Below, piece by piece: positions 1 through 64,000 of a DNA stretch of 64,000 nucleotides. The number at the start of each line of letters is the position of its first letter. Position 1 is the first letter of the stretch. The position numbers were made by a program, and so were the translations under genes. This DNA is from a virus: IMG/VR virus record IMGVR_UViG_3300044568_006268, positions 62,001 to 126,000 of that record, one strand, 5' to 3'. The notes beneath the pieces were generated by a model. That model was not told where the DNA came from and did not search any database. It worked only from the letters and a program-made list of their open reading frames with translations.

Positions 1-269
1 TCACGGAATTCCTCATCTTTTACGTTTCTCCAAAGATCTGGTGTAACTCCGATAAGTTCACCAGCTAATCCTCTCTTTTCCCACATTGCTTGCATTTTAG
101 CAAGTCCAGCATGTCTCCATGAAGAACTCATTACAATCTTAGCTCCAGTTTCATCTACAATTCGTTTTAGATTGTCCATGAAATGTTGATGGAATATTTG
201 ACCAAACTCATCGTGACCTTGTCCTATCACGTTAAGCACTCCGTCGATATCAAGAAATATTACTTTCAT
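1..269 (-). CDS. HAD-superfamily phosphatase, RNA-repair type (3' part beyond window)
   Basis: The N-terminal 89 residues are visible and the C-terminus lies outside the window. The protein opens with LDIDGVLN, the HAD nucleophile motif with two aspartates, and has SSSWR near residue 50, a motif II seen in small HAD domains linked to 'Swiss army knife' RNA-repair proteins. A 5' or 3' polynucleotide phosphatase role is inferred from this resemblance and from the RNA ligase and CCA-adding enzyme elsewhere in the window. The start ATG overlaps the stop of the upstream gene (ATGA), so the genes are coupled. Confidence 0.7.
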   Translation of the reverse strand, partial: MKVIFLDIDGVLNVIGQGHDEFGQIFHQHFMDNLKRIVDETGAKIVMSSSWRHAGLAKMQAMWEKRGLAGELIGVTPDLWRNVKDEEFR

Positions 270-535
270 AACTTAAAGTATTTGCCTACTTTATCTAGCA
301 TTACCATATCTCGATTATCTTTAAAGGGCAGATCATCAATATCTTCGTATAAGTTTTGAACAAATACGTCTGCTTTATTTTTTGCAATGTAATTATTAAG
401 TTCCTTACGTTTTAAAGCAATTACAATTTCTTTAAGTTCGTCGACAGATAAGCCATCCAAATCACCAGATCCATCACTATAAACTTTGATTTCTCGAGCA
501 AGTGTAATAATAAAATTTGGTGATGATTTAACCAT
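266..535 (-). CDS. hypothetical protein, 89 aa
   Basis: A charged small protein with no recognised motif. It lies in a tight run: its stop overlaps the start of the HAD gene and its start overlaps the stop of the gene upstream. No signal peptide or membrane segment is visible. Confidence 0.65.
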   Translation of the reverse strand: MVKSSPNFIITLAREIKVYSDGSGDLDGLSVDELKEIVIALKRKELNNYIAKNKADVFVQNLYEDIDDLPFKDNRDMVMLDKVGKYFKL

Positions 536-707
536 TTGATTTGTTCATTACGATTCCTAATTTATTCATATCAGCAAGATTTCCTTTAACATACTTTTTA
601 TTCCATTCTCCGTATGATAGGTTATAATTAATTTCCACCCAAAGATTAAAACCGCCAAACCATCTGCGAGTCCAAAAGTATTTTCCTGTTAGTCTTTTTT
701 CGTTCAT
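528..707 (-). CDS. hypothetical protein, 59 aa
   Basis: A short reading frame that exactly fills the space between two overlapping genes. Its ATG overlaps the TGA of the upstream gene and its TAA overlaps the start of the gene below. The product begins MNEKRLTGKYFWTRRWFGGF and is rich in aromatic residues. The coupling on both sides is the main evidence that it is real; the function is unknown. Confidence 0.65.
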   Translation of the reverse strand: MNEKRLTGKYFWTRRWFGGFNLWVEINYNLSYGEWNKKYVKGNLADMNKLGIVMNKSNG

Positions 708-1000
708 ATTAATTGGCCGTTTTCAATTTCTTCGGATCTCTTCAATAAACTAACTTCCTTTCTAATTTCACGTCTCCACCATTCCTTTGTAAGCTTAGGA
801 TTATGAATGTCCTTATAAATAGTAAATGCTACTTTAGGTTTTGCAATTTCTATTTCTTCACCCCATAAAATCCATTTCTTACGTTTAGTAATTTCCATAC
901 CATCGTAAAACTCGGTATATTCATAACTGTCGCATTCATTAGCTTCGCATTGAACGGCATATTGAAATTTTCTACCGTCGATTTCTATTTCTTTTAACAT
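704..1000 (-). CDS. hypothetical protein, 98 aa
   Basis: A soluble, charged protein with a FTIYKDIHNPKLT segment and a basic C-terminal half. No family is recognised. It is translationally coupled at both ends: TAATG with the gene above and ATGA with the gene below. Confidence 0.65.
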   Translation of the reverse strand: MLKEIEIDGRKFQYAVQCEANECDSYEYTEFYDGMEITKRKKWILWGEEIEIAKPKVAFTIYKDIHNPKLTKEWWRREIRKEVSLLKRSEEIENGQLI

Positions 1001-1191
1001 TATTCATTAGATATTAAGGCACCTAGCCAAGTTAATTCAAGTCCAACAACAAGTATTCTTCCACCGATAGAGTCAAATAACCACCAATGCATAGGATTAA
1101 AGTCCATAGCAACGAAAGAACCTACTACATAACATGATATATGCAATAGAATATAAAGCGCGAGTTTAAATAGATTTCTCTTCATTATCAA
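1000..1191 (-). CDS. small membrane protein
   Basis: About 61-63 residues with two hydrophobic stretches, one near the N-terminus (LFKLALYILLHISCYVVGSF) and one at the C-terminal end. The start may be the first or the third codon (both ATG). It overlaps the end of the gene above, as is usual in this phage. The function is unknown. Confidence 0.6.
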   Translation of the reverse strand: MIMKRNLFKLALYILLHISCYVVGSFVAMDFNPMHWWLFDSIGGRILVVGLELTWLGALISNE

Positions 1192-1411
1192 GTATTTGAT
1201 TTTGGGTAGTATTAACTGATGCCGGAAATAACATTCGAGTAAGTAACATCATTAAGAACATATCGTTATACGATACGAAAGGTCCATCAAAAATTCTTGG
1301 TACAGTAAGATTCCAAAGAATCATGGTTGGAAATGCAAATACGGCAATTACAATAGCAGCAAGAATAAAATACTGAAAAGTTGCACTTATTCCGAGTAAG
1401 ATTGTCTTCAT
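1166..1411 (-). CDS. small membrane protein, first gene of an operon
   Basis: An 81-residue protein with an N-terminal hydrophobic helix and a second hydrophobic region. It is the first gene below the promoter at 1441-1501, so it heads the operon that runs down to the HAD gene. No family is recognised. Confidence 0.6.
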   Translation of the reverse strand: MKTILLGISATFQYFILAAIVIAVFAFPTMILWNLTVPRIFDGPFVSYNDMFLMMLLTRMLFPASVNTTQNQILDNEEKSI

Positions 1412-1440
1412 AATAAATAGTTTATTGTTATATGTTTGAA

Positions 1441-1501
1441 AGAGTAAATATAATCAACATTATCTAAAAATGAAAACTTTAGAGCATTTAGTTATTAACA
1501 A
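1441..1501 (-). promoter_or_regulatory. class A phage promoter, copy 1
   Basis: On the minus strand TTGTTAATAAC is followed by TTTTCA and, 24 nt from the start of that TTTTCA, by TATATTTA. The layout and spacing match the other class A copies. An ACATATAAC element follows at about 1419-1432, so two motif types may act in tandem here. Confidence 0.7.
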
Positions 1502-1592
1502 ATACAACAAAAGCTCAATCTTACGATTAAGCTTTATCGAAGGTATATTAGGCCATACCAATAACCAGGACCTTTTCCCTAGGGAAATGTCG

Positions 1593-1675
1593 TGACCAAA
1601 GAGGGACTCGAACCCTCACGCTCAAAGAGCACCAGCTTCTTAGACTGGCGTGTCTACCAATTCCACCACTCGGCC
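1593..1675 (-). tRNA. tRNA-Leu(AAG)
   Basis: Class II tRNA: acceptor GGCCGAG, leucine-type D arm, variable arm stem GCTC/GAGC and a standard T arm. The anticodon loop is CTAAGAA, giving AAG. A34 in a bacterial-type leucine tRNA is unusual. CCA is not encoded. Confidence 0.85.
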
Positions 1676-1677
1676 GT

Positions 1678-1802
1678 AATGAGCAATCCTATGGAATTAC
1701 TGCAGTTTATCCAAAGGTCGTATATAGCTTGCAGACTAAGATTCTGCTGGATTTTCACCTTCATAAAGCTGGATATCAACGACCCTTATCGCGATTCTCA
1801 TT
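1678..1802 (-). ncRNA. structured spacer RNA
   Basis: The gap between two tRNAs is closed by AATGAG/CTCATT. Inside are nested stems GGTCGT/ACGACC and AGCTT/AAGCT and a tRNA-arm-like hairpin with stem GCAGA/TCTGC and a 7-nt loop. It has no T-loop consensus and no long reading frame. It could be a decayed tRNA, a processing spacer or a separate RNA. The fold was made by eye. Confidence 0.35.
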
Positions 1803-1803
1803 G

Positions 1804-1877
1804 TACCCGAGATGGGACTCGAACCCACACTGTACAGGGTTTAAGTCTGATGCCTCTTCCAATTGGGCTACCCGGGC
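1804..1877 (-). tRNA. tRNA-Leu(TAA), short variable loop
   Basis: Acceptor GCCCGGG pairs with CTCGGGT, the anticodon loop is CTTAAAC (TAA), and the T arm is standard. The variable loop is short, unlike the class II form expected for bacterial leucine tRNA. The amino acid is read from the anticodon only. Confidence 0.75.
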
Positions 1878-1880
1878 AAA

Positions 1881-2003
1881 TTAAAGAAGTAAGAAAATGA
1901 ACTCCTTAACAGCTGAACGTTCAATAACTTTAAGAATCATTTTGCTTGTATCTCTAGGATTTGCAACTCCTATAAATTCACAAAATGCTTTTTGTTTATT
2001 CAT
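1881..2003 (-). CDS. hypothetical peptide, 40 aa, between tRNAs
   Basis: An ATG-started frame encoding a peptide that begins MNKQKAFCEFIGVANPRD and ends in a hydrophobic LLL tail. It fills a gap between two tRNA genes, and its TAA lies next to the 5' end of tRNA-Leu(TAA). It may be real or an accident of an AT-rich spacer; no homology is recognised. Confidence 0.4.
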   Translation of the reverse strand: MNKQKAFCEFIGVANPRDTSKMILKVIERSAVKEFIFLLL

Positions 2004-2043
2004 TATTGTTCATTTCAATTTTGTTATTGCATTATTAGGAATA

Positions 2044-2116
2044 ACGATACTATAGGACTCGAACCTATACCTTCCAGCTCGCTCGCCGGAATTCTACCAA
2101 ATTAAACTAAATACCA
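2044..2116 (-). tRNA. tRNA-like gene with an 8-nt anticodon loop lacking U33
   Basis: The acceptor (TGGTATT/AGTATCG), D arm and T arm (ATAGG/CCTAT) are tRNA-like. The anticodon stem TTCCGG/CTGGAA closes an 8-nt loop, CGAGCGAG, which contains no U at all. No anticodon can be assigned. It may be a decayed tRNA, a frameshift-type tRNA or a decoy. Confidence 0.55.
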
Positions 2117-2153
2117 ACCTTTTTATCTCAATAACAAAAGATGTCCTTCTTTG

Positions 2154-2226
2154 TACCTAAGGAGGGATTCGAACCCACACTGTCATGCTCCTAAGGCATG
2201 TGCCTCTTCCGTTGGGCTACTTAGGC
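2154..2226 (-). tRNA. tRNA-Leu(TAG), short variable loop
   Basis: Acceptor GCCTAAG/CTTAGGT, anticodon stem CATGC/GCATG, loop CTTAGGA (TAG), standard T arm. The D arm and the short variable loop closely resemble the tRNA at 1804-1877, so the two form a pair of class I tRNAs with leucine anticodons. Confidence 0.75.
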
Positions 2227-2231
2227 AAATT

Positions 2232-2307
2232 GGTAAGTGATGGCCTACTTGTTACCATCTGTCTCTGTTTAGTTGCAACCACTAATCCTGAATGTAGAGA
2301 ACTTACC
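2232..2307 (-). ncRNA. cloverleaf-like RNA without tRNA consensus
   Basis: A perfect 7-bp closing stem GGTAAGT/ACTTACC flanks a 76-nt element. Directly inside its 3' side lies GATGG/CCATC, placed like a T stem, and in the middle TTAGT/ACTAA closes a 7-nt loop, placed like an anticodon arm. The T-loop consensus and U33 are missing. The ends are palindromic, so the strand is assumed from the neighbours. Confidence 0.4.
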
Positions 2308-2434
2308 TTTTGTTTTATGTTAGCTAATAAACATTGTTTCTAATGTTATTAACATCATCTTTTTAATTTTTGTACATTATAATATACATTAAGCCACAAT
2401 ATGACGTGTTTTGTATATTATAGTGTACATTTTG

Positions 2435-2507
2435 AGCTGACAATCAGGATCGAACTGATGACCTCTTCGATACCAACGAAGTGTTCTTCCAACTGAACTA
2501 TGTCTGC
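2435..2507 (-). tRNA. tRNA-Thr(GGT)
   Basis: Anticodon stem CTTCG/CGAAG with loop TTGGTAT. The acceptor GCAGACA/TGTCAGC has one mismatch. The T arm is standard and CCA is not encoded. Confidence 0.88.
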
Positions 2508-2514
2508 ATATTAC

Positions 2515-2612
2515 AGGGTTGTTAATTACCTCTTTCGAGGATTTCGGAGTTGAACCGATAGACAAAATTTCAAGTTTCGTGTTTAACCAATAGTTGTTTG
2601 CTGAAACAACCC
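2515..2612 (-). tRNA. aberrant tRNA-like gene, anticodon TGA (Ser?)
   Basis: An exact 8-bp end stem GGGTTGTT/AACAACCC fills the space between two threonine tRNAs. Inside are an anticodon arm CGAAA/TTTTG with loop CTTGAAA (TGA) and a T arm TCGG/CCGA. Extra sequence lies between the T arm and the 3' acceptor strand and forms CCTC-GAAA-GAGG. A 7-bp hairpin GTTGTTT/AAACAAC occupies the D-arm region. It is either broken or an insertion-bearing tRNA. Confidence 0.4.
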
Positions 2613-2617
2613 TTTTG

Positions 2618-2691
2618 AGCTGACAGTCAGGATCGAACTGACTCTGTTCCGGGTTACAAATCCGGTGCACCACCATTCATGCGTTGCCAGC
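2618..2691 (-). tRNA. tRNA-Thr(TGT)
   Basis: Acceptor GCTGGCA/TGTCAGC, D stem GCAT/GTGC, anticodon loop TTTGTAA (TGT) closed by CCGG/CCGG with an A.C mismatch, standard T arm. Confidence 0.85.
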
Positions 2692-2701
2692 ATATGTTTC
2701 G

Positions 2702-2772
2702 TTGGGATACTAGGTTTCGAACCTAGGCGGACTGGCTCAAAACCAGTAATGCTACCGTTACATCATATCCCA
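2702..2772 (-). tRNA. tRNA-Gln(TTG)
   Basis: Acceptor TGGGATA/TATCCCA begins with the U1-A72 pair typical of glutamine tRNAs. Anticodon stem ACTGG/CCAGT with loop TTTTGAG. Confidence 0.9.
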
Positions 2773-2778
2773 ATGTAG

Positions 2779-2849
2779 TTATCCGAGGTGGATTCGAACC
2801 ACCAATGACTGCACCAAAAACAGTAGTGTTACCGTTACACTATCGGACA
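2779..2849 (-). tRNA. tRNA-Gln(TTG), second copy
   Basis: Acceptor TGTCCGA/TCGGATA with U1-A72, anticodon stem ACTGT/GCAGT, loop TTTTGGT (TTG), T stem GGTGG/CCACC. It has the same anticodon as its neighbour but a different sequence. Confidence 0.88.
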
Positions 2850-2850
2850 G

Positions 2851-2924
2851 TGACCATAATAGGATTCGAACCTATAACCGCTGGTTTAGAAAACCAGTGC
2901 TCTATCCAATTGAGCTATATGGCC
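2851..2924 (-). tRNA. tRNA-Arg(TCT)
   Basis: Acceptor GGCCATA/TATGGTC, D stem GCTC/GAGC, anticodon stem CTGGT/ACCAG with loop TTTCTAA. AGA is the favoured arginine codon in AT-rich genomes. Confidence 0.92.
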
Positions 2925-2995
2925 AATTAAGTTCTCCAACCCTGGAACTTATACATATCATCATTAAGCGGTCACATAGAATGTGAGATATGTTG

Positions 2996-3081
2996 AAGAG
3001 AAGATGGGACTCGAACCCACAAACCGAATTAACGGTTAACGGATTAGCAATCCGCTGCAGTACCATTATGCTTACTTCTCT
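2996..3081 (-). tRNA. tRNA-Ser(GCT)
   Basis: Class II tRNA: acceptor AGAGAAG/CTTCTCT, anticodon stem GCGGA/TCCGT with loop TTGCTAA, long variable arm, standard T arm. Confidence 0.9.
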
Positions 3082-3086
3082 ATAAA

Positions 3087-3187
3087 AAGTTAAAGGCAGA
3101 ATTCCAAATCTGCATTTTTATTCTAAAACGAGAATAACGTGAGTTTTATCGATACGTCTATCGAGGCAATTATCACTACTTTAACTT
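3087..3187 (-). ncRNA. cloverleaf-like RNA without tRNA consensus
   Basis: A perfect 9-bp end stem AAGTTAAAG/CTTTAACTT encloses three arms in tRNA order. A long arm contains the hairpin CGATA-GACG-TATCG. A middle hairpin is TTATTCT/AGAATAA with a 6-nt loop. A last hairpin GCAGA/TCTGC abuts the closing stem like a T arm but has the loop TTTGGAAT. It lacks an anticodon loop with U33 and the T-loop consensus. The closing stem is symmetric, so the strand is inferred. Confidence 0.45.
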
Positions 3188-3189
3188 AA

Positions 3190-3279
3190 TGGAGGAGAGA
3201 GTGGGATTCGAACCCACGGAACGCTTTCACGCTCAATAGTTTTCAAGACTATCCTAATCAACCTCTCTAGCACCTCTCC
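3190..3279 (-). tRNA. tRNA-Ser(TGA) with encoded CCA
   Basis: Class II tRNA: acceptor GGAGAGG/TCTCTCC, anticodon stem ATAGT/ACTAT, loop CTTGAAA, long variable arm. It is one of only two tRNAs here with an encoded CCA end. Confidence 0.9.
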
Positions 3280-3285
3280 ATTATT

Positions 3286-3363
3286 TGGGGTGGAAGACGG
3301 GACTCGAACCCGCGATCTCTAGAACCACAATCTAGCGCTTTAACCAACTAAGCTACAACCACC
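3286..3363 (-). tRNA. tRNA-His(GTG) with encoded CCA
   Basis: Anticodon stem CTAGA/TCTAG with loop TTGTGGT. The 5' end supplies the extra G opposite C73 that is typical of histidine tRNAs, and CCA is encoded. Confidence 0.92.
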
Positions 3364-3376
3364 ATGTATAAAACAA

Positions 3377-3410
3377 AAAAGCTCGATTCATTTGATAGAA
3401 CCGAGCTTTG
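3377..3410 (-). terminator. hairpin terminator in front of tRNA-His (unit C)
   Basis: On the minus strand AAGCTCGGTTC pairs with GAATCGAGCTT and is followed by a T-run. It lies between the mini-ORF at 3444-3518 and tRNA-His, the same place as the hairpins at 5937 and 9272. Confidence 0.75.
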
Positions 3411-3443
3411 CAATTTAGTATTTATATTTTCACATAAGAACCA

Positions 3444-3518
3444 TCACACTTCGGTACTGTTTTCAGATCTTGTTAGATGCTGAAGCGACGTTAACGATAA
3501 TGTACTTGAAGTTCTCAT
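3444..3518 (-). CDS. 24-aa putative leader peptide (unit C)
   Basis: MRTSSTLSLTSLQHLTRSEN and four further residues: a peptide rich in serine, threonine and leucine. It follows a class B promoter and precedes a terminator hairpin and a tRNA block, an arrangement repeated three times. A leader-peptide or attenuation role is inferred from position only. Confidence 0.35.
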   Translation of the reverse strand: MRTSSTLSLTSLQHLTRSENSTEV

Positions 3519-3534
3519 TGTTTGTAATTTATTA

Positions 3535-3584
3535 TTTTTTATATATACTGTTATATGTCTAAAATTGCTGAGAGTTTCAAAAAA
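3535..3584 (-). promoter_or_regulatory. class B promoter-like motif, unit C
   Basis: On the minus strand GAAACT is followed, exactly 20 nt from its first base, by ACATATAACAGTATATATAA. The motif and the 20-nt spacing recur at 6125-6172 and 9454-9500, each upstream of a mini-ORF and a terminator. Confidence 0.6.
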
Positions 3585-3603
3585 CTTTCAATTTATTTTC
3601 TAG

Positions 3604-3700
3604 TGAAGACAATTGGGATCGAACCAATGGCACGCCTATGTTCCTTATCGATCATACCAATAAGTACTGAAGGTTGCTCTACCAACTGAGCTATATCTTC
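3604..3700 (-). tRNA. oversized tRNA-like gene, anticodon not assignable
   Basis: Acceptor GAAGATA/TGTCTTC, D arm GCTC/GAGC and T arm ATTGG/CCAAT are all perfect, but the gene is 97 nt long. The anticodon region holds an 8-bp hairpin CTTATTGG/TCGATAAG as extra sequence. No cut restores a normal arm with U33, so the identity is open. Confidence 0.55.
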
Positions 3701-3706
3701 ATTTGT

Positions 3707-3775
3707 AGCGGATTAAGGACTCGAACCTCGCCATTGGGTTATGAGCCCGATATGCTACCAATTACACTAAACCGC
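3707..3775 (-). tRNA. tRNA-Met(CAT), initiator-like
   Basis: The anticodon arm TCGGG-CTCATAA-CCCAA has the three G-C pairs typical of initiator tRNA. If position 1 is the T just upstream of GCGGTT, 1 and 72 are a T.T mismatch, another initiator trait. The T stem and acceptor have weak pairs, so it may be less functional than the one at 4737. Confidence 0.75.
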
Positions 3776-3777
3776 AA

Positions 3778-3876
3778 GATGACCTTAAGGATTCGAACCT
3801 TTAACTTGTTTCCTCTTTTAGTTTTGCAAACCTACTCAATTCTACCGTGCCCAATACACTATTGCCAATCGTCATT
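3778..3876 (-). tRNA. aberrant tRNA-like gene, anticodon GCA (Cys?)
   Basis: A T arm (AAGG/CCTT with loop TTCGAAT) and a loop TTGCAAA closed by a weak stem suggest a cysteine anticodon arm. The possible acceptor ATGAC/GTCAT is short and the total length is too great. It is probably a decayed or insertion-bearing tRNA; an intact tRNA-Cys lies at 5572. Confidence 0.3.
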
Positions 3877-3917
3877 TTCGAACATGACAGCCTTAAGTTA
3901 ATTACTCTTAAGATTTG

Positions 3918-3989
3918 TAGTCCCACCGGGAATCGAACCCGACTTTTCAGGATGAAAACCTGATGACCTAACCGATAGTCGATAGGACC
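3918..3989 (-). tRNA. tRNA-Glu(TTC)
   Basis: Acceptor GGTCCTA/TGGGACT, anticodon stem TCAGG/CCTGA with loop TTTTCAT, T stem TCGGG/CCCGG. Confidence 0.9.
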
Positions 3990-4034
3990 AATTAAGTTAT
4001 ATCAAATTCTCCCGCAGAGATACCGACCCATTGC

Positions 4035-4130
4035 TGAGCCAGAGAGGACTTGAACCTCTGATTCTCAATAACTAATTTAAAAGAATTAAAGAGTAGAGCT
4101 CTTCAACGATTTCGGCATTTCAGCTGGATC
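4035..4130 (-). tRNA. oversized class II tRNA-like gene; possible anticodon CTA
   Basis: The T arm AGAGG/CCTCT and an end stem GATCCAG/CTGGCTC (6 of 7 pairs) are visible in 96 nt. One reading gives the anticodon arm AAGAG-CTCTACT-CTTTA, with U33 and anticodon CTA (amber). Another reading removes 18 nt to give stem CTCAA/TTGAG with anticodon AGT, but then position 37 is T. The gene may also be broken. Confidence 0.3.
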
Positions 4131-4173
4131 TTTATGCCAACTTCCTAATCCTTAGTCCGTTTAATTCTTGTAG

Positions 4174-4247
4174 TATTATGTACGGGACTCGAACCCGTGT
4201 TATCAACGTGAAAGGCTGACGTCCTAGACCAACTAGACGAACATAAC
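4174..4247 (-). tRNA. tRNA-Glu(TTC), second copy
   Basis: Acceptor GTTATGT/ACATAAT is fully paired. Anticodon stem TCAGC/GTTGA with loop CTTTCAC, T stem ACGGG/CCCGT. Confidence 0.88.
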
Positions 4248-4251
4248 ATTT

Positions 4252-4464
4252 TTAAGCTTCTTCAGAGACAAGTCCTAAAACTTCTTCTCTGTAAATTTTA
4301 TTCAATTCACTTACTTCAATATCGATATTCGTTTGTGGATATCGGTGAAGTAAAATCTTAACTAATCTGATTCGTTTCTCAGCCAAATCTTGATTAAAGT
4401 CCATTTCAATCATTGCATCACTTAAATGAGATTGAATTGCGATTGATAATTTGATAGTTTCCAT
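4252..4464 (-). CDS. hypothetical protein, 70 aa
   Basis: A small acidic, mostly helical protein beginning METIKLSIAIQSHLSDAMIE. It is the only gene between promoter copy 2 and tRNA-Glu, so it is probably transcribed together with the tRNAs below it. The function is unknown. Confidence 0.6.
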   Translation of the reverse strand: METIKLSIAIQSHLSDAMIEMDFNQDLAEKRIRLVKILLHRYPQTNIDIEVSELNKIYREEVLGLVSEEA

Positions 4465-4485
4465 AATGTGATTGTTTAATTTTAA

Positions 4486-4546
4486 TAAGTAAAACTAATC
4501 AATTTAATTGACATATGGAAATTATTTTTCAAAAAGTTATTAACAA
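4486..4546 (-). promoter_or_regulatory. class A phage promoter, copy 2 (TAGTTTTA subtype)
   Basis: TTGTTAATAAC, then TTTCCATATGTC, then TAGTTTTAC 24 nt from the start of TTTCCA on the minus strand. It serves the small gene and the tRNAs below. Confidence 0.7.
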
Positions 4547-4558
4547 TTTTAAAATAAA

Positions 4559-4732
4559 AAGTTTGTCACCGGCACAGATTGGTGAATACCCAAGTACAAC
4601 CGAATGTACCCGATACCTTACTAACAAAATGAACGGATCTGTGTTTCCTGTATGCGGCAAGTGACCTCCTTCCTTGCTTGTGTTTCCGTATCGATGTGTG
4701 CGGCAACATACCATTTTGAGTTCAACAAACTT
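4559..4732 (-). ncRNA. candidate structured RNA, ~175 nt
   Basis: An 8-bp end stem AAGTTTGT/ACAAACTT encloses a second exact stem CAAAATG/CATTTTG, a stem GTATG/CATAC and a hairpin GTACA-TTCGGT-TGTAC. The strings CACAGAT and ATCTGTG could pair across stems as a pseudoknot. A T-rich tail follows on the minus strand. A 61-codon frame over this region runs into the promoter and does not look like protein. Confidence 0.45.
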
Positions 4733-4736
4733 CTTG

Positions 4737-4809
4737 TAGCGGGAGCAGGACTCGAACCTGCGACCTTTGGGTTATGAGCCCACTGAGCTACCAACTGCTC
4801 TATCCCGCA
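4737..4809 (-). tRNA. initiator tRNA-fMet(CAT)
   Basis: The D stem GAGC/GCTC, the anticodon arm GTGGG-CTCATAA-CCCAA with three G-C pairs, and a T.T mismatch at position 1/72 all mark an initiator tRNA. T stem GCAGG/CCTGC. Confidence 0.88.
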
Positions 4810-4835
4810 ATATACCTTTTAAGTAGAACCATCAA

Positions 4836-5027
4836 CTATATTTCTGTTGATGATTCTAATTGTCTTAATTTTAAACCTTCTTCAATTGTTTGAATGATGT
4901 CCTCAATTATTTGAGCTCGCGTAACATCAAAGTTACCATTCATTCCATTCAAATCTTTTGCATCAATTGCAATAGATCCTACTGACTTACCGTCTTTCTG
5001 TAATTCAATTACTAATGTATCAAACAT
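4836..5027 (-). CDS. hypothetical protein, 63 aa
   Basis: A small protein beginning MFDTLVIELQKDGKSVGSIA. It lies between the YkuK-like gene and the initiator tRNA inside the tRNA cluster. No family is recognised. Confidence 0.55.
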   Translation of the reverse strand: MFDTLVIELQKDGKSVGSIAIDAKDLNGMNGNFDVTRAQIIEDIIQTIEEGLKLRQLESSTEI

Positions 5028-5092
5028 AATATAGCTTTTTATTTAATTGTTTTATGCAATTTGAAATAAATTGTTTCTCTTCTTATTAACAT

Positions 5093-5551
5093 CTATCTAC
5101 AGATTCTATCAGCTACATATGAAGCCGAGCATGCATCTGGTTTACATCTAGCGTTATAACCTAATGATTCTACATAACCTAAAGCAGAACGCAGAATTGA
5201 ATTAGATTGATACTTAGGGTCTGGATTAAAATCCAAATCAATAAATGCAGGTTTTTCAATATCATTAGCTTCAAGCCATTGAGCTAATTCAACTGAATCT
5301 TCTACCTCTTTCCAAAGTCTAGTAAATCTATCTAAGATTCTAGGAATTGATTTACGAGAGTAGATAACGTGACCTCCTCGATTACCGTAATGTAAAACAA
5401 TAACCATTGCGTAAATTGTATTTCTTCCAATATTTTGCGAATCTGAACCGATATACATTTTGATGTCTTTACCAGTTGCGAGTTTGTCCTTTAAATAAGG
5501 AATTAAGTCAATTACTTGACCGTTTGTTAACGATTGAAATTTCCGGTCCAT
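5093..5551 (-). CDS. YkuK/DUF458-like RNase H-fold protein
   Basis: 152 residues. The strand MYIGSDSQ with an acidic residue at the first RNase H position, the later IDLDFNP and the overall size match the YkuK (DUF458) family, which has a predicted RNase H-like fold. The activity of the family is not established; a role in RNA turnover or processing is inferred from its place inside the tRNA cluster. The stop is TAA and the gene is not disrupted. Confidence 0.65.
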   Translation of the reverse strand: MDRKFQSLTNGQVIDLIPYLKDKLATGKDIKMYIGSDSQNIGRNTIYAMVIVLHYGNRGGHVIYSRKSIPRILDRFTRLWKEVEDSVELAQWLEANDIEKPAFIDLDFNPDPKYQSNSILRSALGYVESLGYNARCKPDACSASYVADRICR

Positions 5552-5571
5552 GATTATTAAATTTATGTTAG

Positions 5572-5642
5572 AGGCGAGTATAGGATTCGAACCTATGTAA
5601 CTGATTTTGCAGACCAGCGCCTAACCGCTCGGCCAACTCGCC
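5572..5642 (-). tRNA. tRNA-Cys(GCA)
   Basis: Acceptor GGCGAGT/ACTCGCC, anticodon stem CTGGT/ATCAG with loop CTGCAAA, standard T arm. Confidence 0.92.
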
Positions 5643-5647
5643 ATTTG

Positions 5648-5719
5648 TGACTCTAGAGAGACTCGAACTCCCATCTCCTGATCCGTAGTCAAGTGTTCTA
5701 TCCATTGAACTATAGAGCC
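5648..5719 (-). tRNA. tRNA-Arg(ACG)
   Basis: Acceptor GGCTCTA/TAGAGTC, anticodon stem CTTGA/TCAGG with loop CTACGGA. Confidence 0.92.
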
Positions 5720-5728
5720 ATTATTTTG

Positions 5729-5801
5729 TCGGGAAGACAGGACTCGAACCTGCGGCCTCATGCTCCCAAAGCACGCGATCTACCAACTGATCTACTTCCC
5801 G
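5729..5801 (-). tRNA. tRNA-Pro(TGG)
   Basis: Acceptor CGGGAAG/CTTCCCG with the C1-G72 pair typical of proline tRNAs, anticodon loop TTTGGGA closed by CGTGC/GCATG. Confidence 0.92.
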
Positions 5802-5848
5802 TGGCAGAGAGGCTTTTGAAGTGCCCTGCTAGTTCATCTTTTAATTTG

Positions 5849-5922
5849 TCGAATAGACAGGAATCGAACCTGCTAACTGATACGTCCAAGGTACCCGTGC
5901 TTAAAACCTTAGTCACTACTCG
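5849..5922 (-). tRNA. tRNA-Pro(TGG), second copy
   Basis: Acceptor CGAGTAG/CTATTCG with C1-G72, anticodon stem GGTAC/GTATC, loop CTTGGAC, T stem GCAGG/CCTGT. The D arm is irregular. Confidence 0.8.
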
Positions 5923-5936
5923 TTTAAAAACAAAAA

Positions 5937-5966
5937 AGCCTGAATCGGTTGAATGATTCAGGCTTT
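5937..5966 (-). terminator. hairpin terminator in front of tRNA-Pro (unit B)
   Basis: AAGCCTGAATC pairs with GATTCAGGCTT and a T-run follows on the minus strand. It lies between the mini-ORF at 5989-6084 and the tRNA block. Confidence 0.78.
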
Positions 5967-5988
5967 TATATGATGATGTTACTTTATA

Positions 5989-6084
5989 TCATTCAAAAAC
6001 CTGCATACCATTCTCACATGCCTCAGGACGAGGGCATTCTACTGTTAACTGCGATGTTGTTAGTATGTGTGAAAGTATTAACAT
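5989..6084 (-). CDS. 31-aa putative leader peptide (unit B)
   Basis: The peptide begins MLILSHILTTSQLTVECPRP. It sits between a class B promoter and a terminator, as do the mini-ORFs at 3444 and 9336. The three peptides share no clear sequence. A leader-peptide role is inferred from position. Confidence 0.35.
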   Translation of the reverse strand: MLILSHILTTSQLTVECPRPEACENGMQVFE

Positions 6085-6124
6085 TTTAATTTTTATTAGC
6101 AAAGACTCTTTATCTTTGTTTAGT

Positions 6125-6172
6125 TCTTTTATATATCTTTTATATGTTCCGTTATTGCGGAAGTTTCAAAAT
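6125..6172 (-). promoter_or_regulatory. class B promoter-like motif, unit B
   Basis: GAAACTTCC followed by ACATATAAAAGATATATAA at the same 20-nt spacing as the other two class B copies. It overlaps the end of the 54-aa gene at 6152-6316. Confidence 0.6.
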
Positions 6173-6316
6173 TATTTTATTCTTTTCTATTTGTGCTTTA
6201 ATCTTAGCAATCTTTTCTGGACTAGGATTTCTATCTATCGTATACGAAACACCCATCTTGTCCATGTAATCGTAAAGAAGTTGCATATCTTCATTAGTAG
6301 TTTTAGTTGTTTTCAT
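6152..6316 (-). CDS. hypothetical protein, 54 aa
   Basis: The frame begins MKTTKTTNEDMQLLYDYMDK and ends in a lysine-rich helix. It has an ordinary ATG and TAA and a composition like the phage genes. It lies downstream of tRNA-Gly in the direction of transcription. No family is recognised. Confidence 0.5.
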   Translation of the reverse strand: MKTTKTTNEDMQLLYDYMDKMGVSYTIDRNPSPEKIAKIKAQIEKNKIILKLPQ

Positions 6317-6328
6317 AATAACTATTTG

Positions 6329-6402
6329 AGCGGATATTCGGATTCGAACCGAAACTTCAGACTTGGAAGGCCCACGTGCTAGCCGTTAAACACCATACCC
6401 GC
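6329..6402 (-). tRNA. tRNA-Gly(TCC)
   Basis: Acceptor GCGGGTA/TATCCGC, anticodon loop CTTCCAA closed by TGGGC/GTCTG, standard T arm. Confidence 0.9.
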
Positions 6403-6412
6403 ATTTTGTTTG

Positions 6413-6485
6413 AGCAATAAATCAGATTCGAACTGACGACCTCTACCTTGGCAAGGTAATGCTCTACCAACTGAGCTATTATTGC
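6413..6485 (-). tRNA. tRNA-Gly(GCC)
   Basis: Acceptor GCAATAA/TTATTGC, D stem GCTC/GAGC, anticodon stem TTACC/GGTAG with loop TTGCCAA. Confidence 0.92.
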
Positions 6486-6486
6486 A

Positions 6487-6541
6487 TTTGAAGGACTTGC
6501 ACCTTCTGGACATGGTTTGTTTCGCCTAAGTCGCCATGTCA
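6487..6541 (-). ncRNA. two-hairpin remnant with T-arm-like loop
   Basis: On the minus strand GACATGG/CCATGTC closes a 20-nt loop and is followed by GAAGG-TGCAAGT-CCTTC, which resembles a T arm with G in place of the second T. There is no D or anticodon arm. It is probably a tRNA remnant. Confidence 0.3.
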
Positions 6542-6552
6542 ACAGACCCGAG

Positions 6553-6624
6553 AGGGCAGAGTGAGATTCGAACTCACGACCAGTTGATTAACAGTCAACT
6601 GCTCTACCGCTGAGCTATCCACCC
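6553..6624 (-). tRNA. tRNA-Asn(GTT)
   Basis: Acceptor GGGTGGA/TCTGCCC, D stem GCTC/GAGC, anticodon stem GTTGA/TCAAC with loop CTGTTAA. Confidence 0.93.
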
Positions 6625-6630
6625 TTATTG

Positions 6631-6741
6631 CAGGAATGTAAGGAATCGAACCTTAGCATCTTCCGAGACAGGGAGTAATTTATGCAGAATACAATCTTCG
6701 CAGATTGAGTTTTAAGCGTGCTACCATTACACCACATTCCT
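6631..6741 (-). tRNA. tRNA-Asp(GTC) interrupted by a 40-nt insertion
   Basis: The gene is 111 nt long. Acceptor AGGAATG/CATTCCT, D arm GTGT/GCAC, T arm TAAGG/CCTTA and discriminator G are intact. The anticodon stem is split after its third base. Removing 6674-6713 gives CTTCC-CTGTCTC-GGAAG, a normal Asp arm that differs by one base from the intact Asp tRNA at 8421-8494. The insertion contains a 6-bp hairpin CAATCT-GCGA-AGATTG. It could be an intron or a disabling insertion. Confidence 0.75.
6674..6713 (-). other. 40-nt intron-like insertion in tRNA-Asp
   Basis: The segment interrupts the 5' strand of the anticodon stem. It has a central hairpin followed by TATTCTGCA. The tRNA-Tyr insertion at 6925-6971 has the same order: a 6-bp hairpin followed by TATTCAGCA. 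No group I or group II intron core can fit in 40 nt. Confidence 0.6.
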
Positions 6742-6749
6742 GTATTTTG

Positions 6750-6866
6750 TGGGCTCATATGGGCTCGAACCATAATCTCTTCCTAATGACATCCTACCAT
6801 ACTAAAAAGGAATCGAACCTTAGACTCATTATCGAGAAAGCGCTTTGCCAATTAAGCTAATCGCCC
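6750..6866 (-). tRNA. oversized tRNA-like gene with two T-arm-like hairpins
   Basis: GGGCGAT, a D arm and CTTTC start the gene; GGAAG, T arm TATGG/CCATA and TGAGCCC end it. CTTTC/GGAAG forms a perfect 5-bp anticodon stem if about 45 nt between them are extra. The loop may read GAT (with C33) or CAT. The extra part holds a second T-arm-like hairpin. Only four acceptor pairs form, so it may be broken or chimeric. Confidence 0.4.
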
Positions 6867-6872
6867 ATGTAG

Positions 6873-7004
6873 TGAAGAATCCTAGACTCGAACTAGGAAT
6901 GTCAATTAAGACGCCGGTTTTACATCCTTTAAATTGCTGAATAAACACTTTGCACAGTGTTTGCCTTTTTGGACCGGAGCGTTTACCAATTCCGCCAATT
7001 CTTC
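6873..7004 (-). tRNA. tRNA-Tyr(GTA) interrupted by a 47-nt insertion
   Basis: The gene is 132 nt long. Acceptor GAAGAAT/ATTCTTC is perfect, the D arm and long variable arm are of class II type, and the T stem is CCTAG/CTAGG. Removing 6925-6971 joins CCGGTC to TGTAAAACCGG, giving the normal arm CCGGT-CTGTAAA-ACCGG and an 85-nt tyrosine tRNA. The loop CTGTAAA is identical to that of the intact tRNA-Tyr at 8247-8327. Confidence 0.78.
6925..6971 (-). other. 47-nt intron-like insertion in tRNA-Tyr
   Basis: It lies between positions 32 and 33 of the anticodon loop (the boundary can shift by a base). It contains the hairpin AACACT-GTGCAA-AGTGTT followed by TATTCAGCA, which resembles the hairpin plus TATTCTGCA in the Asp insertion. 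Confidence 0.6.
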
Positions 7005-7012
7005 ATTATTGT

Positions 7013-7082
7013 TCTCCCGCTGGGAGTCGAACCCAGCCTCATAGATTAAAAGTCTATTGCCCACACCAGTCTGCTACGAGAG
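7013..7082 (-). tRNA. tRNA-Lys(TTT)
   Basis: Acceptor CTCTCGT/GCGGGAG, anticodon stem ATAGA/TCTAT with loop CTTTTAA, T stem CTGGG/CCCAG. Confidence 0.88.
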
Positions 7083-7169
7083 ATTGTAAAGTTTTCTATT
7101 GCCAACCTCTCAACAGTGTAGAGTATTGACCTATCTATGTTTTCGCTTCATGTTCATTATATTATTTAG

Positions 7170-7243
7170 TGGCCAAGCCTGGACTCGAACCAGGGACCTT
7201 CGCATTATGAGTGCGCCGCTCTAACCAACTGAGCTACATGGCC
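7170..7243 (-). tRNA. tRNA with anticodon CAT (elongator Met or Ile2)
   Basis: Acceptor GGCCATG/CTTGGCC, D stem GCTC/GAGC, anticodon loop CTCATAA closed by CGCA/TGCG, T stem CCTGG/CCAGG. It resembles both elongator Met and lysidine-modified Ile tRNAs; the sequence alone does not decide. Confidence 0.9.
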
Positions 7244-7254
7244 AAAAATGTAGG

Positions 7255-7352
7255 GTTATCCGGTACCTACACTGATTAATGACAATCAGACCATCGTTCA
7301 CCACCTGTAAGAGCCTAACGATAGATACTGTACTTGCTTACACTCAAGTATC
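7255..7352 (-). ncRNA. chain of hairpins between two CAT tRNAs
   Basis: On the minus strand four stems follow one another: ACTTG/CAAGT (extended by GATAC/GTATC), ATCGTT/AACGAT, CTGATT/AATCAG and GTAGG/CCTAC. There is no reading frame. It may be a structured spacer or a separate RNA. Confidence 0.35.
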
Positions 7353-7359
7353 CGCTGGG

Positions 7360-7433
7360 TAGCGAGGACCGGGATCGAACCGGCGACCTTTGGTTTATGA
7401 ATCCAATGTTACTACCAACTGAACTACCTCGCC
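7360..7433 (-). tRNA. tRNA with anticodon CAT (Met or Ile2)
   Basis: Acceptor GGCGAGG/CCTCGCT, anticodon loop TTCATAA closed by TTGG/CCAA with an A.A mismatch, standard T arm. It is the fourth CAT tRNA in the cluster. Confidence 0.82.
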
Positions 7434-7472
7434 AAATTGTAAGTTTTGAATGGACTTACAACCATTGATAGA

Positions 7473-7703
7473 TTATTGGTGATGAGGAATATACTTTCCG
7501 TTCTTAACTCTAACTGCCAGTTTGGTCACGTTAAAATTCCAACAATCAAATGTACTTAATGCAGATCTTTGTTTTGCAAGACTAATGGCTTGCTTTTCTG
7601 CTTTTTCTCGACCTTCTTCCGTTGTTTCGACGAAAAAAGTGGGAGCCTGAACACCAGTCTTACTGGTAGGAACTACTCTCCAAATTCTCAAATTAGTAAT
7701 CAT
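7473..7703 (-). CDS. hypothetical protein, 76 aa
   Basis: A basic protein beginning MITNLRIWRVVPTSKTGVQA with a lysine- and alanine-rich middle helix. It lies below the YqeY-like gene inside the tRNA cluster. No family is recognised. Confidence 0.55.
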   Translation of the reverse strand: MITNLRIWRVVPTSKTGVQAPTFFVETTEEGREKAEKQAISLAKQRSALSTFDCWNFNVTKLAVRVKNGKYIPHHQ

Positions 7704-7746
7704 AAGTTTTAGCTAAGCTAGACCTATGAGGAATTGTACGATTTTG

Positions 7747-7777
7747 TTGACATTTGATTTATATTTTTTTATTATAT
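7747..7777 (-). promoter_or_regulatory. partial class B promoter-like motif
   Basis: GAACATATAATAAAAAAATATAA at 7747-7777 (minus strand) resembles the ACATATAA/TATATAA part of the class B motif but lacks the upstream GAAAC. It lies just upstream of the gene at 7473-7703. Confidence 0.35.
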
Positions 7778-7783
7778 GTTCGA

Positions 7784-8230
7784 TTAAGCCAGAGATTCAA
7801 TAACCTCTTTTACTAATTTTGTATCGGCAAGACCTGGAAATTTCTTAACGAAAGCACCCATAGTCATACCTATTAATTTTTGTTTGTTTAATTCTAAAAC
7901 AGAACCGAGTAAAACATTAACTTCAGTTTCAATTTCAGCTCTAGTCATTTGCTTTGGCAAGTACTTTTCAATAACACCTAATTCATTAGCTTCAGATTCC
8001 ACTAAATCGAATCGACCAGCTTTTGTAAATTCTTCAATAGATTGTCTACGTTGTTTGATTGTAGAAATTACTGCATTTAGAACTAACTCATCAGTAAGTG
8101 GACCAGCATGCTTTGCCTTTTCAGCATCTTGGATTTTTGCCTTTAATCCACTTAATGCATTCTTCGCAATCGCGTTTTTCTCTTTGAATGCTACTATATA
8201 GTCAGCATTGATTGTTTCTCTTAAATTCAT
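7784..8230 (-). CDS. GatB/YqeY-domain protein
   Basis: A 148-residue protein with the full length and layout of the YqeY family: an N-terminal helical half (residues about 1-90) and a C-terminal half with YLPKQMT, GMTMGAFVKKFPG and a final LVKEVIESL. YqeY resembles the tail domain of the tRNA amidotransferase subunit GatB, which binds tRNA, but its activity is unknown. Its place between tRNA genes suggests a role linked to tRNA charging; that is inference. Confidence 0.88.
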   Translation of the reverse strand: MNLRETINADYIVAFKEKNAIAKNALSGLKAKIQDAEKAKHAGPLTDELVLNAVISTIKQRRQSIEEFTKAGRFDLVESEANELGVIEKYLPKQMTRAEIETEVNVLLGSVLELNKQKLIGMTMGAFVKKFPGLADTKLVKEVIESLA

Positions 8231-8246
8231 CTTTACTAATTTTTAG

Positions 8247-8327
8247 TGGGCAACAGTGGACTCGAACCACTCCCGTGAGGACCAGATTTACAGTCTGGCT
8301 GCCGTATCCGAACGACTTTTGCGGCCC
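8247..8327 (-). tRNA. tRNA-Tyr(GTA), uninterrupted
   Basis: Class II tRNA with anticodon arm CCAGA-CTGTAAA-TCTGG, long variable arm and T stem AGTGG/CCACT. The acceptor GGGCCGC/GTTGCCC has one mismatch. It is the reference copy for the interrupted tRNA-Tyr. Confidence 0.88.
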
Positions 8328-8336
8328 ATTATATTG

Positions 8337-8410
8337 TGACTCCTCTGGGACTCGAACCCAGGACTCCCTCATTAAAAGTGAGGTGCTCTAGCCGACTGAG
8401 CTAAGAAGTC
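8337..8410 (-). tRNA. tRNA-Lys(TTT), second copy
   Basis: Acceptor GACTTCT/AGGAGTC, D stem GCTC/GAGC, anticodon stem CCTCA/TGAGG with loop CTTTTAA. Confidence 0.93.
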
Positions 8411-8420
8411 ATTGTAATAG

Positions 8421-8494
8421 CAGTCCTAACGGAATTCGAATCCGCAATCTCTTCCGTGACAGGGAAGCGTCATACGCCAATATGCTGTAGGACT
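8421..8494 (-). tRNA. tRNA-Asp(GTC), uninterrupted
   Basis: Acceptor AGTCCTA/TAGGACT, discriminator G, anticodon arm CTTCC-CTGTCAC-GGAAG. It is the reference copy for the interrupted tRNA-Asp at 6631. Confidence 0.9.
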
Positions 8495-8502
8495 ATATAA
8501 AA

Positions 8503-8576
8503 ATTATTTAGTTTAAGCTCCTTTAAACCATGTAATTTCAGGGAGCTATTTGAGCTTATGCATGGAACTAAATAAT
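8503..8576 (-). ncRNA. long-stem pseudoknot element, possible terminator
   Basis: An 11-bp perfect end stem ATTATTTAGTT/AACTAAATAAT encloses two interleaved stems, CCATG/CATGG and TAAGCTC/GAGCTTA, which form a pseudoknot layout. A run of T follows on the minus strand. It lies between two Asp tRNAs. Confidence 0.45.
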
Positions 8577-8581
8577 AATTG

Positions 8582-8655
8582 CCGAGATGACGGGACTCGA
8601 ACCCGTGACCTTCGCCGTGACAGGGCGACATTGTAACCAACTCTACTACACCTCG
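8582..8655 (-). tRNA. tRNA-Asp(GTC), third gene
   Basis: Acceptor CGAGGTG/CATCTCG, discriminator G, anticodon arm TCGCC-CTGTCAC-GGCGA, T stem ACGGG/CCCGT. Confidence 0.9.
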
Positions 8656-8658
8656 ATT

Positions 8659-8696
8659 TCTAATTTCACGCTCACACTATGCAGTTCTATAAATTA
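8659..8696 (-). other. stem-loop between tRNA-Asp and tRNA-Asn
   Basis: CTAATTT pairs with AAATTAG (7 bp) around a loop of about 24 nt. No T-run follows. The function is unknown. Confidence 0.3.
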
Positions 8697-8714
8697 GTAA
8701 CAGTCTCATCTGGG

Positions 8715-8788
8715 CTCTCCTGACTGGATTCGAACCAGTAACCCTCACCTTAACAGGGTGTCGCTCTAACCGTTGGAGCTACAGGAGA
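8715..8788 (-). tRNA. tRNA-Asn(GTT), second copy
   Basis: Acceptor TCTCCTG/CAGGAGA, discriminator G, anticodon loop CTGTTAA closed by CACC/GGTG. It is the first tRNA below promoter copy 3. Confidence 0.88.
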
Positions 8789-8802
8789 ATATTTGATGTT
8801 TT

Positions 8803-8870
8803 AATTATAAGACAAATATAAACAATGTCATTGACATATGAAAATATTTAATCAAATAGTTATTAACAAT
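8803..8870 (-). promoter_or_regulatory. class A phage promoter, copy 3, within the tRNA cluster
   Basis: TTGTTAATAAC, TTTTCATATGTC and TATATTTG with the usual spacing, on the minus strand. It drives tRNA-Asn and the tRNAs below it. Confidence 0.75.
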
Positions 8871-8873
8871 TTG

Positions 8874-8945
8874 TGGAGCTACCGGGATTCGAACCCGGAA
8901 TAACAGAGTGCAAGTCTATCGTGATGCCAATTTCACTATAGCCCC
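8874..8945 (-). tRNA. tRNA-Ala(TGC)
   Basis: Acceptor GGGGCTA/TAGCTCC, anticodon stem ATAGA/TCTGT with loop CTTGCAC, T stem CCGGG/CCCGG. Confidence 0.92.
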
Positions 8946-8955
8946 ATTAAATTTG

Positions 8956-9030
8956 TAGGAGATGACGGAATCGAACCGACGACCTTTTGCGTGTAAAACA
9001 AACGCTCTAAACCAACTGAGCTAATCTCCT
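8956..9030 (-). tRNA. tRNA-Val(TAC)
   Basis: Acceptor AGGAGAT/ATCTCCT, D stem GCTC/GAGC, anticodon stem TTTGT/GCAAA with loop TTTACAC. Confidence 0.92.
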
Positions 9031-9036
9031 AAATTG

Positions 9037-9110
9037 TAGGTAATATGAGACTCGAACTCATAACCTCCTCGGTATCAGCGAGGTGCTCTAACCAATTGAG
9101 CTAACTACCT
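9037..9110 (-). tRNA. tRNA-Ile(GAT)
   Basis: Acceptor AGGTAGT/ATTACCT, D stem GCTC/GAGC, anticodon stem CCTCG/CGAGG with loop CTGATAC. Confidence 0.94.
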
Positions 9111-9117
9111 GTGGCAG

Positions 9118-9188
9118 CACGAATGGAAGGATTCGAACCTTCATCGACGGTTTTGGAGACCGGCATGCTACCATTGCACCACACTCGT
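9118..9188 (-). tRNA. tRNA-Trp(CCA)
   Basis: Acceptor ACGAGTG/CATTCGT, discriminator G, anticodon stem CCGGT/ACCGT with loop CTCCAAA. Confidence 0.93.
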
Positions 9189-9195
9189 ATTTTAG

Positions 9196-9268
9196 TGGTA
9201 AGGGACGGGATCGAACCGTCATCATCGGATTTTCAGTCCGCTGCATAGACCAACTTTGCTACCTCACC
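9196..9268 (-). tRNA. tRNA-Phe(GAA)
   Basis: Acceptor GGTGAGG/CCTTACC, anticodon loop CTGAAAA closed by CGGA/TCCG, T stem GACGG/CCGTC. Confidence 0.92.
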
Positions 9269-9271
9269 AAA

Positions 9272-9308
9272 AACAAAAAACCTCTGAATTTTTGAAGATT
9301 CAGAGGTT
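9272..9308 (-). terminator. hairpin terminator in front of tRNA-Phe (unit A)
   Basis: AACCTCTGAAT pairs with ATTCAGAGGTT and is followed by TTTTTTG on the minus strand. It lies between the mini-ORF at 9336-9434 and the tRNA block. Confidence 0.78.
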
Positions 9309-9335
9309 AAAGTATATTGTATTAAAATATCGATA

Positions 9336-9434
9336 CTACATCCGAATCACATTGCTATCCACATAATCATTCCCGGCAAACTTAATCGCCCAGTCAAAAT
9401 TCATGTTAATATTTATGTTAGTAGTAGGTATCAT
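9336..9434 (-). CDS. 32-aa putative leader peptide (unit A)
   Basis: The frame begins MIPTTNININMNFDWAIKFA and ends with TAG. It follows the class B promoter at 9454-9500 and precedes the terminator and tRNA-Phe. A leader-peptide role is inferred from the arrangement, which occurs three times. Confidence 0.35.
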   Translation of the reverse strand: MIPTTNININMNFDWAIKFAGNDYVDSNVIRM

Positions 9435-9453
9435 TTTATTGATGTTTTAATAT

Positions 9454-9500
9454 TGTTTTATATATACTGTTATATGTTCTAAATTTCAAAAAGTTTCAAC
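9454..9500 (-). promoter_or_regulatory. class B promoter-like motif, unit A
   Basis: TTGAAACTT followed by ACATATAACAGTATATATAA on the minus strand, with the 20-nt spacing of units B and C. It lies just below the 187-aa gene. Confidence 0.6.
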
Positions 9501-9526
9501 TTATTTTTATATTATTTTAATCTTAG

Positions 9527-10090
9527 TTAGTCCCACCAAGAATCATATTCTTTAGCGAAGATTTCCATTGCTAAAGCAAAGTCTTTACTTCTATTCAAAT
9601 GAGCAATTTTCATACCCATTATGTATTCTTTGTTCTTTTTTCTCAGCTGAGCAGGTGTATATCGCTCATCATTCCTATCCATCAATCTGTGGCAATCTGG
9701 ACGATCTTCGCAAGGAATAGTATAGTAATCTGACTTACCCCATTTAGCGTCATGCTTTTCTCTATATGGCTCGTCGTAGTTATCTTCATGCACTTTCGTT
9801 AATAACTCTAAACATTCAGTCATCGTTCGAATTTGCTTTTCGCGATTCTCATCGACTGTATGGCCATGGTCTTTAACGTATTTGATATGAGCTTTCAACT
9901 TAAAAAGAATTGGTTCCATAATGTAATGGTTATCCCAATCTCTATCTCGCCATACAATAGGCATCCATCGAATTATATTCTTAATTCCTCTCACAAAATC
10001 CTTGGAAGGAATCTTGACGTATTCCTTCCAATAAAATTTTGCATTGTCTACCGCTTCTTCAACGTAGAACTTAATTCGTTCGTTTATCAT
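9527..10090 (-). CDS. hypothetical protein, 187 aa
   Basis: A soluble, highly charged protein rich in tryptophan, tyrosine and histidine. It has a region with IPCEDRPDCHRL (two cysteines and a histidine) and a C-terminus YDSWWD. No family is recognised. It follows the RNA ligase gene by 14 nt and is probably co-transcribed with it. Confidence 0.7.
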   Translation of the reverse strand: MINERIKFYVEEAVDNAKFYWKEYVKIPSKDFVRGIKNIIRWMPIVWRDRDWDNHYIMEPILFKLKAHIKYVKDHGHTVDENREKQIRTMTECLELLTKVHEDNYDEPYREKHDAKWGKSDYYTIPCEDRPDCHRLMDRNDERYTPAQLRKKNKEYIMGMKIAHLNRSKDFALAMEIFAKEYDSWWD

Positions 10091-10104
10091 ATTGATGTTA
10101 TTGA

Positions 10105-11421
10105 TTAACCTTCAGCTTCTTCGGTATCAATTACTCCAGAATCTTTTACGATTCCTTCAAGTACTTTGAATTCGAAAGACTTGAATTTGAATGTTTTGTT
10201 TACCAAACCACCTTCAATTCTTACACAAACTCCTTCTTTGATATGTCTAGTATCTAAGATAGATGGACCAGTTCCGAATGTTTCGACGGTGTTGCTGAAA
10301 TATTCTCGCAAATCTCTATCATCGAATTTATGAGTGATTGCTTCTAATTCGTTTAAGGTTATCGTAGCAACATGTGGTACAGTTTTTACACCTAATTCAT
10401 TACAACGTTTTACAACATCATTCCAAGCATAATCGATAGATTGACCATCTTCATTAGCAAATGTCATACGGTAAACATAAACCTCAGATTGAGTAGGTTC
10501 ACAACCATAAGAATAAGCCATAGACTTACCGTATTGTTTCGTAAACTCTTTATCACCCATTTTGGTTGTATCAACAGATGGCATAATTGCAGCTCCTGTA
10601 GATTCGTAACCTACAATTTCAAAATAAACGGTTTCACCTTTTCTTAAGTTACCTTTGAATAAGTTCATTGCTTTATCTCGGATGGTTGGGTCATGGAATT
10701 GATTTGCGGATTTTGATTCTCCTAAAACAACTCTACGAGTACCATTCAAATAAGCCCATTCTTTGTCGTTGATAGCTAATCCAAATTTAGTAACAAGTTT
10801 TTCTAACCAACCTAATTCTCTAGTCATTTGAACGTGACCAATACGACCTGAAGTACCGTGAAGTTTTTCAGTAATAATGATGTGTTGACCCTTTTCAAAT
10901 TCGTGGATACTCTTACCAAAGTGTCCGGTATCAAAATGTTCTTTGAACATTACAGAAGATCTAGAAACTCGGGTTTTCTTACCTTGATTTTCTCTAGCAA
11001 TTTTAGCCGTATTTGGATTTACATATTTGTTACAGATAGGTACACCTTTCCATTCGTCAAATTCAAATCCTTCTACATCTAAACCAGTTACCATAATGAA
11101 TCCAAAGTAATGTAATGGAACCCAGAAACCATCAGAGATTTCACCTCTAAATTTTTGAGCTCTTACTCTTCGGTTTGCATCGAACATTCCACCTTTCTCA
11201 TCTTTTCTAGCATTTAACTCGGCATCACGATAAAGGTTGTTTGCTTTACAGAACTCATCGGATAACTGACCATCAGATGGAAAGTAAACTCCTAAATGTC
11301 CTTCTAAAGAATCTAAACCAATTACTACTTGATTACCGTGACAAGTTGCTAATTGAACTTTGTCTGCGTTAGGATGTGGTCTCACGTTTGTCAACCTAGT
11401 GACGATTGCATTGTATGCCAT
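10105..11421 (-). CDS. RNA ligase, DraRnl (Rnl5)-like
   Basis: 438 residues. The nucleotidyltransferase motif I is TEKLHGTSGRIG with the adenylated lysine at about 186. Later motifs are FEIVGYE (about 267-273) and EGVCVRIEGG with the motif V lysines near residues 408-418. The N-terminal about 150 residues, starting RLTNVRPHPNADK, match the OB-like domain of the Deinococcus RNA ligase type (DRB0094). Such enzymes seal nicks with a 3'-OH and a 5'-phosphate in RNA using ATP. The gene lies next to the tRNA cluster and directly under promoter copy 4. A role in tRNA repair or splicing is inferred. Confidence 0.88.
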   Translation of the reverse strand: MAYNAIVTRLTNVRPHPNADKVQLATCHGNQVVIGLDSLEGHLGVYFPSDGQLSDEFCKANNLYRDAELNARKDEKGGMFDANRRVRAQKFRGEISDGFWVPLHYFGFIMVTGLDVEGFEFDEWKGVPICNKYVNPNTAKIARENQGKKTRVSRSSVMFKEHFDTGHFGKSIHEFEKGQHIIITEKLHGTSGRIGHVQMTRELGWLEKLVTKFGLAINDKEWAYLNGTRRVVLGESKSANQFHDPTIRDKAMNLFKGNLRKGETVYFEIVGYESTGAAIMPSVDTTKMGDKEFTKQYGKSMAYSYGCEPTQSEVYVYRMTFANEDGQSIDYAWNDVVKRCNELGVKTVPHVATITLNELEAITHKFDDRDLREYFSNTVETFGTGPSILDTRHIKEGVCVRIEGGLVNKTFKFKSFEFKVLEGIVKDSGVIDTEEAEG

Positions 11422-11436
11422 GATTTCGTATTTTTA

Positions 11437-11504
11437 ATTTATAAGACAAATATAATCAATGTCTTCGACACTTGAAAATAATTTCTCATTAAGTTATTAA
11501 CAAT
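11437..11504 (-). promoter_or_regulatory. class A phage promoter, copy 4
   Basis: TTGTTAATAAC, TTTTCAAGTGTCGA and TATATTTG with 24-nt spacing on the minus strand. It lies directly upstream of the RNA ligase gene and just below the tRNA at 11508. Confidence 0.78.
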
Positions 11505-11507
11505 TAG

Positions 11508-11618
11508 TAGTCAGAACAGGATTCGAACCTGTATGGTGTTACCTAGAGTACTCAATACAGAGCGGTAAATCGGTTACGAACCATTACTCTTAGCGTCTTC
11601 CAATTCCGCCACCTGACT
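11508..11618 (-). tRNA. oversized class II tRNA, Leu-like, interrupted anticodon loop
   Basis: 111 nt. Acceptor AGTCAGG/TCTGACT, a leucine-type D arm (GCG/CGC), variable arm GGT-AAC-ACC and T arm ACAGG/CCTGT are intact. AGAGTA pairs with TACTCT across about 33 nt that include a hairpin GGTT-CGT-AACC. Depending on the register the anticodon is GAG (Leu) or TGA (Ser). It lies 1.4 kb away from the main cluster. Confidence 0.55.
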
Positions 11619-11634
11619 CGATAGAACTAGCCTA

Positions 11635-11949
11635 TCATGATTGTGTAGATTTAATGTACACAATTATTCCAATGATTGAAAGAAAGCACAATGCTAATAC
11701 TGTTATTGCAGGTAAATAATCTTCTTTCTCTCTCCAAATTTTGTAATTATATCGAGGTTCGTTCTGCTTCCACGAATGGTCTTCAGACTTCTCAGACTTA
11801 ACATATTTTTTGTTTAGTTTTTTTAGGGATTTCCTAATTTCCTTTTTACATGGTTCAGCACCACAACAATAAAAAAATGATATATCTGTTTCGCTTATCA
11901 GCTTAGTAGTAGCTTCTTCCTCGCAACAATAACAATAATTTGGTTTCAT
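11635..11949 (-). CDS. Cys-rich membrane protein, ~104 aa
   Basis: The start at 11949 (MKPNYCYCCEEEA) is preferred to the upstream ATG because it follows directly after the stop of the phosphoesterase gene. The N-terminus has CYCC and CCGAEPCKK, a possible zinc ribbon, then a charged region and one C-terminal transmembrane helix (TVLALCFLSIIGIIVYI). The function is unknown. The stop is TGA. Confidence 0.65.
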   Translation of the reverse strand: MKPNYCYCCEEEATTKLISETDISFFYCCGAEPCKKEIRKSLKKLNKKYVKSEKSEDHSWKQNEPRYNYKIWREKEDYLPAITVLALCFLSIIGIIVYIKSTQS

Positions 11950-11950
11950 A

Positions 11951-12817
11951 TTAATACTCTTTAATGAGTACGGTACCATCTCCATGCTCTAAACAGTCAA
12001 CGCAAAAGATAGTGTCTTTTACTTCTGGCCATCTACCAGCAGTCGGTTCAGTATCGTATTCAGTTACTTTGTGATGGGGTGTATGTCCGATTACTTGGTC
12101 ATAACCTTCTAATGCATCCCATCTTAATCTTCTCGGTCTAATCCAAACAGGACCTGCAAATTCTGAATATCCACCAGAATCTCCATCTACGTTAAATAAA
12201 ATATTTAAACGATATTGCCAAGCTTTATTGATAATCTCATCCGGCCTAAGATTCCAATCTCCTTCAAAATCTGCTTTGAATCGGAAACCGTCTCTTTTAA
12301 CCGTTGCATGCAATTGGCGTAACCAACCATGAGTTACTCCAGCATGAGTCCATAAAGTTCGCTTTAACCTACCATCGATTTCTCTTTCATGATAATATGC
12401 GAAAGTAAATTTGTCGATGTTTTTAGTAAACAACTCTTGAAAATCAAATTTCATTTCAGGTCGATAACCTGAACAGATTTGATCGGCTACAATATATTGA
12501 ATATCGTGATTTCCTAAAAGCAAGACTATTTTGTCTGGATATTCGGTTTTTAAATGTATGATTTCCTCTAGATTTAATTTCATCTCTAGGTTTTGTACAT
12601 CAAATGAATCTACGTAATCTCCAACGAAAACGATTTTATCCATTTCGTTAAAAATAGGATAGGTGTCTTCAAACGCTTCTTTTGCTCCGTTATCTACTTC
12701 CTGTCTCCAGCTATTATAGTCCGTTAGAGAGCCGAATAACACAGTCTTCCAGGTATTTCTTCCGTGGATATCTCCGATAGACATGATTTTCATTGTAGTT
12801 TTCATTTTATGGTTCAT
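11951..12817 (-). CDS. calcineurin-like metallophosphoesterase
   Basis: 288 residues as the longest frame; internal ATGs at codons 5 and 9 are also possible starts. The metal-binding motifs come in order: GDIHGR (about 15-20), GDYVDS (about 66-71), LLGNHD (about 99-104), WTHAG and IGHTPHH. This is the PPP-type or diadenosine-tetraphosphatase-like core. Possible substrates are phosphoprotein, ApnN or RNA ends. A polynucleotide phosphatase role beside the RNA ligase is possible but not shown. Confidence 0.85.
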   Translation of the reverse strand: MNHKMKTTMKIMSIGDIHGRNTWKTVLFGSLTDYNSWRQEVDNGAKEAFEDTYPIFNEMDKIVFVGDYVDSFDVQNLEMKLNLEEIIHLKTEYPDKIVLLLGNHDIQYIVADQICSGYRPEMKFDFQELFTKNIDKFTFAYYHEREIDGRLKRTLWTHAGVTHGWLRQLHATVKRDGFRFKADFEGDWNLRPDEIINKAWQYRLNILFNVDGDSGGYSEFAGPVWIRPRRLRWDALEGYDQVIGHTPHHKVTEYDTEPTAGRWPEVKDTIFCVDCLEHGDGTVLIKEY

Positions 12818-12890
12818 CTTATTTAGTAAACATCGTTCAAGAGATGAACTCTCGTAGATGCCATTTGTACTATGTTATATGCACCAAATA

Positions 12891-13454
12891 TTAATTAGTA
12901 TCAAAAACTGATTTCAAATTTCTCTTCTTAATTATTTCCTTTAGTCGGTCCACATAAGTATGGTCTTCTGCGTAATTTTGTCTCAGATACTCAAAATACT
13001 CTCCTTCAGTTTTAATATCATAAAGGTAAGTAGAGTAATATAGAGCATAGTCTAATAAAGAGTCTTGCCAATTATCGTAATATGCATGATTGCGATGAGT
13101 TCCTTTAGCTAAGTTTGCTCGTTGTGCAGCTTCACGCATTCCAAACATATTATTATTTTCTTTAAAGATAACTGATTTGTAATGTCCAGTTTCTAAATAT
13201 GTTTGTGCCAATACAATATGTGGATATTTAAAATTCAAAGTTTTGATTTTTGCAATCAAAGCAGTTTCCGTAAATTCGTTGTATTCTCTTATAACAATTA
13301 ACTTTTCTTCTTGTGATAGGTTTTTTACTTCTACCCTTGGTGCAGTTGCAAATCCTATCGTAAACATTATTGCTATAATTGCTAGCAAATACTTAACATA
13401 TTTTAAAATGGATATTTTCTCGAAATCTAAGGTTTCTTTGTTAAATCTATACAT
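12891..13454 (-). CDS. membrane-anchored N-acetylglucosaminidase
   Basis: The start at 13454 (MYRFNKETLDFE) follows the stop of the exonuclease gene, so a longer frame from 13505 is less likely. A transmembrane helix (YLLAIIAIMFTIGFATA) at about 30-50 is followed by a glucosaminidase domain (GH73-like) with AQTYLETGHYKS, where the glutamate is the likely catalytic residue, and NNMFGMR. It probably cuts peptidoglycan during entry or exit. It lies outside the lysis region at 36-40 kb. Confidence 0.85.
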   Translation of the reverse strand: MYRFNKETLDFEKISILKYVKYLLAIIAIMFTIGFATAPRVEVKNLSQEEKLIVIREYNEFTETALIAKIKTLNFKYPHIVLAQTYLETGHYKSVIFKENNNMFGMREAAQRANLAKGTHRNHAYYDNWQDSLLDYALYYSTYLYDIKTEGEYFEYLRQNYAEDHTYVDRLKEIIKKRNLKSVFDTN

Positions 13455-13468
13455 AATTTTTATTTTCG

Positions 13469-14071
13469 TTAATACTCTTTTCGAAGTGCTTGGATTACGT
13501 CCCAAGCATCTTCTAATGCATCATGAGTTACTGCACCAGGAATTCCACCTCGTTCTTTGCATTCGTTCAATGATGGCAATGCATAATCATTTGCCCAATC
13601 TACATAAAGAATAGATGGGTCTAAAATTCTGTTTCTAAACTTAATACATTTCTTAAATGCTGGTAATCTTTCTAGGAACAATTTATCGAAGGTTCCAAAG
13701 TTTTTACCTGCTACGTTAATAGTCAATTGTTCACCATATTCACCGAAACCATTGTCTACTAAGAATTGATGAAGTAAATTTACTGCTTCTGCAGGACTTC
13801 TGAATTCCATACCAGTTTTTTCAATCAACTCACATCTAACATCTTTCTTACTGATTAGGTATTTATTGATGTTTGCAATTAAGTCTTTGTTCATGTTAAT
13901 TGCAAAATGAGAACCTTCAATTCTTTCGTGTAGCAAAGCAACGTGGAATTTAGGAAGCTCCTGATATGGGAGCTTCGTTTTCGTATCTTCTATGATTGCA
14001 CCAATAGAAAGAATTTGGTCGCGTTTAGAATCGATTCCTGTGGTTTCGATGTCGATTGAAACGTATTTCAT
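13469..14071 (-). CDS. DEDD 3'-5' exonuclease (DnaQ/RNase T-like)
   Basis: 200 residues. Exo I is VSIDIETTG (residues 4-12), Exo II lies around KNFGTFDKLFLERL, and Exo III is HDALEDA near the C-terminus, a DEDDh arrangement. Such enzymes degrade or trim DNA or RNA from the 3' end. It may act in DNA repair or tRNA 3'-end trimming; the sequence does not decide. It abuts the lipoprotein gene above. Confidence 0.9.
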   Translation of the reverse strand: MKYVSIDIETTGIDSKRDQILSIGAIIEDTKTKLPYQELPKFHVALLHERIEGSHFAINMNKDLIANINKYLISKKDVRCELIEKTGMEFRSPAEAVNLLHQFLVDNGFGEYGEQLTINVAGKNFGTFDKLFLERLPAFKKCIKFRNRILDPSILYVDWANDYALPSLNECKERGGIPGAVTHDALEDAWDVIQALRKEY

Positions 14072-14346
14072 TATTTACTTTCTTTAAGGATTACCTCACC
14101 GTTACCGGTTAAATTTAAAACTGATCCTTTATCTTGTTTAAAGGTGTAAGTTTCAGCAGAATCTTTTGCTGTCATTTTACGAGTCAAATACCATAGGTCA
14201 GATTCACCTTTCCAAGTAACATTTACTAATTTTTCTCCAGCCGGTAAATCGACTGAATATGTTCCACCAAAAGATTTTGCTCTTTGATTGTCGGTACATG
14301 ATACCATTACTAATGCCAATGCGGCTACTACAAATAATTTTTTCAT
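14071..14346 (-). CDS. lipoprotein, 91 aa
   Basis: A lipoprotein signal peptide MKKLFVVAALALVMVSC with the lipid-attached cysteine at 17, followed by a small beta-rich domain. In Bacteroidota hosts this would be an outer- or inner-membrane lipoprotein. Superinfection exclusion is one possible role, but nothing in the sequence proves it. Confidence 0.75.
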   Translation of the reverse strand: MKKLFVVAALALVMVSCTDNQRAKSFGGTYSVDLPAGEKLVNVTWKGESDLWYLTRKMTAKDSAETYTFKQDKGSVLNLTGNGEVILKESK

Positions 14347-14361
14347 AATTTTAGATTTTAG

Positions 14362-14835
14362 TTATTCAACGATTTCGATTGCTGGTTCGTAAGACTCATC
14401 GTCAAAAGTTTCCATAATAGGTTCAGTTGGAAATTCTTCCTCTTCAACTGCAGCTTTTTTACGAGAAGCTTTAAGAACTGGCAAATACATTTTTAGCGGT
14501 TCGTAATCTTTTTCGATTGGTGTAGATTTACCGCCTAAATCTTTCCATTCTACGTATTTTCTATCTAACTTCATTTGTACAAAATGAGCAGAACATTCCC
14601 AGTAGATAGTTTCACCATCTACCTGTTCGGTAACAATCATGTGTTCGTTAGCCGTCATTCCATGAATTTTGAAGGTTCGGTCATTATGAGTAAACTCAGT
14701 TCCTATGTCTTCGACACTTACTAAATATTTAGTAATTAGGTTTTGTGTGAACACATTTAGTTGTTTTTGGTAATGAGCCGCTAACACTGGTGTTACGTTA
14801 GCCTTTTGTCTCATTAATTCTCGTTCTTTAGCCAT
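14362..14835 (-). CDS. hypothetical protein, 157 aa
   Basis: A soluble protein with an N-terminal helix, a beta-rich middle (DIGTEFTHNDRTFKIHGM) and an acidic tail. It lies 16 nt above the lipoprotein gene and just below the RecA-like gene. No family is recognised. Confidence 0.7.
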   Translation of the reverse strand: MAKERELMRQKANVTPVLAAHYQKQLNVFTQNLITKYLVSVEDIGTEFTHNDRTFKIHGMTANEHMIVTEQVDGETIYWECSAHFVQMKLDRKYVEWKDLGGKSTPIEKDYEPLKMYLPVLKASRKKAAVEEEEFPTEPIMETFDDESYEPAIEIVE

Positions 14836-14864
14836 TTTTTGTTTTAGTTGTTTTTAGTTTATGA

Positions 14865-16010
14865 TTAGTCTTCAATTACTTCTTCGATAAATTGTTCAAC
14901 ATCTGAGTCGAAGTCTTCCTCATCTGGTGTTTTGTCAGTGATACCGAAGATTTTGTTAAACTTAGCTTCTTCAGAAAGTAAGATTTCCTTTTCTTTCTGA
15001 AGACGTTTCTTAATATCATCGTCTCTATCTAGACGTTTTTGGTCGTATTCAACTTCGTTTACGTTATCTAAAGAGAAGTAAATCTTTTCATGTTTAAATC
15101 CTCGACGGTTTTTAGTTACTTTTGCGTATCTATCACCAGAGAATTCAGATGAATATCGAAGTTCAATCATTCCGGTAGTATTGTGTTTTAATTTATTGGA
15201 TCCTACGAAATTACCACCTTTGGTAACTTGTTGAATCGCTAAAAATGAAGTGTATTTGTTTTCGGCATTTTTACCTTTATTGTTTTGGACCATTATATCA
15301 ATCATCCATTTTTCAGCTTGAGTACGATTCATTCCTGAAGAAGCTTGAATAGATTCTTGAACCTCGACGAAGGAGTCGATAAGTATAATATCCCATCCTT
15401 GATTGTAGGTTGATTCTAATACTTCGGCAGCATTATCATCGAGATAATCACAAAGAAATAATGTAGGGATTTTACCGAAAGCTGGATATCGTTGAACATA
15501 ACCAAACATATCGATATCGTTCATTTCGCCTGAGATAAATAAGACCTTTTTAGAAGGGTCGTTTTTCTTGATTTTTGCAAGGATATCAAGAGTTTGAGTA
15601 GATTTACCAATTCCTGGGTCACCTATAATCATGTAGTTTGTAGCAGGATAGATTCCACCTTCAGATGAAAACATATAGTCGATTGAATCGTTAGTTTTCA
15701 TTGGAATAAAGATTGAAGGGTCGTAAGATAAATCAGCAACTTGTACTAAGTTAATTTTTACTGGAGTTTTAATCATAGGATTTACGGTAGAAGTCGAAGT
15801 TTTTCCTTTGAAAGGTACGATGAAATATTCATCTTTTTTATCTGAATTGGATTTTAAAACCCAGTGTTGATTTGAACGATACATTCCTTGGAATGTAAAA
15901 TCAGTGTTTTCGAATTGTTCGCCTATCGTGTATTGATTTGCGAATTTAGAAGCCTGAAAACGTTTTTGGCATTTAATAAGGATTGCGTTTGAAGTTTCGA
16001 TTCTTTCCAT
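14865..16010 (-). CDS. RecA/RadA-like ATPase
   Basis: The start at 16010 (MERIETSNAILIKC) is preferred; a longer frame would extend into the promoter. Walker A is GDPGIGKST at about 130-138 and Walker B is IILIDSF. SGEMND and AIQQVTKGG resemble the RadA/DnaB-type fold (FISGE and QVTK signatures). The C-terminus is charged and acidic, as in phage recombination or helicase-loading proteins. A role as the phage recombinase (UvsX counterpart) or a RadA-like helicase is likely. It is the first gene below promoter copy 5. Confidence 0.8.
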   Translation of the reverse strand: MERIETSNAILIKCQKRFQASKFANQYTIGEQFENTDFTFQGMYRSNQHWVLKSNSDKKDEYFIVPFKGKTSTSTVNPMIKTPVKINLVQVADLSYDPSIFIPMKTNDSIDYMFSSEGGIYPATNYMIIGDPGIGKSTQTLDILAKIKKNDPSKKVLFISGEMNDIDMFGYVQRYPAFGKIPTLFLCDYLDDNAAEVLESTYNQGWDIILIDSFVEVQESIQASSGMNRTQAEKWMIDIMVQNNKGKNAENKYTSFLAIQQVTKGGNFVGSNKLKHNTTGMIELRYSSEFSGDRYAKVTKNRRGFKHEKIYFSLDNVNEVEYDQKRLDRDDDIKKRLQKEKEILLSEEAKFNKIFGITDKTPDEEDFDSDVEQFIEEVIED

Positions 16011-16030
16011 AAATAGTGTAATTAGATTAA

Positions 16031-16098
16031 TTTGATATACAAATATAACACATATATTTGACAATAAAAAATGTTTTGACTAAAAGTTATTAACAATT
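16031..16098 (-). promoter_or_regulatory. class A phage promoter, copy 5
   Basis: TTGTTAATAAC, a T-rich element and TATATTTG with 24-nt spacing on the minus strand, directly upstream of the RecA/RadA-like gene. Confidence 0.75.
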
Positions 16099-16102
16099 TG
16101 AA

Positions 16103-16318
16103 TTAATAAATTTTTGCAAAAACACTATCGTTGACAAATTCCGAATTTTGATTTATCTCTTCGATCTGTTCATCGGTCATAGGCACTCCATCGTAATCAG
16201 CAGACACAATATAAGCGTCGCAGAAATCTGGATAATCTTTAAAGTCGATATTATCTACTACTACGTTACTGATTTTTTTGACGTCGATTTCTTCTTTAGG
16301 ATTTTTTGAATTTTTCAT
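16103..16318 (-). CDS. hypothetical acidic protein, 71 aa
   Basis: A very acidic protein (VVVDNIDFKDYPDFCDAYIV and more). It lies alone between two class A promoters, so it is probably expressed as its own unit. An acidic DNA-mimic role is possible but unsupported. Confidence 0.6.
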   Translation of the reverse strand: MKNSKNPKEEIDVKKISNVVVDNIDFKDYPDFCDAYIVSADYDGVPMTDEQIEEINQNSEFVNDSVFAKIY

Positions 16319-16335
16319 AATTGTATTGGTTTAAA

Positions 16336-16400
16336 TTGATATACAAATATAAGCAAAAAACTCGACATATGGAAATGTCGAGTCATATAGTTATTAACAA
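16336..16400 (-). promoter_or_regulatory. class A promoter, copy 6, overlapping a terminator hairpin
   Basis: TATATTTG lies 24 nt from TTTCCATATGTCGAG. The same bases form the hairpin ACTCGACAT-TTCC-ATATGTCGAGT followed by T5, an intrinsic terminator for the Hsp20 gene above. Confidence 0.78.
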
Positions 16401-16425
16401 TAAAATGTATTCAGGCGCTTGTTAA

Positions 16426-16848
16426 TTATTTAATTGTTAAAGTTTTCGGTTTAGCTTCTTCAGCAATTGGAATATCGATGGTCAGTAAACCATGTTCCAT
16501 TTCTGCTTCTGCGAGGCTCAAGTTAAATTTAGACAAAGGTATTCGATAACCTAAGTCAAACGATTTACGGGAAATACCTTTATGGTAGTAGTTTCTCTTT
16601 GTACTCTCTTCAACGTCTTTGTTGTGAGAGATTTTAAGGACATCGCCTTCAATTGAGATGTTGATGTCTTCTTTAGTTAGACCTGTTCCGGCAACTGCAA
16701 AATGTAGGCCGGCTTCATCTTCGTATATGTCTACAGGATGACCAATTCGAGTATCAATCACTGGAGCGAAGAATGAATCGTTGTTAAAGAAGTTTTTAAA
16801 TAAGACGTCAAATGCGTCCATGTCTCTAGTTATTCTAGTGTGTGTCAT
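16426..16848 (-). CDS. small heat-shock protein (Hsp20)
   Basis: The start at 16848 (MTHTRITRDMDAFD) gives about 140 residues; an upstream ATG adds a basic stretch that is unlikely to be part of it. The alpha-crystallin domain runs from VDIYEDEAG to LLTIDIPI, including ISRKSFDLGYRIP, and the C-terminal motif is KTLTIK. Hsp20 is an ATP-independent chaperone that holds unfolding proteins. Related genes occur in many large phages. Confidence 0.9.
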   Translation of the reverse strand: MTHTRITRDMDAFDVLFKNFFNNDSFFAPVIDTRIGHPVDIYEDEAGLHFAVAGTGLTKEDINISIEGDVLKISHNKDVEESTKRNYYHKGISRKSFDLGYRIPLSKFNLSLAEAEMEHGLLTIDIPIAEEAKPKTLTIK

Positions 16849-16939
16849 AGTTCTTAAATCTATTTTTTTTATTTTTGACTCTCGTTCGATGAGTCTTTGA
16901 ATGCGCCTGAGATACATTCATTTTATTTATCTTTGTTGA

Positions 16940-17410
16940 TTAGGCAAGCATATGAAGATTAGTTCTCAAAGCTCCAATAGCAGCATCAAAGGTTTCAAAT
17001 ACCGGTATTCCTGCTCGTGAGCAAATAATATCTACATTACCTTTTCGCCAAAATCCGGTAGGACAACAGACAATTACACGTTGATGAATTGCAGCACATA
17101 CACCTAATTCCATTAATGTGATAGGACTTTTTGTGTCTGGTAAGATATTAAAGAATGCAATATCCGATTCAGTTAATTGAGTCAATTCCCAATTTACTTG
17201 ATGATTGAATTCTGGATTACTTTCCTTTTGTTCCCATGAAGAATCCCAATCATCTCTTCGAGGATTTAAGAAAGTAACATCTTCGTCTTTAAAGATTTCA
17301 GTGATTGCAGTTTGCCAATCTTCGGCAACTCCCATTTCAATGGAACCAGCTAAAAATACGCTGGTTCCATCTATGATTTGGTCTGATGAATTTGGTTTAA
17401 TTACTTGCAT
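16940..17410 (-). CDS. nucleoside 2-deoxyribosyltransferase-like protein
   Basis: 156 residues. SVFLAGSIEMG, FLNPRRDDW, FNHQVNWELTQLTESDIAFF and LMELGVC match the fold and spacing of the nucleoside deoxyribosyltransferase family 2, where the glutamate in MELG is catalytic. It probably acts on nucleosides or on an N-glycosidic bond. Its start overlaps the end of the NAMPT-like gene by 14 nt, which ties it to the NAD unit. Confidence 0.82.
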   Translation of the reverse strand: MQVIKPNSSDQIIDGTSVFLAGSIEMGVAEDWQTAITEIFKDEDVTFLNPRRDDWDSSWEQKESNPEFNHQVNWELTQLTESDIAFFNILPDTKSPITLMELGVCAAIHQRVIVCCPTGFWRKGNVDIICSRAGIPVFETFDAAIGALRTNLHMLA

Positions 17411-18932
17411 TAGACAATTCCATTACTTTAGCTCGGATAGCTGTTAATGTTGTTCGATTATAGAATTTTCCATTTTCATAAATCGTTTGTAAGATACCCA
17501 TATCTTCTTCAGTGTCGTTACATTGAGTTTGAACTACATAAGTTCCATCAACTTCAACAACTGCACATTTACCCTTTAATGACTTTTTAGTACCATCATC
17601 GGTAATTGGATCTTTAAAGATATCGTAACCTACTCCATTTGCCTCAAACCAAGCACCTTTTGCAGCATAACCGAAAGTATCACGAGTTGTAAATTGATAT
17701 GTGAATGAACCTACACCTAATACAATATTCGTTGAAGCAAATCCTTTAGCTTCTAATCTTTCGTAGATTTGGATTTGTCTTTCTAGATTAATTGAGTCTC
17801 CGTAGATAGCACCAATATGTGGATCTAGAACTTTATAACCTTGTTCGTTGATTGTACCACCAAAGATATCCCAAAGTAATTCAATAACACCTTTAAATTC
17901 TGGCACATAAACATCTTCATCAATTTCTTCGGCAGTTAAAAGTTTATCACCTGATTGGTACATTCCTCTTCCGCAAATAATATCTACCGGATCACCTGAA
18001 TCAGGACGAATAACCAATTTACCGTCACGTGACATGATTTGCTCTTTGTTTGCAGGCAAATACTCAGTAATCAATTTCCATAAGTCGAATGTGTCAGCCA
18101 CAATAGAAAGTATTCCTTTATCAAATTCAGTTAACCAATCAGAAATCATTTGTTGTTCACCTACCGTAAAGATTTTAGTAGTTGATACTGAGTGCTCAGA
18201 AGCATTTACTGAATTGATACAAACTTCGTTTTCTGGTTCGTCATAAAAATAACGAGCACCTGGAATAACTATGATTGAGTCAGATCCTCGGAATGAGAAT
18301 GCATGACCTAATCCAGAAGATAAACTATCCCATGGAGAAAGTCCTCTGGCAGAAAAATCATGACATAAGAAGTCGATTAACCAAGCATTTGCAGGATCAG
18401 TTTTCATTACCCATTTAACAAGGTTTCTACGGTATTGTAATGCATAAGTTGCAGATGTAGCTGGTTTCCAAGCTAAAGAAGAGATAATAGTTTCTAAGTA
18501 CAATGTCAACCAAGCAAAACCTTTAACAGTATTGATGAATGTCATATGAGGTACATTAGGATCAGTTTCAATTCCTTCTGGAAGAGCTTTGATACGAATA
18601 GGTAAGTAACCTAAATCATGGAGTGATTCAAAGTGCGAAGCATCGTAAGGCATACCTAAATATTGAGACATATCCACTCCAAATTGAGTAGCTGTTTCTT
18701 TTGGCATGTCGAAGAAATTTTCTTGCCATTCTGCATGCAACCAACTTACCGTTAATTGATGTCCAACCGAAAGAATTTTATTAACACCTTTTGGTGCATG
18801 TTTTAAACTTCTAGGAATCCAAGTTCCATATAAGAAATCTGTACCAGGAGCAAGCATCCTTTTATGGCCGACTTTGTAACCATCAGAATAAAAAGGAGCA
18901 GGTGCTCGAAATGTTTTTTGTAGTTTTAACAT
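17397..18932 (-). CDS. nicotinamide phosphoribosyltransferase-like (NadV/NAMPT, possibly Namat)
   Basis: 511 residues, the usual NAMPT length. Family motifs are FYSDGYKVGHK (about 14-24), YGTWIPRS, SARGLSPWDS, RPDSGDPVD, GAIYGDSINLE and VGSFTYQFTTRDTFG. NAMPT joins nicotinamide to PRPP to form NMN. In the NARP1 phage pathway a homologue (Namat) instead joins nicotinamide to ADP-ribose pyrophosphate to form NAD. A PRPP-synthetase-like gene two operons away makes this alternative plausible. It is first below promoter copy 7. Confidence 0.92.
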   Translation of the reverse strand: MLKLQKTFRAPAPFYSDGYKVGHKRMLAPGTDFLYGTWIPRSLKHAPKGVNKILSVGHQLTVSWLHAEWQENFFDMPKETATQFGVDMSQYLGMPYDASHFESLHDLGYLPIRIKALPEGIETDPNVPHMTFINTVKGFAWLTLYLETIISSLAWKPATSATYALQYRRNLVKWVMKTDPANAWLIDFLCHDFSARGLSPWDSLSSGLGHAFSFRGSDSIIVIPGARYFYDEPENEVCINSVNASEHSVSTTKIFTVGEQQMISDWLTEFDKGILSIVADTFDLWKLITEYLPANKEQIMSRDGKLVIRPDSGDPVDIICGRGMYQSGDKLLTAEEIDEDVYVPEFKGVIELLWDIFGGTINEQGYKVLDPHIGAIYGDSINLERQIQIYERLEAKGFASTNIVLGVGSFTYQFTTRDTFGYAAKGAWFEANGVGYDIFKDPITDDGTKKSLKGKCAVVEVDGTYVVQTQCNDTEEDMGILQTIYENGKFYNRTTLTAIRAKVMELSNASN

Positions 18933-18944
18933 AATATTGATTTT

Positions 18945-19011
18945 AATTATAAGACAAATATAAACAATTGCCTCGACATACTAAAATATCGAGGCTTAAG
19001 TTATTAACAAT
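18945..19011 (-). promoter_or_regulatory. class A promoter, copy 7, overlapping a terminator hairpin
   Basis: TTGTTAATAAC, the hairpin GCCTCGATAT/ACATACGAGGC-like pair and TATATTTG 24 nt from TTTTAGTATGTCGA. It drives the NAMPT-like gene. Confidence 0.78.
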
Positions 19012-19357
19012 TAATTCCCTTTTCTTTTAGGAATTGTCGAATCTGATATTCAACCGTAGGGATTATCATACCAGCTTTAACCAAAGACTCTAAACTTTCT
19101 AAATCAGCATTGATGTTAAATCGTTTTAGGATTTCAGCTTTGTGTGCTTCTGGATTTTGATGCTTTGCAACAAAGGCGGGCAAAGCCATTTTAGTAATCG
19201 TATTTGTTTCTAAATCGATAGTGTGAACGTCGTTAGCCGTTGACATATATTTAGCATGATACAATACCCAACGTGGACTTCTCCAAGCTATTTTATTAGA
19301 AGCTCCTTTTCTAATTACTTGACCTCTCGAATTTGTGACTGTGTAAATTTTACTCAT
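19004..19357 (-). CDS. hypothetical protein, 117 aa
   Basis: A basic soluble protein beginning MSKIYTVTNSRGQVIRKGAS with a C-terminal helical half. It is the last gene of the PRPP/macro operon and its start overlaps the membrane protein gene above. No family is recognised. Confidence 0.65.
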   Translation of the reverse strand: MSKIYTVTNSRGQVIRKGASNKIAWRSPRWVLYHAKYMSTANDVHTIDLETNTITKMALPAFVAKHQNPEAHKAEILKRFNINADLESLESLVKAGMIIPTVEYQIRQFLKEKGINC

Positions 19358-19658
19358 TTGGTTTTGTTAATTTAAGTTCTTGACTATCTGTTTCAATTTT
19401 CACTTCGGTTGCATCTGAATTTTTTGAATATTCTTTAAGAAGTTCAATAGTTCCATCAACTCCTTTTTTAATACCTTCATTGTATTTTTGGTCAGAAATT
19501 AACCCAACTCCAATTGCGATTATTAGCCAACCTATCGCAGATTTCCAAGCTGCCAAATGAATAGAAAATGGATTGAATGTTATTGTTGTTTCTGCAATAA
19601 AAAGGAAAGCTGCTATACAGATGATAGAGCTGATAATTAATGATGTGTACATTTTCAT
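19350..19658 (-). CDS. membrane protein, 102 aa, two TM helices
   Basis: Hydrophobic segments at about 5-25 and 35-60 (SLIISSIICIAAFLFI and AIGWLIIAIGVGLI) are followed by a charged tail. It overlaps its neighbours by one codon or less. The function is unknown. Confidence 0.65.
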   Translation of the reverse strand: MKMYTSLIISSIICIAAFLFIAETTITFNPFSIHLAAWKSAIGWLIIAIGVGLISDQKYNEGIKKGVDGTIELLKEYSKNSDATEVKIETDSQELKLTKPNE

Positions 19659-20218
19659 TATGGTTTATAGTTTACAATTGTTATTTTACAATCTTTTAAT
19701 TCAGTTTGAATGATTTTCTTAACGATTTCCCAATCACCACCAGCAAGTCCACAACCAATTCTAGGGAGACCGATGTGTTTGCCTTTAAATCGATAATTGA
19801 TTTTTTTCATACACATCTCGATAGCAGCATAATCAACTGGATTTTCATCTCCATCTTTATGATTTCTACCGTATTTGTATTGTGTATATGCATTGACTAC
19901 TTCTAATCTTCTGCGTTGGCCATCTTCATCAAAGACATACCAAGCATAATGTTCGATATTTCCTAATTTGGTCATATCACCTTTACGGTCTGGAAAATCC
20001 GTAGATTCTCCATGATATTTTTCAGGGTCATTACAGGAAAATGCCTTTGCCATTTGTGGTGCAATTCCAGCACCCATTTGACAGAAGCAATTGCAGCCAT
20101 GAGCAATCACATCGAAATTAGCTCGTTGAGCCAACTTTATTAAATCACCATCGATTTCTCGGTAATTTGTACCATTCCATTCATGTGGAAATTCTCGCAT
20201 AATTTGATCTGGTGACAT
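19658..20218 (-). CDS. macro-domain protein (ADP-ribose binding)
   Basis: The start at 20218 (MSPDQIMREF) directly follows the stop of the PRPP-synthetase-like gene. FDVIAHGCNCFCQMGAGIA is the first ligand loop of macro domains, and LPRIGCGLAGGDWE is the second. Macro domains of this Poa1/TARG type bind or hydrolyse ADP-ribose derivatives, including ADP-ribose 1''-phosphate from 2'-phosphate tRNA splicing. Reversal of ADP-ribosylation or NAD recycling fits its neighbours. Confidence 0.88.
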   Translation of the reverse strand: MSPDQIMREFPHEWNGTNYREIDGDLIKLAQRANFDVIAHGCNCFCQMGAGIAPQMAKAFSCNDPEKYHGESTDFPDRKGDMTKLGNIEHYAWYVFDEDGQRRRLEVVNAYTQYKYGRNHKDGDENPVDYAAIEMCMKKINYRFKGKHIGLPRIGCGLAGGDWEIVKKIIQTELKDCKITIVNYKP

Positions 20219-20219
20219 A

Positions 20220-21140
20220 TTAAAAAATTGATTGAACTTTAAGTTTGTGCATTTCGTTGTCGTTTGCAAGTGAGAATCCTGCATTGTCTGTTGCATGAAT
20301 AGAATCGGTAGTATAGATTCCATCAAATGTTTCGTTTAAAGGTTTAAGTCCAGCAGAAAATAATCCATGAGTTACTACTAAGAAAATTTTATCATTGAAT
20401 TTATCTTTTGGTCTTTGTAAGCGAATAGCTTTTGCAAGTTCAGTAAAAGTTCTACCACCATCGCAAATATCATCAAGAATAAAGTAAGCTTTGCTATCAG
20501 CATCTTCACCTAGATTAGGCACTTCCGTATGAGTGATTTTACCTGTGGTTATATCTCTATGTTTAGATGCAATTAAGATGTCTTTATTAAAACCTAAAGC
20601 TTCGGCAGCATGATAAACTTTCTTTAGAGCACCTGCATCCGGAGAAACTAACTCAACGTTAGTATAATCACTTTTAGGTAATTTGATTACATTAGCAAAA
20701 TAATCTACTATTGCAAATTGAACAACACCTACATTTGTGAACTTTTCAAAGTTATCTAAACAAGCTTCTAACACATCTGAATGTGGATCTACTACGGTAA
20801 CTTTGTTAAATTTTTGTAGATTGATTATCGGACATACTACATTTTTAAGGTAGTTTACGCTATTTTCTTCGAATCGTCTATCTGACCTAGCTCCTAAAAA
20901 GTAAGGAACGTAAAGTTCAACATGTTCTGAACCTAATTGTCTTAATGTTTGATTAGCCGCAATAATAAGTTCTAAGTCTCTAAATGAATTGAATCGAGAC
21001 TTGATTACTACTCGTTGTAAGGTTTTTTTGAATGCATATCCTTTATTTTCTAAAGTAATCGATTGTTGTCCATCAGGGAATCGAGAGATTTTGAATTGGA
21101 TTTCTGATTTATCAGGGTGTGCTAAATTAAGTACTTTCAT
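20220..21140 (-). CDS. ribose-phosphate pyrophosphokinase-like (Prs; possibly Adps)
   Basis: 306 residues. The PRPP-synthetase family motifs FKISRFPDGQ, GARSDRR, VTVVDPHSD and the PRPP loop FILDDICDGGRTFTELA are present. Prs makes PRPP from ribose 5-phosphate and ATP. In the NARP1 NAD-restoring pathway a homologue (Adps) pyrophosphorylates ADP-ribose instead. A macro-domain gene follows at once and a NAMPT-like gene is nearby. An ACTTACATAAAATC leader precedes the gene; no class A promoter is seen. Confidence 0.88.
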   Translation of the reverse strand: MKVLNLAHPDKSEIQFKISRFPDGQQSITLENKGYAFKKTLQRVVIKSRFNSFRDLELIIAANQTLRQLGSEHVELYVPYFLGARSDRRFEENSVNYLKNVVCPIINLQKFNKVTVVDPHSDVLEACLDNFEKFTNVGVVQFAIVDYFANVIKLPKSDYTNVELVSPDAGALKKVYHAAEALGFNKDILIASKHRDITTGKITHTEVPNLGEDADSKAYFILDDICDGGRTFTELAKAIRLQRPKDKFNDKIFLVVTHGLFSAGLKPLNETFDGIYTTDSIHATDNAGFSLANDNEMHKLKVQSIF

Positions 21141-21186
21141 CTGTATAGATTTTATGTAAGTTATATGAACAATTGATTATTAAGTT

Positions 21187-21465
21187 TTAGAATTTGTTGA
21201 ATGCAAATGCACAATAAAAAGTTTCATCATCTAATGTAGAAGTTGAATAGTCATCAATATTATCAGAAAGTTCTTCGATTAACTCATCACTAACTGGAGG
21301 ACTTACATAGAAATTAAAAATCTGCCCATCAATAGATTGAAACATTTCAATGGTATCTATTTGATTGGTATTTTTAAATTCCATTAGCATATCAAATACT
21401 TTAGGATTTAAGTAAGTTTGTTCGTGTTTAGTATGAGCAGTAACCAACGTAATAAATGTTTCCAT
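21187..21465 (-). CDS. hypothetical acidic protein, 92 aa
   Basis: An acidic protein with a region rich in aspartate and serine (DNIDDYSTSTLDDE). It overlaps the start of the gene above by one base. No family is recognised. Confidence 0.65.
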   Translation of the reverse strand: METFITLVTAHTKHEQTYLNPKVFDMLMEFKNTNQIDTIEMFQSIDGQIFNFYVSPPVSDELIEELSDNIDDYSTSTLDDETFYCAFAFNKF

Positions 21466-22079
21466 TATGCAATGTATAAAATAGTTGGGTTATCTTTATG
21501 TGAGTCCATTTGAGGTAGTTTTCCCATTATCAATAGTTGATTAAGCTTACTGATATTGAATGGACGAGTAATGATATGGAATCCATTTTTAGTAGGTATT
21601 TCAATCATTAGAGGTTCTCTATTTGCTTCTGTTTGCAAATTAGAAATGATTTCCTTTATTTTTTCGATTGCACCAGGAAAGTTCTCATAATCAATCCAAT
21701 CGATATCGATTAACCAAGTTTTATCTGGATCCGAGTGGAATTCACCTGCAATAGATGCATATGAATTTTTGATTGGTCGATAGTTTTCGCTAATGATTAA
21801 ATCAGTAATTCGCTTAAGCATTTGTAAGCCAACTTTTTTAGCATCTCTACGATTTAATCGGAAATATGCTCTGGCGTTTTCATCATTACAAATCTTAATT
21901 ATCTTAGGCATTAGATTATCAAATTGCTCTAATGAATAGATGTAATAATCTCCTAAAACATTCATATCTCGTTCAAGGTCTGGATTGTCCTTTCTACGTT
22001 TAAGTATTTGAAGAAAATAGAAATCGTTAGGCGATTCAAATTTTAAAAGTGGTCTTATTAAGTGGGCATTGTTTATCAT
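21465..22079 (-). CDS. primase-like (AEP-fold) protein, tentative
   Basis: 204 residues. WLIDIDWID resembles the catalytic D-x-D strand of archaeo-eukaryotic primases, and TKNGFHIITRPF resembles the third motif of that fold (serine/asparagine-x-histidine). An RDAKKVGLQML helix lies between motif I and the N-terminus. If correct it would make primers or act as a small primase-polymerase. Key residues fit, but the similarity is weak. Confidence 0.5.
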   Translation of the reverse strand: MINNAHLIRPLLKFESPNDFYFLQILKRRKDNPDLERDMNVLGDYYIYSLEQFDNLMPKIIKICNDENARAYFRLNRRDAKKVGLQMLKRITDLIISENYRPIKNSYASIAGEFHSDPDKTWLIDIDWIDYENFPGAIEKIKEIISNLQTEANREPLMIEIPTKNGFHIITRPFNISKLNQLLIMGKLPQMDSHKDNPTILYIA

Positions 22080-22088
22080 ATCGTGGGT

Positions 22089-22319
22089 TTAATTAACTTT
22101 AATTTCTAATTCAAATTCGCTGATTTCAATAGCAAATTCTCGTGATATATTTTCGATGTCCTCTATCGAAAGCTCAATCCATTTTTCATCAAAGTAATAT
22201 TCGAAAAATTCTTTACGTTGTCTAAATGAACCAATCAATTGAGGTAGTAATTTTTCGATGAGTTCCTTTTCGAATCCACCAATAACTCCTTCTTTTATTT
22301 GTATTAATCTCTTTATCAT
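22089..22319 (-). CDS. hypothetical protein, 76 aa
   Basis: A charged protein with an N-terminal helical part (MIKRLIQIKEGVIGGFEKEL) and an acidic C-terminal half. It sits 9 nt above the primase-like gene. No family is recognised. Confidence 0.6.
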   Translation of the reverse strand: MIKRLIQIKEGVIGGFEKELIEKLLPQLIGSFRQRKEFFEYYFDEKWIELSIEDIENISREFAIEISEFELEIKVN

Positions 22320-22330
22320 ATCGTTTGTTT

Positions 22331-22477
22331 TTATCTGTCAGCTAATCTTTTGAATACGTCAATGTTTTGCATTATTTTCTCGTTTAAGATTTTCATCTTG
22401 TCATCTAAGAATTTTTTGTACTCAGCGTCGTTCTTGAATTGTTTTTTGTCGTAGTTCAATTTCGCAGTCTGTGTCAT
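22331..22477 (-). CDS. hypothetical protein, 48 aa
   Basis: A short lysine-rich helical protein beginning MTQTAKLNYDKKQFKNDAEY. It is the first gene below promoter copy 8, with ATG and TAA. The composition matches the phage genes. The function is unknown. Confidence 0.6.
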   Translation of the reverse strand: MTQTAKLNYDKKQFKNDAEYKKFLDDKMKILNEKIMQNIDVFKRLADR

Positions 22478-22493
22478 AATTTTGAAGTATTAA

Positions 22494-22570
22494 TTTATAA
22501 GACAAATATAATCAAAAAGCTCGATACGTGGAAATATCGAGCTTATTATTTTCAAAAAGTTATTAACAAT
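22494..22570 (-). promoter_or_regulatory. class A promoter, copy 8, overlapping a terminator hairpin
   Basis: TTGTTAATAAC, hairpin GCTCGATAT-TTCCACGT-ATCGAGC with T5, and TATATTTG at 24 nt from TTTCCACG on the minus strand. Confidence 0.8.
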
Positions 22571-22972
22571 CTAGCGAAGTTCAAATGCAGTTTTTGTGAA
22601 CCTTACGGTTGCAGTTGCATCACAAGCTTCTTTGAACATCTTAAATGGTCGTCCACCTCTAACTGGCCTTCCAGTAGGAGTAGTAAGTTCGGTCCAACCT
22701 GATCTTTCATGATTGTTCGATGTACCCCATAAAATATAATATCGATAACCTTTAGTGTGAGCATTCCAACTAATATTACTACCGAAACGATAAGTGAATT
22801 CCTGAAAATGTCCTAGTTTATCAAACTTAGGTTTAACTTTCGTTTTGATTAAAGCTATATGTCGAGGATGGAATTCACCATCATCAGTTTTTTGCCAAGC
22901 AGAAAAGGTCATCAAAGCTTCTACTGGACCCATTAGCTCATGTCGTATAATTATTTTAGGTTGTTTGAACAT
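22571..22972 (-). CDS. hypothetical protein, 133 aa
   Basis: The start at 22972 (MFKQPKIIIRHELMGP) is chosen because the upstream gene stops at 22977. The protein is soluble and rich in tryptophan, phenylalanine and histidine (FGSNISWNAHTKGYRYYILW). No family is recognised. It ends just above promoter copy 8. Confidence 0.65.
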   Translation of the reverse strand: MFKQPKIIIRHELMGPVEALMTFSAWQKTDDGEFHPRHIALIKTKVKPKFDKLGHFQEFTYRFGSNISWNAHTKGYRYYILWGTSNNHERSGWTELTTPTGRPVRGGRPFKMFKEACDATATVRFTKTAFELR

Positions 22973-22976
22973 TGTA

Positions 22977-23456
22977 TTATTTTTTAAATTGATATAAGAT
23001 TGCAATGAACTCGGTGAACGTTACTTGTTTGTCTATCCGTAAAAGGATATTTGCTGCATAAGTAGAATTACCGACATAAACAAAAGGAGCTTTCAGAGTG
23101 CAAATTATGTTTGATGCATATTGTGAATTACCGGAATATAAGTAAGGACCTTTCATATTTGAAATAATGCTCGACTCATAATATGAGTTTTGCTTATATA
23201 CGAATAAATCCTTAGTGGTATAAATTATTTGACCGGTGTAATCGCAATCACATAGATAGATTTTATCACCTTTAATAGTGCATAAAATATCTGAACGATA
23301 TGTAGATTTACCTTTGTACAATTTGCCATCATTTAAAGTAAATAAAATATCCGAATCATAAGTAGAATTTCCTTTGTAGACATAAGTCTGAGCGGCTGCA
23401 ATACAACTTACGAAAAGTAATAAAGCAATGAGTAATTTTTTAATTTGCATTTTCAT
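22977..23456 (-). CDS. secreted repeat protein
   Basis: A signal peptide (MQIKKLLIALLLFVSCIAAA, cut near AAQ) is followed by about six repeats of roughly 20 residues of the pattern Y-x-G-(N/K)-S-x-Y-x-S-(D/N)-I-(L/I), for example VYKGNSTYDSDILFTL. The protein should be exported to the periplasm or the surface. Similar short repeats occur in Bacteroidota genomes, suggesting host origin. The function is unknown. It overlaps the photolyase-like gene by 17 nt. Confidence 0.75.
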   Translation of the reverse strand: MKMQIKKLLIALLLFVSCIAAAQTYVYKGNSTYDSDILFTLNDGKLYKGKSTYRSDILCTIKGDKIYLCDCDYTGQIIYTTKDLFVYKQNSYYESSIISNMKGPYLYSGNSQYASNIICTLKAPFVYVGNSTYAANILLRIDKQVTFTEFIAILYQFKK

Positions 23457-24651
23457 AATTTAAAAGTTCGAATGTACGAGTTGAATTCATTAACATTACT
23501 TTACCGTAAGATAATCCAAGAGCAGAGCAACATTGAATATAGTTATTTGGTGATTGACCATCTAAACCAATAAGGTCGAATGTATCAATTAGAGTGTTTA
23601 GTGCATGTAAACCAGTTTTTGATTCGTAAAATACTTTACCTGCAAAATACATCCTAGCTCGATTTGGCATAATACCAGTTTTTACGAAAGGACGTAGAAT
23701 TTTATCTAATTCCTTAATACCAGTATTTGCATTTTTTATACCAGAGAAATCCAATTCGCTTTTAGGATTTGGAGTAGCAGAAATCATATTTTCATAAGCT
23801 TTAATATGCATTAGAGCTTGAGCCCATTCGATTGGTGTATTTTCTAAAGTTAAATTATGTTTACGAGCTTGCATAATAGACATTTCGCGAAAAGCAAATT
23901 GACGTAACATTGATGCATGAACACCTTCGTTTATCGATAAATCCGAACCTGCATTTTTGAAGTTGTTAGCGATTTGATAAAATACATTATGTGGATCAGC
24001 AATACCATTATGTAGCATTGTAGATAATTGGGTTTGACCATCATGTTTATCGCGAGTTTGTGCATATGTTTGTGCAATTTTATAAGCACGGGTAATAACA
24101 TCAGATTGAACGAATTTAGTTACATTTGCCGGAATTGGATATGTTTGTGAAGTTTCTGGAATGTTAACTAAAACGATATTTGAATTCCATGTTAAAGGAA
24201 CGAGAGTTTCGATTGATTTAACATGAGACATCCAACGAGATTTTGCAGTCATTTTGTGACATGTATCATCGACCAAAGCTGAATCGATTATTTCGTAAGG
24301 AATATCTAAATTAAGCAAATCGATAGAATGCCACATTGCAAAAAGAGGTTGGTCAATAACTAATTTAGTAAAACCATAGTTTTTTGCTAAATGATTAATG
24401 TGTGCAATTGGATTAGATTCCTTAAATACAAAGAGTTTACCGCTTTTAGATTGCAAAGAATTATCGAATTGATGCAATGAATGATAGAATGCATCTAAAT
24501 TAGCTTGTGAACATTTTTTGTATATTTGTTGCTCACGTTTACCTGCAAAATAGTAAGGAGAGTAATAAATAAATGTACACTCGCCGGATAATTTAGAAGT
24601 TAATCGAGAATCTTGACGAAATGAATTTGTAATCCAAACTAATGTTTTCAT
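23440..24651 (-). CDS. DNA photolyase/cryptochrome-like flavoprotein
   Basis: 403 residues. The N-terminal half (LVWITNSFRQDSRL) resembles the photolyase alpha/beta domain. The C-terminal helical FAD domain has GIMPNRARMYFAGKVFYES and LIDTFDLIGLDGQSPNNYIQ, which match the 'R-x-R-M' helix and the following N/D-containing motif of the family. Photolyases reverse UV dimers with light. The sequence is divergent, so a non-repair photoreceptor is possible. It is first below promoter copy 9. Confidence 0.78.
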   Translation of the reverse strand: MKTLVWITNSFRQDSRLTSKLSGECTFIYYSPYYFAGKREQQIYKKCSQANLDAFYHSLHQFDNSLQSKSGKLFVFKESNPIAHINHLAKNYGFTKLVIDQPLFAMWHSIDLLNLDIPYEIIDSALVDDTCHKMTAKSRWMSHVKSIETLVPLTWNSNIVLVNIPETSQTYPIPANVTKFVQSDVITRAYKIAQTYAQTRDKHDGQTQLSTMLHNGIADPHNVFYQIANNFKNAGSDLSINEGVHASMLRQFAFREMSIMQARKHNLTLENTPIEWAQALMHIKAYENMISATPNPKSELDFSGIKNANTGIKELDKILRPFVKTGIMPNRARMYFAGKVFYESKTGLHALNTLIDTFDLIGLDGQSPNNYIQCCSALGLSYGKVMLMNSTRTFELLNYENAN

Positions 24652-24665
24652 ATATTTTGTTTAAT

Positions 24666-24720
24666 TTTATAAGACAAATATAAAACAAATTCCCGATACT
24701 TGAAAATTTATTATGTTAAA
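24666..24720 (-). promoter_or_regulatory. class A phage promoter, copy 9 (no upstream TTAATAAC)
   Basis: TTTTCAAGTATCGG is followed by TATATTTG on the minus strand. The far-upstream TTGTTAATAAC box is replaced by TTTAACATAAT, and the element overlaps the end of the gene above. Confidence 0.65.
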
Positions 24721-25127
24721 TTTTCAATTTGTTTTACCTTTTCTTGATATTCTTTATATGCAATACTTTTCAAATGGTCTTTATTTTCTTTGAGTAGCTT
24801 TTTAGCTAACAAATCGGCTGCTATATTTACAGGAGCCTTAGTGATTTTATATCCTTCAACCTCGTATGTTGAATGGTCGCAATGCCAATCAATAGAAACA
24901 TGAGTACATCCGATACTCTTCATATTATTTACTAGATTAAGGATATGGTCAATGTGAATCGGTTCGCCGTCGTTATTACCATATCCATTAGTATGATTGA
25001 TTTGATAATCTTCATAGACATCCTCGTCGAAGCCGAATTCATCTCGTAATAAAGAATTAGTATCTTCAGTTTCGTCTACGGTTATTAATTCTTGATTGAT
25101 GTAAAGCAATGGTAATTTGTTATTCAT
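24711..25127 (-). CDS. hypothetical protein, 138 aa
   Basis: An acidic protein with HVSIDWHCDHSTYEVEGY and a lysine-rich helical tail. Its start overlaps the zinc-binding gene above. No family is recognised. Confidence 0.65.
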   Translation of the reverse strand: MNNKLPLLYINQELITVDETEDTNSLLRDEFGFDEDVYEDYQINHTNGYGNNDGEPIHIDHILNLVNNMKSIGCTHVSIDWHCDHSTYEVEGYKITKAPVNIAADLLAKKLLKENKDHLKSIAYKEYQEKVKQIENLT

Positions 25128-25857
25128 GTGATGGCATTATTAAGGTTCTTACTTTGTGTACTTTATATGGGTAAATAATTTTGATTAAGAAAGCTGAGAT
25201 TTTAGCAAAAGACCTATCGTCTTTATAATTGTAATGGATGCAATCAATATAACCTAAGCATTTTTTTAAATCCTCAACTTTGGGTTTGTCAGTGTTCATT
25301 AAGTTTTTATAGGCCACATTAAATTCTCGCAAATAATAACTTACCATTCGATGAGTAGGCATAATGTTAACATAACCATCACCATCCTTTTTCCACCATT
25401 CAAATCGATAAGAAAATTTCTTTGGTAGGTATTGCAATTCTAAAGGATAGTTATAACCTTTCTCTCTAGGTTCAACCTTCAATTTATATTTTCCTAGTTT
25501 GAAGGTTTTTTTTCTAGCGGCAATTGCAGATTTGCCTATATTGTAATGATGTTCCCACGAATTCAATGCATAATACATTCCAGATTGGCTTAATTGCTCT
25601 ATTGCTCTATGAGCCTCAGTCCAAGTAACGTTCATCGGTAATTTAGAAGAGTCAATATACATTCCACCATCTTCAATCCAAGAAGCATGCAATTGATGAG
25701 CCAAACACGTTGCGTCAGGACATTGATAGCCATCCTTTAACGAAGGTGTGCCATTAGGATTACATACGTGGTCAGATAAGTCTTCATATCTTTCTTGATG
25801 AGTTATCTCTAATGTTGACGAACATATTGGACACTGCAATTCTTTATTTGTTTCCAT
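25120..25857 (-). CDS. hypothetical protein with N-terminal zinc-binding site, 245 aa
   Basis: CPICSS near residue 9 and a later HVCNPNG and CPDATCLAH form a probable zinc ribbon within the first 60 residues. The rest is basic and aromatic. It may bind nucleic acid. No family is recognised. Its ATG overlaps the stop of the small membrane protein gene above. Confidence 0.65.
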   Translation of the reverse strand: METNKELQCPICSSTLEITHQERYEDLSDHVCNPNGTPSLKDGYQCPDATCLAHQLHASWIEDGGMYIDSSKLPMNVTWTEAHRAIEQLSQSGMYYALNSWEHHYNIGKSAIAARKKTFKLGKYKLKVEPREKGYNYPLELQYLPKKFSYRFEWWKKDGDGYVNIMPTHRMVSYYLREFNVAYKNLMNTDKPKVEDLKKCLGYIDCIHYNYKDDRSFAKISAFLIKIIYPYKVHKVRTLIMPSHE

Positions 25858-26020
25858 GATTGTCTTTTTTGTTTTGTTCTCTTAATTTTTCTCCTATTGA
25901 TGTGTTGCCATAAAAGCCATCAAAAAACATTTCTCCACCTTCGTTTCCTATGCATTGAAGTGCACATACGATTAGAAAGGCTATTATAATACCAAATCCT
26001 ATGGTAAAGAAGGTTTCCAT
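25844..26020 (-). CDS. small membrane protein, 58 aa
   Basis: One N-terminal transmembrane helix (FFTIGFGIIIAFLIVCALQ) and a charged tail. Start and stop overlap the neighbouring genes (TAATGG above, ATGGAAACAAATAA below), strong evidence of translation coupling. The function is unknown. Confidence 0.6.
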   Translation of the reverse strand: METFFTIGFGIIIAFLIVCALQCIGNEGGEMFFDGFYGNTSIGEKLREQNKKDNHGNK

Positions 26021-26568
26021 TATTGAATTTCAAAAATTTCTTCTAAATAATCCCATAGTGGCTGAGTGTAATGCCCATCAGCATGTAACATTTTTTTGAA
26101 GTGTGCATGTTCTTTTTTGTATTTAGCAAACATAGAACTTCCAGTCATTTTAGAATATTGAGCATTCGCAATTCTATCACATAATTTAACATAAACCGCG
26201 TGTGGAGTTTCATAGATGTCTTTGTAAATAAAATCAGGCATTCTTTCTTCTCGGTCTCTGCCTCTGCCGTAGTTAGTACAAGCTCTTACGATTTCAGCAG
26301 TCATTTTGTTAGTTTGACGTAATACGCTGTTGTAGTTTTCTCTTGCATCTTCGATTAAGTCATGACAATAGCAGGCAGCAATAACCGAATCTACATCAGA
26401 ATCTGGCAAAACGTGCATAAATTTCATACCGTTATTAGCTACCATTCGCAAATGGAATTCATAAGGCAAATACTCGTCATACATATGGTTTGTACCGGCA
26501 TGAGTAGCAATTGCGTAGTTTTTTGCATTTGTAATAAAAATGCTCGGAAATATTCTTGAAGTTTTCAT
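26020..26568 (-). CDS. HD-domain hydrolase, small alarmone hydrolase (MESH1/SpoT-like)
   Basis: 182 residues. The motif order is a histidine in ATHAGTNHMYDEYLPYEFH, CHDLIED (HD motif with the ED of RelA/SpoT) and KLCDRIANAQ (cf. KLADRLHN). This is the RelA/SpoT-type hydrolase domain without a synthetase, so the likely reaction is removal of pyrophosphate from (p)ppGpp. It would counter the stringent response. No transmembrane part. Confidence 0.8.
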   Translation of the reverse strand: MKTSRIFPSIFITNAKNYAIATHAGTNHMYDEYLPYEFHLRMVANNGMKFMHVLPDSDVDSVIAACYCHDLIEDARENYNSVLRQTNKMTAEIVRACTNYGRGRDREERMPDFIYKDIYETPHAVYVKLCDRIANAQYSKMTGSSMFAKYKKEHAHFKKMLHADGHYTQPLWDYLEEIFEIQ

Positions 26569-26572
26569 AGTC

Positions 26573-27040
26573 TTAAATTATAGTGTCAATATAAGGTTTC
26601 TTCCATTCCATCCATGGTAGGGTCTCCGAATCTAATTCTCTGAAAACTTTCCAATACTGGAAGAATTTTCTTTCGGAATTATCTTTATAGAATTTCTTTA
26701 ATCGATCATGTTCGTCCATGATTTCTTTTTGGTGCATGATTTTTGATCGTAATTCAGTAATCTTTTCAGGTAAAACTAATAGCGCTTCAACTGCTTCAGC
26801 TGTTGATAATTGTTTACATGCTAAATCAACGATAAGCTCTTTTAAACCTTCACCTCTTTGAATTAACTCATTGATTTTAGGAACCATTTCGTTATGACGT
26901 TCTTTAGCAGCTTCTCGAATTTTATCAAAGTTTTCGTATCTTTCTTGTAGTTCTTTGTCATTAAAATCTTCCATGAATAAATCATAGATTTTTTCAAATG
27001 CGGTTTTCTCTACCTTGGTTTTCTTATTCTTAGTTTCCAT
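26573..27040 (-). CDS. coiled-coil protein, 155 aa
   Basis: Almost wholly helical and charged with long runs of glutamate and lysine, consistent with coiled coil. It is first below promoter copy 10 and ends 5 nt above the HD-domain gene. No family is recognised. Confidence 0.65.
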   Translation of the reverse strand: METKNKKTKVEKTAFEKIYDLFMEDFNDKELQERYENFDKIREAAKERHNEMVPKINELIQRGEGLKELIVDLACKQLSTAEAVEALLVLPEKITELRSKIMHQKEIMDEHDRLKKFYKDNSERKFFQYWKVFRELDSETLPWMEWKKPYIDTII

Positions 27041-27049
27041 ATTGATTTT

Positions 27050-27117
27050 ATTTATAAGACAAATATAACAAAAAGCCTCGATACATGGAAATGTCGAGGC
27101 TTAAAGTTATTAACAAA
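27050..27117 (-). promoter_or_regulatory. class A promoter, copy 10, overlapping a terminator hairpin
   Basis: TTGTTAATAAC, hairpin GCCTCGACAT-TTCC-ATGTATCGAGGC followed by T5, and TATATTTG 24 nt from TTTCCATG. This is the clearest example of the merged terminator and promoter. Confidence 0.82.
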
Positions 27118-27618
27118 TTATAGATTAGGGAATTCTAACTTTTTGATTCCGAGATTTTCGAGAACCTCTTTCCAATTAGCAGCATTTGGCATTCCAAAGT
27201 GAATGTGCTTGCCATCGAAATCTGCAACACCATTAGCAATTCTATCGTCAACTAAATAATCACCTTTTACTAGGCCTTTGTTATGACAGAGAATTAATTT
27301 CTTATTAGCAGATTTACCAAAATGCTCTTCAACCCATTTTCTTTTTTCTGCCCAAGCTTCTGGATTAGACCAAGGTGGAGTTGATAAAATATAGGTCTCG
27401 AATTTATCTTGGAGTAAATGCCAAGCTTCGATTGCACCTTCAATAGGCTCTAAGTTTTTATAAGCGTTTGGATGTTTAAATAAACGATGTCCTTTAATAC
27501 CTTCGTTTTCTTCGAGTTCCTTAGCTCGTTTATCAAAATCACATAACACTCCGTCCATATCAATGTACATGATAGGTTTGCTAGTTTTTAAGCTAGCTCT
27601 TAAATAATCTTTTTGCAT
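27118..27618 (-). CDS. 5'(3')-deoxyribonucleotidase, HAD family
   Basis: 166 residues. MYIDMDGVLCDFD holds the HAD nucleophile (DxD), YILSTPPWSNP holds motif II, CHNKGLVKGDYLVDD holds motif III/IV. This matches the NT5C family that removes phosphate from (deoxy)nucleoside monophosphates and may control nucleotide pools. The gene has a full-length domain. Confidence 0.87.
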   Translation of the reverse strand: MQKDYLRASLKTSKPIMYIDMDGVLCDFDKRAKELEENEGIKGHRLFKHPNAYKNLEPIEGAIEAWHLLQDKFETYILSTPPWSNPEAWAEKRKWVEEHFGKSANKKLILCHNKGLVKGDYLVDDRIANGVADFDGKHIHFGMPNAANWKEVLENLGIKKLEFPNL

Positions 27619-27684
27619 TTACGTTAACATATTAAGGATTACCACTACGACAATTCCAATTATTCCTATTATAAATTTTCTCAT
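27619..27684 (-). CDS. 21-aa membrane peptide
   Basis: MRKFIIGIIGIVVVVILNML and one more residue: a single hydrophobic helix with a basic N-terminus. Its TAA overlaps the ATG of the nucleotidase gene. Its small size makes it uncertain. Confidence 0.4.
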   Translation of the reverse strand: MRKFIIGIIGIVVVVILNMLT

Positions 27685-27685
27685 T

Positions 27686-28018
27686 TTATTGTGTATAAAA
27701 AGACTTGACTTTCTTTACATAACCCTGTTTGTAACCAACGATAGTTCCTTCGTCATTTTCATCATAATTCCAAGTAGGAACTGGTTCAGTATTAAGATAT
27801 GAACGTAAATCTCGATGATGCACTTTCCCATGAATTGCATTGTGTGCAGGATGAGATTCAATAAAAGCACCATCCATACGGTTCCAAAGAACTACTGCCT
27901 GATGTGGCTTTCCAGTTTCCCAAGGCAACCAAACCTCTACGGTATCTCCAGCATAAATCATATTACCGTAAGAATCTCTGCCAACCCAATATGCTTTCTT
28001 GTAGTTTCTAATTGTCAT
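27686..28018 (-). CDS. hypothetical protein, 110 aa
   Basis: A beta-rich protein with YAGDTVEVWLPWETGKPHQA, GKVHHRDL and DEGTIVGYK. The layout recalls small phage YopX-like proteins, but no clear match is seen. It overlaps the gene above by 11 nt. Confidence 0.6.
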   Translation of the reverse strand: MTIRNYKKAYWVGRDSYGNMIYAGDTVEVWLPWETGKPHQAVVLWNRMDGAFIESHPAHNAIHGKVHHRDLRSYLNTEPVPTWNYDENDEGTIVGYKQGYVKKVKSFYTQ

Positions 28019-28400
28019 ACTTCCATTTTAGTCGTAAATATTCCTTTCTTTCCTTTTCCTCTTCTTTCTCTTTGGCTATTTTAGCAGTAGCTTCCTTGAT
28101 TTGTCTAGCAGTTTCATTGGCCTGTTCAATAAGAATTTTTGCATCTTCAAGAATTTCTTCATCAGACATAAACAAATAATCTGATTTAAAATTCATTGAA
28201 GTTGAATCATAACTACCTCGGAAATATTCATTAGTGTTCAATGAAACTGAATTATCGTAGAAATACAATTCACCGGTATCAGCAAACATTTCCCACATTT
28301 GAAAATTTAATTTGTTTAGAATTTTTGATATTTCGTAAGCTCGTTTCTCTAAAGTTTCTTGATAGCTAATGTGATTTAAGTAATTTTCTTTCGTTATCAT
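28008..28400 (-). CDS. hypothetical protein with helical tail, 130 aa
   Basis: The N-terminal half is mixed and the C-terminal half is a long, lysine- and glutamate-rich helix (likely coiled coil). It lies 8 nt below the RlaP-like gene in the tRNA-maintenance operon. No family is recognised. Confidence 0.6.
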   Translation of the reverse strand: MITKENYLNHISYQETLEKRAYEISKILNKLNFQMWEMFADTGELYFYDNSVSLNTNEYFRGSYDSTSMNFKSDYLFMSDEEILEDAKILIEQANETARQIKEATAKIAKEKEEEKERKEYLRLKWKYDN

Positions 28401-28408
28401 ATTTAATA

Positions 28409-29032
28409 TTAGTTAGCTAAACTTCTAAGTTTAGATATTAATTCATCTCTTTCTTTTATATAGTCTCTGGTATCAAAAGTTTCATCGTCGATTAAACGAA
28501 AATCTTCCCAAATATAATTACATTCTTCAAAATCTACAATCTTTTGATTTTCGATTAATTGAATTCCAAAATGTAAAATTCTGAGTGCGTGAAATATTCC
28601 TTTTTTGGCCGAATGTTTCCAATCATCTTTAGCTTGCAAATCGGCAATATGCCAAGAGTTAGAAGCCTTTGTAATGATTTTCTTTATCATTTCTTTATTG
28701 TTCCATTTAGAGACTTTGAATGGCCAGTTAGCTTGAATAACATTTTCTTCAGGAAGTGACAAACATTCTAATGCTGAAATATCATAGTTGTTAATGGCAT
28801 CGATAAATCCACTTCTCGAATAAAGAACTCCTTGAATGGTTCGAGTTTTATTTGATATTGCATTTTGTTTGAATGCTCCACTTTTTAACATCGAACCTTT
28901 CGTGACAATGATGTAATCATGGTCAGAGTCTTCATTTGCCGTACCATAAATTCGGCTACCATATTCATAAATGTTTAGCACATCTTCATCGATACGAAGT
29001 TCGGCTAAAATTCTTTCTGCTTCGGTTACCAT
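28409..29032 (-). CDS. RlaP/YcgL-like nucleotidyltransferase (RNA-repair type)
   Basis: 207 residues. NIYEYGSRIYGTANEDSDHDYIIV contains the Pol-beta superfamily motif G-S-x-x-x-G...D-x-D. The remaining part (WKHSAKKGIFHALRIL) fits the family of predicted nucleotidyltransferases called RlaP, linked to RNA repair operons. The substrate is unknown. It lies in one operon with the CCA-adding enzyme, supporting a tRNA-repair role. Confidence 0.75.
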   Translation of the reverse strand: MVTEAERILAELRIDEDVLNIYEYGSRIYGTANEDSDHDYIIVTKGSMLKSGAFKQNAISNKTRTIQGVLYSRSGFIDAINNYDISALECLSLPEENVIQANWPFKVSKWNNKEMIKKIITKASNSWHIADLQAKDDWKHSAKKGIFHALRILHFGIQLIENQKIVDFEECNYIWEDFRLIDDETFDTRDYIKERDELISKLRSLAN

Positions 29033-29283
29033 GATATTGTATGATAGTCTTGTTCTCTCGGATCTCTAAAATCTCCTTGATTTAGCTTAACAACAAATCC
29101 TCTAGATTCTAATTCTCTCTTCGTCAAGTTATCTAATGAAATAAAAACATTAGCCGACATTTTATTTTCTCTAACTGCAGCTTCAATAAGAGTTTGACAT
29201 TTTTGCAATTGAAGTTTTACCTTTTCTCCTAATACTGCGGTTGCTTTTGTTCTGCACATTTGTGCTGTAAAATTACTGTCCAT
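29026..29283 (-). CDS. hypothetical protein, 85 aa
   Basis: A charged helical protein beginning MDSNFTAQMCRTKATAVLGE. It overlaps both the CCA-adding enzyme gene (one codon) and the RlaP-like gene, so it may be an accessory protein. No family is recognised. Confidence 0.6.
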   Translation of the reverse strand: MDSNFTAQMCRTKATAVLGEKVKLQLQKCQTLIEAAVRENKMSANVFISLDNLTKRELESRGFVVKLNQGDFRDPREQDYHTISW

Positions 29284-30026
29284 TATTTTGCGTGTTTAAA
29301 TGTTGGGTTTAACCAAAGTCCATTAGCAAATATTAATGCTAATAAACCCGGAATTTGATTTTGGTCGATAGAAGTTAACAACTTAATAGTTGCAACGGTA
29401 TCGTGTTTCATCATTTTGAAAAGTTCTTCTCGGATTCTTTCTCCACTAACAGTAGTTCTTAATTTCTCAAGAATTTCTTCTTGTTCCATAGCTTGAAAAA
29501 TTGTGTGATGAATAAGAAATCCTTTAGTGATAGAAAATCTAATAGCTCTTAAGATTCTTAATGGATCGTCCATCATAGTTATCTTAGCATCTAGTGGAGT
29601 TCTTAAGATTTTCATTTCTAAATCTTCTTGACCGTTGAATAAATCGATAATGTTACCATCTACATCTTCAGCCATTGCATTTAGTGTAAAATCTCTTCGC
29701 ATAAGGTCATCTTCAAGAGTACCTAATTCTAGAATAGGTCTTCTAGTTCCTTCCATGTAACCAATTTCTTTTCTGGCCATTACAAAATCAGCATCTAACT
29801 TAGCGAACTTATGATCGGTTGGAAATTTAGCTCGGATAGTAAACATTTCCGGAACAGAAAGAAAGATAGTAAATCCTTGATCAGTCATCCATTTTTCCAT
29901 TTCAGCAAATCCACTTTCTACTGTTTGGTCTAAATTATCGAGTACAAAAGTAAAATCGATATCCTTAGAATTGATTCCTAGGAATGCGTCTCTTACGCAA
30001 CCTCCTACTTTGAATATCTTTGGCAT
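29283..30026 (-). CDS. cca: tRNA nucleotidyltransferase (CCA-adding), class II head
   Basis: 247 residues. FKVGGCVRDAFLG (6-17), the catalytic KDIDFTF with D22 and D24, RRDFTLNAMA (110-119) and DPLRILRAIRF (154-164) are the class II head and neck motifs. The tail domain of bacterial enzymes is absent, giving a short form. The enzyme adds CCA to tRNA 3' ends; nearly all tRNA genes in this window lack encoded CCA. It is first below promoter copy 11. Confidence 0.9.
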   Translation of the reverse strand: MPKIFKVGGCVRDAFLGINSKDIDFTFVLDNLDQTVESGFAEMEKWMTDQGFTIFLSVPEMFTIRAKFPTDHKFAKLDADFVMARKEIGYMEGTRRPILELGTLEDDLMRRDFTLNAMAEDVDGNIIDLFNGQEDLEMKILRTPLDAKITMMDDPLRILRAIRFSITKGFLIHHTIFQAMEQEEILEKLRTTVSGERIREELFKMMKHDTVATIKLLTSIDQNQIPGLLALIFANGLWLNPTFKHAK

Positions 30027-30040
30027 AATTATGTAGTTTT

Positions 30041-30110
30041 AATTTATAAGACAAATATAACAAAAAAACTCGATACTTGGAAATATCGAGTCGAAAGTTA
30101 TTAACAATTT
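30041..30110 (-). promoter_or_regulatory. class A promoter, copy 11, overlapping a terminator hairpin
   Basis: TTGTTAATAAC, hairpin ACTCGATAT-TTCCAAGT-ATCGAGT with T7, and TATATTTG 24 nt from TTTCCAAG. It terminates the fibre operon and starts the CCA-adding operon. Confidence 0.82.
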
Positions 30111-30114
30111 AACG

Positions 30115-32889
30115 TTAACCTACTCCTCCTGCACCAAGTTTTCTAGGTGGCATGTTGGTAAATATCCATCCTGAGCCAGCAGTCGAAATTGCTTGATTAT
30201 TGACACTATTAAGTCCAGCATACCACGTATTAGTAGAAGGTGTTGCAATGCAATGTTGAATATTTAAGTAGTCACAATTTACTACGCCTAAAGGTGATTT
30301 TACGAGGTTAAACCCATTTACAGTATTTCCACTATTTAAAGTTATTAAATTACCAGGTGAGCCATTAACTACGAAATTACCTACGGTGAAAGTACCACCT
30401 TGTGAAAATAATAAAGAATGAGCGGCAGTTCCTATATCAATAAAATTAACACATGATAAAGTCGTGTTTATACCACAAGATCCAGTACTTCCGGCTCTGT
30501 TCCATTGTAATGTATAATATAAAGCGTTAGTTCCTCCTGAGAAATTAACAGAATTTGATGATGAATTCGTTATATTAATTGTTGCAGTTCCTCCATTAAA
30601 AGTTAAATTTGTGGAGTTTACATTCCAAACAGTACCAGTTCCAGTAATTGTCCAAGTACCACTGCCCATTGATATGTATCTCACACCAGTACCAGCGGCG
30701 GCAAAAGTTCCTAAATTATAATTACGAGATCCTTCAGTTATTATGCTTCCTATAGCAAGAGTTAATGTACCACTAACATTCAATGTACCATATGATTGTA
30801 AATTGCCATTTGATATGTTAAGAGTTGGTGTTGTTAGTGTACTATAATAAAGTAAAGAACTCGGAGATGTAGCGTTAGATAATGTTATAGACGATGTTAC
30901 GTTAGCGTTTCCTGTAAATAATACAGCTCCTTGGGCAGAATGAGTTAGAGTTGCAATCGATGCAATTCCAGTAACTTCAACCGAATTACCAAATCCTAAT
31001 ACGCTATTATTTAAAAGCATAGTACCGCTTAGAGTTAAAGAAGAATAAAAATATGTAGTATTACATGCGGTTGAAGTAAATGCCGTACCAGTAAAAGGTC
31101 CGTTAAAATAAACATATGCCGCTGAAGTAACCAGAAATGCAGCATTAGAAGAAAATCCGTCAAAATCTATCATTAACGTATTAGGTCCAGTTACGGAATC
31201 AGTTATTGTAACTGGACCCGTTACGAGAGATTTACCATTTAATGTTACGTATGCTTGATTGGAGCCAGAACCTAATACTGCAAATCCATTAAATATCATA
31301 GTAGGTGTTAATGTTGGAGTTCCTGCCGAAGCTGCAATAGTTAAATTACTACCTATGGTTAAAGTTTGACCTGCCGCATTCGACCAGATTGCGTTTGTAC
31401 CAGAAGAGAATTCTAAAGATTTAATTGTAGCAGTCGAAAATGAAACTGCAGCTCCTCCAGTATTTGTAACATAAATATCAAAGAGACCAGTAGTAGAAGC
31501 TGCTAAAGTTATAGTCGAGCCACCAGAACCACCTAAATAAACTCCGATTTGAGGATAAAAAACTGTATTAAATGATAATGTTCGAGCGACTGATAAAGAA
31601 CTAATAAGATAAACATTATTGATACCTACCGTTAGATTAGCGTTTGTAGCAGAACTAATTAAGGTTCCAGAACCTGATAGATATAAATCATTCGTTAATA
31701 TTGATCGTGGATTTGAGTTAGAACTGGATATAGCACCACAATAAATATCTCCGCCGCTTCCTGTTGTATCTATGGTGCCATTTGTAAGTATAATGCTAGC
31801 AGTTGTAATAAGACTTCCTACAGTTACGATTATTCCGGTAGCATCTGAACCACTAACGGTTATTGCGGAAGTGAAAGATTTATTATATTGATTAGATAAA
31901 TAAAAGGCCTGCACTGCCGTTGGGTTATTAATAGCAATTGGCGGTGATGCGGTGATGGTCATGGCAGAATTAAAAGAAATCGCACCATAATCGCTATTAA
32001 ATGTCATAGTGGATGTACCATTATTCCAATTCATATTTGGCGTTACTCCAGGAGAAGCATATACACCCCAATCAAAATTTTGATACATTGTGGTAGTACC
32101 AAAGTTAATTGATGCGCCACCGGTATTATGACAATAAAAATCATAGAAGTTACCGTTTGCAGTATATGAACCAGTTCCGTTTCCGGTTATATGAAAACTT
32201 ACTTTAAAAGTTCCTCCATATGAGACACTCGCAGTTGTTACCGTATTTGTTATAGTTTTAGTATCCGATGATGTATTTGTAACTTTTACGACAGATCCAT
32301 CGTTCCAACTAAAATTAGTTCCCGACACGTTCCAAACCGTTCCAGAACCGGTCACTGACATTTCATTAAGTTGAATAGTTCTTTCGACCGATCCAGCCGA
32401 AGCAAAACGACCAACGGATACATTGATACCAGGAGAATTTAGTACGATAGCTCCACCACTTAATGTTAGAGTTGCCGTTGGGGACATTGTAAAATTATCG
32501 TAAAAATTCAATACTCCGTTTATTGTGCTAACTGTAATATTAAATGTTACTATTTTTCCGTTAGATATAAAAGCAGAAAATCCGGTAGTTGTTGCAGTTC
32601 CTGTCCACGTAAGTCCCATTGAGGAACCTAAAACTATTGCATTATTACATGATACGTTTGCAGTGCCTGCTAATGTACCAGTAAATCCTGTACAATCAAG
32701 AGTTTGAAATGAGGAAGCAAGTGCGATAGTTAATGTACCTGAGCCTGATTCAGCGGTTAAATAAACATCGTCTGCTATAGTTGGTACAGTAGTAGTCCCT
32801 AGAGTACCACCTGGTCCATTATACCAGTTTGCTGCAGTTGACCACAATCCACTCCCGTTACCCGCTACATACCAATACTTAGCTGCCAT
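30115..32889 (-). CDS. large tail fibre/adhesin protein
   Basis: 924 residues, very rich in glycine, serine, threonine and asparagine with short beta-strand repeats (for example SGSGTLTIALAS), consistent with a beta-helix or beta-solenoid fibre. The N-terminus AAKYWYVAGNGSGLWSTAAN is a WYV...W motif seen at the start of phage and bacterial adhesin-like proteins. There is no signal peptide. The C-terminus is PPRKLGAGGVG. It is the largest gene here and probably recognises the host surface. Confidence 0.75.
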   Translation of the reverse strand: MAAKYWYVAGNGSGLWSTAANWYNGPGGTLGTTTVPTIADDVYLTAESGSGTLTIALASSFQTLDCTGFTGTLAGTANVSCNNAIVLGSSMGLTWTGTATTTGFSAFISNGKIVTFNITVSTINGVLNFYDNFTMSPTATLTLSGGAIVLNSPGINVSVGRFASAGSVERTIQLNEMSVTGSGTVWNVSGTNFSWNDGSVVKVTNTSSDTKTITNTVTTASVSYGGTFKVSFHITGNGTGSYTANGNFYDFYCHNTGGASINFGTTTMYQNFDWGVYASPGVTPNMNWNNGTSTMTFNSDYGAISFNSAMTITASPPIAINNPTAVQAFYLSNQYNKSFTSAITVSGSDATGIIVTVGSLITTASIILTNGTIDTTGSGGDIYCGAISSSNSNPRSILTNDLYLSGSGTLISSATNANLTVGINNVYLISSLSVARTLSFNTVFYPQIGVYLGGSGGSTITLAASTTGLFDIYVTNTGGAAVSFSTATIKSLEFSSGTNAIWSNAAGQTLTIGSNLTIAASAGTPTLTPTMIFNGFAVLGSGSNQAYVTLNGKSLVTGPVTITDSVTGPNTLMIDFDGFSSNAAFLVTSAAYVYFNGPFTGTAFTSTACNTTYFYSSLTLSGTMLLNNSVLGFGNSVEVTGIASIATLTHSAQGAVLFTGNANVTSSITLSNATSPSSLLYYSTLTTPTLNISNGNLQSYGTLNVSGTLTLAIGSIITEGSRNYNLGTFAAAGTGVRYISMGSGTWTITGTGTVWNVNSTNLTFNGGTATINITNSSSNSVNFSGGTNALYYTLQWNRAGSTGSCGINTTLSCVNFIDIGTAAHSLLFSQGGTFTVGNFVVNGSPGNLITLNSGNTVNGFNLVKSPLGVVNCDYLNIQHCIATPSTNTWYAGLNSVNNQAISTAGSGWIFTNMPPRKLGAGGVG

Positions 32890-32896
32890 ATTAAAA

Positions 32897-33259
32897 TTAT
32901 GTTATAGGATCTTCAGAAGGAGGAGTTTCTTCGATAGGAGTTTCTTCGATAGGAGTTTCTTCGATAGGAGTTTCTTCGATAGGAGTTTCTTCGATAGGAG
33001 TTTCTTCTATGATTGCTCGAGTTAAATTCAATTGAGCTATCACATAATCTTCGAGTACTGAATCATCCGTACCCCATTGCAAAACTATTTCATGAGGAAT
33101 TATCATAGATCCTTCGAAGGTTTTATCATCACCTATTAATTTCCAAAATACTTCAACAGTATCTGGAAAAAGAGGAAATGAATTAACTGTTACCTCTAGT
33201 GAATCTATATTCCACCCTAAAGGATATGTGAAAGTAGAAATTGGTTGAATATTTGCCAT
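32897..33259 (-). CDS. structural protein with EETPI repeats, 120 aa
   Basis: An about 90-residue globular part is followed by five copies of the 5-residue repeat EETPI and then EETPP. It lies between fibre genes and is probably a small virion or fibre accessory protein. Confidence 0.65.
   Translation of the reverse strand: MANIQPISTFTYPLGWNIDSLEVTVNSFPLFPDTVEVFWKLIGDDKTFEGSMIIPHEIVLQWGTDDSVLEDYVIAQLNLTRAIIEETPIEETPIEETPIEETPIEETPIEETPPSEDPIT
32925..33012 (-). repeat. 15-bp tandem repeat encoding EETPI
   Basis: Near-perfect tandem copies of a 15-bp unit (plus strand cgataggagtttctt), about five to six units. The identity is high at the DNA level, so copy number can change easily. Confidence 0.85.
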
Positions 33260-33261
33260 CG

Positions 33262-33708
33262 TTATTTATAGAATATGTTTATGTTTAAATCGTTTAATGC
33301 TACTGCAACTGTATCGGTGTCAGCTATTCCAGTAGTTGTAGATATTGCAATTCCAGTAGAAAAATTAATACCTGCTGGATATGATACGTTTGCTCCTGAT
33401 AAAGGTGGAATAACTACCGAAAAATAAACCGATGCTCCGGCTGTAGGTGTACCCGCATTATTATGAAAGGCAACTTTTCTAGCAGAACCATTGTTATTAT
33501 AGATGTACCATCCAGTTACTTTCCCGGCACTAGATTTTATATTTGTTAGATTAGTTGAGGCAGCAGAAACTAGGTGAAATGCCGTAGCTCCACCAGTAGC
33601 AACCTCTTGTAAGGAAACATTTACCGTTGATTGATCTGGAGCTATAACAACCGGAGAAGAATTCGCTGAAGCCGTTGGTCCATTTGGATTATTAGGATTG
33701 TATGCCAT
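33262..33708 (-). CDS. virion-surface-like protein, 148 aa
   Basis: A beta-rich protein without charged stretches (SSAGKVTGWYIYNNNGSARK, a small jelly-roll-like pattern). Proteins of this type accompany fibre genes in phages of Bacteroidota and others. It is probably a head or tail decoration protein; the family is not named. Confidence 0.6.
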   Translation of the reverse strand: MAYNPNNPNGPTASANSSPVVIAPDQSTVNVSLQEVATGGATAFHLVSAASTNLTNIKSSAGKVTGWYIYNNNGSARKVAFHNNAGTPTAGASVYFSVVIPPLSGANVSYPAGINFSTGIAISTTTGIADTDTVAVALNDLNINIFYK

Positions 33709-33721
33709 TTTATTTTTTATT

Positions 33722-34879
33722 TTATATTACCCACCAGTTTGCGTTATCTGAAACTAAAGTAATTGATTCATATATTTTGTTTATTACTGCAGTAAGTCCA
33801 TCATCTATCGTTTGAGTAGAAAATGCATCAACAGTAATTGGTGGAGTACCATCTATTTTTTTAATTACTAATGTTGAAGTATTATCAATTGCAGTAGGTA
33901 GATTAACTTGAAAAGCTCCTCCAGAAGTATTACATTTTAAAATAAAGGTTCCTGCAGTTGCACTTATATTATATGTAGTAGATGCAGAATCAATTACATA
34001 ACCGCTAACACCTCCTGTTCCAGCAGGACCGGTAGCACCTTGAGGACCAGTAGCACCAACTGGACCGGTTATACCAATTCCGGTAGCTCCATTAAGACCA
34101 TCGTTTCCAGTAGGTCCAGTAGGTCCATTAAGGCCAGTAGGTCCAGTTTGACCTACTCCAGTAGCACCAGTAATTCCGATAAGACCAGTAGCACCGATAG
34201 GACCTTGAAGTCCAGTAGCACCAGTTTGTCCATTATTACCAGTAGGACCTTGAAGTCCAGTAGCACCAGTAGGACCTTGAAGTCCAGTAGCACCAGTAGG
34301 ACCTTGAAGTCCAGTAGCACCAGTTTGTCCATTATTACCGGTAGAACCTTGAATTCCAGTAGAACCAGTTTGTCCATCGTTTCCAGTAGGACCTATTCCA
34401 CCAGTCATTCCAATAGCTCCAGTTTGTCCATCATTTCCGGTAGCACCTTGAAGGCCATTGTTTCCGGTAGGACCAGTAGCTCCGGCTACACCAGGATTTC
34501 CTGTAGCACCAGTAGCTCCAATTTGACCATCATTTCCTGTAGCACCAGTAAGACCGATTTGACCATCATTTCCAGTAGGACCGGTAGGTCCAGTTACACC
34601 TGCACCGGTTGGACCGATTTGTCCATTATTTCCAGTAGGACCGGTAGGTCCTTGAATTCCAGTAGCTCCGGTTTCACCAGCACCAGTAGAACCAGTAGCA
34701 CCTTTATTTCCGTCTACCCCTGTAGGACCGGTAGCTCCTGTTTGACCTCTACTTGCTTGTAAAGTTATAGGATTACCGAGTCCATCATAATAATTTCCGT
34801 TTCCGTCTGTTTGTAAAAGATTACCAAAAGAGTTTGATACGAACTGATTGGTTAAATCAAAATCTTGATTTTGTGGCAT
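33722..34879 (-). CDS. collagen-like fibre protein
   Basis: 385 residues. An N-terminal about 45-residue region ([20 protein letters not shown]) is followed by some 240 residues of Gly-X-Y repeats, mostly GPTGATG and GLQGPTG types, and then a C-terminal globular domain of about 95 residues that would nucleate the trimer. Collagen-like triple helices are known in phage fibres. Confidence 0.85.
34040..34740 (-). repeat. Gly-X-Y coding repeats
   Basis: A long low-complexity tract with 9-bp and 18-bp units (plus strand, for example ccagtagcaccagtagga). The opposite strand shows open frames here only because of the repeat. Confidence 0.85.
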
Positions 34880-34881
34880 TG

Positions 34882-35418
34882 TTATCTAATATTAGAAATT
34901 CTAACTCCAACTTTTGGTGCGGTCTCAACCGATTCCGTAACCTTAACCGTTACTTTCTTAGAGCTAGTAGCTACAAAAGTATCTTCCCAAGGATTAAATA
35001 CCATGTCATCAGCTATAACTTCAAGTTTTATTTTTCCTATCTCATTTTCTAACAGAAAATTCATTTTACGTAAAGGTATTTCACAATGTCCTTTATCGTC
35101 AATAGTACCTTCAAACATATAAGTCATATCCTTACTTTCAATAATAACTCTAGCCTTACTATTTGCTGGATTAGCTCCTGATATTTCCATATCACAAATA
35201 AACGTTTCAGTTTTATCTCTAAATACTTTATATCCGGTAACAGGTTCTTCAACTATAGGTGTGATAGATTCCTGTATTTTTTGAGGTTCTCTGATTGGTG
35301 GAGTATTGATTTCCGGCTTTTCATCGATAACAACCGTTTCTAATACAGGTTCGTTTTCAATGGATTCGGTAGATCTTTCTTTAGCTAATTTAGCCATGAA
35401 TGTTTCGAAACTTTCCAT
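34882..35418 (-). CDS. structural-region protein, 178 aa
   Basis: An acidic N-terminal about 60 residues (low-complexity glutamate/proline) is followed by a beta-rich domain ([33 protein letters not shown]). It lies between the collagen-like gene and the next structural gene. Probably a virion protein. Confidence 0.6.
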
Positions 35419-35436
35419 TTAGTGTGTTGCTTTTTG

Positions 35437-35805
35437 TTATATATCCTTCCTACTAATGTGAGTAAGTTTTACTTGCGGTTTAAGGACTTCTTCAATAGTT
35501 CGATCTATTTCAGTCAAAGTCATTACGCATTCAGGATTTCTTTCTTTTAATTGATGAGATGTAATACCATTAACTCTACATATAAGATTGACGAATTTCT
35601 TATATTCTTTACCGGTTAAGGCTTGCTTTACTATTTCCTGTGGCGGCAAATAAACATGCTTAGCTGCCGGATTTGTTAAATTTGCATTTACTCCTCCTAA
35701 TGCATCACGAACTTTTATCGTAATTGCTACATCATCCCATGTATAATATGCACCTATCCATTCCTCATTCAAATTAGACCATTTGAAATATATCTTTTCG
35801 TCCAT
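35437..35805 (-). CDS. hypothetical protein, 122 aa
   Basis: A soluble protein beginning MDEKIYFKWSNLNEEWIGAY with a C-terminal helical region. It is preceded by an ACATATAAT element at about 35808-35820. Its place at the border of fibre and lysis genes suggests a structural role; there is no proof. Confidence 0.6.
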   Translation of the reverse strand: MDEKIYFKWSNLNEEWIGAYYTWDDVAITIKVRDALGGVNANLTNPAAKHVYLPPQEIVKQALTGKEYKKFVNLICRVNGITSHQLKERNPECVMTLTEIDRTIEEVLKPQVKLTHISRKDI

Positions 35806-35835
35806 TTCTATTATATGTTAATAACTTCAAAAAGA

Positions 35836-36309
35836 TTATTTAGGAGTATCGTATTTTTCGAGAATAGATGTCATCTTTTTTAGTATAGGCTTTTGATTTA
35901 CAGGCACTATAGTTTTCTTAATTTGTACAATAGGTTCAGGTTCTCGAACGCTTCTCAAAACTCGAATAGTATCGTAAGGATTGTCTCTTTCTATTTCGTT
36001 AACTTCGGGTCTTCGTACTAAAGTTCTTTCGACTAGAGTTTGAGGTTTAAGTGAGAGCATACTATCTAAAAGGCGTTTTACTTCTAAAATATCTTTTGTC
36101 TTTTTATTGCTATCATCCATTATTTGATTATTCAATTTTAGTTGATTAGCATAAGTAACCATCATTGAATCATATTGAGTAGATATTGATAAACAATCGT
36201 CAGTTTTAAAATACGAAGTACCTATAGCAGTCATCGAACTAAAGATAACTGCTATGATAAATGCCCATATTCTTTGTTTTGGTGTTAGTGATTTTATAAC
36301 TTCAAACAT
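35836..36309 (-). CDS. spanin-like membrane protein, 157 aa
   Basis: One N-terminal transmembrane helix (IWAFIIAVIFSSMTAIGTSYF), then a helical and proline-rich periplasmic domain ending in KYDTPK. This topology matches an inner-membrane spanin (Rz-like), and the gene is next to the M15 peptidase. No outer-membrane partner is visible. The call rests on topology and context. Confidence 0.5.
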   Translation of the reverse strand: MFEVIKSLTPKQRIWAFIIAVIFSSMTAIGTSYFKTDDCLSISTQYDSMMVTYANQLKLNNQIMDDSNKKTKDILEVKRLLDSMLSLKPQTLVERTLVRRPEVNEIERDNPYDTIRVLRSVREPEPIVQIKKTIVPVNQKPILKKMTSILEKYDTPK

Positions 36310-36317
36310 AATTAAAA

Positions 36318-36935
36318 TTATTTGTATGGCGCATATTTAGGTAGGCCCTTAACTCTAACGCAACGTAGAATTTGTTTTCTTTGTTTGCCAGTGGATTCGT
36401 AACTCACATGAACCCAATTTGGATTTATATCATTACCATATTCCCATATAAGCTGGTCAAATTCTAAATTATCTTTAATAAAATCAAAGACCATTTTATT
36501 AGTAATTCCTGTACCTGCAGAATCTTGGTCTAAATCTAAAGCTTCACCAGTACTGTGTTGTGAAGTTAAAGATGCTCCTGGTGTAGCAGCATTTAGGGCT
36601 TTGCTTCTATATCCCGAAGATATTAAAATAGGTTTACCAAAATGTAAACGAATAGGTTCAAAAACCTTTTCGGCTATTAATTTCAAATTAGCCAAATGTT
36701 CAGGAGATGGGGTATTGTCTATTCCAAGGCGTTTTGCTTCACCGGAATTAGTTACTTCGCTAAGCGAAAGGTGTGCACTTAATTTCATAGGATATATTAT
36801 TTTTCTGTCTTCTAATTCTTCCGTTATGATTCGATTCATCATAATTTGAGCATCATCAGGTTTAACACCGGCACGAATTAACATCGATAGTATCTTCATG
36901 CCAAATTCCATTTGGTCATCTGATAATCTTGACAT
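36318..36935 (-). CDS. M15 family peptidase (endolysin)
   Basis: 205 residues. SSGYRSKALN, SQHSTGEALDLD and NWVHVSY hold the zinc-binding histidines and aspartate and the catalytic residues of the M15A D-Ala-D-Ala carboxypeptidase/L-Ala-D-Glu peptidase family. It cuts peptidoglycan cross-links. An N-terminal about 40-residue helical part may anchor or regulate it. There is no signal peptide, so it depends on a holin. Confidence 0.88.
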   Translation of the reverse strand: MSRLSDDQMEFGMKILSMLIRAGVKPDDAQIMMNRIITEELEDRKIIYPMKLSAHLSLSEVTNSGEAKRLGIDNTPSPEHLANLKLIAEKVFEPIRLHFGKPILISSGYRSKALNAATPGASLTSQHSTGEALDLDQDSAGTGITNKMVFDFIKDNLEFDQLIWEYGNDINPNWVHVSYESTGKQRKQILRCVRVKGLPKYAPYK

Positions 36936-36941
36936 CGCTAT

Positions 36942-37517
36942 TTAGCTATTTTTATTCTCGGATGCATATTTTACACCCATAATCGTACCTACGATAGAGA
37001 ATGCGTTTGTGAGTAGAATACCAAACATATTAGACCAAGTCGAACCTATGATTTGAGTGTCTTTACCAGTAAACATTGCAACACTGTACATAATCGTTGT
37101 TATTATTCCAACGCTCATAATTACAACTAAAGCTACTTTGACGATTGTTCCAATTAATTCAGTTTGTGATTTTTTCTGAATAATATCTAAGTCGTTTAAA
37201 GCTGCGTCTTTTGCTACTAATGCCTCAGTTTTAGAATTCTCTGCTTCTTGAAGAGCAATCTTAAGGTCTTCGTTTATACGTATGTTTTCTTCCTCGGATG
37301 CTAATAATTCTCGATTTCTTTCTTGTACTTGTTTAGTAACTTCTAATCGTTTCCTTCTAGCATCTTTGTCCTTTTCTAAAGCCGTTGAAAGATAATCTGA
37401 AAATTCTTTATCACCTTCTTCGGGCTCTATAACTTTAAGTAAGTTACCTTCAATAGCAACTCGTTTAGTCTTTTGAATTTCAAGTAAAAAATCTCGGATT
37501 ACTTTATTTACTTTCAT
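36942..37517 (-). CDS. holin-like membrane protein with coiled coil
   Basis: The N-terminal 120 residues are charged coiled coil. The C-terminal third has two transmembrane helices (TIVKVALVVIMSVGIITTIM and a second one in MFGILLTNAFSIVGTIMG). The gene lies between the response regulator and the M15 peptidase. It could be a holin; it could also be the membrane output of the adjacent kinase pathway. The sequence does not decide. Confidence 0.55.
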   Translation of the reverse strand: MKVNKVIRDFLLEIQKTKRVAIEGNLLKVIEPEEGDKEFSDYLSTALEKDKDARRKRLEVTKQVQERNRELLASEEENIRINEDLKIALQEAENSKTEALVAKDAALNDLDIIQKKSQTELIGTIVKVALVVIMSVGIITTIMYSVAMFTGKDTQIIGSTWSNMFGILLTNAFSIVGTIMGVKYASENKNS

Positions 37518-37948
37518 TATTTATAAACTTTGAACGGCGCAGTTCTATTTTTATAACCTTCAAAATCTTTTTTAAATTCCTCTAGTCTAGGTTCGATGTC
37601 GTCAGATTTGATTATCCAGAATTGAGCTCCAGATTTAACGGCTTTTGCTTGTTCTTCTGGCTCATTAGATGATGAGATGATTCCAATAACCACGTTATTA
37701 CCATACTCAAAGTTTATCTTACGAATAAGCTCGATACCATCATACGAAGAACCTATGATATTAAGATCTACGAAAACACATTCAGGTTTTCCTTCAGGAT
37801 CTTTTTGCCAACCTGAAAATAGTTTAGCAGCTTCGTCTGAGCTATCTATAGACTCAAGAGAAAGTGAAATATCTAAAAGACTGCAAGCGTCTTCGAAAAC
37901 TAAGTGAAAAAGACTTTCGTCATCTACTAGTAAAATTGAATCAATCAT
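37517..37948 (-). CDS. response regulator, receiver domain only
   Basis: 143 residues. Receiver signatures: acidic pair D9/D10 in LLVDDES, phospho-acceptor D61 in VFVDLNI, S92-S94 in IISSS, and K114 in WIIKSDD. There is no DNA-binding output domain, so it acts by protein contact or as a phosphate relay. It overlaps the coiled-coil membrane gene below by a base, pointing to coupling, and lies 12 nt after the kinase gene. Confidence 0.9.
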   Translation of the reverse strand: MIDSILLVDDESLFHLVFEDACSLLDISLSLESIDSSDEAAKLFSGWQKDPEGKPECVFVDLNIIGSSYDGIELIRKINFEYGNNVVIGIISSSNEPEEQAKAVKSGAQFWIIKSDDIEPRLEEFKKDFEGYKNRTAPFKVYK

Positions 37949-37960
37949 TTTTGTTTTATG

Positions 37961-39886
37961 TTATTTTAATTTGATTTTCATTTGTGTGCCTATCTCTGGC
38001 AGTTTATTACATTTAATGGTAAAGCCATGTTCACTTAAAATTGCAATACATATATTAAGGCCTAATCCGGTTCCTGATTCTGCTTGTCCTTCTTTCCTTA
38101 CATACGGTTTAGATAGATAATCGAAATCTGCTTGACTTAATCCTCTACCGTTATCTTCAATAAAGAGAGTATCTTCAACTCGATAAATTTTAACAAATTT
38201 ACTATTACTGTCATTGTATTTCAATCCATTACGAATAAGATTATCAATTGATGTACAAAATAAGGCTTCATTAACATCCAATTCTCCTAAGTCTTCTAAA
38301 ATTACTTGAGGTCGATATGCAGTTGCAGAAAGATAATCCTCTAATATAAGCTTAAGATTGCAATTAACTCGATCAAGTACAACATCCTTCTTTACCAAAT
38401 TTGTAAATTCATAAACTCCTTTATAAACTTTTTGAGTGTGTCGCAGACCTTCTTTAATCATCTTAAGAGGTGCTTCAATCTTCAACTCTTTTATTTGTTC
38501 TTCCGTGAGTCTACGTTCTAACGAAGATAAACCTCGAGGCATATATGTGTTAATTCCACTATGCATATCATGTCGAAGAATTTTAGCAGCATGTTCAAGA
38601 TAAGTGTTTTTCTTTTCAATCTCTATCTGCTGATTATAGCTTTGAGTAACATCAGTAGCAATTTTCATTATTCGATAAGGTTTACCATCAATACCAATAA
38701 CCGGATTATAAGTTGCTTGTAGATAAATTAAATTTCCATCTTTTTTCTTTCTGATAATTTCTCCACTAAAGAATTTTCCTGTTCGTAGAGTTTCCCAAAA
38801 TTTTTGATATTCATTTGATTCGACAAATTCATCCTCTACGAATATGCTATGATGTTTACCTACGATTTCTTCGAATTTATCGTATCCCATAGTATTTAAG
38901 AAAAGTGAATTAGCAAATATTATATTACCTCCTAAGTCGAATTCAATAACCGCATTAGATTGATTAATTGCAGTCATTCTATTATGTATTTCGTTCTCTT
39001 TGTTTTTTAATTGAGTAACATCTTGTCGGATAGACATAAATCCTAATATGGTTCCGTCATCGTCGAAATTGCACTTTATAAAAGTATCTACATAATACAA
39101 TGAGCCATTTTTTGCTCGGTTTGTACAGATAGCATTCCAAATTTTCTTTTCTTTGACTACTGTCCTATACATATCAGACCAAAATTCCTTAGGATGTTCA
39201 CCTGAATTTACAACATTATGGTCAAGGCCTATCACTTCATCTATCGTATATCCAGAAATATCACAAAACTTTTGATTTACATATGTTATCTTTCCTTTAG
39301 AATCAGCCATTGAAATGATTGCTGATGTATCGAGAAATTTTTCTAGTTCTATCATTTGACTCGATAACTTTTTAGATTCTTTAACAGAATAAGCAAATGA
39401 ATACAGAGACGAAAGTATTTGAGCAAAATGAATTTCCTCAGTTTTCCATATTCTAGGGGATAGACTTTCAATACAAATAACCCCAATCAACGATCCACTA
39501 TACCAAATTGGTACATCTAACATCGATTTAACACCCAGAGGTTTTAGATAACCTTCAAGAAAACACGATGTGGCAGGATGATTTTCTGCATCATTAGCAA
39601 CAATGATTGGATTTTCTTCCAGTGATAAAAAATATGATTCGAAATCTTTTTTATGTAAAATAATATCTTGATAAAAGGCATCTTCTAATTTTATATAAAG
39701 TTGTTGAAGGATGATAGAATCTCGGTCCTCGTTAAACAACCATATAGATGTTCGATCAGCTGAAACACTATCTACAACTTCCTTAACCACCAATTTAGCT
39801 CCTTCCATAATATTACCTTTATAAAATAATTCATTTGAAGATTGATGTACTAATACCTCAGTTAAAATTTCTGAGTATGATTTCAT
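37961..39886 (-). CDS. soluble sensor histidine kinase (GAF-PAS-PAS-HATPase)
   Basis: 641 residues. GAF domain at about 25-170, PAS domains at about 183-297 and 303-418, a dimerisation helix with H439 in ILRHDMHSG, and the ATPase domain with N-box (DNLIRNGLKYN, about 548-558), G1 (DNGRG, 578) and G2 (GTGLGL, 605-610). All parts for phosphorylation are present. There is no transmembrane segment, so the signal is cytoplasmic. It sits between two endolysin genes, next to its receiver. Control of lysis timing is an inference. Confidence 0.92.
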   Translation of the reverse strand: MKSYSEILTEVLVHQSSNELFYKGNIMEGAKLVVKEVVDSVSADRTSIWLFNEDRDSIILQQLYIKLEDAFYQDIILHKKDFESYFLSLEENPIIVANDAENHPATSCFLEGYLKPLGVKSMLDVPIWYSGSLIGVICIESLSPRIWKTEEIHFAQILSSLYSFAYSVKESKKLSSQMIELEKFLDTSAIISMADSKGKITYVNQKFCDISGYTIDEVIGLDHNVVNSGEHPKEFWSDMYRTVVKEKKIWNAICTNRAKNGSLYYVDTFIKCNFDDDGTILGFMSIRQDVTQLKNKENEIHNRMTAINQSNAVIEFDLGGNIIFANSLFLNTMGYDKFEEIVGKHHSIFVEDEFVESNEYQKFWETLRTGKFFSGEIIRKKKDGNLIYLQATYNPVIGIDGKPYRIMKIATDVTQSYNQQIEIEKKNTYLEHAAKILRHDMHSGINTYMPRGLSSLERRLTEEQIKELKIEAPLKMIKEGLRHTQKVYKGVYEFTNLVKKDVVLDRVNCNLKLILEDYLSATAYRPQVILEDLGELDVNEALFCTSIDNLIRNGLKYNDSNSKFVKIYRVEDTLFIEDNGRGLSQADFDYLSKPYVRKEGQAESGTGLGLNICIAILSEHGFTIKCNKLPEIGTQMKIKLK

Positions 39887-39898
39887 ATTTTGATATTT

Positions 39899-40711
39899 TT
39901 ATTTTAGTAGGGAGTAATATTCCTTGAAATGTTTTAGCCTATCAGCTAATCCTATGGTACCACCGTTTACTCTTTTAGTTACTGCAGTAACTGTTGCATC
40001 GTCCGCTCCTTTGTCGCATATGGACCATAGTTTATTTGAATCAAAAAAGAATGCTGCAGAAGCTAATGGATATTTAGTCGCAACTAAATCTGGAGTAGCA
40101 ATACAATCTTCACCGATAAATTTAGTAAAGTTAGTGTAGTTAGATTTTCCTGTTAATTGAATGAAACCTCTTCCTCTGAATTTGAATCCTTCACGAGAAG
40201 CCTCATCACCATTACCCATTCTAGATGCATAAACTCTAGAAGCAATTTTCTCTGGTTGTCTTGCATATAAATCAGACATATTTCCAGGAAAGTACTTTCC
40301 AAATATTTTCTTCAAACCATCTGCCGAGTAATTTACATTTTCAGTAACTGCCTTAAATCCACCTGACTCATGGCCACATTGAGCTAAGAAATGAGCTAAT
40401 CTTAATGGAGTAGTGATGTTGAATTTTTTGGCAGTATCAGGAATTTGAGCAATAACTGAATCTGGTACGTGACCTTTTAATTTGTCTAATTTAAAAGGAG
40501 ATGTAGGAATTGGTGTAGACGATGTAGTAATTGCTTGGATTTTACTCCAAGTAGCATCACCAACAAATCCATCTGCAGTTAATCCATTCTTAGATTGAAA
40601 GTCTTTAACCGCCTTTTCTGTGCCTGGACCGAAGTCACCATCAGCACTCAAACCCAAAGCTTTTTGTAAAGCTATTACGTCTGGACTAGTAGAACCTATT
40701 TTAAGTAGCAT
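39899..40711 (-). CDS. GH19 endolysin with peptidoglycan-binding domain
   Basis: 270 residues. Residues 1-60 form a peptidoglycan-binding domain 1 (SPDVIALQKALGL, GTEKAVKDFQ). The GH19 domain has AQCGHESGGFKAV with probable catalytic E115, FRGRGFIQLTGKSNY and TKRVNGGTIGLADR. GH19 enzymes cleave chitin or peptidoglycan glycan chains. It heads the lysis/TCS run. Confidence 0.9.
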   Translation of the reverse strand: MLLKIGSTSPDVIALQKALGLSADGDFGPGTEKAVKDFQSKNGLTADGFVGDATWSKIQAITTSSTPIPTSPFKLDKLKGHVPDSVIAQIPDTAKKFNITTPLRLAHFLAQCGHESGGFKAVTENVNYSADGLKKIFGKYFPGNMSDLYARQPEKIASRVYASRMGNGDEASREGFKFRGRGFIQLTGKSNYTNFTKFIGEDCIATPDLVATKYPLASAAFFFDSNKLWSICDKGADDATVTAVTKRVNGGTIGLADRLKHFKEYYSLLK

Positions 40712-40896
40712 AGATAAATTTATTTTAAATATCTATCTCTTATAGGCAATAAAATCTATTTATACATTAGATTAAATGTCTTTGGTTGGGTCCTTGGCTC
40801 GGCTGGGCTTTGCCTCGGAATAAACTTCTTCAATTTCCTCGAATCCAAGTAATCGTTATATGCATCTTGGATACGGAGAGTTTCGAAATTGAAAAT
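40712..40896 (-). other. intergenic region, GC-rich hairpin
   Basis: No gene is seen. On the plus strand CTCGGCTGGGC and TGCCTCGG form an imperfect GC-rich hairpin near 40796-40820, which may terminate the small-gene operon above. No class A promoter is found here. A plus- or minus-strand frame that starts inside the neighbouring gene is a shadow. Confidence 0.4.
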
Positions 40897-41244
40897 TTAT
40901 TTTAGAAAAATTTGTATTGCCAGAATGACAAACGAAAGAAAAACGCAAAGACCATTTTTGAAGTCTAGGCCTTGTTTGAGGATGAGGAGAGTAAGAATAA
41001 AGAAGATGATTGTTCCAGTGATTGTAGGAATAATTCTCGAAGGCCATATCTGCGAATCAAATCCTTCGTATAAATGACCTACTCCTAGAATGAATAAGTA
41101 AGAAACCGTAGTTCCAAAAACTATTGATATGAGAAGACGATAATCGTTGACTTCAGGCCAGATGAATTGTGAATTAGTTTGAAACCAAATTAAGACTTGG
41201 CCTATTGCACAATATAAAATTCCTATAAGGATATGTTTATTCAT
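40897..41244 (-). CDS. membrane protein, 115 aa, four TM helices
   Basis: Four hydrophobic segments (for example GILYCAIGQVLIWF and IIFFILTLLILKQGLDF) indicate an integral membrane protein. A longer plus-strand or frame-shifted reading of the same region is a shadow. The function is unknown. Confidence 0.65.
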   Translation of the reverse strand: MNKHILIGILYCAIGQVLIWFQTNSQFIWPEVNDYRLLISIVFGTTVSYLFILGVGHLYEGFDSQIWPSRIIPTITGTIIFFILTLLILKQGLDFKNGLCVFLSFVILAIQIFLK

Positions 41245-41360
41245 CGTTTTCTAAAAGTTTCAATTATAGAGACGATTTCTCCCAATACCACGATTATAAA
41301 TATTGCTATGCAAATAGATACTCCTTGATGATTTTCTATTGAGGTTAATATTTCTTCCAT
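41241..41360 (-). CDS. small membrane peptide, 39 aa
   Basis: MEEILTSIENHQGVSICIAI followed by one hydrophobic helix and a basic end. Its TGA overlaps the ATG of the next gene and its ATG overlaps the stop of the one above. Confidence 0.55.
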   Translation of the reverse strand: MEEILTSIENHQGVSICIAIFIIVVLGEIVSIIETFRKR

Positions 41361-41584
41361 TATTCAGGATTTATGATTTCTACTATTTTCCATCTATCAG
41401 TTTTCTGACAGATTACAATTTGTTTTTGTGCTAAAATTTTACCTAACCAAATTGATTTTTCTTCGTTAGCTAGATAAGTCTTAACTTCTTCTAGAGTTTT
41501 GAATGTCTTATGGGTTTTTAATAACACGGTAAGACCTGAACTATAAGAATCATAAGCGTATAATTTGAATTTAGTTTCTTCCAT
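41360..41584 (-). CDS. hypothetical protein, 74 aa
   Basis: A basic small protein beginning MEETKFKLYAYDSYSSGLTV. It is coupled to the neighbouring genes by one-codon overlaps. No family is recognised. Confidence 0.6.
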   Translation of the reverse strand: MEETKFKLYAYDSYSSGLTVLLKTHKTFKTLEEVKTYLANEEKSIWLGKILAQKQIVICQKTDRWKIVEIINPE

Positions 41585-42285
41585 TACAATTGTTGAGCTT
41601 TACGTTTGATTTCATCTTTTGTTGCTTCTAATTTCTTCAACGATTTTTTGATTTTTTCTAATGCAAAATCATTTGAAATTTCTTTCATCCAAAGTTTATG
41701 AGTTTCTTTGGCCTCTTTCGTGGATTCTTCTAGGAATGAATAAACATTAAGACCCCAATGAGGCGTGAACTTAACGAATTCCATTTTAAACATTGCCGTT
41801 TTGTAAAGACCAAATCTATTTGCATAACGAGGATTTCTTCGAGAATTATAATTTTTATATCGTTGTATTATGATTGATGGTGATTTATTTTCGTAATTTT
41901 CGAGTTCATTTACATATCGTTCTATGAGCTCGTGGGCTAATGAAAAATCTACATACACATCTTTTATTTGTGCATAGATAGGAGATTGTTTATCTTCTGG
42001 TGCTATATAACCAAGCAACATATTAGGTCCACCATCCCAACCATTGTTAGGCTCGAAATTAGAAGAGTATTTATTAAGAATGGTTCGGTCACCCTTTTTG
42101 ATGTGACATTCCTCATTTTCCATTTCTTTACCAACACTAATAATAAATTCTTTAAGCGTACTTTCGTAGAAATTTACATTTTCTTTATGAAGACGATATC
42201 TTTCAGTTTCAATTTCTTGAGCTTTCTTAATTGCCTCAAGTTTTTTGATTCGTCGTTTATCTCGGATGAATTGAAATATACCCAT
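41584..42285 (-). CDS. hypothetical helical protein, 233 aa
   Basis: The N- and C-terminal parts are charged helices (likely coiled coil) around a central domain with EPNNGWDGGPNMLLGY. No family is recognised. It shares a stop/start overlap with the DnaA-like gene above. Confidence 0.65.
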   Translation of the reverse strand: MGIFQFIRDKRRIKKLEAIKKAQEIETERYRLHKENVNFYESTLKEFIISVGKEMENEECHIKKGDRTILNKYSSNFEPNNGWDGGPNMLLGYIAPEDKQSPIYAQIKDVYVDFSLAHELIERYVNELENYENKSPSIIIQRYKNYNSRRNPRYANRFGLYKTAMFKMEFVKFTPHWGLNVYSFLEESTKEAKETHKLWMKEISNDFALEKIKKSLKKLEATKDEIKRKAQQL

Positions 42286-42578
42286 TATTTTAAAGATTTA
42301 ACTTGTGATTCGATTTCGTTGTACATTGCTTCAACTAATTTGTTTGAACGTTTGTCGTAGTGAATACAAGTAGATGCATGAATTACTGTGGCATGATTAT
42401 CTCTTCCGTGTTGTTTAGCAATGGCAAGTAAATTAAGGCCGGTATTAAATCTTGAAAAGTACATTGACAAATGTCGTGCTTGAACTACGTTAGCTTTCCT
42501 TGAAGGAGAATTGATTTGACTGATTGAGATTCCAGTTACTTGCGAAACGATAGTTTGAATTTGTGGTACTGTTGACAT
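42285..42578 (-). CDS. DnaA domain IV-like DNA-binding protein
   Basis: 97 residues that align with the C-terminal DNA-binding domain of DnaA: SRKANVVQARHLSMYFSR corresponds to the 'SRKR..v.aRq.aMyL.r' helix and GRDNHATVIHAS to the DnaA signature 'GgRDHtTVlhA'. The ATPase and other domains are absent. It probably binds DnaA boxes and may compete with host initiation or mark a phage origin. It is first below promoter copy 12. Confidence 0.88.
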   Translation of the reverse strand: MSTVPQIQTIVSQVTGISISQINSPSRKANVVQARHLSMYFSRFNTGLNLLAIAKQHGRDNHATVIHASTCIHYDKRSNKLVEAMYNEIESQVKSLK

Positions 42579-42594
42579 AATGTATTTGTTTAAG

Positions 42595-42660
42595 AATTAT
42601 AAGTAAAACTAATCATTTTTTGCGACATAAAGAAATAAAAACTGTTAAATTAATGTTAAA
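42595..42660 (-). promoter_or_regulatory. class A phage promoter, copy 12 (TAGTTTTA subtype)
   Basis: TTTCTTTATGTCG and TAGTTTTAC with 24-nt spacing on the minus strand. The upstream box is TTTAACA-like instead of TTAATAAC. It overlaps the 3' end of the SET gene. Confidence 0.68.
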
Positions 42661-43030
42661 GTTTTTCATAATGATGTTGAGCCCAATATGCAGGACCTCC
42701 ATAATAAGTACAGATTTCTTCACCAATTTCTATATCTCGAATAGCAAAAAAGGTTACGGCTTTATGGTCTCTAGGAAATTTCCAAGATGCATTATTTTTA
42801 TCTGCATGATTGTAGATGCAACCATATCCGAAAGGAATAATGTACTCAAAATCTCGACCGTTCGTAGGTAATATGAACCGATAATCTAAGAGCAAATCAC
42901 CATCCTTAGGAATAATCACATAATGGCATTCCTCAATAATTTCATCTTTAAGGATTTTTTCAGTAGCGAATACACCTAATCCTTTACCTTCGGTATGGTC
43001 GATTTTTATTTTTGTAGGAACTTTAAACAT
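42656..43030 (-). CDS. SET-domain methyltransferase-like protein
   Basis: 124 residues. EGKGLGVFATEKILKDEII, YGCIYNHADKNNA and IEIGEEICTYYGGP match SET motifs in order: the AdoMet-binding GxG, the N-H pair and the C-terminal E-x-x-x-Y-Y-G. SET domains methylate lysine in proteins. The small size corresponds to a free SET domain. The target (host or phage protein) is unknown. Confidence 0.85.
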   Translation of the reverse strand: MFKVPTKIKIDHTEGKGLGVFATEKILKDEIIEECHYVIIPKDGDLLLDYRFILPTNGRDFEYIIPFGYGCIYNHADKNNASWKFPRDHKAVTFFAIRDIEIGEEICTYYGGPAYWAQHHYEKL

Positions 43031-43199
43031 GTCTTAATTTTATTTGATATTTGTAGGCGAACGTAACGGTTTGACCACGTTCTAAGGCCTTAATAAAATT
43101 TGAATATCTCCATGGTAAAAAAATCATATTGAAATAAACAAAGCAATATTCTAAATTACTTAGTTCTTTATATTTACGGCAACATACACATCTACTCAT
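43023..43199 (-). CDS. small Cys-containing protein, 58 aa
   Basis: MSRCVCCRKYKELSNLEYCF begins with CVCC and a further cysteine. The stop overlaps the start of the SET gene and the start overlaps the stop of the gene above. The function is unknown. Confidence 0.55.
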   Translation of the reverse strand: MSRCVCCRKYKELSNLEYCFVYFNMIFLPWRYSNFIKALERGQTVTFAYKYQIKLRHV

Positions 43200-43498
43200 T
43201 ATATCATCGATTTAATTTGTTCTAAAGCATTTTCTCCTTTAATAGCCGCAATACCATCTCGGATAAATATTGCTCGGTCATAATATTCTCTTTCGGCAAA
43301 CCAAGTTTCCATGTTTTTTAGGATTCTTAATTTTTTTTCTTCGGAGAATTCTACTTGTTTGTTCCAATTTTCTACTCCTGCTTTATATACAATATCATAA
43401 GCAGCAATAACAGAAAGTTCCATGTCAATTTCAAATTGTTCTTTTGCTTTAACAATGTCTAGTGGATCTAGTTCGTCGTTCATAAAATCGTTTTCCAT
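43199..43498 (-). CDS. hypothetical acidic helical protein, 99 aa
   Basis: An acidic, mostly helical protein beginning MENDFMNDELDPLDIVKAKE. No family is recognised. It is second below promoter copy 13. Confidence 0.6.
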   Translation of the reverse strand: MENDFMNDELDPLDIVKAKEQFEIDMELSVIAAYDIVYKAGVENWNKQVEFSEEKKLRILKNMETWFAEREYYDRAIFIRDGIAAIKGENALEQIKSMI

Positions 43499-43500
43499 AA

Positions 43501-43737
43501 TTATATTTTAGTTTGATTATCTACTAATTGAGCTTTAAAGATTGCTCTTACCATATAGATGGCAGAGAATAAAAATGCAAAGAAACATGCAGATTCGATA
43601 GGATTAAGATATGCAAGATATAAAATTCCAATTGCAAAAATTACAGCTTTTGAAAATGCAAGTCCGCATATGATTGAAATGGATAATATAGCTATCCATG
43701 ATAGAGAATTAATCCAATTCGATATTTTGATTTTCAT
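43501..43737 (-). CDS. membrane protein, 78 aa
   Basis: Two hydrophobic helices (AILSISIICGLAFSKAVIF and ACFFAFLFSAIYMV) with a short polar end. It is first below promoter copy 13. The function is unknown. Confidence 0.62.
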   Translation of the reverse strand: MKIKISNWINSLSWIAILSISIICGLAFSKAVIFAIGILYLAYLNPIESACFFAFLFSAIYMVRAIFKAQLVDNQTKI

Positions 43738-43750
43738 AATTTGAAGTTTT

Positions 43751-43818
43751 AATTATAGTGTAAATATAACAAAAAAACTCGATACTAAAAAATATCGAGT
43801 CGAAAGTTATTAACAATT
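43751..43818 (-). promoter_or_regulatory. class A promoter, copy 13, overlapping a terminator hairpin
   Basis: TTGTTAATAAC, hairpin ACTCGATAT/ATCGAGT with T7, and TATATTTA on the minus strand. It ends the glycosyltransferase operon and starts the small-gene operon. Confidence 0.8.
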
Positions 43819-44889
43819 GTACTTAAAGAATTCTGAGAACTTTTCTTTATAGAATTCGATATCCTTAGATAATTTGACATAATCCGAACATTTGTAAATT
43901 TCCTTGATTGCTGATTCATAATCGATAGTTTCTATCAAAGATTTAATTCCATCCATACTCACTACATATTTATCGAACAATTTCGATAATTCCGGATAGT
44001 GTTGAAGTCCTATCTTATATTGAGTTTCTTCATGAATTAAAGGTATCGTTTTCATTGCCAATGCCTCGTAAAAACGAACTGAACTAAAATGATTTTTATC
44101 GTATGATGGAACGATTAAAGTAAACTTAGACTTACATAAGAATTCGTTATAAATTCTATTGTTTACCATGTTGTCTCGCTTTTTAAATTTGTCTTTTACA
44201 AAAACGTTAAATCCTTTGATTGATTGTAGTTCAATAAGCGAATCTGATAAATGAGCTCTATCTTTACTTAATACCGTACAACCAAAGGTAAAATCTTCGG
44301 TCTTTCTTTCAATCGGTAAGTCCTTCTTAAAAATAAATCCATATTCCACGTATGGAAGATATTTTAAGTTAGTTTCTGGCGAATCATAAAAGTAAAAACG
44401 ATTTTTTATTGCATCATATTCATGAGGATCCGATACTATATGCAAAGCCTCAATTCCTTTAATTTCGGTAATGTAATAGTTTGTTAGTATTCCTCTAGTC
44501 GAATGAAAGACAATATTAAATTTGTTTAAGTACTCATCGTCTTCTAAAGAATTTTTGTAATGTAATTCTGATTTTGTATCTCCACCTAATCGATGGTCAC
44601 CCATTATATTTAAGTAAAAAACTAAATATCTATCGATTGAATATTTTTCAATAATAGAATCTATAGAAGCCCAATAGGCTTTCCATGATTTACCCTTTTC
44701 GGTTTTAACAATTGTAATATTTTTAACGTTTGCCACATTAGGAAAACTACGTAAAAATGTACTATCGCTATATCGATTAATAATGTAGTAGTGATTAACT
44801 TCGTCAAGCTCAATAAATTTAATATATGAGTTGAATTTGTTTGCCTCAAATCGAGACAGTGCTTTATCAAAGTTTAGTAATATGTTCAT
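43810..44889 (-). CDS. glycosyltransferase-like protein (exostosin/GT family fold)
   Basis: 359 residues. The C-terminal half has FTLIVPSYDKNHFSSVRFYE and ALAMKTIPLIHEE, the pattern of a GT-B transferase domain near the nucleotide-sugar site (as in exostosin-type enzymes and phage glucosyltransferases). The acceptor is unknown; phage DNA glucosylation or modification of host surface sugar are options. The N-terminal half has no clear motif. It starts at the TAA that would end a TAG read-through of the hydrolase-PAP2 gene above. Confidence 0.65.
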   Translation of the reverse strand: MNILLNFDKALSRFEANKFNSYIKFIELDEVNHYYIINRYSDSTFLRSFPNVANVKNITIVKTEKGKSWKAYWASIDSIIEKYSIDRYLVFYLNIMGDHRLGGDTKSELHYKNSLEDDEYLNKFNIVFHSTRGILTNYYITEIKGIEALHIVSDPHEYDAIKNRFYFYDSPETNLKYLPYVEYGFIFKKDLPIERKTEDFTFGCTVLSKDRAHLSDSLIELQSIKGFNVFVKDKFKKRDNMVNNRIYNEFLCKSKFTLIVPSYDKNHFSSVRFYEALAMKTIPLIHEETQYKIGLQHYPELSKLFDKYVVSMDGIKSLIETIDYESAIKEIYKCSDYVKLSKDIEFYKEKFSEFFKYNC

Positions 44890-44913
44890 TTACTCTTCTT
44901 TTTTGTTTATATG

Positions 44914-46527
44914 CTAGGATTTAGCAAGAGTTTCTTTCTTTGCTAATGCAATTCCTATTTTCTTTCCTTCTTCAACATCTGAAGGATAATGAACTCCTGA
45001 TAGGATTCTTGAGTTACCTATTTTATCAGCCAATTCACTCAATGAATTAGCTAAATGAGGATATTTGTTTGCTAACATACAAGCCATATAATGAGCACCA
45101 CATGAATGCCCAGAAGGAAACGAATATGTGTTTGATGTAGTTCCACTTAAAGGAACTATGTTATGAGACATATATGGTCTAAGTCTTTGCCAAGCAACTT
45201 TCATGTTATTCACTAATTCAATATTGCCGTCATGCTTCCATAAGTCTTTTAATTCTTTCATTGAAGGTTTTTCTCCTCTGATGGTTAACCATTGATAGAA
45301 AAGTTCAGGTGGCGAATCATTTGCAGCAAGTGCAAATTTTTTATCTTCTTCGGTAGCTCTCTTCATTTCACTCTTAACTAATCCAATTTCATGATTATCT
45401 TCGATTGTAAGATTTCCAGCTGGTGGCATTTTACCTAAGAAGTTATGATGTAAGGTGTTTGAAATTTCTTCTGGCAAAAATGAATAATCAGCACCAACAC
45501 CCGGTGCATCAGTAGCCCATTCTTCGTTTATGCTTTCAAATAGAGGAGTTTCTTCTAATGCAATAAGTAAACCTATTCCATCTTTAGCCATCTTCCAATG
45601 AAATCCCGGTTTTATGTTATCTTTTATCAATTCAACATAAACTCTACCTCTCTTATTTAATTTACCTTCTTCGGTTTCTTCTCCAGGAGAATCAGCACCT
45701 ACAAAATAAACTGTAACTGAAGGATGGAGATTTAGATACTCTTCGATGATAGCTTGGATAGTAGAAAAAACTTTACTAACCTCAGTCATAGAAGATAATC
45801 CATTACCAGCAGATTTTAATTTATCAGATTCAAAGAAACATAAAGTAGATTTTAAAGCTAACGCATTAAACTTAACGATGTAATGGTCGCTTGAACCTGA
45901 AAATTGAACTCTGGAATTACCATGATTACTAGCTATAATAGTCCATGGATATTTAAAATCAGTAAGCTTTCTTTCGTTTAAAGAATTTTTAGTATTTGCC
46001 ATGTAATTCAATCTCATTCCTTTAGGAATGCCTTGATAAACTCCTTCGTTCTTTTTAAGGAATTTATTTTCACAATAATTTACCCATTTAGAGAATATGT
46101 CAATAGGAGTTCGATGGCCATTATTTTCGTAGTTTTGATAGAATGTACCTATTCCGTGTTTTAGGAAATATATGTTACTTTCTTTAGGGACTATGTCATC
46201 GTCGTTTCTACCAAATACTATGGTATTGACTGCACGTTTAGTTCCCATTCTAACTATTGGGTCGAATGATCGACTATGGACTGCCGGATTAAAAAGTAAT
46301 GTAGGTATTCCGGTTAATGTGCCTATGCAATAAGCAAACCAACCACCCATAGAAGAACCTATTAGGAGATCGATTTTATTTTTCTTAACTTCGGCTAAGG
46401 TTTTTTCGAAAAGTCCGTTGTCGTGATAGTCCATTGGTGGATCGTAAACATAATCAAACTTTTCTAAGAATTCGTTTTTGTCAGTTTTAGGTGAGGACTC
46501 AAGTCCATGGAAGAATGCAACTCGCAT
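44914..46527 (-). CDS. fusion: YqiA-like alpha/beta hydrolase, middle domain and PAP2 phosphatase
   Basis: 537 residues. N-terminal about 150: FFHGLESSPKTDK, LLIGSSMGGWF with nucleophile S59 and a late NNGHRT, an esterase of the YqiA type. The middle (about 170-340) has IVKFNALALKSTLCFFESDK and YFVGADSPGEETEEGK, of unknown role. The C-terminal about 120 has QRLRPYMSH, FPSGHSCGAHYMA and SRILSGVHYPSDV, the PAP2 signatures. The stop is TAG; read-through would add seven codons up to a TAA that abuts the next ATG. Confidence 0.8.
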   Translation of the reverse strand: MRVAFFHGLESSPKTDKNEFLEKFDYVYDPPMDYHDNGLFEKTLAEVKKNKIDLLIGSSMGGWFAYCIGTLTGIPTLLFNPAVHSRSFDPIVRMGTKRAVNTIVFGRNDDDIVPKESNIYFLKHGIGTFYQNYENNGHRTPIDIFSKWVNYCENKFLKKNEGVYQGIPKGMRLNYMANTKNSLNERKLTDFKYPWTIIASNHGNSRVQFSGSSDHYIVKFNALALKSTLCFFESDKLKSAGNGLSSMTEVSKVFSTIQAIIEEYLNLHPSVTVYFVGADSPGEETEEGKLNKRGRVYVELIKDNIKPGFHWKMAKDGIGLLIALEETPLFESINEEWATDAPGVGADYSFLPEEISNTLHHNFLGKMPPAGNLTIEDNHEIGLVKSEMKRATEEDKKFALAANDSPPELFYQWLTIRGEKPSMKELKDLWKHDGNIELVNNMKVAWQRLRPYMSHNIVPLSGTTSNTYSFPSGHSCGAHYMACMLANKYPHLANSLSELADKIGNSRILSGVHYPSDVEEGKKIGIALAKKETLAKS

Positions 46528-46539
46528 AAGTGGTATTTA

Positions 46540-46602
46540 TTTATAGTACAAATATAATCATTTTCCTATTCAATAGGAAATTAAATTGAATTAATTATTA
46601 AC
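46540..46602 (-). promoter_or_regulatory. class A phage promoter, copy 14
   Basis: TGTTAATAA, TTTCCTATTGAATAGGAAA (a 9-bp inverted repeat with one centre base) and TATATTTG 24 nt from the start of that repeat, on the minus strand. Confidence 0.72.
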
Positions 46603-46603
46603 A

Positions 46604-47197
46604 TTATGCTCTTGGTCGTCCTAACATAATTTTGTCGTGAGCTCCACCAGCAATATTTCTAGTGTACCAACCATCACCAGAAGCATCTGGCATAGTACCA
46701 ATCCATTGAACTTGTTTACCTAAAACTTTAGTAACTACATCAATATCAGTTACTACTGGCACATCATATTTGTTGATTAAGATTTCCGCGATTTTACCAG
46801 AAACTTCGATATAGAATCCCATCTTTTTAAGGTCGACTCCTCTAGCTTCAATGTAAGCACGTTTAGCATCTTTGGTTCCGTCATGTCCTACTCCTGAGAA
46901 TTTAACTCCAAATTTAGTTCTTTGACCAAACATTACCATATCAAAATCTCTGGTTCCGTGAATATCTTCACCTTCCCAATAATTCCAATCTGGATCTGCA
47001 AACACATCTTCAGGAGATTTTATTTTAATGTGACCTCCAATTTCGGCATATGCCGTTTGTATCAAATCGAAAAATTCTCCAGCTAATTCTGGATATTTCT
47101 TATGATTGAATAGTAAAGCCTTTCCTCTTGGTGGTTTTAAATCACCAGAAGAAGTTATTTCGTTTACGTACTCTTCGTATTTTTTAAATGTTGTCAT
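46604..47197 (-). CDS. capsid-targeted internal protein, 197 aa (paralogue 1)
   Basis: The N-terminus MTTFKKYEEYVNE resembles the T4 capsid-targeting peptide (MKTYQEFIAE) and ends in VNE, like the prohead-protease site (I/L-x-E). Its C-terminal half (GFYIEVSGKIAEILINKYDV) is similar to the next gene (GWFIEASKRMEEILVDSKVP), so the two are paralogues. The fold is not recognised. It is packaged in the head and injected if the targeting call is right. Confidence 0.7.
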   Translation of the reverse strand: MTTFKKYEEYVNEITSSGDLKPPRGKALLFNHKKYPELAGEFFDLIQTAYAEIGGHIKIKSPEDVFADPDWNYWEGEDIHGTRDFDMVMFGQRTKFGVKFSGVGHDGTKDAKRAYIEARGVDLKKMGFYIEVSGKIAEILINKYDVPVVTDIDVVTKVLGKQVQWIGTMPDASGDGWYTRNIAGGAHDKIMLGRPRA

Positions 47198-47751
47198 TTT
47201 AATTTACCGTATATTCGTTTTGTAATTCGTTTTCCTGCTTTTGAAAGAAATCTAGAGTAATATCCGTCTTCTTCCATTTGTGGTTGTTTATGCTTACCTA
47301 CAATATTTTGAATTACTTCAAAATCATCTACTACTGGAACTTTAGAATCCACTAAGATTTCTTCCATTCTTTTCGATGCTTCGATAAACCAACCTTTAGT
47401 ATTTACTAAGTCAATAACTTTCGTTATCAATTCTCGTTTAGCACCTTTCTTTTCGTTAGTACCTAATAGAGCAATCTTGTTTCCATAAGCAGTTTCCTTA
47501 TAAATAATGAATGCATCTGGTTTGTGATCGGAATCTACGTCTTTTAGATAAGTAGCTTTATATTTCGTCTTTAATTCATGAGCATCATCAGCAGAAAAAT
47601 CTAGACCTTCTTTAGAATATGTATCGGTGTACATTTTCCAAATTAAGTCTTCTGCCTCTTTATCTAATTTAGACATATCAATATTAACCCACTTACCAGT
47701 AGGAATCGACATTTCACTTACAAATTCGTTATATTTTTTAAATTGTGTCAT
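47194..47751 (-). CDS. capsid-targeted internal protein, 185 aa (paralogue 2)
   Basis: The N-terminus MTQFKKYNEFVSE is a targeting peptide ending in VSE. A region DHKPDAFIIYKETAYGNKIA precedes the segment shared with the gene above (paralogue 1). The C-terminus is basic. The stop TGA overlaps the next ATG. Confidence 0.7.
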   Translation of the reverse strand: MTQFKKYNEFVSEMSIPTGKWVNIDMSKLDKEAEDLIWKMYTDTYSKEGLDFSADDAHELKTKYKATYLKDVDSDHKPDAFIIYKETAYGNKIALLGTNEKKGAKRELITKVIDLVNTKGWFIEASKRMEEILVDSKVPVVDDFEVIQNIVGKHKQPQMEEDGYYSRFLSKAGKRITKRIYGKLK

Positions 47752-48218
47752 TTTATTAGTTTTACCGATTTTTTAGGTTCAATTACAACTACATTAGTTG
47801 TACGTATATATTTGTTTCCTTTTACTGGATGACTTCCGGCATCCATAATATTTTGAAAGACTATTCCATCAAAACCTTTATCTATAGCTGCTCTAACAAA
47901 ATGGTCAGTCTTTATAGATTTAATTTCAGGATTTGGTTTGTATCTATCGAAATCTTCGGGTTTCATTCCTAATTTTTTAGCTTCGGCTTTTGCAGCTATC
48001 TCAGGTAACCACCAACCTTCAGCTGAACTAAAATCTAAAGTAACAAATTTCTTAAGGATGATTTGATATGGTCCAGTAACCTTTCCGTAAGATTGTGCTA
48101 TTAATAAACTATCAGTAAAATATATTGGTTTGTTAAAATCTACATCTCCACCATGATACATCAAATCAAATTTTTCTGATTCGTTTAAGAACTCGTCATA
48201 TTTTTTAAATGTCGTCAT
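47748..48218 (-). CDS. capsid-targeted ADP-ribosyltransferase-like protein
   Basis: The N-terminus MTTFKKYDEFLNE is a targeting peptide ending in LNE. The following part has LMYHGGDVDFNKPIYFTDSL and AAIDKGFDGIVFQN, the H-...-Y/F-T-D pattern of ART domains in polyvalent and injected proteins. T4 packages an ADP-ribosyltransferase (Alt) that modifies host RNA polymerase. The NAD-binding residues are not all certain. Confidence 0.7.
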   Translation of the reverse strand: MTTFKKYDEFLNESEKFDLMYHGGDVDFNKPIYFTDSLLIAQSYGKVTGPYQIILKKFVTLDFSSAEGWWLPEIAAKAEAKKLGMKPEDFDRYKPNPEIKSIKTDHFVRAAIDKGFDGIVFQNIMDAGSHPVKGNKYIRTTNVVVIEPKKSVKLIK

Positions 48219-48610
48219 TAATCTCCAGTTCCTTTGTATATTATTTTAATTGCCTTAGCAGGAATATTTTCAAATGTAATTATACGTTTGTCTTTCAAAT
48301 CAAAATTTGGATCTACGTACCATATATTCTTAAGATTAGTTGTATCTATTTGATAGATGTCATCATCATAAGTTGAATCCCACCAATCTTTCTTATTATC
48401 ACTATTAACTGCAAATATAACTTTGCCATCAATATTGGTGTCAGATAACCAAGTCTCACTTTTACCTTTAGTAATCAATCCTTCTTTAGAAATAATATTT
48501 CTATAATGAGGATTTGATGTATGATATAAGTATCTGTTTGGTTTTACTTCAATTAAGCGAGAATTAGCACTTTCATTTATCCATTTTTCGTATAGAGGCA
48601 AATTTCTCAT
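48218..48610 (-). CDS. capsid-targeted ART/Tpt1-like protein
   Basis: The N-terminus MRNLPLYEKWINE ends in INE. The core has NRYLYHTSNPHYRNIISKEG (H-x-S) and ENIPAKAIKIIYKG, the pattern of the KptA/Tpt1 and DarT-like ART superfamily. KptA removes 2'-phosphate from tRNA using NAD. A host-modifying transferase or RNA-end enzyme is possible. Confidence 0.6.
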   Translation of the reverse strand: MRNLPLYEKWINESANSRLIEVKPNRYLYHTSNPHYRNIISKEGLITKGKSETWLSDTNIDGKVIFAVNSDNKKDWWDSTYDDDIYQIDTTNLKNIWYVDPNFDLKDKRIITFENIPAKAIKIIYKGTGD

Positions 48611-49008
48611 ATCTTTGCTTTAAGTATTTTCATATTAATAGCCTTGTCTCCTTTTATGATTTGTGATGCTATTCGATGATGTCCATCAAAAACGATTACT
48701 GTTCCATTTTTAAATTGTACACCAGTAGGCATTTCGGTCTTTTTACTTTTTGAATATAAATTAACCGTAGTTGAATTCAAATAATCTTGATTTGGAACTA
48801 TTTTGTTTATGTCTATAGATAAAGTTTTAGCTTTATCGAATGCCTTAATTTTTAAATTTGCGTTATCCTCTTCATCGTATCCTAATTCAGATCTCCAAAA
48901 ATCCTTCATATCTAAATATGAATCCGTAGTCATCTTTTGTTTGAATACGTTTAACAATTTCGTATTATCCTCATTAAGCCAGTCTTCATATATAGGCAAA
49001 TTTCTCAT
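48607..49008 (-). CDS. capsid-targeted ParB-like protein
   Basis: MRNLPIYEDWLNE is the targeting peptide. The C-terminal half has GTVIVFDGHHRIASQIIKG, the ParB/sulfiredoxin signature D-G-H-H-R. Such domains bind CTP/ATP and DNA or act as nucleases. The stop TGA overlaps the ATG below. Confidence 0.72.
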   Translation of the reverse strand: MRNLPIYEDWLNEDNTKLLNVFKQKMTTDSYLDMKDFWRSELGYDEEDNANLKIKAFDKAKTLSIDINKIVPNQDYLNSTTVNLYSKSKKTEMPTGVQFKNGTVIVFDGHHRIASQIIKGDKAINMKILKAKI

Positions 49009-50090
49009 TACAGAAGATTCTTTTTAGCTCTTTTTATATATTCGGTAACTAAACCTCGGATTTTGTTCATTGCCGCTATTGCAGCCGGAGTTTCAGCCTT
49101 ATTGAATTTAGGAGAGTTATAAGCTTCCATCATTCCTTTCTCATATTGTTTTACTACTGCCTGCATAAATTCTTTTGCCGACTTATATTTTAAAACAGTA
49201 CCAAATTCTCCTATTTGTTCAAGAGTATCAGCCACCGCTAATATTCCATCACACAAATCATCAAATGTAGGAGAATCAGGATTAACACCTTTCCATTGTT
49301 GTAATGATTCAGAAGGCACAAAAGGCTTTCCAGGATTAGATTGGTCCCAAAAGAATCTAGCAATATCCATCATAAAAGTAGACGAACTTAAAGTAATTAA
49401 TCGATCTTCAACATTTGAACGTTTAGAATAAGGCACCATTAAATCACCTTGAAATCTTGCTCTAATTCCTCTTGGTTGTATTGAAATTTCTAAAGCCTCA
49501 CCGAATGACGAGTATAACTTACCAATTACAAATCCTTTAACGTTTTTCTCTGGAGTAAAACGGAAAACTGCCCATGATGAATATTCTTTATGAGTTACCA
49601 CTAAGTCCACTTGCACATAACCTATTTCACCAGTTCTTAAAGGAACTGTTACTAATAATTTTAGAGATGCATCAGTAGAAATAGATTTTGTTTCTTCTAC
49701 GTCTATACCTTCAGGTGTTTCAGCTTCTAGCCACATTAGCAGCTCTTGATTATACAATTTAACAGTAGCAATCTCATCAGCTCGTGGATCTTTACTTGTA
49801 AGTTTAAGTACCGGATATGCGATCATGTAATCTACATCTCCGTATAATTTTTCAGGTTGATTTTTTAAATCATCTTCCCACCAAGTACCAGATCCTATAG
49901 GCTTCAAAAAGTCTAAAGATGGTAATTCCAATTCTCGTAAATGTCCATTGAAATCTTCGGAAATCCTAGCTACGACCTTCGTTACTTTTTGGATAACGTC
50001 TGGAGTTAAAGGAGTTTCCTGAGTTTTAGTAGTTGACCAACCGCCTTCGTTGATAGTCAACCATTCGTTATATAGTTGTAAGTTTCTCAT
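49008..50090 (-). CDS. capsid-targeted nucleotidyltransferase-like protein, 360 aa
   Basis: The N-terminus MRNLQLYNEWLTINEGG carries INE. LDFLKPIGSGTWWEDDL and YGDVDYMIAY are the G-S and D-x-D motifs of the Pol-beta nucleotidyltransferase fold, and IGYVQVDLVV gives the third acidic residue. It may be an MNT-type AMP transferase, an injected toxin-like enzyme. The last 100 residues are helical. Confidence 0.68.
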   Translation of the reverse strand: MRNLQLYNEWLTINEGGWSTTKTQETPLTPDVIQKVTKVVARISEDFNGHLRELELPSLDFLKPIGSGTWWEDDLKNQPEKLYGDVDYMIAYPVLKLTSKDPRADEIATVKLYNQELLMWLEAETPEGIDVEETKSISTDASLKLLVTVPLRTGEIGYVQVDLVVTHKEYSSWAVFRFTPEKNVKGFVIGKLYSSFGEALEISIQPRGIRARFQGDLMVPYSKRSNVEDRLITLSSSTFMMDIARFFWDQSNPGKPFVPSESLQQWKGVNPDSPTFDDLCDGILAVADTLEQIGEFGTVLKYKSAKEFMQAVVKQYEKGMMEAYNSPKFNKAETPAAIAAMNKIRGLVTEYIKRAKKNLL

Positions 50091-50097
50091 AATTTTG

Positions 50098-50463
50098 TTA
50101 TTCTATTAACTTTTCTACATAAGTGCAGGTTTCTCCTGCATCAAATCCCTTTTCGATAAGTAGTGATAGTGAGGCCGGTTTACACCAAGCATATACAAGC
50201 CAACCTGAATATTTACTTTGTACGTATTCCCATCGAGTATTCCAAAGTTTTCTAAAGATTCCTTTTCTTCTATGCTCTTCTTGTACCCAGGCATCTAAGA
50301 ATTTAATCTTCTGATCCTTTTCTCTTTCCATATAGATATGGCCTACAATATCACCATTTATCATTGCAATCCAAGTTTCTAATTGCTGGGCATTGCTCTT
50401 TAGGTGAATTATTTTTATATCTTCTATAAAAGAATTCGATACTTCATTCAAAACATTACTCAT
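50098..50463 (-). CDS. GNAT-family acetyltransferase, capsid-targeted
   Basis: 121 residues. MSNVLNEVSN has an LNE site after a very short N-terminal peptide. WIAMINGDIVGHIYMERE, VQEEHRRKGIFRKLW (the acetyl-CoA loop) and LSLLIEKGFDAGETCTYVE are GNAT motifs in order. It probably acetylates a protein or small molecule; T4 IP-type delivery would let it act at once after infection. Confidence 0.82.
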   Translation of the reverse strand: MSNVLNEVSNSFIEDIKIIHLKSNAQQLETWIAMINGDIVGHIYMEREKDQKIKFLDAWVQEEHRRKGIFRKLWNTRWEYVQSKYSGWLVYAWCKPASLSLLIEKGFDAGETCTYVEKLIE

Positions 50464-50479
50464 TATATTTATAAGTTTC

Positions 50480-50776
50480 TCATATTGCAGGTAAAGACAA
50501 ATCTAATGTTTCTGGTATGTGTTTATATTTGTTGTAAACGTTATTAGACACTATGTAGGATTTGATAAATCTTTCCATTTCTGCAATACTACCAAAGGTA
50601 TGACCTCCGAAATCGATATCAATTCCTTTATAAAATGGAGTATAATTTGCAACAGTACGACCAGCTTGTTTTTGCTCTCTTTGTTTTTTCCAAATAATTC
50701 CGTCATTACCTTTTACTTCATCTGGCCATTTAGTAGATTCGTTAAGAAACTCGTCGTATTTTTTAAATTGTGTCAT
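50480..50776 (-). CDS. capsid-targeted protein, 98 aa
   Basis: MTQFKKYDEFLNE is the targeting peptide. The remainder has FYKGIDIDFGGHTFGSIAEM and no known motif. The stop is TGA. Confidence 0.65.
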   Translation of the reverse strand: MTQFKKYDEFLNESTKWPDEVKGNDGIIWKKQREQKQAGRTVANYTPFYKGIDIDFGGHTFGSIAEMERFIKSYIVSNNVYNKYKHIPETLDLSLPAI

Positions 50777-50777
50777 A

Positions 50778-51521
50778 TTATTTAGTATTTCTTTTTAACC
50801 ACTGATTAAATGATTCGGTTATTTTAGTTAGGGTTGCTTTATACGTAGCCTTAAAATCTTTTGGTTCTTGAATATAACCTTCGGCAGTTTCGTCATGTAA
50901 ATCAGAAGTCCATTGCCAATGAAAACATAATTCATTAGGCACATCAAATCCATAAAATTTAAGGACTTGCTTTTGTTTTTCTAATTCCGTACCGCCATTC
51001 CAATTGTGACCAGTTAAAACAATACCAGCTAATTTACCTTCTAAAATATTATTTTCTTCTAGGGTAGTCCATCGATTTTCTAACCAATTTAAGCGTTCGA
51101 TTAGTTTTTGATAGACTGCGTTAACTGAACCCCATCGAATCGAACCTAAAAATATAACGGCATCAGCTTCTAATAAAGGTTTGCTCACTTTCCAAAGTTC
51201 ATCGTCTTTGTGATTAATAGAAGCCCAACAACGATGACATCCACTCGGATTTTTAGTTGCATCTTTTAGTATGGAATCTTTTACTCCACATGAATTTCCT
51301 TTTGAAGTAGAAACATTACCTTCGCATTGATAGATGTGCAATTTAGTAACGTCGACAATTTCGCAAGTAGATGAACCTAATTCATCTTGAATCATTTGTG
51401 CCAATTGAGAGGACTTAGGAATATCATCACTACCTTCCCATCGAGTCGATGTGGTAAGTAGGAGTACCTTCTTTCCTCTGAGATGAGTGGTCAATCTTTG
51501 TAAATCGTGGTTGCTATTCAT
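50778..51521 (-). CDS. flavodoxin/NADPH-dependent FMN reductase-like protein
   Basis: 247 residues. GKKVLLLTTSTRWEGSDDIP, a Cys-rich region (CGVKDSILKDATKNPSGCHRC) and VIFLGSIRWGSVNAVYQKLI match the NAD(P)H-dependent FMN-reductase family. The N-terminus MNSNHDLQRLTTHLRG lacks the targeting peptide seen in its neighbours. It lies inside the internal-protein run, so it may be an exception or an early enzyme. Confidence 0.75.
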   Translation of the reverse strand: MNSNHDLQRLTTHLRGKKVLLLTTSTRWEGSDDIPKSSQLAQMIQDELGSSTCEIVDVTKLHIYQCEGNVSTSKGNSCGVKDSILKDATKNPSGCHRCWASINHKDDELWKVSKPLLEADAVIFLGSIRWGSVNAVYQKLIERLNWLENRWTTLEENNILEGKLAGIVLTGHNWNGGTELEKQKQVLKFYGFDVPNELCFHWQWTSDLHDETAEGYIQEPKDFKATYKATLTKITESFNQWLKRNTK

Positions 51522-51522
51522 A

Positions 51523-52173
51523 TTATTTAGATGTCCAAACTACTCCACCACCACCATCTTCGATATGGAATTTAGCTTTTGGATATTTTCTTTTCATGTC
51601 TTCGTATTTAGCCGGAATCAAGTCTCGGATTTTAATGTCATTTGATTGACCAACTACCTTTCCATATTCTAAAGCAACAATAGACCAAGGTCCGTTATCA
51701 CCAGTTTTTACGCCTTTCATCATCACTGCCCAAACTCCTTCGTTAACAACAGATTCGTTACGCATATCTGCTAGATATGCATCGGTTAAATCGGTTATTA
51801 GGTCTAGCAATTCGTTTTTCTTATTAATATTTAACCCGGCCATATCGATAATATCATCGATTTCCTTTGCAACCTCTTTTACCTCTTTATCAGAGTTTCT
51901 ATAATAATCGGTTAGAGACATTGCCTCATTAATAGAAGATTCATTATAAGGAATTACTCCTAATTTTTGATCGGCTTTAGCGATCATATCCTCTACCTTT
52001 TTACAAGCAGATTGAATGCCTTTTAAAGCAACAATCCATTTAGGAGCTGATATGTCCTTCTTTAATAGCTCATCGATTTTATCTTGAAGGTTAGTTATGT
52101 CACTCCCAATTTCATCAAAAATAAAATATTGACCTTCGTTTAAGAATTCTTCGTATGTTTGTAAGTTTTTCAT
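51523..52173 (-). CDS. capsid-targeted protein with several cleavage-like sites, 216 aa
   Basis: MKNLQTYEEFLNE is followed by further I/V-N-E sites (NESSINEAMS, ESVVNEGVW) at about 80 and 147. If cut by the prohead protease the product would be two or three peptides. The central region is helical. No enzyme motif is seen. Confidence 0.68.
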   Translation of the reverse strand: MKNLQTYEEFLNEGQYFIFDEIGSDITNLQDKIDELLKKDISAPKWIVALKGIQSACKKVEDMIAKADQKLGVIPYNESSINEAMSLTDYYRNSDKEVKEVAKEIDDIIDMAGLNINKKNELLDLITDLTDAYLADMRNESVVNEGVWAVMMKGVKTGDNGPWSIVALEYGKVVGQSNDIKIRDLIPAKYEDMKRKYPKAKFHIEDGGGGVVWTSK

Positions 52174-52571
52174 TATTTGTAATTTTTATTTAAGTACCAA
52201 TTAATATCCTCTTTAGCATAACCTAAAAGCTCGCCAATTCTTTTGCTCTCCTGTTTAGTAGCCTCATATGATAAATATCCGCCATATTTATTAGCAATCT
52301 TTGCTAATTCTTTAGCTTTTTTCTCGGCACCTTTATTAAAATAAATATAAGCGTCGAATGGATTTCCTGGTAATTTGATTGTTCCTAAGTTGTGAGTCTT
52401 AACCAAATCCCAAAATTCATCTATACTTAAATCAACTGTGGTTTTTAAAGTAATAAATCCTAAATCTCTCTTTCCGTCTATAACAGTTTGTACCGCACTT
52501 TTATCTCGGTGGGCTTCTTCTGCCTTAATAGTTTCGTTTACGAATTCGTCGTATGTAGGAATGTGTTTCAT
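52173..52571 (-). CDS. capsid-targeted protein, 132 aa
   Basis: MKHIPTYDEFVNE targeting peptide. The rest is helical with DLGFITLKTTVDLSIDEFWD. No known fold. One-codon overlaps connect it to both neighbours. Confidence 0.68.
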   Translation of the reverse strand: MKHIPTYDEFVNETIKAEEAHRDKSAVQTVIDGKRDLGFITLKTTVDLSIDEFWDLVKTHNLGTIKLPGNPFDAYIYFNKGAEKKAKELAKIANKYGGYLSYEATKQESKRIGELLGYAKEDINWYLNKNYK

Positions 52572-53110
52572 TATATTTTTCCGGCTTTTACTCTATCTCT
52601 AGAAACGCTGTTGATGTATTTTAATTCATCTGCATTTAGTTTAGGAGCAATTAGTTTTTTCCATTGACCTTCTTGTTTAGCTCTTGGTAATTGCAAAAAT
52701 TCAATAACGTCTTGGTCATCTTTTAACTTGCTAATTATCGATTGGACTGCTTTATCTCGCCAATGTTCTTTCCACCACATTTTCAAATCATCAACTGGGT
52801 GAAAATCTACTCTATTAGCTAACAGTGCAATTTGTCCTCCAATTGCAGCAGCCTGTAACATAAGGATTGCAGTCATTGCATCTTCATTTAAGAATTCTTC
52901 GGATTCTTTTAAATATCCTTCGTCACTCCAACCAGCTATAAAAGAGATATCTCCTTTTGCTCGGCCTTCTAAAAATTTCACCTTTGTATTTTGATTTTTA
53001 CCTAAATCAATAACTTCAAATTTACCTAATTTAGGGTGAGTGTAAATTTTGCCAACGATAAAATTAGATTTCTCGTTTAAGAATTCCTCGTATGTTTGTA
53101 AGTTTCTCAT
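52571..53110 (-). CDS. capsid-targeted protein with a second internal targeting site, 179 aa
   Basis: MRNLQTYEEFLNE begins the protein and ESEEFLNEDAM recurs at about 71-81. Residues 15-70 carry a small SH3-like domain (KIYTHPKLGKFEVIDLGKNQ). The rest is a helical domain with one hydrophobic stretch (MTAILMLQAAAIGGQIALLA). Two mature products after cleavage are likely. Confidence 0.68.
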   Translation of the reverse strand: MRNLQTYEEFLNEKSNFIVGKIYTHPKLGKFEVIDLGKNQNTKVKFLEGRAKGDISFIAGWSDEGYLKESEEFLNEDAMTAILMLQAAAIGGQIALLANRVDFHPVDDLKMWWKEHWRDKAVQSIISKLKDDQDVIEFLQLPRAKQEGQWKKLIAPKLNADELKYINSVSRDRVKAGKI

Positions 53111-53244
53111 TATCTTCCTTGTCCTTTGTATTTTTTAGGCTTTTCTTCTTTAGGCCCAAAGTGTTTTTTGGCTTTGCCAGTACTCTTCGTTTTAGTTATC
53201 TTAACCGAAGTAGTTGTAGTTGATTTGCTTTTAGTAGCGGCCAT
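53110..53244 (-). CDS. highly basic 44-aa protein
   Basis: The protein begins MAATKSKSTTTTSVKITKTK and has KAKKHFGPKEEKPKK and KYKGQGR, a lysine- and threonine-rich composition. It could condense DNA or bind RNA. The TAA overlaps the next ATG (TAATG). It has no targeting peptide. Confidence 0.65.
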   Translation of the reverse strand: MAATKSKSTTTTSVKITKTKSTGKAKKHFGPKEEKPKKYKGQGR

Positions 53245-53385
53245 GGTGTTACATGATATTTTTATTTTTGCGTTTTATTCATTTAGAGTTCACCAGATAA
53301 ACGATTTACTGGTGTTATAATACCTACTAACCAGAGAACAATTTTTAAACGTGGATTACACGATTTCTCTTACTAATCAGTGGTT
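53245..53385 (-). other. intergenic region with a 6-bp hairpin
   Basis: No gene is seen. CACCAG/CTGGTG forms a hairpin near 53291-53314 on the minus strand. There is no class A promoter. The region separates the basic 44-aa gene from the 138-aa gene. Confidence 0.35.
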
Positions 53386-53802
53386 TTATTGTATGTCTTC
53401 TTTTCTGTATTCTGGTGCAATTGTTGCAGCCGGTAATTGAGTAGCTAAATCAGTCGTACCTTCATTAACCGTAGCCTTATAACCAAATTTTGATCGTAAA
53501 GCTTTAATTGCGGCAATAGCCTTTGCTTCATCTTCGAAGGAGTCGTCCATAAAAATAGAAATTTGTTCAGGTGCTAAATCTTCAGCACCGTTTTTCATTT
53601 TTAAAGGCGATATAGTAACATTAACAATAGCGGCAAAGTTATTTCTCATTGTTCCCGCAACTCCACCCTCAACAACTACACATTGATTTTCATCGAAGTG
53701 TAGTGCGTCTTTCCAACATGATTTCCATGTCTTATTAGCCGGAGTAGCTGATTGAAATTTAGCACCATCAGCTAAAAATTCGTTTAGAGATTCATGTAAC
53801 AT
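53386..53802 (-). CDS. capsid-targeted protein, 138 aa
   Basis: MLHESLNEFLADGAK resembles the targeting peptide MLHESLEEFLNE of a nearby gene, with an LNE in the first eight residues. No catalytic motif is found. The gene above ends in TAG, and TAG-ATT-ATG joins both frames without a shift, so amber read-through would fuse the two products. Confidence 0.66.
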   Translation of the reverse strand: MLHESLNEFLADGAKFQSATPANKTWKSCWKDALHFDENQCVVVEGGVAGTMRNNFAAIVNVTISPLKMKNGAEDLAPEQISIFMDDSFEDEAKAIAAIKALRSKFGYKATVNEGTTDLATQLPAATIAPEYRKEDIQ

Positions 53803-53805
53803 AAT

Positions 53806-54141
53806 CTATTTAGGTGACCATTCTTTTTTGTCAAAATCTTCGATGTTTAACATGGCTTGTATCGACTTTTCAAAATGAATATTTACTCGACCCCAAAAAA
53901 ATCCAGTAGTAGGAGCAAATTCCGTATTCCAAAATTTACGATCTCTCAATCTATCCAAACAATCTTTTGTAACTCCTTTTGGATCGTCATAGACGATATT
54001 AAGATAGCCATTTACATCCTCAGTTCTAAACTTAATTTTACTAGAAAATCCATGTAAAGCTTGTAAGATGTCAATTAAATCATTTGCAGTTCCTCTACCT
54101 TCATTTAAGAAAGTTTCTAGTGATTCGTGTAATGAGCTCAT
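53806..54141 (-). CDS. capsid-targeted protein, 111 aa, ends in amber
   Basis: MSSLHESLETFLNE is the targeting peptide. Residues 20-111 have no known motif (IHFEKSIQAMLNIEDFDKKE near the end). The stop is TAG, in frame with the next gene. Confidence 0.67.
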   Translation of the reverse strand: MSSLHESLETFLNEGRGTANDLIDILQALHGFSSKIKFRTEDVNGYLNIVYDDPKGVTKDCLDRLRDRKFWNTEFAPTTGFFWGRVNIHFEKSIQAMLNIEDFDKKEWSPK

Positions 54142-54578
54142 TATTTGATGTATTTTTTTCTAATAATTTCCTCAGCCTTTTCAATCTCTTTCGGAGACCA
54201 ACCATAGAGCTTACCTATCTCGGTGGCAACCTCTAATGGGTCGTCTGAAGTCTTAAATTGATTGATGTGCATTTTAATGGTTGCATCATTTACCGGTTGT
54301 TTGCTCTCATTTAAGAAGGCTTCAAAGCTTTCCATAAGATTACTTGATTCGCTCACTTCTGCTTCATATACAGTTCCTATTACATCACTAGCATTACTAA
54401 ATTTCTTAATGTGACTACTCACATCCTTTAGCTTTTTGATAATAGCATCTAATTCTTTAGGGTCAACATCATTACCGGAAGTAACTCGATCGGTAAATAC
54501 ATTTAACTTTATGCGAGCTACGAATAGTTCGGTTTTGACTACATCTTTCGGTAATCGATAGAAAGTTCCTTCGTTCAT
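54141..54578 (-). CDS. capsid-targeted protein with internal targeting site, 145 aa
   Basis: The start at 54578 (MNEGTFYRLPKD) is preferred, since the gene above ends at 54583; a longer frame would run across it. MESFEAFLNESKQP occurs in the middle at about residue 80, so an alternative start or cut would release a second peptide of about 60 residues. The function is unknown. Confidence 0.62.
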   Translation of the reverse strand: MNEGTFYRLPKDVVKTELFVARIKLNVFTDRVTSGNDVDPKELDAIIKKLKDVSSHIKKFSNASDVIGTVYEAEVSESSNLMESFEAFLNESKQPVNDATIKMHINQFKTSDDPLEVATEIGKLYGWSPKEIEKAEEIIRKKYIK

Positions 54579-54582
54579 AATA

Positions 54583-54963
54583 TTATTTCTTGCTCCAAAG
54601 TAAATCTGAAAAATCCGAGTACATGTACTTGTCAATTAGAGAATTCTCTAGTTTTTTAAATTTTTGTTGTTGGTCAGCTTTACCTAAATAAGGATTTCCT
54701 TCGGTTTGAAGTTTTATCTGATGAGTTAATTCATGTAAGATAGCTTGTTCCGGATCAACCATTCTCGACAAATCAAATGAGATATAAAGAGCTTGATTTG
54801 TCTTAGCATTGTAAGAAGTACATGCACCACCATGAGCAACCTTTTCAAATTTCAAAGGTAATTCCTTAACTCTCTCAGCTTTACATACCGCAGAATAGTA
54901 AGCCTTAACATTAGCTTGACTAACGGCTTCATTAAGAAACTCTTCTAATGATTCGTGTAACAT
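54583..54963 (-). CDS. capsid-targeted HExxH metalloprotease-like protein
   Basis: 126 residues. MLHESLEEFLNE is the targeting peptide. AILHELTHQIKLQTEGN contains the zinc-binding H77-E78-L-T-H81 motif. A third ligand may be a glutamate or histidine near 88-95. If active it would be an injected protease. The fold around it is small, so the family is not named. Confidence 0.72.
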   Translation of the reverse strand: MLHESLEEFLNEAVSQANVKAYYSAVCKAERVKELPLKFEKVAHGGACTSYNAKTNQALYISFDLSRMVDPEQAILHELTHQIKLQTEGNPYLGKADQQQKFKKLENSLIDKYMYSDFSDLLWSKK

Positions 54964-54965
54964 AA

Positions 54966-55169
54966 TTATTTCTTTTGTTCTAAGCCATCACTATAAGCCC
55001 AACGAATAGCTGAAAATACATCAGCAGCTAAAGGAGAATTAAATGTCGAACCTTTCATTGACAACCCGAATTTCTTAAATTGTTTAAATGCCTGAATAGC
55101 ATATTCTCTCGCTTCATCATCACCGGAAGATTCAATTAAATACTCGTCGTATGTTGGTAAGTTTTTCAT
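54966..55169 (-). CDS. capsid-targeted peptide, 67 aa
   Basis: MKNLPTYDEYLIESSGDDEA matches the targeting pattern, though the cut site is IES. The rest is helical (YAIQAFKQFKKFGLSMKG). It is the first gene of the internal-protein run. Confidence 0.64.
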   Translation of the reverse strand: MKNLPTYDEYLIESSGDDEAREYAIQAFKQFKKFGLSMKGSTFNSPLAADVFSAIRWAYSDGLEQKK

Positions 55170-55223
55170 TGTAGCAACTTCTTTTTTATTATGTATCTCA
55201 GACTCCCTCGATTAGCTATCGAA

Positions 55224-55592
55224 CTATTTCCCAGTTTTCTTCAAGTCCTGAGGCCCCGAGGAGGCTTTTTCCGCAGCCAACACCTCAACGGCACTAATCA
55301 AATCGACGACCTCTTGACAGTCCTCGTATTCCTCCTCTTCTACTCGATGGTCTAAAATCTTACCTAAAGCCGTAATAGCATCAGTCAATCGGATAGACAC
55401 CCATACTGACGAATAAGTTTCAATACACCAGATTTCCAAACACATATCGGTCGTACTCCGGAATTCTAACATCCGCTTACACCCGAGTACAATTTGACTA
55501 TGAATAAATGATTTATCTTTAATAGCATTCTCCACTTCATCCAATGTCTTACAATAGAGACGAGTCCACTTTTGTTCCTTAGTTATAACCAT
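55224..55592 (-). CDS. hypothetical protein, 122 aa, GC-richer
   Basis: A cysteine- and acid-rich soluble protein (VEEEEYEDCQEVVDLISAVE). The codon use is GC-richer than that of the genes on either side, hinting at a different origin. It ends in TAG. No family is recognised. Confidence 0.6.
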   Translation of the reverse strand: MVITKEQKWTRLYCKTLDEVENAIKDKSFIHSQIVLGCKRMLEFRSTTDMCLEIWCIETYSSVWVSIRLTDAITALGKILDHRVEEEEYEDCQEVVDLISAVEVLAAEKASSGPQDLKKTGK

Positions 55593-55690
55593 GTTCTACC
55601 GATGATTAAACCTGTCAGCAACCCTGCTAGATAGGTAATTAACATGAGCCTAATCCAGAAAGAAGGCGTTTTTACTTTTATGTGTATCAT
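55583..55690 (-). CDS. small membrane peptide, 35 aa
   Basis: MIHIKVKTPSFWIRLMLITY and a hydrophobic helix LAGLLTGLIIG. The end overlaps the start of the 122-aa gene. An ACATATAAT element lies just upstream. Confidence 0.5.
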   Translation of the reverse strand: MIHIKVKTPSFWIRLMLITYLAGLLTGLIIGRTWL

Positions 55691-55715
55691 ATTATATGTA
55701 TCGCATTACAACTGA

Positions 55716-56096
55716 TTAAGATGAGCAAGCGGTGTAGTACATGATACAAATAACAACCGCATGTAAGAATTGGTCGAATCCAAATAAAATCCAATGCCAT
55801 TTAGAGGCTGGAGATTGTACAATTGGAAACCATACATTCATCCGACCTTTCCATAAGTCAATCAGAAAATGCGATAACAATTGAAACATAACCAAATTAA
55901 ACCAAAGGGCGAAGGTCATCTGACCAAATGCTAATACAATAGCCATGAGGGTAGCATGAACGGCAGCATGGGCAAAGATAGGGAGTAGAGGCTTACCGAC
56001 AGCTTTAGCATTAAGCATCCAAGAGGTCGATAACCAAGTAAAGTCAGCTAAAAAGTGACAGAAGAAGAGGGCAATAAGTAAGTAGCAATTATCCAT
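55716..56096 (-). CDS. DUF3307-like membrane protein
   Basis: 126 residues with four hydrophobic segments. FFCHFLADFTWLSTSW, FAHAAVHATLMAI and LLSHFLIDLWKG have the histidine/aspartate spacing of the DUF3307 family. The biochemical role of the family is unknown. The gene is GC-richer than most here. Confidence 0.6.
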   Translation of the reverse strand: MDNCYLLIALFFCHFLADFTWLSTSWMLNAKAVGKPLLPIFAHAAVHATLMAIVLAFGQMTFALWFNLVMFQLLSHFLIDLWKGRMNVWFPIVQSPASKWHWILFGFDQFLHAVVICIMYYTACSS

Positions 56097-56726
56097 AGAG
56101 TATTAATTTATAGTAATTATATGAAGGCGCCGCGGATGAGTTTCGAGGGCCACTCGAATTCCCTGAAAAAAATTTTATGACAGTGATTTTAGGCCGAAAG
56201 TTTAACCAGTGTTAGGGTTGGGCTTTAGCCGGCCACAGATCTATTTCCAGAGCGAAAAGTGCCTGGAATTGCATGCCCACAGGGCCCGGCACAAATCCTC
56301 CGCGTCATTAACGCAACTCAGGGATCCTATGACCTGAGGCCTTTCTAGCTTCTCAAAAAGTCACCTCGGGAAAAGTTGATAGCTAGGTCACTTTCTCCAC
56401 TCTCTTCGACCTCGAGCTCTCTTAGGCTACTCGCCACCTTCTCTACCCTAATCCTCCCTTCTACTCCCTCAAGGTGTAGCACCTCTACTCTCCTACCCTA
56501 CTTCTACTCTTAAGGCTACCTACCTCTCTACCCCTCTACTCTCTTAGACCTTCCTCTACTAGCTACTACACTCTTATTGCCTATTTGCCTTTCTACTACG
56601 CTACGCTTACTCTATAAAGAGAGCCTACCTATACGTATGTAATGCACTCTATACGAGAGCCTCTATCTAGTGTGTAGTGTTAGGTAGTTATAACAGGTGA
56701 AGGTGGCAAGGGTAGGGAGTGATGTA

Positions 56727-56990
56727 GGAGTACGTACACTAGGGTGGTGGTAGAGCCTCGCTACCCTACGAGTGTTGTGGACTGGTAAGGTTAGAAGGCT
56801 GCTGACTGGTACGTACCTGAGTGGCTACCTGTCTGGTACGTGTCTGAGGTGACTGCCAGGGTCAACCTGGGTGGTCCTAGACAGTCCCTGGGATGACCTA
56901 GGAGTGGTCCTGGAGGTACGTACCTGGAGTACGTGTCTAGAAGTGGTCCTAGAGTGGTCCCTGGAGAAAGTTAATATATGGCCGTCTCGG
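56727..56990. repeat. GTACGT palindromes and GTGGTCC(T/C) repeats
   Basis: GTACGTAC at 56730-56738, GGTACGTACC at about 56809 and 56915, GTACGTGTCT twice, and at least four GTGGTCC copies between 56871 and 56990. The repeats share a 6-10-bp core and variable spacers. Confidence 0.6.
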
Positions 56991-57022
56991 AATGAACCTG
57001 GAGAAAGCCACTAAACCCCTCA

Positions 57023-57052
57023 AAGGCCATATATATTTGACTATATATGGCC
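57023..57052. repeat. inverted repeat around TATATATGGCC
   Basis: GGCCATATATA and TATATATGGCC flank a short spacer (TTTGAC) and make an almost perfect 11-bp inverted repeat, between the gene-free region and the next gene. A related TATATGGCC is near 56975. Confidence 0.65.
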
Positions 57053-57079
57053 TAAGATTCGATCAAATTAAAAAATCAC

Positions 57080-58168
57080 TTAGAATGGTTGATTTAGGAC
57101 CAAATTAGCGGTATCAAAGTTTTTGGCAAGTATATCACCTGCAACCATTTGTAAGTGTGTATCAGAATTGGCTTTTTTCTCAAAGCCATAATTATGTGAT
57201 GCGAAATCAGTTACTCCATTAATGACATCCCATACTGAAACTCCTGTTCTTAGATTAGCCTTTTGTTTGGCATTTAACTTAGTAGTATCTAAATTAGCAC
57301 CATGTATTCTATTATATGTGTTTTTATGGCCTTTGAAAAACATCTCTAACTCATTTTGTTGGATATTAGAGTTATTAAGGAGTAAATTAGCACCTTGCTC
57401 TAGCTCTAATAGTGAGGCAGGAGTATTAATAGCTTCAATAACCTTTTGGTTAAATGCGGTAGGTACGAAATTCATTTTTTCGATACGTTCCATATGCTCA
57501 TAAAATTCTTGCCATGTTCTTGCATCCATACTACGAAGATTGAAGGACTCATCGAATGCTCTTAAGACATTACCATTTGTACATACTAGACGGTCCATAT
57601 AAGGGTCAGCCTGGAGTCCATTTGCCGTTCTGGCCAAAGATATACCAGTTTGAAATACCTCATTGGATAGGTTTTCCACTTGGTGTTGATTACCTTGACC
57701 ATTAATTGCTCTTATATAGATATTACCATTTCCTTTATTGAAATCGGTTGAGGTAATTTCCAAATTATGAGTATTGGCTAGACGTTCGAAAGTATCAAAG
57801 TATGTTTCAGCAGAGATAATGGCTGAAGCACCTTCTTTTTGTATACGTGAGATAATACGATCGGGTGTAACTGCTATAGTTACTTGCATAGACTTGTTTT
57901 GGCCAATTGCATTTTTTAGGGAATTTAAAAACATTTGAGCTCCATCTTCACCTACTGATGAGGTAAGATTTTTTAATCCAGTTGAGGAGAATCCTACTAT
58001 CTGAAGTAAGTCTTTAATAGCTTGTCGGTCGACTCCTAATTTTAGACCATTGAATTCTACTAGGTCCATAGTAATAAATCTTAAATCCGTAAGAGCAATA
58101 GTTTTTCTTAGGGGTTGATTGCGTAGGCTGGTTTCTTTGAAATTAGCGTACTGTGCTTGTGATATCAT
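57080..58168 (-). CDS. hypothetical protein, 362 aa (DUF932-like size)
   Basis: A soluble protein with NGNVLRAFDESFNLRSMDAR and FASHNYGFEKKA. The length and the 'NG...FD' pattern recall DUF932/phage-plasmid primase-associated proteins, but the similarity is weak. The gene is the largest in the 57-63 kb stretch and ends at the border of the GC-rich gene-free region. Confidence 0.65.
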   Translation of the reverse strand: MISQAQYANFKETSLRNQPLRKTIALTDLRFITMDLVEFNGLKLGVDRQAIKDLLQIVGFSSTGLKNLTSSVGEDGAQMFLNSLKNAIGQNKSMQVTIAVTPDRIISRIQKEGASAIISAETYFDTFERLANTHNLEITSTDFNKGNGNIYIRAINGQGNQHQVENLSNEVFQTGISLARTANGLQADPYMDRLVCTNGNVLRAFDESFNLRSMDARTWQEFYEHMERIEKMNFVPTAFNQKVIEAINTPASLLELEQGANLLLNNSNIQQNELEMFFKGHKNTYNRIHGANLDTTKLNAKQKANLRTGVSVWDVINGVTDFASHNYGFEKKANSDTHLQMVAGDILAKNFDTANLVLNQPF

Positions 58169-58209
58169 ATTGAATGAATTTTTTTGTGTCCTGATGGACT
58201 AGTTATGTA

Positions 58210-58485
58210 TTACAGTTTCGGTGCTTCAACTTTGGTACTTGGTTTTAACTTAATAAAGTAGGATGTTTCCATCGTAGATACTCTAATAGATTTCTGACCA
58301 TTTGTTTCGTCAAATACAACTGCTTTTACCGCTTCATATCCTTTGCATAAGTCTCTTACAAGGCCGATTGCAATGATAGGTTCTTTCGCATTGTTTTGAA
58401 CCAATTGTTTGATTTTGAAATACTGATCTTTTCTTAAACGGTTAGTTACTGGAACCTCATCGTTAACACTTTCTGGTCTTGCCAT
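58210..58485 (-). CDS. hypothetical protein, 91 aa
   Basis: A basic soluble protein beginning MARPESVNDEVPVTNRLRKD. It shows a pattern of strands and one helix. No family is recognised. Confidence 0.6.
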   Translation of the reverse strand: MARPESVNDEVPVTNRLRKDQYFKIKQLVQNNAKEPIIAIGLVRDLCKGYEAVKAVVFDETNGQKSIRVSTMETSYFIKLKPSTKVEAPKL

Positions 58486-58524
58486 AGTTTTCTTATTTTA
58501 TATGATTAATTTGATAATTAGTTT

Positions 58525-58788
58525 TTAGTAAAAGTAGCCATTGTGAACAATTTGTATAGCTTGTTCGTATTGTTGACCGACTTTTTCTTGTCCTTCTGAA
58601 CCTAAGTAAGAAGGAGTAATTTCTAAGATGCATGTTCCTTTAACAGTATCGATACTCACTAACTTTGACCTTAAGGTAGCAGAATGATTATCTGGACCGA
58701 TTTTTCCTATTACGGATTGAAGGTCGTAAGCCATTCTGTTAATAGTTTGTTGTTGGTACTCAGCGAATTTTGAATCGGACATAAACAT
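58525..58788 (-). CDS. hypothetical protein, 87 aa
   Basis: A small soluble protein beginning MFMSDSKFAEYQQQTINRMA (starts at codon 1 or 3). It is first below promoter copy 15. No family is recognised. Confidence 0.6.
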   Translation of the reverse strand: MFMSDSKFAEYQQQTINRMAYDLQSVIGKIGPDNHSATLRSKLVSIDTVKGTCILEITPSYLGSEGQEKVGQQYEQAIQIVHNGYFY

Positions 58789-58801
58789 AATATGTGTTTT
58801 T

Positions 58802-58878
58802 AATTATAAGTAAATCTAATCATTTTAGGCGAAACTAGGAAATGATTTGTGCATTATTTTCAAAAAGTTATTAACAAT
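58802..58878 (-). promoter_or_regulatory. class A phage promoter, copy 15 (TAGATTTA subtype)
   Basis: TTGTTAATAAC and, downstream, TAGATTTAC on the minus strand. The middle box TTTCCTAG is present. Confidence 0.7.
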
Positions 58879-58930
58879 TGAGAGGTGTAGCATATCGATT
58901 TAATGCTCTTAATATTTACTCGGTGAGCAC
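58879..58930 (-). terminator. hairpin below the 96-aa gene
   Basis: GAGAGGTG (58879) and CACCTCTC (58929) form an 8-bp inverted repeat across about 40 nt, with inner sequence AAATATTAAGAGCATTAAA on the minus strand. It may end the transcript of the gene above. Confidence 0.45.
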
Positions 58931-58981
58931 CTCTCAATGTTAATTATCAGTTTACATATTGTAAGTGTTGAGGTTTACAAA

Positions 58982-59272
58982 TTATTTCACTAAGAACCTT
59001 GAAGCTCCAGTTCTTCTTGACTCAACGATTTCAGATAAAATGTTTTTGGTATTTACCACTTGTACGTAGTTTTTTCTAGCGTATAATTGAACAAATACTT
59101 TTCTAGACATATTAATGGTTTTCTCAACGATTGCGTTGGTAGTAGTCATTTGGATTGCATTTTCGTTTAAGGCAGTAATCTCGAAAATGTTGTTAGCACC
59201 ATTACGGATAATTTGACCTTTTGCAATTGTAGCGTTGATTGTTGTTTCTGAGGTAGTGTTGATTGTTGTCAT
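58982..59272 (-). CDS. hypothetical protein, 96 aa
   Basis: Rich in threonine, asparagine and isoleucine (MTTINTTSETTINATIAKGQ), basic at the C-terminus. First below promoter copy 16. No family is recognised. Confidence 0.6.
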   Translation of the reverse strand: MTTINTTSETTINATIAKGQIIRNGANNIFEITALNENAIQMTTTNAIVEKTINMSRKVFVQLYARKNYVQVVNTKNILSEIVESRRTGASRFLVK

Positions 59273-59293
59273 AATGAATAAGTTGTTGTTTTT

Positions 59294-59361
59294 AATTATA
59301 AGTAAATCTAATCATTATTGGCGATACTTGAAAATAAAAACTGTTAAATTTTTGTTAAAGT
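59294..59361 (-). promoter_or_regulatory. class A phage promoter, copy 16 (TAGATTTA subtype)
   Basis: TTTTCAAGTATCGC and TAGATTTAC with 24-nt spacing on the minus strand; the upstream box is TTTAACA-like. Confidence 0.7.
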
Positions 59362-59471
59362 TTTGAAACTTTTTTGGTCAGCCAGATTATCAAAAGGCAG
59401 GTAATAACACTAGCTATTACAAAGCCTAAGAATAAGCCCATGACCTGGATGGCTATAGTAAATGGATCCAT
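59355..59471 (-). CDS. small membrane peptide, 38 aa
   Basis: MDPFTIAIQVMGLFLGFVIA plus a hydrophobic run and a basic end. TAATG couples it to the gene above. Confidence 0.55.
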   Translation of the reverse strand: MDPFTIAIQVMGLFLGFVIASVITCLLIIWLTKKVSKL

Positions 59472-59845
59472 TAGTAGAAAAGAGATAAAAGGTTATTGTA
59501 ATCCGCAGGAGTAGACACTCTAAATGTCTTCATATCTGGTACACAAGTTCCTTTATAATCATCAGTACTGTACTTAGCTTTTGCAAGTTCCATTGCCTCT
59601 TCTTTAGTGTGAGCATATTCACTGTTCCAACCTCCACCTTCAAAGTTAAATAAGAATTCGTATTTAGCTGAGGTAGCCTTTTCTAATTGGTTGATGACGT
59701 CTTGATTTTCAGCCATTTGCTCGAGAATTTCGTTTTCCATTACATCAGATAATTCCATTACATTACACATAGCGTGCATATTAATGTTACGATTCTTAAG
59801 GATAATAATTCTTTCTAAAGCTGATTGTCTCTGTGCTTGTGTCAT
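59471..59845 (-). CDS. hypothetical protein, 124 aa
   Basis: A helical, methionine-rich N-terminal half (MHAMCNVMELSDVMENEILE) and a C-terminal part with FEGGGWNSEYAHTKEEAMEL. No family is recognised. Confidence 0.62.
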   Translation of the reverse strand: MTQAQRQSALERIIILKNRNINMHAMCNVMELSDVMENEILEQMAENQDVINQLEKATSAKYEFLFNFEGGGWNSEYAHTKEEAMELAKAKYSTDDYKGTCVPDMKTFRVSTPADYNNLLSLFY

Positions 59846-59969
59846 GATTATTTTATTTTGTTAAAGGTTTTATATAGTCGAAAAAAACTCGTTTTTAAGG
59901 AAATTCTTTGATTGATATTCAAATTACCGTGAATGGTATAAAAATGCTTTAATGCCATAATGTATATTA

Positions 59970-60320
59970 TTAGTTAATGAATGATCCGTTTTCGTCGATT
60001 AGGTTTAGGTTATCTAGAGTCTCATAACCAAGAGGAGTAATGTGCATGGTTCCATAAGCATCGGGAGACCAATAAGGATTACGGGTTTTGTTTCCGTCCT
60101 TGTCGATGTTAAATTTTTTCTCACCTTCTTGGATATTGACAAGACCTTTAGTAGATAGTGAAGCGAAAACTCCACCTCTTTTACTTTTAGGTATTGAACA
60201 GGCATCGTACACTGAGAAATCCCATAAGATAGATTCTCGTCCATTTTCATAGAAATCCGAGTAAGTAATAGATTTCAGAGCAAGTAGCTCGAGGTCGGTA
60301 AGGGTGATTGGAGTTGTCAT
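59970..60320 (-). CDS. hypothetical winged-helix-like protein, 116 aa
   Basis: ITLTDLELLALKSITYSDFY followed by a helix, SIPKSKRGGVFASLSTKGLV and a strand pair (AYGTMHITPLGYETL) suggest a small winged-helix fold and DNA binding. The call is tentative. It is first below promoter copy 17. Confidence 0.5.
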   Translation of the reverse strand: MTTPITLTDLELLALKSITYSDFYENGRESILWDFSVYDACSIPKSKRGGVFASLSTKGLVNIQEGEKKFNIDKDGNKTRNPYWSPDAYGTMHITPLGYETLDNLNLIDENGSFIN

Positions 60321-60335
60321 AACGTATTGTTTTAA

Positions 60336-60412
60336 TTTGATAAGTAAAACTAATCATTTTAGGCGACAAATGGAAATGTTTCGGCAACTATTTTTAGAAA
60401 GTTATTAACAAT
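60336..60412 (-). promoter_or_regulatory. class A phage promoter, copy 17 (TAGTTTTA subtype)
   Basis: TTGTTAATAAC, TTTCCATTTGTCG and TAGTTTTAC with 24-nt spacing on the minus strand. Confidence 0.72.
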
Positions 60413-60711
60413 TTAGAGTGGCCGAAGTTGTGAAAAACCAGGTAGTAGACTAGCTGATGTTGTACTAGGGTTGATAAAAGCCACAAAAAGCCAGACGGGA
60501 GTCTAGCTGGGTGTATAAAGGTGAATCGGATTTCGCTTCGCCGGTATTGTGGGTGAGCCATTAGGCCTTTCTGGTATTGGAGTACTTTGCATTTTATTGA
60601 CGACGGCGAGTATCGAACGAGCTCATCTATTACATTTTTGTCTGCTCGGTGGACTAGGAGTAATAATCTTTCATTGAAATGCTCCTCCTCGCACGGGTGC
60701 ACGATAGGCAC
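60394..60711 (-). CDS. doubtful 105-aa frame in a GC-richer region
   Basis: A frame that begins MPIVHPCEEEHFNERLLLLV and ends inside the promoter (LLITF), just as a false frame does over the RNA at 4559. The composition (GC-richer, many histidines and prolines) differs from its neighbours. Either an acquired gene or a non-coding RNA lies here. Confidence 0.3.
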   Translation of the reverse strand: MPIVHPCEEEHFNERLLLLVHRADKNVIDELVRYSPSSIKCKVLQYQKGLMAHPQYRRSEIRFTFIHPARLPSGFLWLLSTLVQHQLVYYLVFHNFGHSKLLITF

Positions 60712-60744
60712 ACATGTGCTGGAGTGGCTTACTTACTCGCTACC

Positions 60745-60969
60745 CTACTGCATGTTTCTAAAATCATCATCATTAGGTCCTTCTATTAGGATTCTTATTA
60801 CATGATATACGAATAGGCAGATAGCTATAGGCCATAATAAGATGAGATTGATACGTTCACTATTAGACTTGATTTGATATTCTTGTATAGCTGTAGACTT
60901 TAATATAAGTTCTGCTATGATAGAGACTATTGAGCCTATTACTAGATAGATGGAGATGTTGTATAACAT
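60745..60969 (-). CDS. membrane protein, 74 aa
   Basis: Two hydrophobic helices (ISIYLVIGSIVSIIAELIL and LILLWPIAICLFVYHVI) with an acidic tail EGPNDDDF. The function is unknown. Confidence 0.55.
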   Translation of the reverse strand: MLYNISIYLVIGSIVSIIAELILKSTAIQEYQIKSNSERINLILLWPIAICLFVYHVIRILIEGPNDDDFRNMQ

Positions 60970-61018
60970 TTTTATTATTTAGTGGTGGTAGGAATTTTTA
61001 TTTTGTGGCGAACGGTCG

Positions 61019-61480
61019 CTAGGATGACTTGGTAGCCGCGTTCCTGGAGAGCATTTCGTTGATAATTTTAACTTCGACTTGATGGTGGATGCTCTTCTTG
61101 TATTTAGTCGTTGACCATTTATGAGAACGGTCAACAAAGATGATTGGATTTGGTAGCTCCTTACCGGTAAATGGTTGATCGATATAATCGTCACCTAAAA
61201 ACCGGACTGATGTTGGATTGTCCTTCATCCAATTGAGAAATCCTTCTTCGGTATGATAAACTCCTATCTGGTCAACGGATCTCAATTCTAATAAGATAAC
61301 AGCTCTCTCTTCGACTGAGAGTACAGGTGCTAATTTATGAGGTCTTTCTGCGGATGGGTCGACATGTATTAAGACAACGAGTTTTTCGCAATGTGCTTTC
61401 GCATCGCCAAATAACTTAATGTAACCAGGATGTATCACATCAAAGGCACCGGCTACAAAGCCTACTTCGTATTTTTTCAT
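61019..61480 (-). CDS. cytidylyltransferase-like nucleotidyltransferase
   Basis: 153 residues. GFVAGAFDVIHPGYIKLFGD is the GxFDxxHxGH motif of the cytidylyl/adenylyl-transferase fold (TagD, RfaE, NMNAT types), and RSHKWSTTKYKK matches the second nucleotide motif. Substrates could be glycerol-3-phosphate, a sugar phosphate or NMN. An NMNAT role would fit the NAD genes at 16-21 kb. The stop is TAG. Confidence 0.8.
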   Translation of the reverse strand: MKKYEVGFVAGAFDVIHPGYIKLFGDAKAHCEKLVVLIHVDPSAERPHKLAPVLSVEERAVILLELRSVDQIGVYHTEEGFLNWMKDNPTSVRFLGDDYIDQPFTGKELPNPIIFVDRSHKWSTTKYKKSIHHQVEVKIINEMLSRNAATKSS

Positions 61481-61683
61481 AGATTTCTAGCTTTTAACAT
61501 GGCATCGGCTATCTTATAGCTTTCTGCGGCTCGGCTATCGTAGTTTGTTAACACTGAGCCATATTTTGCAGTAAATCCTTGCATTGCGGCTGCCGCAAAA
61601 TAATCTCTTAAGGACATGCCAGAATATTCTTCTTGTACAGTATCAGCTGGAAATGCGTTAGGGTTAGGTGGTTTTGTTTCCAT
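61477..61683 (-). CDS. hypothetical protein, 68 aa
   Basis: METKPPNPNAFPADTVQEEY and GMSLRDYFAAAAMQGFTA: the pattern of a short phage protein with a proline-rich start and a helical end, seen in many phages without a known role. ATGA overlap with the next gene. Confidence 0.62.
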   Translation of the reverse strand: METKPPNPNAFPADTVQEEYSGMSLRDYFAAAAMQGFTAKYGSVLTNYDSRAAESYKIADAMLKARNL

Positions 61684-61970
61684 TAAAATTTAATTTGATT
61701 GTTAGTAAATAGCTTTTCAGTTTGTCGAACGATGGCTTCTTCATAAGTTTCTTCTCGGTCCTTCTTCCACCATTTCGTATGTTTAACCATTTCTCGTTTA
61801 ACGATGTTTTCGTCACCTCGTTGTTCGGTTTCTAATGCGCCAAAGTTGACAAGTCCAGCTTCTAAATAGCCTAAATGTGCATATAGAGCAGGAGTGCCCA
61901 TATGGTCTCTTTTGGTTTTGAGTGTATTATAGCAATATTGCAAGTGGCTGAGAGTAAGTTTATTCTCCAT
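61683..61970 (-). CDS. hypothetical protein, 95 aa
   Basis: A charged helical protein beginning MENKLTLSHLQYCYNTLKTK. TAATG couples it to the gene below. No family is recognised. Confidence 0.6.
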   Translation of the reverse strand: MENKLTLSHLQYCYNTLKTKRDHMGTPALYAHLGYLEAGLVNFGALETEQRGDENIVKREMVKHTKWWKKDREETYEEAIVRQTEKLFTNNQIKF

Positions 61971-61973
61971 AAT

Positions 61974-62183
61974 TTATTTCTTGTTAGCGGGTTCGAATGT
62001 TGACGTATACCAATTTTTGTCGTATAAACCTTTTGGCCATTCTTTTGATTCGATTACAACACCTTGAAATTCTTTACTCGAGTAGTTGCAGGTAGTTTCA
62101 GTACACATAATTATAGTGTTACCTGATTTGTTTGTGTATAATTCTCCTTTTAGGAAAACTTTTCTTTCTATAAAATCTTCCAT
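61974..62183 (-). CDS. hypothetical protein, 69 aa
   Basis: A basic protein beginning MEDFIERKVFLKGELYTNKS with a CTETTC motif. No family is recognised. Confidence 0.6.
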   Translation of the reverse strand: MEDFIERKVFLKGELYTNKSGNTIIMCTETTCNYSSKEFQGVVIESKEWPKGLYDKNWYTSTFEPANKK

Positions 62184-62186
62184 ATC

Positions 62187-62762
62187 TTATTGGTTTTCGT
62201 CATAATATCCGTAATCTACTCCTGTGCAATCGACGCATCTATCGCATTGTTCTAAACATTGTTCGTCATAATCTACCTTATCGCCGCAATAGAAGTTTCT
62301 TTTGCGTTTGCTGTTTTCTAGCTTTTCAGTTTCATATTTAGTTAAAATCCATCTAACATTCGTTTCCGTATCTTTGCCTTCTAGGCCAGCTTCAACGATA
62401 TTGTATTGGTTGTAGCCGGCATTATAAGCTCTTCGCATTAACTCTAAAATATCTACATTGGTTAGGCTGAAAGTTTTTTGTGCTAATTTATAACCATCAA
62501 TAAATGATAGTTCATCTCCATATTGATTTCTTTCAACCGATGATAGTAAATAATTTTCAGCAAGTTTATCAAGTGTTTCTTGTTTAGGTTCTTCTAATGT
62601 AATTTCCTTCAATGATTGTAATTCTATAATACTTCGATTTCCAAAACCTATTTGTTTTAATTTTCGAGGTTCTATGTTAATAGCCTCTTCGAAAGTTATA
62701 TTAAATTGTTTAAAGGAATTTTCTAACCTTGCCGATATTTCTTGTTCGTTGTTATTTGTCAT
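62187..62762 (-). CDS. protein with an N-terminal alpha-CTD-like helix-hairpin, 191 aa
   Basis: Residues about 12-48 (FKQFNITFEEAINIEPRKLK and FGNRSIIELQSL) resemble the helix-hairpin of the RNA-polymerase alpha C-terminal domain (…fGkkSl.EI). The C-terminus has a Cys-rich stretch (CDRCVDCTGVDYGYYDENQ) that may bind zinc. It may contact DNA or RNA polymerase; the likeness is modest. Confidence 0.55.
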   Translation of the reverse strand: MTNNNEQEISARLENSFKQFNITFEEAINIEPRKLKQIGFGNRSIIELQSLKEITLEEPKQETLDKLAENYLLSSVERNQYGDELSFIDGYKLAQKTFSLTNVDILELMRRAYNAGYNQYNIVEAGLEGKDTETNVRWILTKYETEKLENSKRKRNFYCGDKVDYDEQCLEQCDRCVDCTGVDYGYYDENQ

Positions 62763-63174
62763 CTTCTATATCTTTAGGTCCACATTCACATGTTGTAGTG
62801 TGTCCACAATAGCATTTTATTTCGATTGTATCTTCGATGCAAGTACATGACTCTAATGCTGTATTGCAATCATTACATACTTTTGGCAGCCATTTGATGT
62901 TGGCAAGTATTTCTCTAGCTCTATCATTACTCTTTTTGAATAGCTCTTGACCTTTAAATTTGTCGATGAATTCTTTAAGTTTAGCCTTCTTGTCGTCGTT
63001 AAAGACTTCTTCGTGAGTAATTTCCCTTTTAGAAACTTTCGATTCTTCTTCATCTACTTCCGTGATAGATGAGATTTTGAAATTGTATCTTTTTATCCAA
63101 CTAGCTAATTCACTAGATTCCATTGTTGATACTGAACTACCAAATTCGGTAAAATATCTGACTGCTACTTTCAT
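62752..63174 (-). CDS. Cys-rich protein, 140 aa
   Basis: The C-terminal 45 residues hold about nine cysteines (CNDCNTALESCTCIED and CYCGHTTTCECG), consistent with one or two zinc sites. The N-terminal part is charged. It overlaps the gene below by 11 nt. No family is recognised. Confidence 0.62.
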   Translation of the reverse strand: MKVAVRYFTEFGSSVSTMESSELASWIKRYNFKISSITEVDEEESKVSKREITHEEVFNDDKKAKLKEFIDKFKGQELFKKSNDRAREILANIKWLPKVCNDCNTALESCTCIEDTIEIKCYCGHTTTCECGPKDIEDDK

Positions 63175-63262
63175 ATTAATTTATTATGACATTATGACAT
63201 ACATTACTATTTCTACAAATATTATAAATAAGGCAAACATACAGATTGCAAATTTATCGTCA
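63175..63262 (-). other. intergenic region
   Basis: No supported gene. A hydrophobic frame (MFALFIIFVEIVMYVIMS) of 18 codons is present but lacks start context. No class A promoter is found. Confidence 0.3.
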
Positions 63263-63802
63263 CTACTCAACCGTTTCACTTGTTCTGCGTTTTGGTTGAT
63301 GCTTAGCTAAACGCATTTCAATTTTGTTGACTAACTTTAGATTTTTGTACATTTCTATATTGTCAAGGTATTTTTGATGTCCGGCTTTTGCCACTTTAAT
63401 TAAATCCGATTCTTCAGCATCGGTAAGTTCATAAACTAAATCACCACATTGAATTTTTGTTACAAAATTCCATTCTCGTTCACATAATACAATATTCGGA
63501 CGAAGAAACCTTTTCTTAAAGATTGTTTCCTTTTCGTTAATATTTGTGCTAGTGTATACTCGAATGTCAGGTTCACCATCAGGAAATTTCAAACTAAAAG
63601 AAAGAATGTCTCGTTCAAAATATTCTCTTTTAGGGTAAGCACCATTATCTACTGCAATGTCAGTTAACCATTTAGTGCAATAATTACCTTTCCATGTCGG
63701 ATCACATCCACCAACAATACTATTGATGGTGTCTTTAAATACTGACTTGTCGGTCATACCCTCAATTTCGAGATGAATTAGTCTTAGTAGTTTTTCTTTC
63801 AT
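63263..63802 (-). CDS. hypothetical protein, 179 aa
   Basis: A soluble protein with GGCDPTWKGNYCTKWLTDIA and LSFSLKFPDGEPDIRVYTST. No family is recognised. It ends with tandem stops TAG TGA. Confidence 0.62.
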   Translation of the reverse strand: MKEKLLRLIHLEIEGMTDKSVFKDTINSIVGGCDPTWKGNYCTKWLTDIAVDNGAYPKREYFERDILSFSLKFPDGEPDIRVYTSTNINEKETIFKKRFLRPNIVLCEREWNFVTKIQCGDLVYELTDAEESDLIKVAKAGHQKYLDNIEMYKNLKLVNKIEMRLAKHQPKRRTSETVE

Positions 63803-63804
63803 GA

Positions 63805-64000
63805 TTACTTGTTTCTTGATTTTAATAATTCAACTGCTATTTCGATACCATCTAACTTAGCTTCGTAATAACCTATGGCATTGTCGTCTGTAGTTTCCTC
63901 TTCTCCTTCTTGTAAATAAGAATATACATCGGCAATAAAGGTAGGTTGACCTTCTAATGTGTGACCTTCATATGTTACTTGAACAATAATATCATGTTCA
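63805..64000 (-). CDS. hypothetical protein, N-terminus outside the window
   Basis: Only the last 64 residues are visible, beginning EHDIIVQVTYEGHTLEGQPT and ending in a helical tail LLKSRNK. The start lies beyond position 64000. The sequence is acidic; no family is recognised. Confidence 0.6.
   Translation of the reverse strand, partial: EHDIIVQVTYEGHTLEGQPTFIADVYSYLQEGEEETTDDNAIGYYEAKLDGIEIAVELLKSRNK

Follow-up and report, generated by a model that had tools for sequence, protein, structure and literature searches.

Leader ORFs made largely of the codons of the downstream tRNAs precede the tRNA blocks of a phage and suggest ribosome-mediated attenuation

T-box riboswitches stand in front of tRNA-related genes and bring about antitermination by sensing tRNA status, with a conserved aptamer and no translation. 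The attenuators of amino-acid operons (trp, his, thr, leu, ilv) have a codon-rich leader ORF, an intrinsic terminator before the first gene and a competing antiterminator, and in outline the principle is that scarcity slows the ribosome and transcription goes on (PMC1183508). In the aminoacyl-tRNA synthetase attenuators (leuS, trpS, Streptomyces) a leader peptide and a terminator control the supply of charged tRNA, again in outline (PMC1262725). Large tRNA gene sets are found in phages such as T4, the Lak megaphages and XacN1, as in the phage discussed here, and for Lak A1 there is a description of 33 tRNAs and of tRNA introns (PMC6784885). The main texts of two Lak papers (PMC6784885, PMC8346664) make no mention of leader control, "leader" and "attenuat" occurring 0 times in either, and our literature search found no precedent for leader-gated phage tRNA blocks.

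The window, by which we mean the whole stretch of 64,000 nt analysed, covers positions 62,001-126,000 of the phage record IMGVR_UViG_3300044568_006268 (129,487 bases in total). It includes a tRNA array with three units, W1, W2 and W3, referred to as units 1, 2 and 3, all on the − strand; L-, G- and Lak- codes are used for stretches of other phages. S2 is the antiterminator arm near the 3' end of the ORF and S3 the 5' arm of the terminator. The features are as follows.

9456..9499, − strand: unit 3 promoter-like element, TTGAAACT-N14-ACATATAACAGTATATATAA (motif scan, Markov control)
9336..9434, − strand: leader ORF 3, 32 codons, MIPTTNININMNFDWAIKFAGNDYVDSNVIRM (ORF list, codon match)
9336..9348, − strand: putative unit 3 antiterminator arm (S2), overlapping the last codons and the stop; GATTCGGA pairs with TCTGAATC of the terminator 5' arm (dG -12.3, shuffle p 0.044)
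9269..9308, − strand: intrinsic terminator 3, 11-bp stem, 8-nt loop, T-run (fold, terminator scan)
6328..9268, − strand: tRNA block 3, Phe Trp Ile Val Ala Asn Asp Asp Lys Tyr Met(cat) Met(cat) Lys Asn Gly Gly, with protein genes interspersed
6126..6169, − strand: unit 2 promoter-like element (motif scan, Markov control)
5989..6084, − strand: leader ORF 2, 31 codons, MLILSHILTTSQLTVECPRPEACENGMQVFE (codon match)
5988..6013, − strand: putative unit 2 antiterminator arm, ending in the stop codon (dG -21.9, 0/500 shuffles)
5926..5967, − strand: intrinsic terminator 2, 13-bp stem, 8-nt loop, T-run (fold, terminator scan)
3604..5922, − strand: tRNA block 2, Pro Pro Arg(acg) Cys Met(cat) Glu Glu Met(cat) and an oversized tRNA at 3604-3700
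3537..3580, − strand: unit 1 promoter-like element (motif scan, Markov control)
3444..3518, − strand: leader ORF 1, 24 codons, MRTSSTLSLTSLQHLTRSENSTEV (codon match)
3447..3458, − strand: weak candidate for the unit 1 antiterminator arm, ACCGA/TCGGT (shuffle p 0.34, not significant)
3370..3409, − strand: intrinsic terminator 1, 12-bp stem, 8-nt loop, T-run (fold, terminator scan)
1592..3362, − strand: tRNA block 1, His Ser(tga) Ser(gct) Arg(tct) Gln Gln Thr(2618-2691) Thr(ggt) Leu(tag) ??? Leu(taa) Leu(aag); the tRNA at 2618-2691 is an Rfam match with its TGT anticodon assigned by eye
1505..1535, − strand: terminator-like hairpin closing the tRNA array (terminator scan)

A first-pass annotation had described the order promoter, mini-ORF, hairpin with T-run and tRNA genes at three loci, and we find this order at the positions that it gave. 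The ORFs, reported there as frames of 24-32 codons, have 24, 31 and 32 codons in units 1, 2 and 3, each is followed by the hairpin and T-run (RNA MFE -17.1, -18.5 and -14.2 kcal/mol), and the first tRNA begins 10-15 nt past the hairpin. The exact spacing of 20 nt within the promoter-like element holds in all three as a start-to-start distance but not as a gap, which is 14 nt. There are exactly three copies of the motif GAAACT-N14-ACATATAA in the window and likewise three in the full record, the chance level being a mean of 0.01 copies and a maximum of 1 (200 first-order Markov windows of matched composition). On the − strand of the array, from about 10.0 to 1.3 kb, a scan for terminators gave the three unit hairpins, the hairpin at the end of the array (located by the scan at 1510-1535) and one false match within a tRNA gene, and the strong terminators of the array are only in the three units, besides the one at its end.

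The attenuation that the annotation had inferred from layout alone has a stronger reason in its favour, namely that the leaders consist mostly of codons for the adjoining downstream tRNAs. In leader 1, 19 of the 23 residues are cognate to block 1, a level reached by 0% of background windows, and in leader 3 the figure is 26 of 31 for block 3, with 11/11 of the block amino acids present (0.4% of background windows as high). Leader 2 is mixed, with 10/30 residues cognate to block 2 and 13/30 to block 1 (3.2% of background windows as high), and the half of it that suits block 1 and not block 2 (LILSHILTTSQLT) counts against the reading.

The same design recurs in other phages rich in tRNA genes, Prevotella Lak megaphages among them, where the peptides are unrelated and the tRNA sets differ, and the codon match to the block persists while the leader peptides vary. 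Over 17 non-redundant units, the residues cognate to the unit's own block number 360 of 537 (permutation mean 243.3, maximum 319 in 200,000) and 143 of 156 block amino acids are covered (mean 112.8, maximum 134, again in 200,000). When leaders and blocks are permuted exactly within phages, the true pairing ranks best of 432. Among the sense frames the match is confined to that of the ORF, +1 and +2 being at chance; the antisense frame has a modest excess (229 against 189.5 expected, 53/100,000 permutations), which counts against the reading. There is also a match to isoacceptors, with readable codons in 12/14 cases for Arg, 20/22 for Leu and 17/28 for Ser over 13 units; for example AGA is in leader 1, where the block has Arg-tct, and CGT is in leader 2, where it has Arg-acg. 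Peptide homology was rejected as a signal, as only leader 3 and L039A are similar (NFxWAxxFA..NDY, by eye).

Some units were defined by eye: the ORF of L066K, which was missed by the finder's first ORF rule; L087, whose tRNA is too distant from the hairpin for the finder; the ORF of LakB, taken as 37 codons instead of 59; and L052, first spotted by eye and found by the finder only after a wider loop was allowed. L084 enters all counts with its conservative ATG start (18 codons), and a GTG start gives a longer match. A set chosen by rule only (longest ATG ORF, 15 units) has 328 of 495 residues cognate, with 0/200,000 permutations as high, and this is still 0/200,000 with six spurious finder matches added. 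With L066K and L087 removed and the 59-codon LakB used, the result is also 0/200,000. The six spurious matches, not counted as units, are hairpins in or next to tRNA genes (window 2821-2845, two in L063, two in L078 and L093 at 3154). Near-duplicates were left out of the counts (L037, L036/L048, L063 of L062, L085 of L084 and the other 14 Lak records), as was L044, a fragment that stops short of the leader and has tRNAs duplicating part of G001. We saw no leader at the Phe block of L067, the Cys block of L053 or any of the 7 scattered tRNAs of G003, and the leader finder gave no unit in the tRNA-bearing phages T4 (whose tRNAs form a cluster), immuto, Vibrio 2.275.O, BcoS-136, XacN1 and Slickus01; the leaderless blocks of L067 and L053 and these six phages count against the reading. 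Lysinibacillus phage LC76P1, G005 and G011 have a single tRNA each.

Close relatives are few. An exact motif scan of viral contigs gave 30 stretches, of which just two sets are true relatives, L019, on the contig of L037, and L025/L027, on that of L036, which is 100% identical across the array; the others were rejected as chance matches without a tRNA array nearby. No relative was found in a scan of genome contigs with RNA ligase alignment. L037 has leaders 97.9% and 98.6% identical to those of the window, with zero changes inside either ORF, most aligned neighbouring stretches being about 89-95% identical. It has lost many block-3 tRNAs, yet leader 3 is unchanged, and this counts against attenuation.

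In all 17 units taken together there is potential for an antiterminator that excludes the terminator and has a 5' arm close to where the ORF ends. The summed S2:S3 energy is -273.2, compared with a permutation mean of -194.2 and a best value of -255.6 in 200,000 (0/200,000), and the unit's own leader is the best of 17 partners for the terminator arm in 8 cases. Tested singly, 6 of 13 units are significant at 0.05; the antiterminator is weak and not significant alone in unit 1 and in L056 (p 0.61), and that of unit 2 appears in the MFE fold begun 40 nt before the stop. Cognate codons are concentrated ahead of the arm, 311/410 before S2 and 49/127 at or after it (Fisher p 2.6e-14). The stop-to-hairpin distance is 21-37 nt in 16/17 units and 46 nt in LakB. 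In L052, L054, L066K, L067R and LakA the pairing arm stops several codons short of the stop codon, and the classical geometry, in which a ribosome at the stop masks the arm, is therefore inexact.

With a short leader ORF upstream of the first gene, an intrinsic terminator between the two and regulatory codons cognate to what the operon supplies, we suggest, at a probability of about 0.85, that the units are ribosome-mediated transcription attenuators, each controlling a phage tRNA block and sensing the aminoacyl-tRNAs supplied by that operon. The promoter would start a short transcript, in which the ORF would be a "test strip" of codons for the tRNAs encoded just downstream. With cognate aminoacyl-tRNAs plentiful the ribosome would quickly be at the stop and the antiterminator arm would be covered or cleared; the terminator hairpin would form and RNA polymerase halt ahead of the tRNAs. 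If any cognate aminoacyl-tRNA were scarce, because host tRNAs were cleaved, decayed, uncharged or over-drawn, the ribosome would stall in the test strip, the arm would pair with the terminator 5' arm, and the tRNA block would be transcribed. We infer from sequence that tRNA levels would shift with leader translation, giving phage tRNAs on demand through negative feedback, and the units suggest that the virus's own tRNAs are produced only at times when the ribosomes have too few of them.

It could be argued that the mini-ORFs are ordinary small phage genes with their own terminators, the tRNAs coming from elsewhere or from leaky read-through and the peptide composition being incidental. Each unit alone does resemble a complete small transcription unit, and the array has other promoter-like sequences inside it, such as TATATTTG at 8813-8820. 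However we think this improbable, as peptide composition follows the downstream block across the 17 units and only in frame, the peptides differ among phages while the match stays, and the ORF ends pair with the terminators. The frame also bears on direct sensing of tRNAs by the leader RNA in T-box fashion, without translation, for which one can point to the tRNA products and to leader trinucleotides complementary to their anticodons. Those trinucleotides match only in the ORF frame and come as whole strings of codons rather than one specifier, and no T-box family match was found in Rfam at gathering or relaxed thresholds, unit 2 giving only sub-threshold matches to Thr_leader (25.2 of 55 bits) and trpB (29.7 of 59 bits); we consider such sensing very unlikely indeed.

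The leader could also act through translation in some way other than transcription attenuation: ribosomes might protect the transcript, for instance, or the leader might control how RNases process the tRNA precursor. A role in processing is conceivable given that the tRNA 5' end is 6-25 nt from the hairpin T-run in 12/13 units, and unit 1 and L056 are without a convincing antiterminator. Nonetheless the hairpins have the form of intrinsic terminators and S2:S3 complementarity is far above chance as a set, which leaves this with little likelihood in our estimate.

Read as attenuators, the units share the leader ORF, terminator and competing antiterminator with those of the amino-acid operons, but the operon yields tRNAs in place of enzymes, a single leader takes in many amino acids at a time (in L062 all 20) with a tendency to fit the isoacceptors, and the units are phage-borne with one leader per tRNA block. 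The leuS and trpS attenuators are like the phage units in setting charged-tRNA supply by leader peptide and terminator, but regulate a synthetase and one amino acid whereas the phage units would regulate tRNAs themselves. T-box riboswitches share antitermination tied to tRNA status.

This would be a new kind of attenuator, with tRNA genes as output and many codons as input, for which any phage that has a tRNA array could be screened, and the leaders would be multi-codon translation sensors of natural origin. A leader monitoring precisely its own tRNAs reveals what the phage responds to, and ideas of supply and of anti-defence become directly testable. We put at about even the chances that the tRNA arrays of phages of Bacteroidota-type hosts are a reserve that can be induced, in which a multi-codon sensor, read by translation, gates each block and opens solely upon a lack of those same tRNAs at the ribosomes, for example after cleavage by a host anticodon nuclease. 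If that is true, the arrays would be a self-regulating system of counter-defence and supply, and leader peptides would evolve as codon lists that could be read to predict the tRNAs that follow.

The phage record from which the window comes (129,487 bases in IMG/VR, of which the window is 62001-126000) carries a tRNA array on the minus strand of the window, with 35 genes by ARAGORN and 37 by Rfam. With regard to the three sites for which the first-pass annotation claimed the order promoter, mini-ORF, terminator and tRNA genes, that order is present at all three, on the minus strand.

Units in the tRNA array of the window
9269-9499, minus strand: unit 3, promoter-like boxes, 32-codon ATG frame, intrinsic terminator, then tRNAs
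5926-6169, minus strand: unit 2, promoter-like boxes, 31-codon ATG frame, intrinsic terminator, then tRNAs
3370-3580, minus strand: unit 1, promoter-like boxes, 24-codon ATG frame, intrinsic terminator, then tRNAs

All three have the box pair TTGAAACT-N14-ACATATAA, of which a scan of the whole phage record found no copy elsewhere, and in each the hairpin is 10-15 nt from the downstream tRNA genes. The Bacteroidota promoter consensus is TAnnTTTG. The boxes differ from the TATATTTG-type sequence that precedes many other genes of this phage. There is also a recurrent composite on the minus strand, in which TTGTTAATAAC is often followed by a terminator-like hairpin and then by TATATTTG and a gene start (30052-30107, 27060-27116, 22503-22569, 16344-16400 and 8813-8869); TTGTTAATAAC has about 19 copies in the record, on one strand only, and the composite looks like a promoter with the terminator of the preceding gene built in.

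The amino-acid sets of the three tRNA blocks are largely different, and every mini-ORF, or leader, leans to the amino acids of its own block. In leader 1, 19 of 23 residues are cognate to block 1 (His, Ser, Arg, Gln, Thr, Leu), and in leader 3 it is 26 of 31, with 11/11 amino acids of block 3 present (Phe, Trp, Ile, Val, Ala, Asn, Asp, Lys, Tyr, Met, Gly). Leader 2 has 10/30 cognate residues and 5/5 amino acids of block 2 (Pro, Arg, Cys, Met, Glu). Among equal-length windows taken across 118 long ORFs in this phage these counts are reached by 0% (leader 1), 0.4% (leader 3) and 3.2% (leader 2). The first half of leader 2 contains codons for block 1 instead (13/30 residues), a block that lies farther downstream; this either breaks the pattern or indicates that unit 2 serves block 1 as well.

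We searched other phages, reached via the neighbouring RNA-ligase gene and via another array gene, for the layout blind to composition, requiring a hairpin and T-run shortly before a tRNA and a short ATG frame ending upstream of the hairpin.

Units found in other phages and phage records
L039: two units
G002: three units
G001: one unit
L062 (relative L063): one unit
G010: three units
L084/L085: one unit
L087: one unit

Nine distinct records carry the ligase gene together with five or more tRNAs (L044, a fragment repeating part of G001, being excluded), and units are present in eight of them, the sole exception being G003 with seven scattered tRNAs. The array-gene route gave three new tRNA-bearing records, each with one unit. 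The layout search found no unit in T4, immuto, Vibrio 2.275.O, BcoS-136, XacN1 or Slickus01. Prevotella phage Lak-A1, taken as a control for further comparison, has two: in one, a leader containing MHPVCGMVHMFPCGGGRPM is followed by tRNAs for His, Pro, Arg, Arg, Gly, Cys and Met, and the other precedes a Trp/Ile/Val/Tyr/Gln/Leu block. DNA resembling both leaders is in 15/15 matched Lak records, and the pairing arm ACTTGAG is intact across the Lak A and B types. The promoter type varies while the switch is conserved. TACTTTTG-type sequences precede leaders of G002 and G010 (L051, L052, L054, L066), where the window has its ACATATAA boxes, and the two Lak leaders have in common an upstream block of their own.

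Over 17 non-redundant units, 360/537 residues are cognate to the leader's own block (permuted blocks: mean 243.3, maximum 319), and 143/156 block amino acids are found in the matching leader (permuted mean 112.8, maximum 134; 200,000 permutations each). When permutation was kept within phages (11 units, four phages) the true pairing was the best of 432, and in a rule-based set of 15 units 0/200,000 permutations were as good, also with six spurious hairpins added. Shifting the frame abolishes the signal (15 units: +1, 195 vs 193.1 expected; +2, 186 vs 188.5), a result that argues against base composition. In the antisense frame read in register there is a modest excess (229 vs 189.5, 15 units), which probably mirrors the sense codons. 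The choice of isoacceptors fits as well: as raw counts over 13 units, codons readable by the block's own anticodons are 12/14 for Arg, 20/22 for Leu and 17/28 for Ser. Because units from the same phage group are partly dependent on one another, all these figures are strong rather than exact.

Classical attenuators have a stretch by the leader stop able to pair with the 5' arm of the terminator, and such pairing potential is also found here, in the units listed and in others.

Candidate antiterminator pairings
L054: GGGGTTCTTATTA/TAATAAGAACCCT
L066Y: CAGGGCTTCTATTGT/ATAGTAGAAGCCCTG
L051: GGGGTTTCTTAT/ATGAGAAACCCC
Window unit 2: CAGGTTTTTG/TAAAAGCCTG
L084: CGAGGTTC/GAACCTCG

The summed pairing energy is -273.2 kcal/mol vs -194.2 with swapped leaders (0/200,000 as good); of 13 units tested, 6 are significant singly, window unit 1 and L056 being among those that are not. 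Cognate codons make up 311/410 upstream of the pairing arm vs 49/127 within and after it (p 2.6e-14), matching the prediction of a sensor-then-switch order. The stop codon is 21-37 nt from the hairpin in 16/17 units and 46 nt in LakB, a gap that, judged against the size of the ribosome footprint, leaves a ribosome at the stop room enough without blocking the terminator.

The tRNA genes of the window and of other phages show further features. Similar short genes between tRNAs, with KPHKYHYIYKTTCNV and GKYYIGMH (L037, a relative of the window phage, at 7744; L039 at 4287 and 9445), resemble GIY-YIG homing endonucleases. CTA-anticodon tRNAs, labelled Pyl by ARAGORN, are candidate amber suppressors in G002 (L053, 1590) and XacN1 (L079, 7048 and 7131). 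At window 2044-2116, within block 1, ARAGORN also calls a tRNA whose anticodon has four bases (agcg). Oversized tRNA genes (97-111 nt) at 6631-6741, 3604-3700 and 11508-11618, found by Rfam and not by ARAGORN, possibly carry introns or inserts, by analogy with the tRNA introns reported for Lak phages in PMC6784885.

A two-state scheme is most likely. When charged tRNA is plentiful the leader would be translated fast, the terminator would form and no phage tRNA would be made; when any cognate tRNA is scarce the ribosome would stall within the codon list, the antiterminator would form and the tRNA block would be transcribed. We infer that the natural trigger is possibly host tRNA cleavage; the title of PMC10264068 proposes evasion of tRNA-targeting defences by phage tRNAs. 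An RNA ligase gene adjoins the array upstream of unit 3 (10105-11421), and there is a YqeY-like gene inside block 3 (7784-8230); both may be linked to tRNA repair or charging. Solely from the promoter-like sequences and the Prevotella host of the Lak phages, we infer a Bacteroidota host. The full-text literature searched, with subscription papers and preprints largely outside its scope, gave no precedent for leader-peptide attenuation of phage tRNA genes. Attenuation is old as a class of mechanism; tRNA arrays as its output, with many-codon leaders as the input, are new as far as could be seen.

What the first reader, a model, noticed from the sequence alone, without database searches (positions are those of the whole stretch)
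6631..7004. Two tRNA genes carry 40-nt and 47-nt insertions in the anticodon arm
Seen: tRNA-Asp (6631-6741) and tRNA-Tyr (6873-7004) become canonical when 6674-6713 and 6925-6971 are removed. The joined Asp arm differs by one base from the intact tRNA-Asp at 8421, and the joined Tyr loop equals that of the tRNA-Tyr at 8247. Both insertions have a 6-bp hairpin followed by TATTC(T/A)GCA, so they look related. Known: short introns in tRNA anticodon arms are typical of archaea and eukaryotes; bacterial tRNA introns are large self-splicing group I or II elements. Inference: either a small new intron type or a phage element that inserts into tRNA genes.
Basis: partly seen in the sequence, partly recalled or inferred. 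Interest (0 to 1): 0.92.

Follow-up and report, generated by a model that had tools for sequence, protein, structure and literature searches.

The report
Phage tRNAs carrying Y-RNA protein-docking stems
Two phage tRNA genes have a small RNA module lodged in their anticodon arm; the same module forms a large, unannotated family of small phage RNAs encoded next to a Ro60-like protein gene, so they are most likely tRNA-shaped "Y RNAs" rather than tRNAs with ordinary introns, though real splicing is not excluded.

Summary
In detail: removing 40 nt (6674-6713) and 47 nt (6925-6971) restores canonical Asp and Tyr tRNAs, and the two inserts are related. They are not a private oddity. The same module (5-7 bp stem, 1 nt, then WWCNGCA; its 5' strand followed by GU) sits in the anticodon arm of about 30 tRNA genes from unrelated phages.

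The module also occurs opened out, as the terminal stem of free 55-110-nt RNAs whose interior is a bare anticodon stem-loop or a circularly permuted tRNA. These RNAs are unannotated in named Vibrio, Aeromonas, Pseudomonas and Synechococcus phages. They lie beside one conserved gene, DUF2828/DUF7788: 47 of 47 model hits were on the gene's strand and 40 of 47 within 500 nt. Its predicted fold matches TROVE/Ro60. The window's virus carries this gene and three such RNAs outside the window, and one more RNA at 2512-2613.

Best reading: the inserts are Ro60-type docking modules, making these genes tRNA-shaped Y RNAs (an un-permuted YrlA). Splicing as a tiny new intron class remains possible. The RNAs also resemble Dictyostelium Class I RNAs (sub-threshold Rfam matches), whose function is unknown.

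The parts
6631..6741 (-). tRNA-Asp(GUC)-shaped gene with a 40-nt module in the 5' strand of the anticodon stem (28/29 or 29/30)
6674..6713 (-). the Asp insert: stem CAATCT/AGATTG with loop GCGA (6707-6692) and motif TTCTGCA (6689-6683)
6873..7004 (-). tRNA-Tyr(GUA)-shaped gene with a 47-nt module in the anticodon loop (31/32 or 32/33)
6925..6971 (-). the Tyr insert: stem AAACACT/AGTGTTT with loop GTGCAA (6962-6943) and motif TTCAGCA (6941-6935)
   Evidence: homologue in L005 6520-6649
2512..2613 (-). free RNA with the same module as its terminal stem (AGGGUUG...CAACCCU-GU, UUUCAGCAAAC); the interior holds an anticodon-arm-like hairpin with a GAA loop and a T-arm-like hairpin
   Evidence: (32 bits, E 5.5e-6)
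8420..8494 (-). intact tRNA-Asp(GUC); a second intact copy is at 8581-8655
8246..8327 (-). intact tRNA-Tyr(GUA)
10105..11421 (-). RNA ligase with N-terminal PHA02142 OB-fold domain and PF09414 ligase domain, next to the array (context; not universal among carriers of the module)

Best explanation
The inserts are Y-RNA-type protein-docking modules, and the two genes encode tRNA-shaped Y RNAs. The phage makes a Ro60/Rsr-like ring protein (DUF2828 + DUF7788). It also makes a set of small RNAs that share one docking module: a 7-bp stem whose 5' strand is followed by G(U), and whose 3' strand is followed by one nucleotide and WWCNGCA. Each RNA presents a different tRNA-derived part: a bare anticodon stem-loop, a circularly permuted tRNA (as in bacterial YrlA) or, in the window, a whole tRNA with the module lodged in its anticodon arm. 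Shown by computation: the shared module, its link to the DUF2828 gene, and the protein's TROVE/Ro60-like fold. Inferred: that the protein binds the module, that the inserts stay in the RNA, and the purpose. The likeliest purpose is to tether tRNA or anticodon-arm bait to the ring protein, so as to blunt or repair host tRNA-cleaving defence.
For: About 30 tRNA genes carry the module; in 31 of 32 the hairpin loop starts with G. The opened-out form bounds free RNAs. Model R1 of the free RNAs was searched in 80 viral loci chosen only for encoding DUF2828: 47 of 47 hits at E<=0.01 are on the gene's strand, and 40 of 47 lie within 500 nt, an area that is 8.7% of the bases. Over 38 whole records, 22 have both RNA and DUF2828, 6 only the RNA, 1 only the protein and 9 neither. 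The window's virus has just four R1 hits in 294 kb: three directly upstream of its DUF2828 gene and one at window 2512-2613. The DUF2828 model's only PDB hits at E<=0.001 are a TROVE domain (9kop, 4.9e-8) and D. radiodurans Ro/Rsr (2nvo, 6.7e-6). YrlA is likewise an end-joining stem plus a tRNA-like domain tethered to Rsr (PMC8394870), and its Rfam model runs T-arm first, then D-arm. U33 is kept in 24 of 24 stem inserts but 5 of 8 loop inserts.
Against: Removing the insert restores a perfect 5-bp anticodon stem and 7-nt loop in most cases, and all 32 then score as tRNAs, which is what an intron would do. Most discriminator bases fit the anticodon (read by eye). Six RNA-bearing contigs lack a detected DUF2828 (completeness unknown), and two contigs with tRNA-embedded modules (G012, G013) show neither R1 hits nor DUF2828. 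No binding or expression data exist.
Confidence: 0.64

Rival explanations
1. A new class of tiny (40-55 nt) introns: the module directs its own excision, alone or with the Ro60-like protein and a ligase, giving functional tRNAs; in permuted genes it gives circular pre-tRNAs.
For: Precise restoration of canonical arms in most of 32 genes. Circularly permuted tRNA genes bounded by the same module, one with an encoded ACCA and a spacer hairpin (L035 3765). Many carriers have RNA ligases (13 of 23).
Against: No fixed distance from module to junction (3' linker 7-14 nt). Insertion sites range from 26/27 to 33/34. U33 is missing in 3 of 8 loop inserts. Free RNAs hold only an anticodon arm. RtcB was found in 0 of 23 records and PF09414 is absent from complete PhiImVa-1. 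No bulge-helix-bulge motif was seen by eye.
Confidence: 0.22
2. Mobile element or decay: a small element (perhaps spread by the GIY-YIG endonucleases lying between tRNA genes in relatives) jumped into dispensable tRNA copies, which are now pseudogenes.
For: Intact isoacceptors exist in the same array; GIY-YIG-like ORFs lie between tRNAs in L003 and L005.
Against: Stem, motif and tRNA arms are all conserved across distant phages. No target-site duplication was seen in general. The canonical-pattern hits fell either in tRNA anticodon arms or in unrelated coding sequence.
Confidence: 0.06
3. The tRNAs work unspliced, the module being a tolerated side hairpin used for stability or for escape from anticodon nucleases.
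For: Stem inserts leave the whole loop contiguous, with U33 always kept.
Against: A 40-50-nt insert in the anticodon arm would probably clash with the ribosome and synthetases (general knowledge); loop inserts destroy the loop.
Confidence: 0.08

Closest known systems
Bacterial Y RNAs, YrlA type (RF02553), with Rsr/Ro60
   Same: Stem joining the RNA ends; tRNA-like interior with the T-arm before the D-arm (a permuted tRNA); partner is a TROVE + vWA ring protein encoded nearby.
   Different: The partner is DUF2828/DUF7788, not PF05731. The stem is short and followed by WWCNGCA. Interiors include complete anticodon arms. The window genes are un-permuted tRNAs. RF02553 scores only 26 bits (cut-off 69).
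Dictyostelium Class I RNA (RF01414)
   Same: Same layout and letters: end stem, UUACAGCAA after its 5' strand, A-rich CC before its 3' strand, UG at the end. It is the only non-tRNA Rfam family that hits these RNAs repeatedly.
   Different: Eukaryotic; reported as unique to dictyostelids (PMC7919456); scores of 19-30 bits are below the 41.5-bit cut-off; the known partner is the RRM protein Rnp1A/Cibp.
Archaeal/eukaryotic tRNA introns and permuted tRNA genes
   Same: Small insert in the anticodon arm; permuted gene forms exist.
   Different: No bulge-helix-bulge seen; the insert lies 5' of the anticodon, not at 37/38; the core is conserved in sequence.
Group I introns in bacterial tRNAs
   Same: Insertion in the anticodon arm of tRNA genes.
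   Different: 40-55 nt, far below group I size; no Rfam intron match.

Membership tests
Y RNA / Ro60 RNP (functional class) | Encoded with, and bound by, a TROVE/Ro60-fold protein | tested here: inconclusive
   Genomic linkage strong and TROVE/Ro60 fold match; binding itself not testable here
Y RNA / Ro60 RNP (functional class) | Terminal stem joining the 5' and 3' ends | tested here: met
   Free RNAs: 98% of cells paired, 51 two-sided changes vs 14 shuffled (the sequences were chosen by a scan that required the stem). Window tRNA genes hold the stem as an internal hairpin
YrlA (RF02553) | Score at or above the Rfam gathering threshold | tested here: not met
   26.4 bits against 69
TROVE (PF05731) | Sequence match of the partner protein | tested here: not met
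   No PF05731 match in 14 records; DUF2828 and DUF7788 instead
Dictyostelium Class I RNA (RF01414) | Score at or above the Rfam gathering threshold | tested here: not met
   19-30 bits against 41.5
Dictyostelium Class I RNA (RF01414) | End stem plus UUACAGCAA motif | tested here: met
   Alignment
tRNA intron (any class) | Excision from the transcript | not testable with these tools
   No RNA data
BHB-type tRNA intron | Bulge-helix-bulge at the junctions | tested here: inconclusive
   Not seen by eye in the genes; no program was run for it
Group I / II intron | Conserved catalytic core | tested here: not met
   No match in Rfam

The most novel reading that the evidence does not exclude
The module is a true, circularly permutable splicing element of about 45 nt, the smallest bacterial/phage tRNA intron class. 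It would be excised from tRNA anticodon arms, possibly with the Ro60-like protein, and in permuted genes it would produce circular RNAs.
Probability: 0.2. Interest if true: 0.97.

Novelty: new variant of a known kind. Interest (0 to 1): 0.84.

Why it matters
It would add a widespread, unannotated family of small RNAs to many phages and give DUF2828 proteins a role as Ro60-like RNA holders. It suggests how YrlA's odd permuted-tRNA shape could have arisen: cut a tRNA that carries the docking stem in its anticodon arm at the stem's loop and join it at the acceptor. The arrays of bare anticodon arms (Lys UUU most often among those read) point to a testable counter-defence against anticodon nucleases. 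The likeness to Dictyostelium Class I RNAs, whose function is open, makes 'are these Y RNAs too?' a direct experiment.

Tried and rejected
First pattern TTCAGCAN{2,14}GGANGTAAAACCG: the three unrelated hits were protein-coding. BLAST of intron tRNAs against named phages found nothing; the free-RNA query did. Pattern in bacterial genomes: five chance coding hits. A shared RNA ligase as splicing factor: not universal; RtcB absent. T4 rnaC/rnaD were checked: no module. Campylobacter phage CP20 BLAST hit: no module, no DUF2828. The R1 run on loci is no negative control, because those loci were picked by the motif. Deletion test: shifted deletions also often pass ARAGORN (212 of 320), so the 32 of 32 is only mild support. 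Literature searches found no report of this element; that library lacks most subscription papers.

Full report
1. The observation. The window is bases 62001-126000 of a virus record that matches a 294-kb contig, G001. On the minus strand, 1.6-9.3 kb holds an array of about 35 tRNA genes. Two have inserts, as described. A scan of every possible cut gives 40 nt for Asp (28/29 or 29/30) and 47 nt for Tyr (31/32 or 32/33), restoring perfect stems and the loops CTGTCTC and CTGTAAA.

2. Relatives. A phage found through its RNA ligase (L005, 71% identity) has a homologous 46-nt insert in tRNA-Tyr, with TTCAGCAATTT kept. A second (G006) has inserts in Gly(UCC) and Tyr. Pattern scans of all IMG/VR contigs then gave about 30 such genes, mostly Asp but also Gly, Glu, Asn, Tyr, Pro, Lys and others. 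Removing 40-56 nt restores a full 5-bp anticodon stem in most. Of the 31 hits to one strict pattern, those not in a tRNA anticodon arm were in unrelated coding sequence.

3. The module. In the inserts it is a hairpin of 5-7 bp (the stem often carrying one bulged base), a loop starting with G in 31 of 32 and GU in 24, then exactly one nucleotide and WWCNGCA. Searching for the same letters opened at the loop showed free RNAs in the same arrays. The 3' strand comes first (AGGAUGC-N-WWCAGCAA), then an interior, then the 5' strand followed by GU. Interiors are single anticodon stem-loops (Lys UUU, Arg UCU, Thr UGU, Asn GUU, Ser GCU, Met CAU and others), other short hairpins, or whole tRNAs in permuted order: T-arm, 3' acceptor, 5' acceptor, D-arm (L151, L135, L035, G033). 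Named phages have them, unannotated: Pseudomonas phage Milchi, Vibrio phages EniLVp02 and PhiImVa-1, Aeromonas phage LAh_6 (about ten copies) and Synechococcus phage BUCT-ZZ01.

4. The partner gene. ORFs of seven genomes were compared all against all. One ~480-aa protein, usually adjacent to the RNAs, stood out, with matches in six genomes at E about 1e-86 or better; a Pfam search added the seventh, Milchi. It is DUF2828 + DUF7788, with DxSxS and RDxRGGxGER motifs. AlphaFold of a close relative (L252, 71% identical to the window virus's protein by tblastn; mean pLDDT 79.7) matches a TROVE domain (9kop, E 4.9e-8, TM 0.60) and D. radiodurans Ro/Rsr (2nvo, E 6.7e-6); nothing else reaches 1e-3. 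The 2nvo superposition itself is loose (TM 0.36).

5. Independent test. A covariance model (R1) of 28 free RNAs was run on 80 viral loci picked only for DUF2828. Of 47 hits at E<=0.01, all are on the gene's strand and 40 are within 500 nt, nearly all on its 3' side. Some loci are near-duplicates and a few model sequences come from this set, so the P-value should not be taken literally; the strand and position bias is plain. Across 38 whole records RNA and DUF2828 go together (22 both, 6 RNA only, 1 protein only, 9 neither; P 2.5e-4); records were not sampled at random and may be fragments. G010, chosen only by its ligase, has both, about 0.6-0.8 kb apart.

6. The window's own virus. In its 294 kb R1 hits four places at E<1: three lie directly upstream of the DUF2828 gene (G001:160569-162002, outside the window), the nearest displaying a Lys(UUU) anticodon arm, and the fourth is window 2512-2613.

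7. Mechanism. A Ro60-like ring protein with Y RNAs is a known arrangement: YrlA has a basal stem tethering Rsr and a tRNA-like D/T/acceptor domain that is a substrate of tRNA-modifying enzymes (PMC8394870). rsr-yrlBA-rtcBA operons respond to cleaved tRNAs, and the YrlA tRNA-like domain was proposed as a competitive inhibitor of an anticodon nuclease (PMC7790460). TROVE proteins in jumbo phages were proposed as RNA-repair platforms (PMC7824862). The RNAs here extend this: the displayed part is often a complete anticodon arm or a complete tRNA. The window's two genes are the un-permuted form. My inference is that they are not spliced, because the module works as a terminal stem in RNAs with nothing to splice, the linkers vary, insertion sites slide from 26/27 to 33/34, and U33 is always kept when the loop is contiguous (24/24) but not when the module splits it (5/8; P 0.011). 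The classes were assigned by hand and some boundaries are ambiguous. Against this, the restored arms are so good that real splicing keeps about one chance in five.

8. Link to Dictyostelium. Rfam's only repeated non-tRNA match to these RNAs is Dictyostelium Class I RNA: in one 900-bp stretch E 0.0023, 29.8 bits against a 41.5 cut-off; five LAh_6 RNAs and one of the window virus hit it too. Stem, UUACAGCAA, A-rich CC and terminal UG align. All scores are sub-threshold, so I call it a resemblance, not membership.

Noticed in passing
window 11507-11618 (-); L025 543-665, L026 364-486, L027 338-460; L053, L091, L119, L122, L124, L138: A different 111-123-nt class-II tRNA-like gene (acceptor GTCAGG..CCTGAC) recurs in many viral contigs, called a stop-codon or Thr/Val tRNA with an insert; it lacks the module in the window.
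   Followed up: partly
window 3604-3700 (-); L003 7276-7374: tRNA-like gene about 22 nt too long between the D- and T-arms (CTTCAGTACTTAT...ATAAGGAAC), conserved in a relative but without the module.
   Followed up: partly
window 6759-6866 (-): Fused pieces of two tRNA genes; the 5' and 3' acceptor halves do not match, so probably recombination debris.
   Followed up: no
window 2044-2116 (-): tRNA predicted with an 8-nt anticodon loop (agcg), a possible frameshifting tRNA.
   Followed up: no
L003 5500-6180, 7700-8390; L005 3270-3900, 4280-4915, 9450-10080: Repeated GIY-YIG-like ORFs inserted between tRNA genes of relatives, several preceded by the same TTTGTACC-type spacer; none lies within a module.
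   Followed up: no
window 17397-18932 and 20220-21140 (-): Nicotinamide phosphoribosyltransferase and ribose-phosphate pyrophosphokinase genes, an NAD-restoring pair.
   Followed up: no
L154 about 4825-4880 (+): The module inside a bare stem GGGACU/AGUCCC-GCCA, like a tRNA reduced to its acceptor stem.
   Followed up: no
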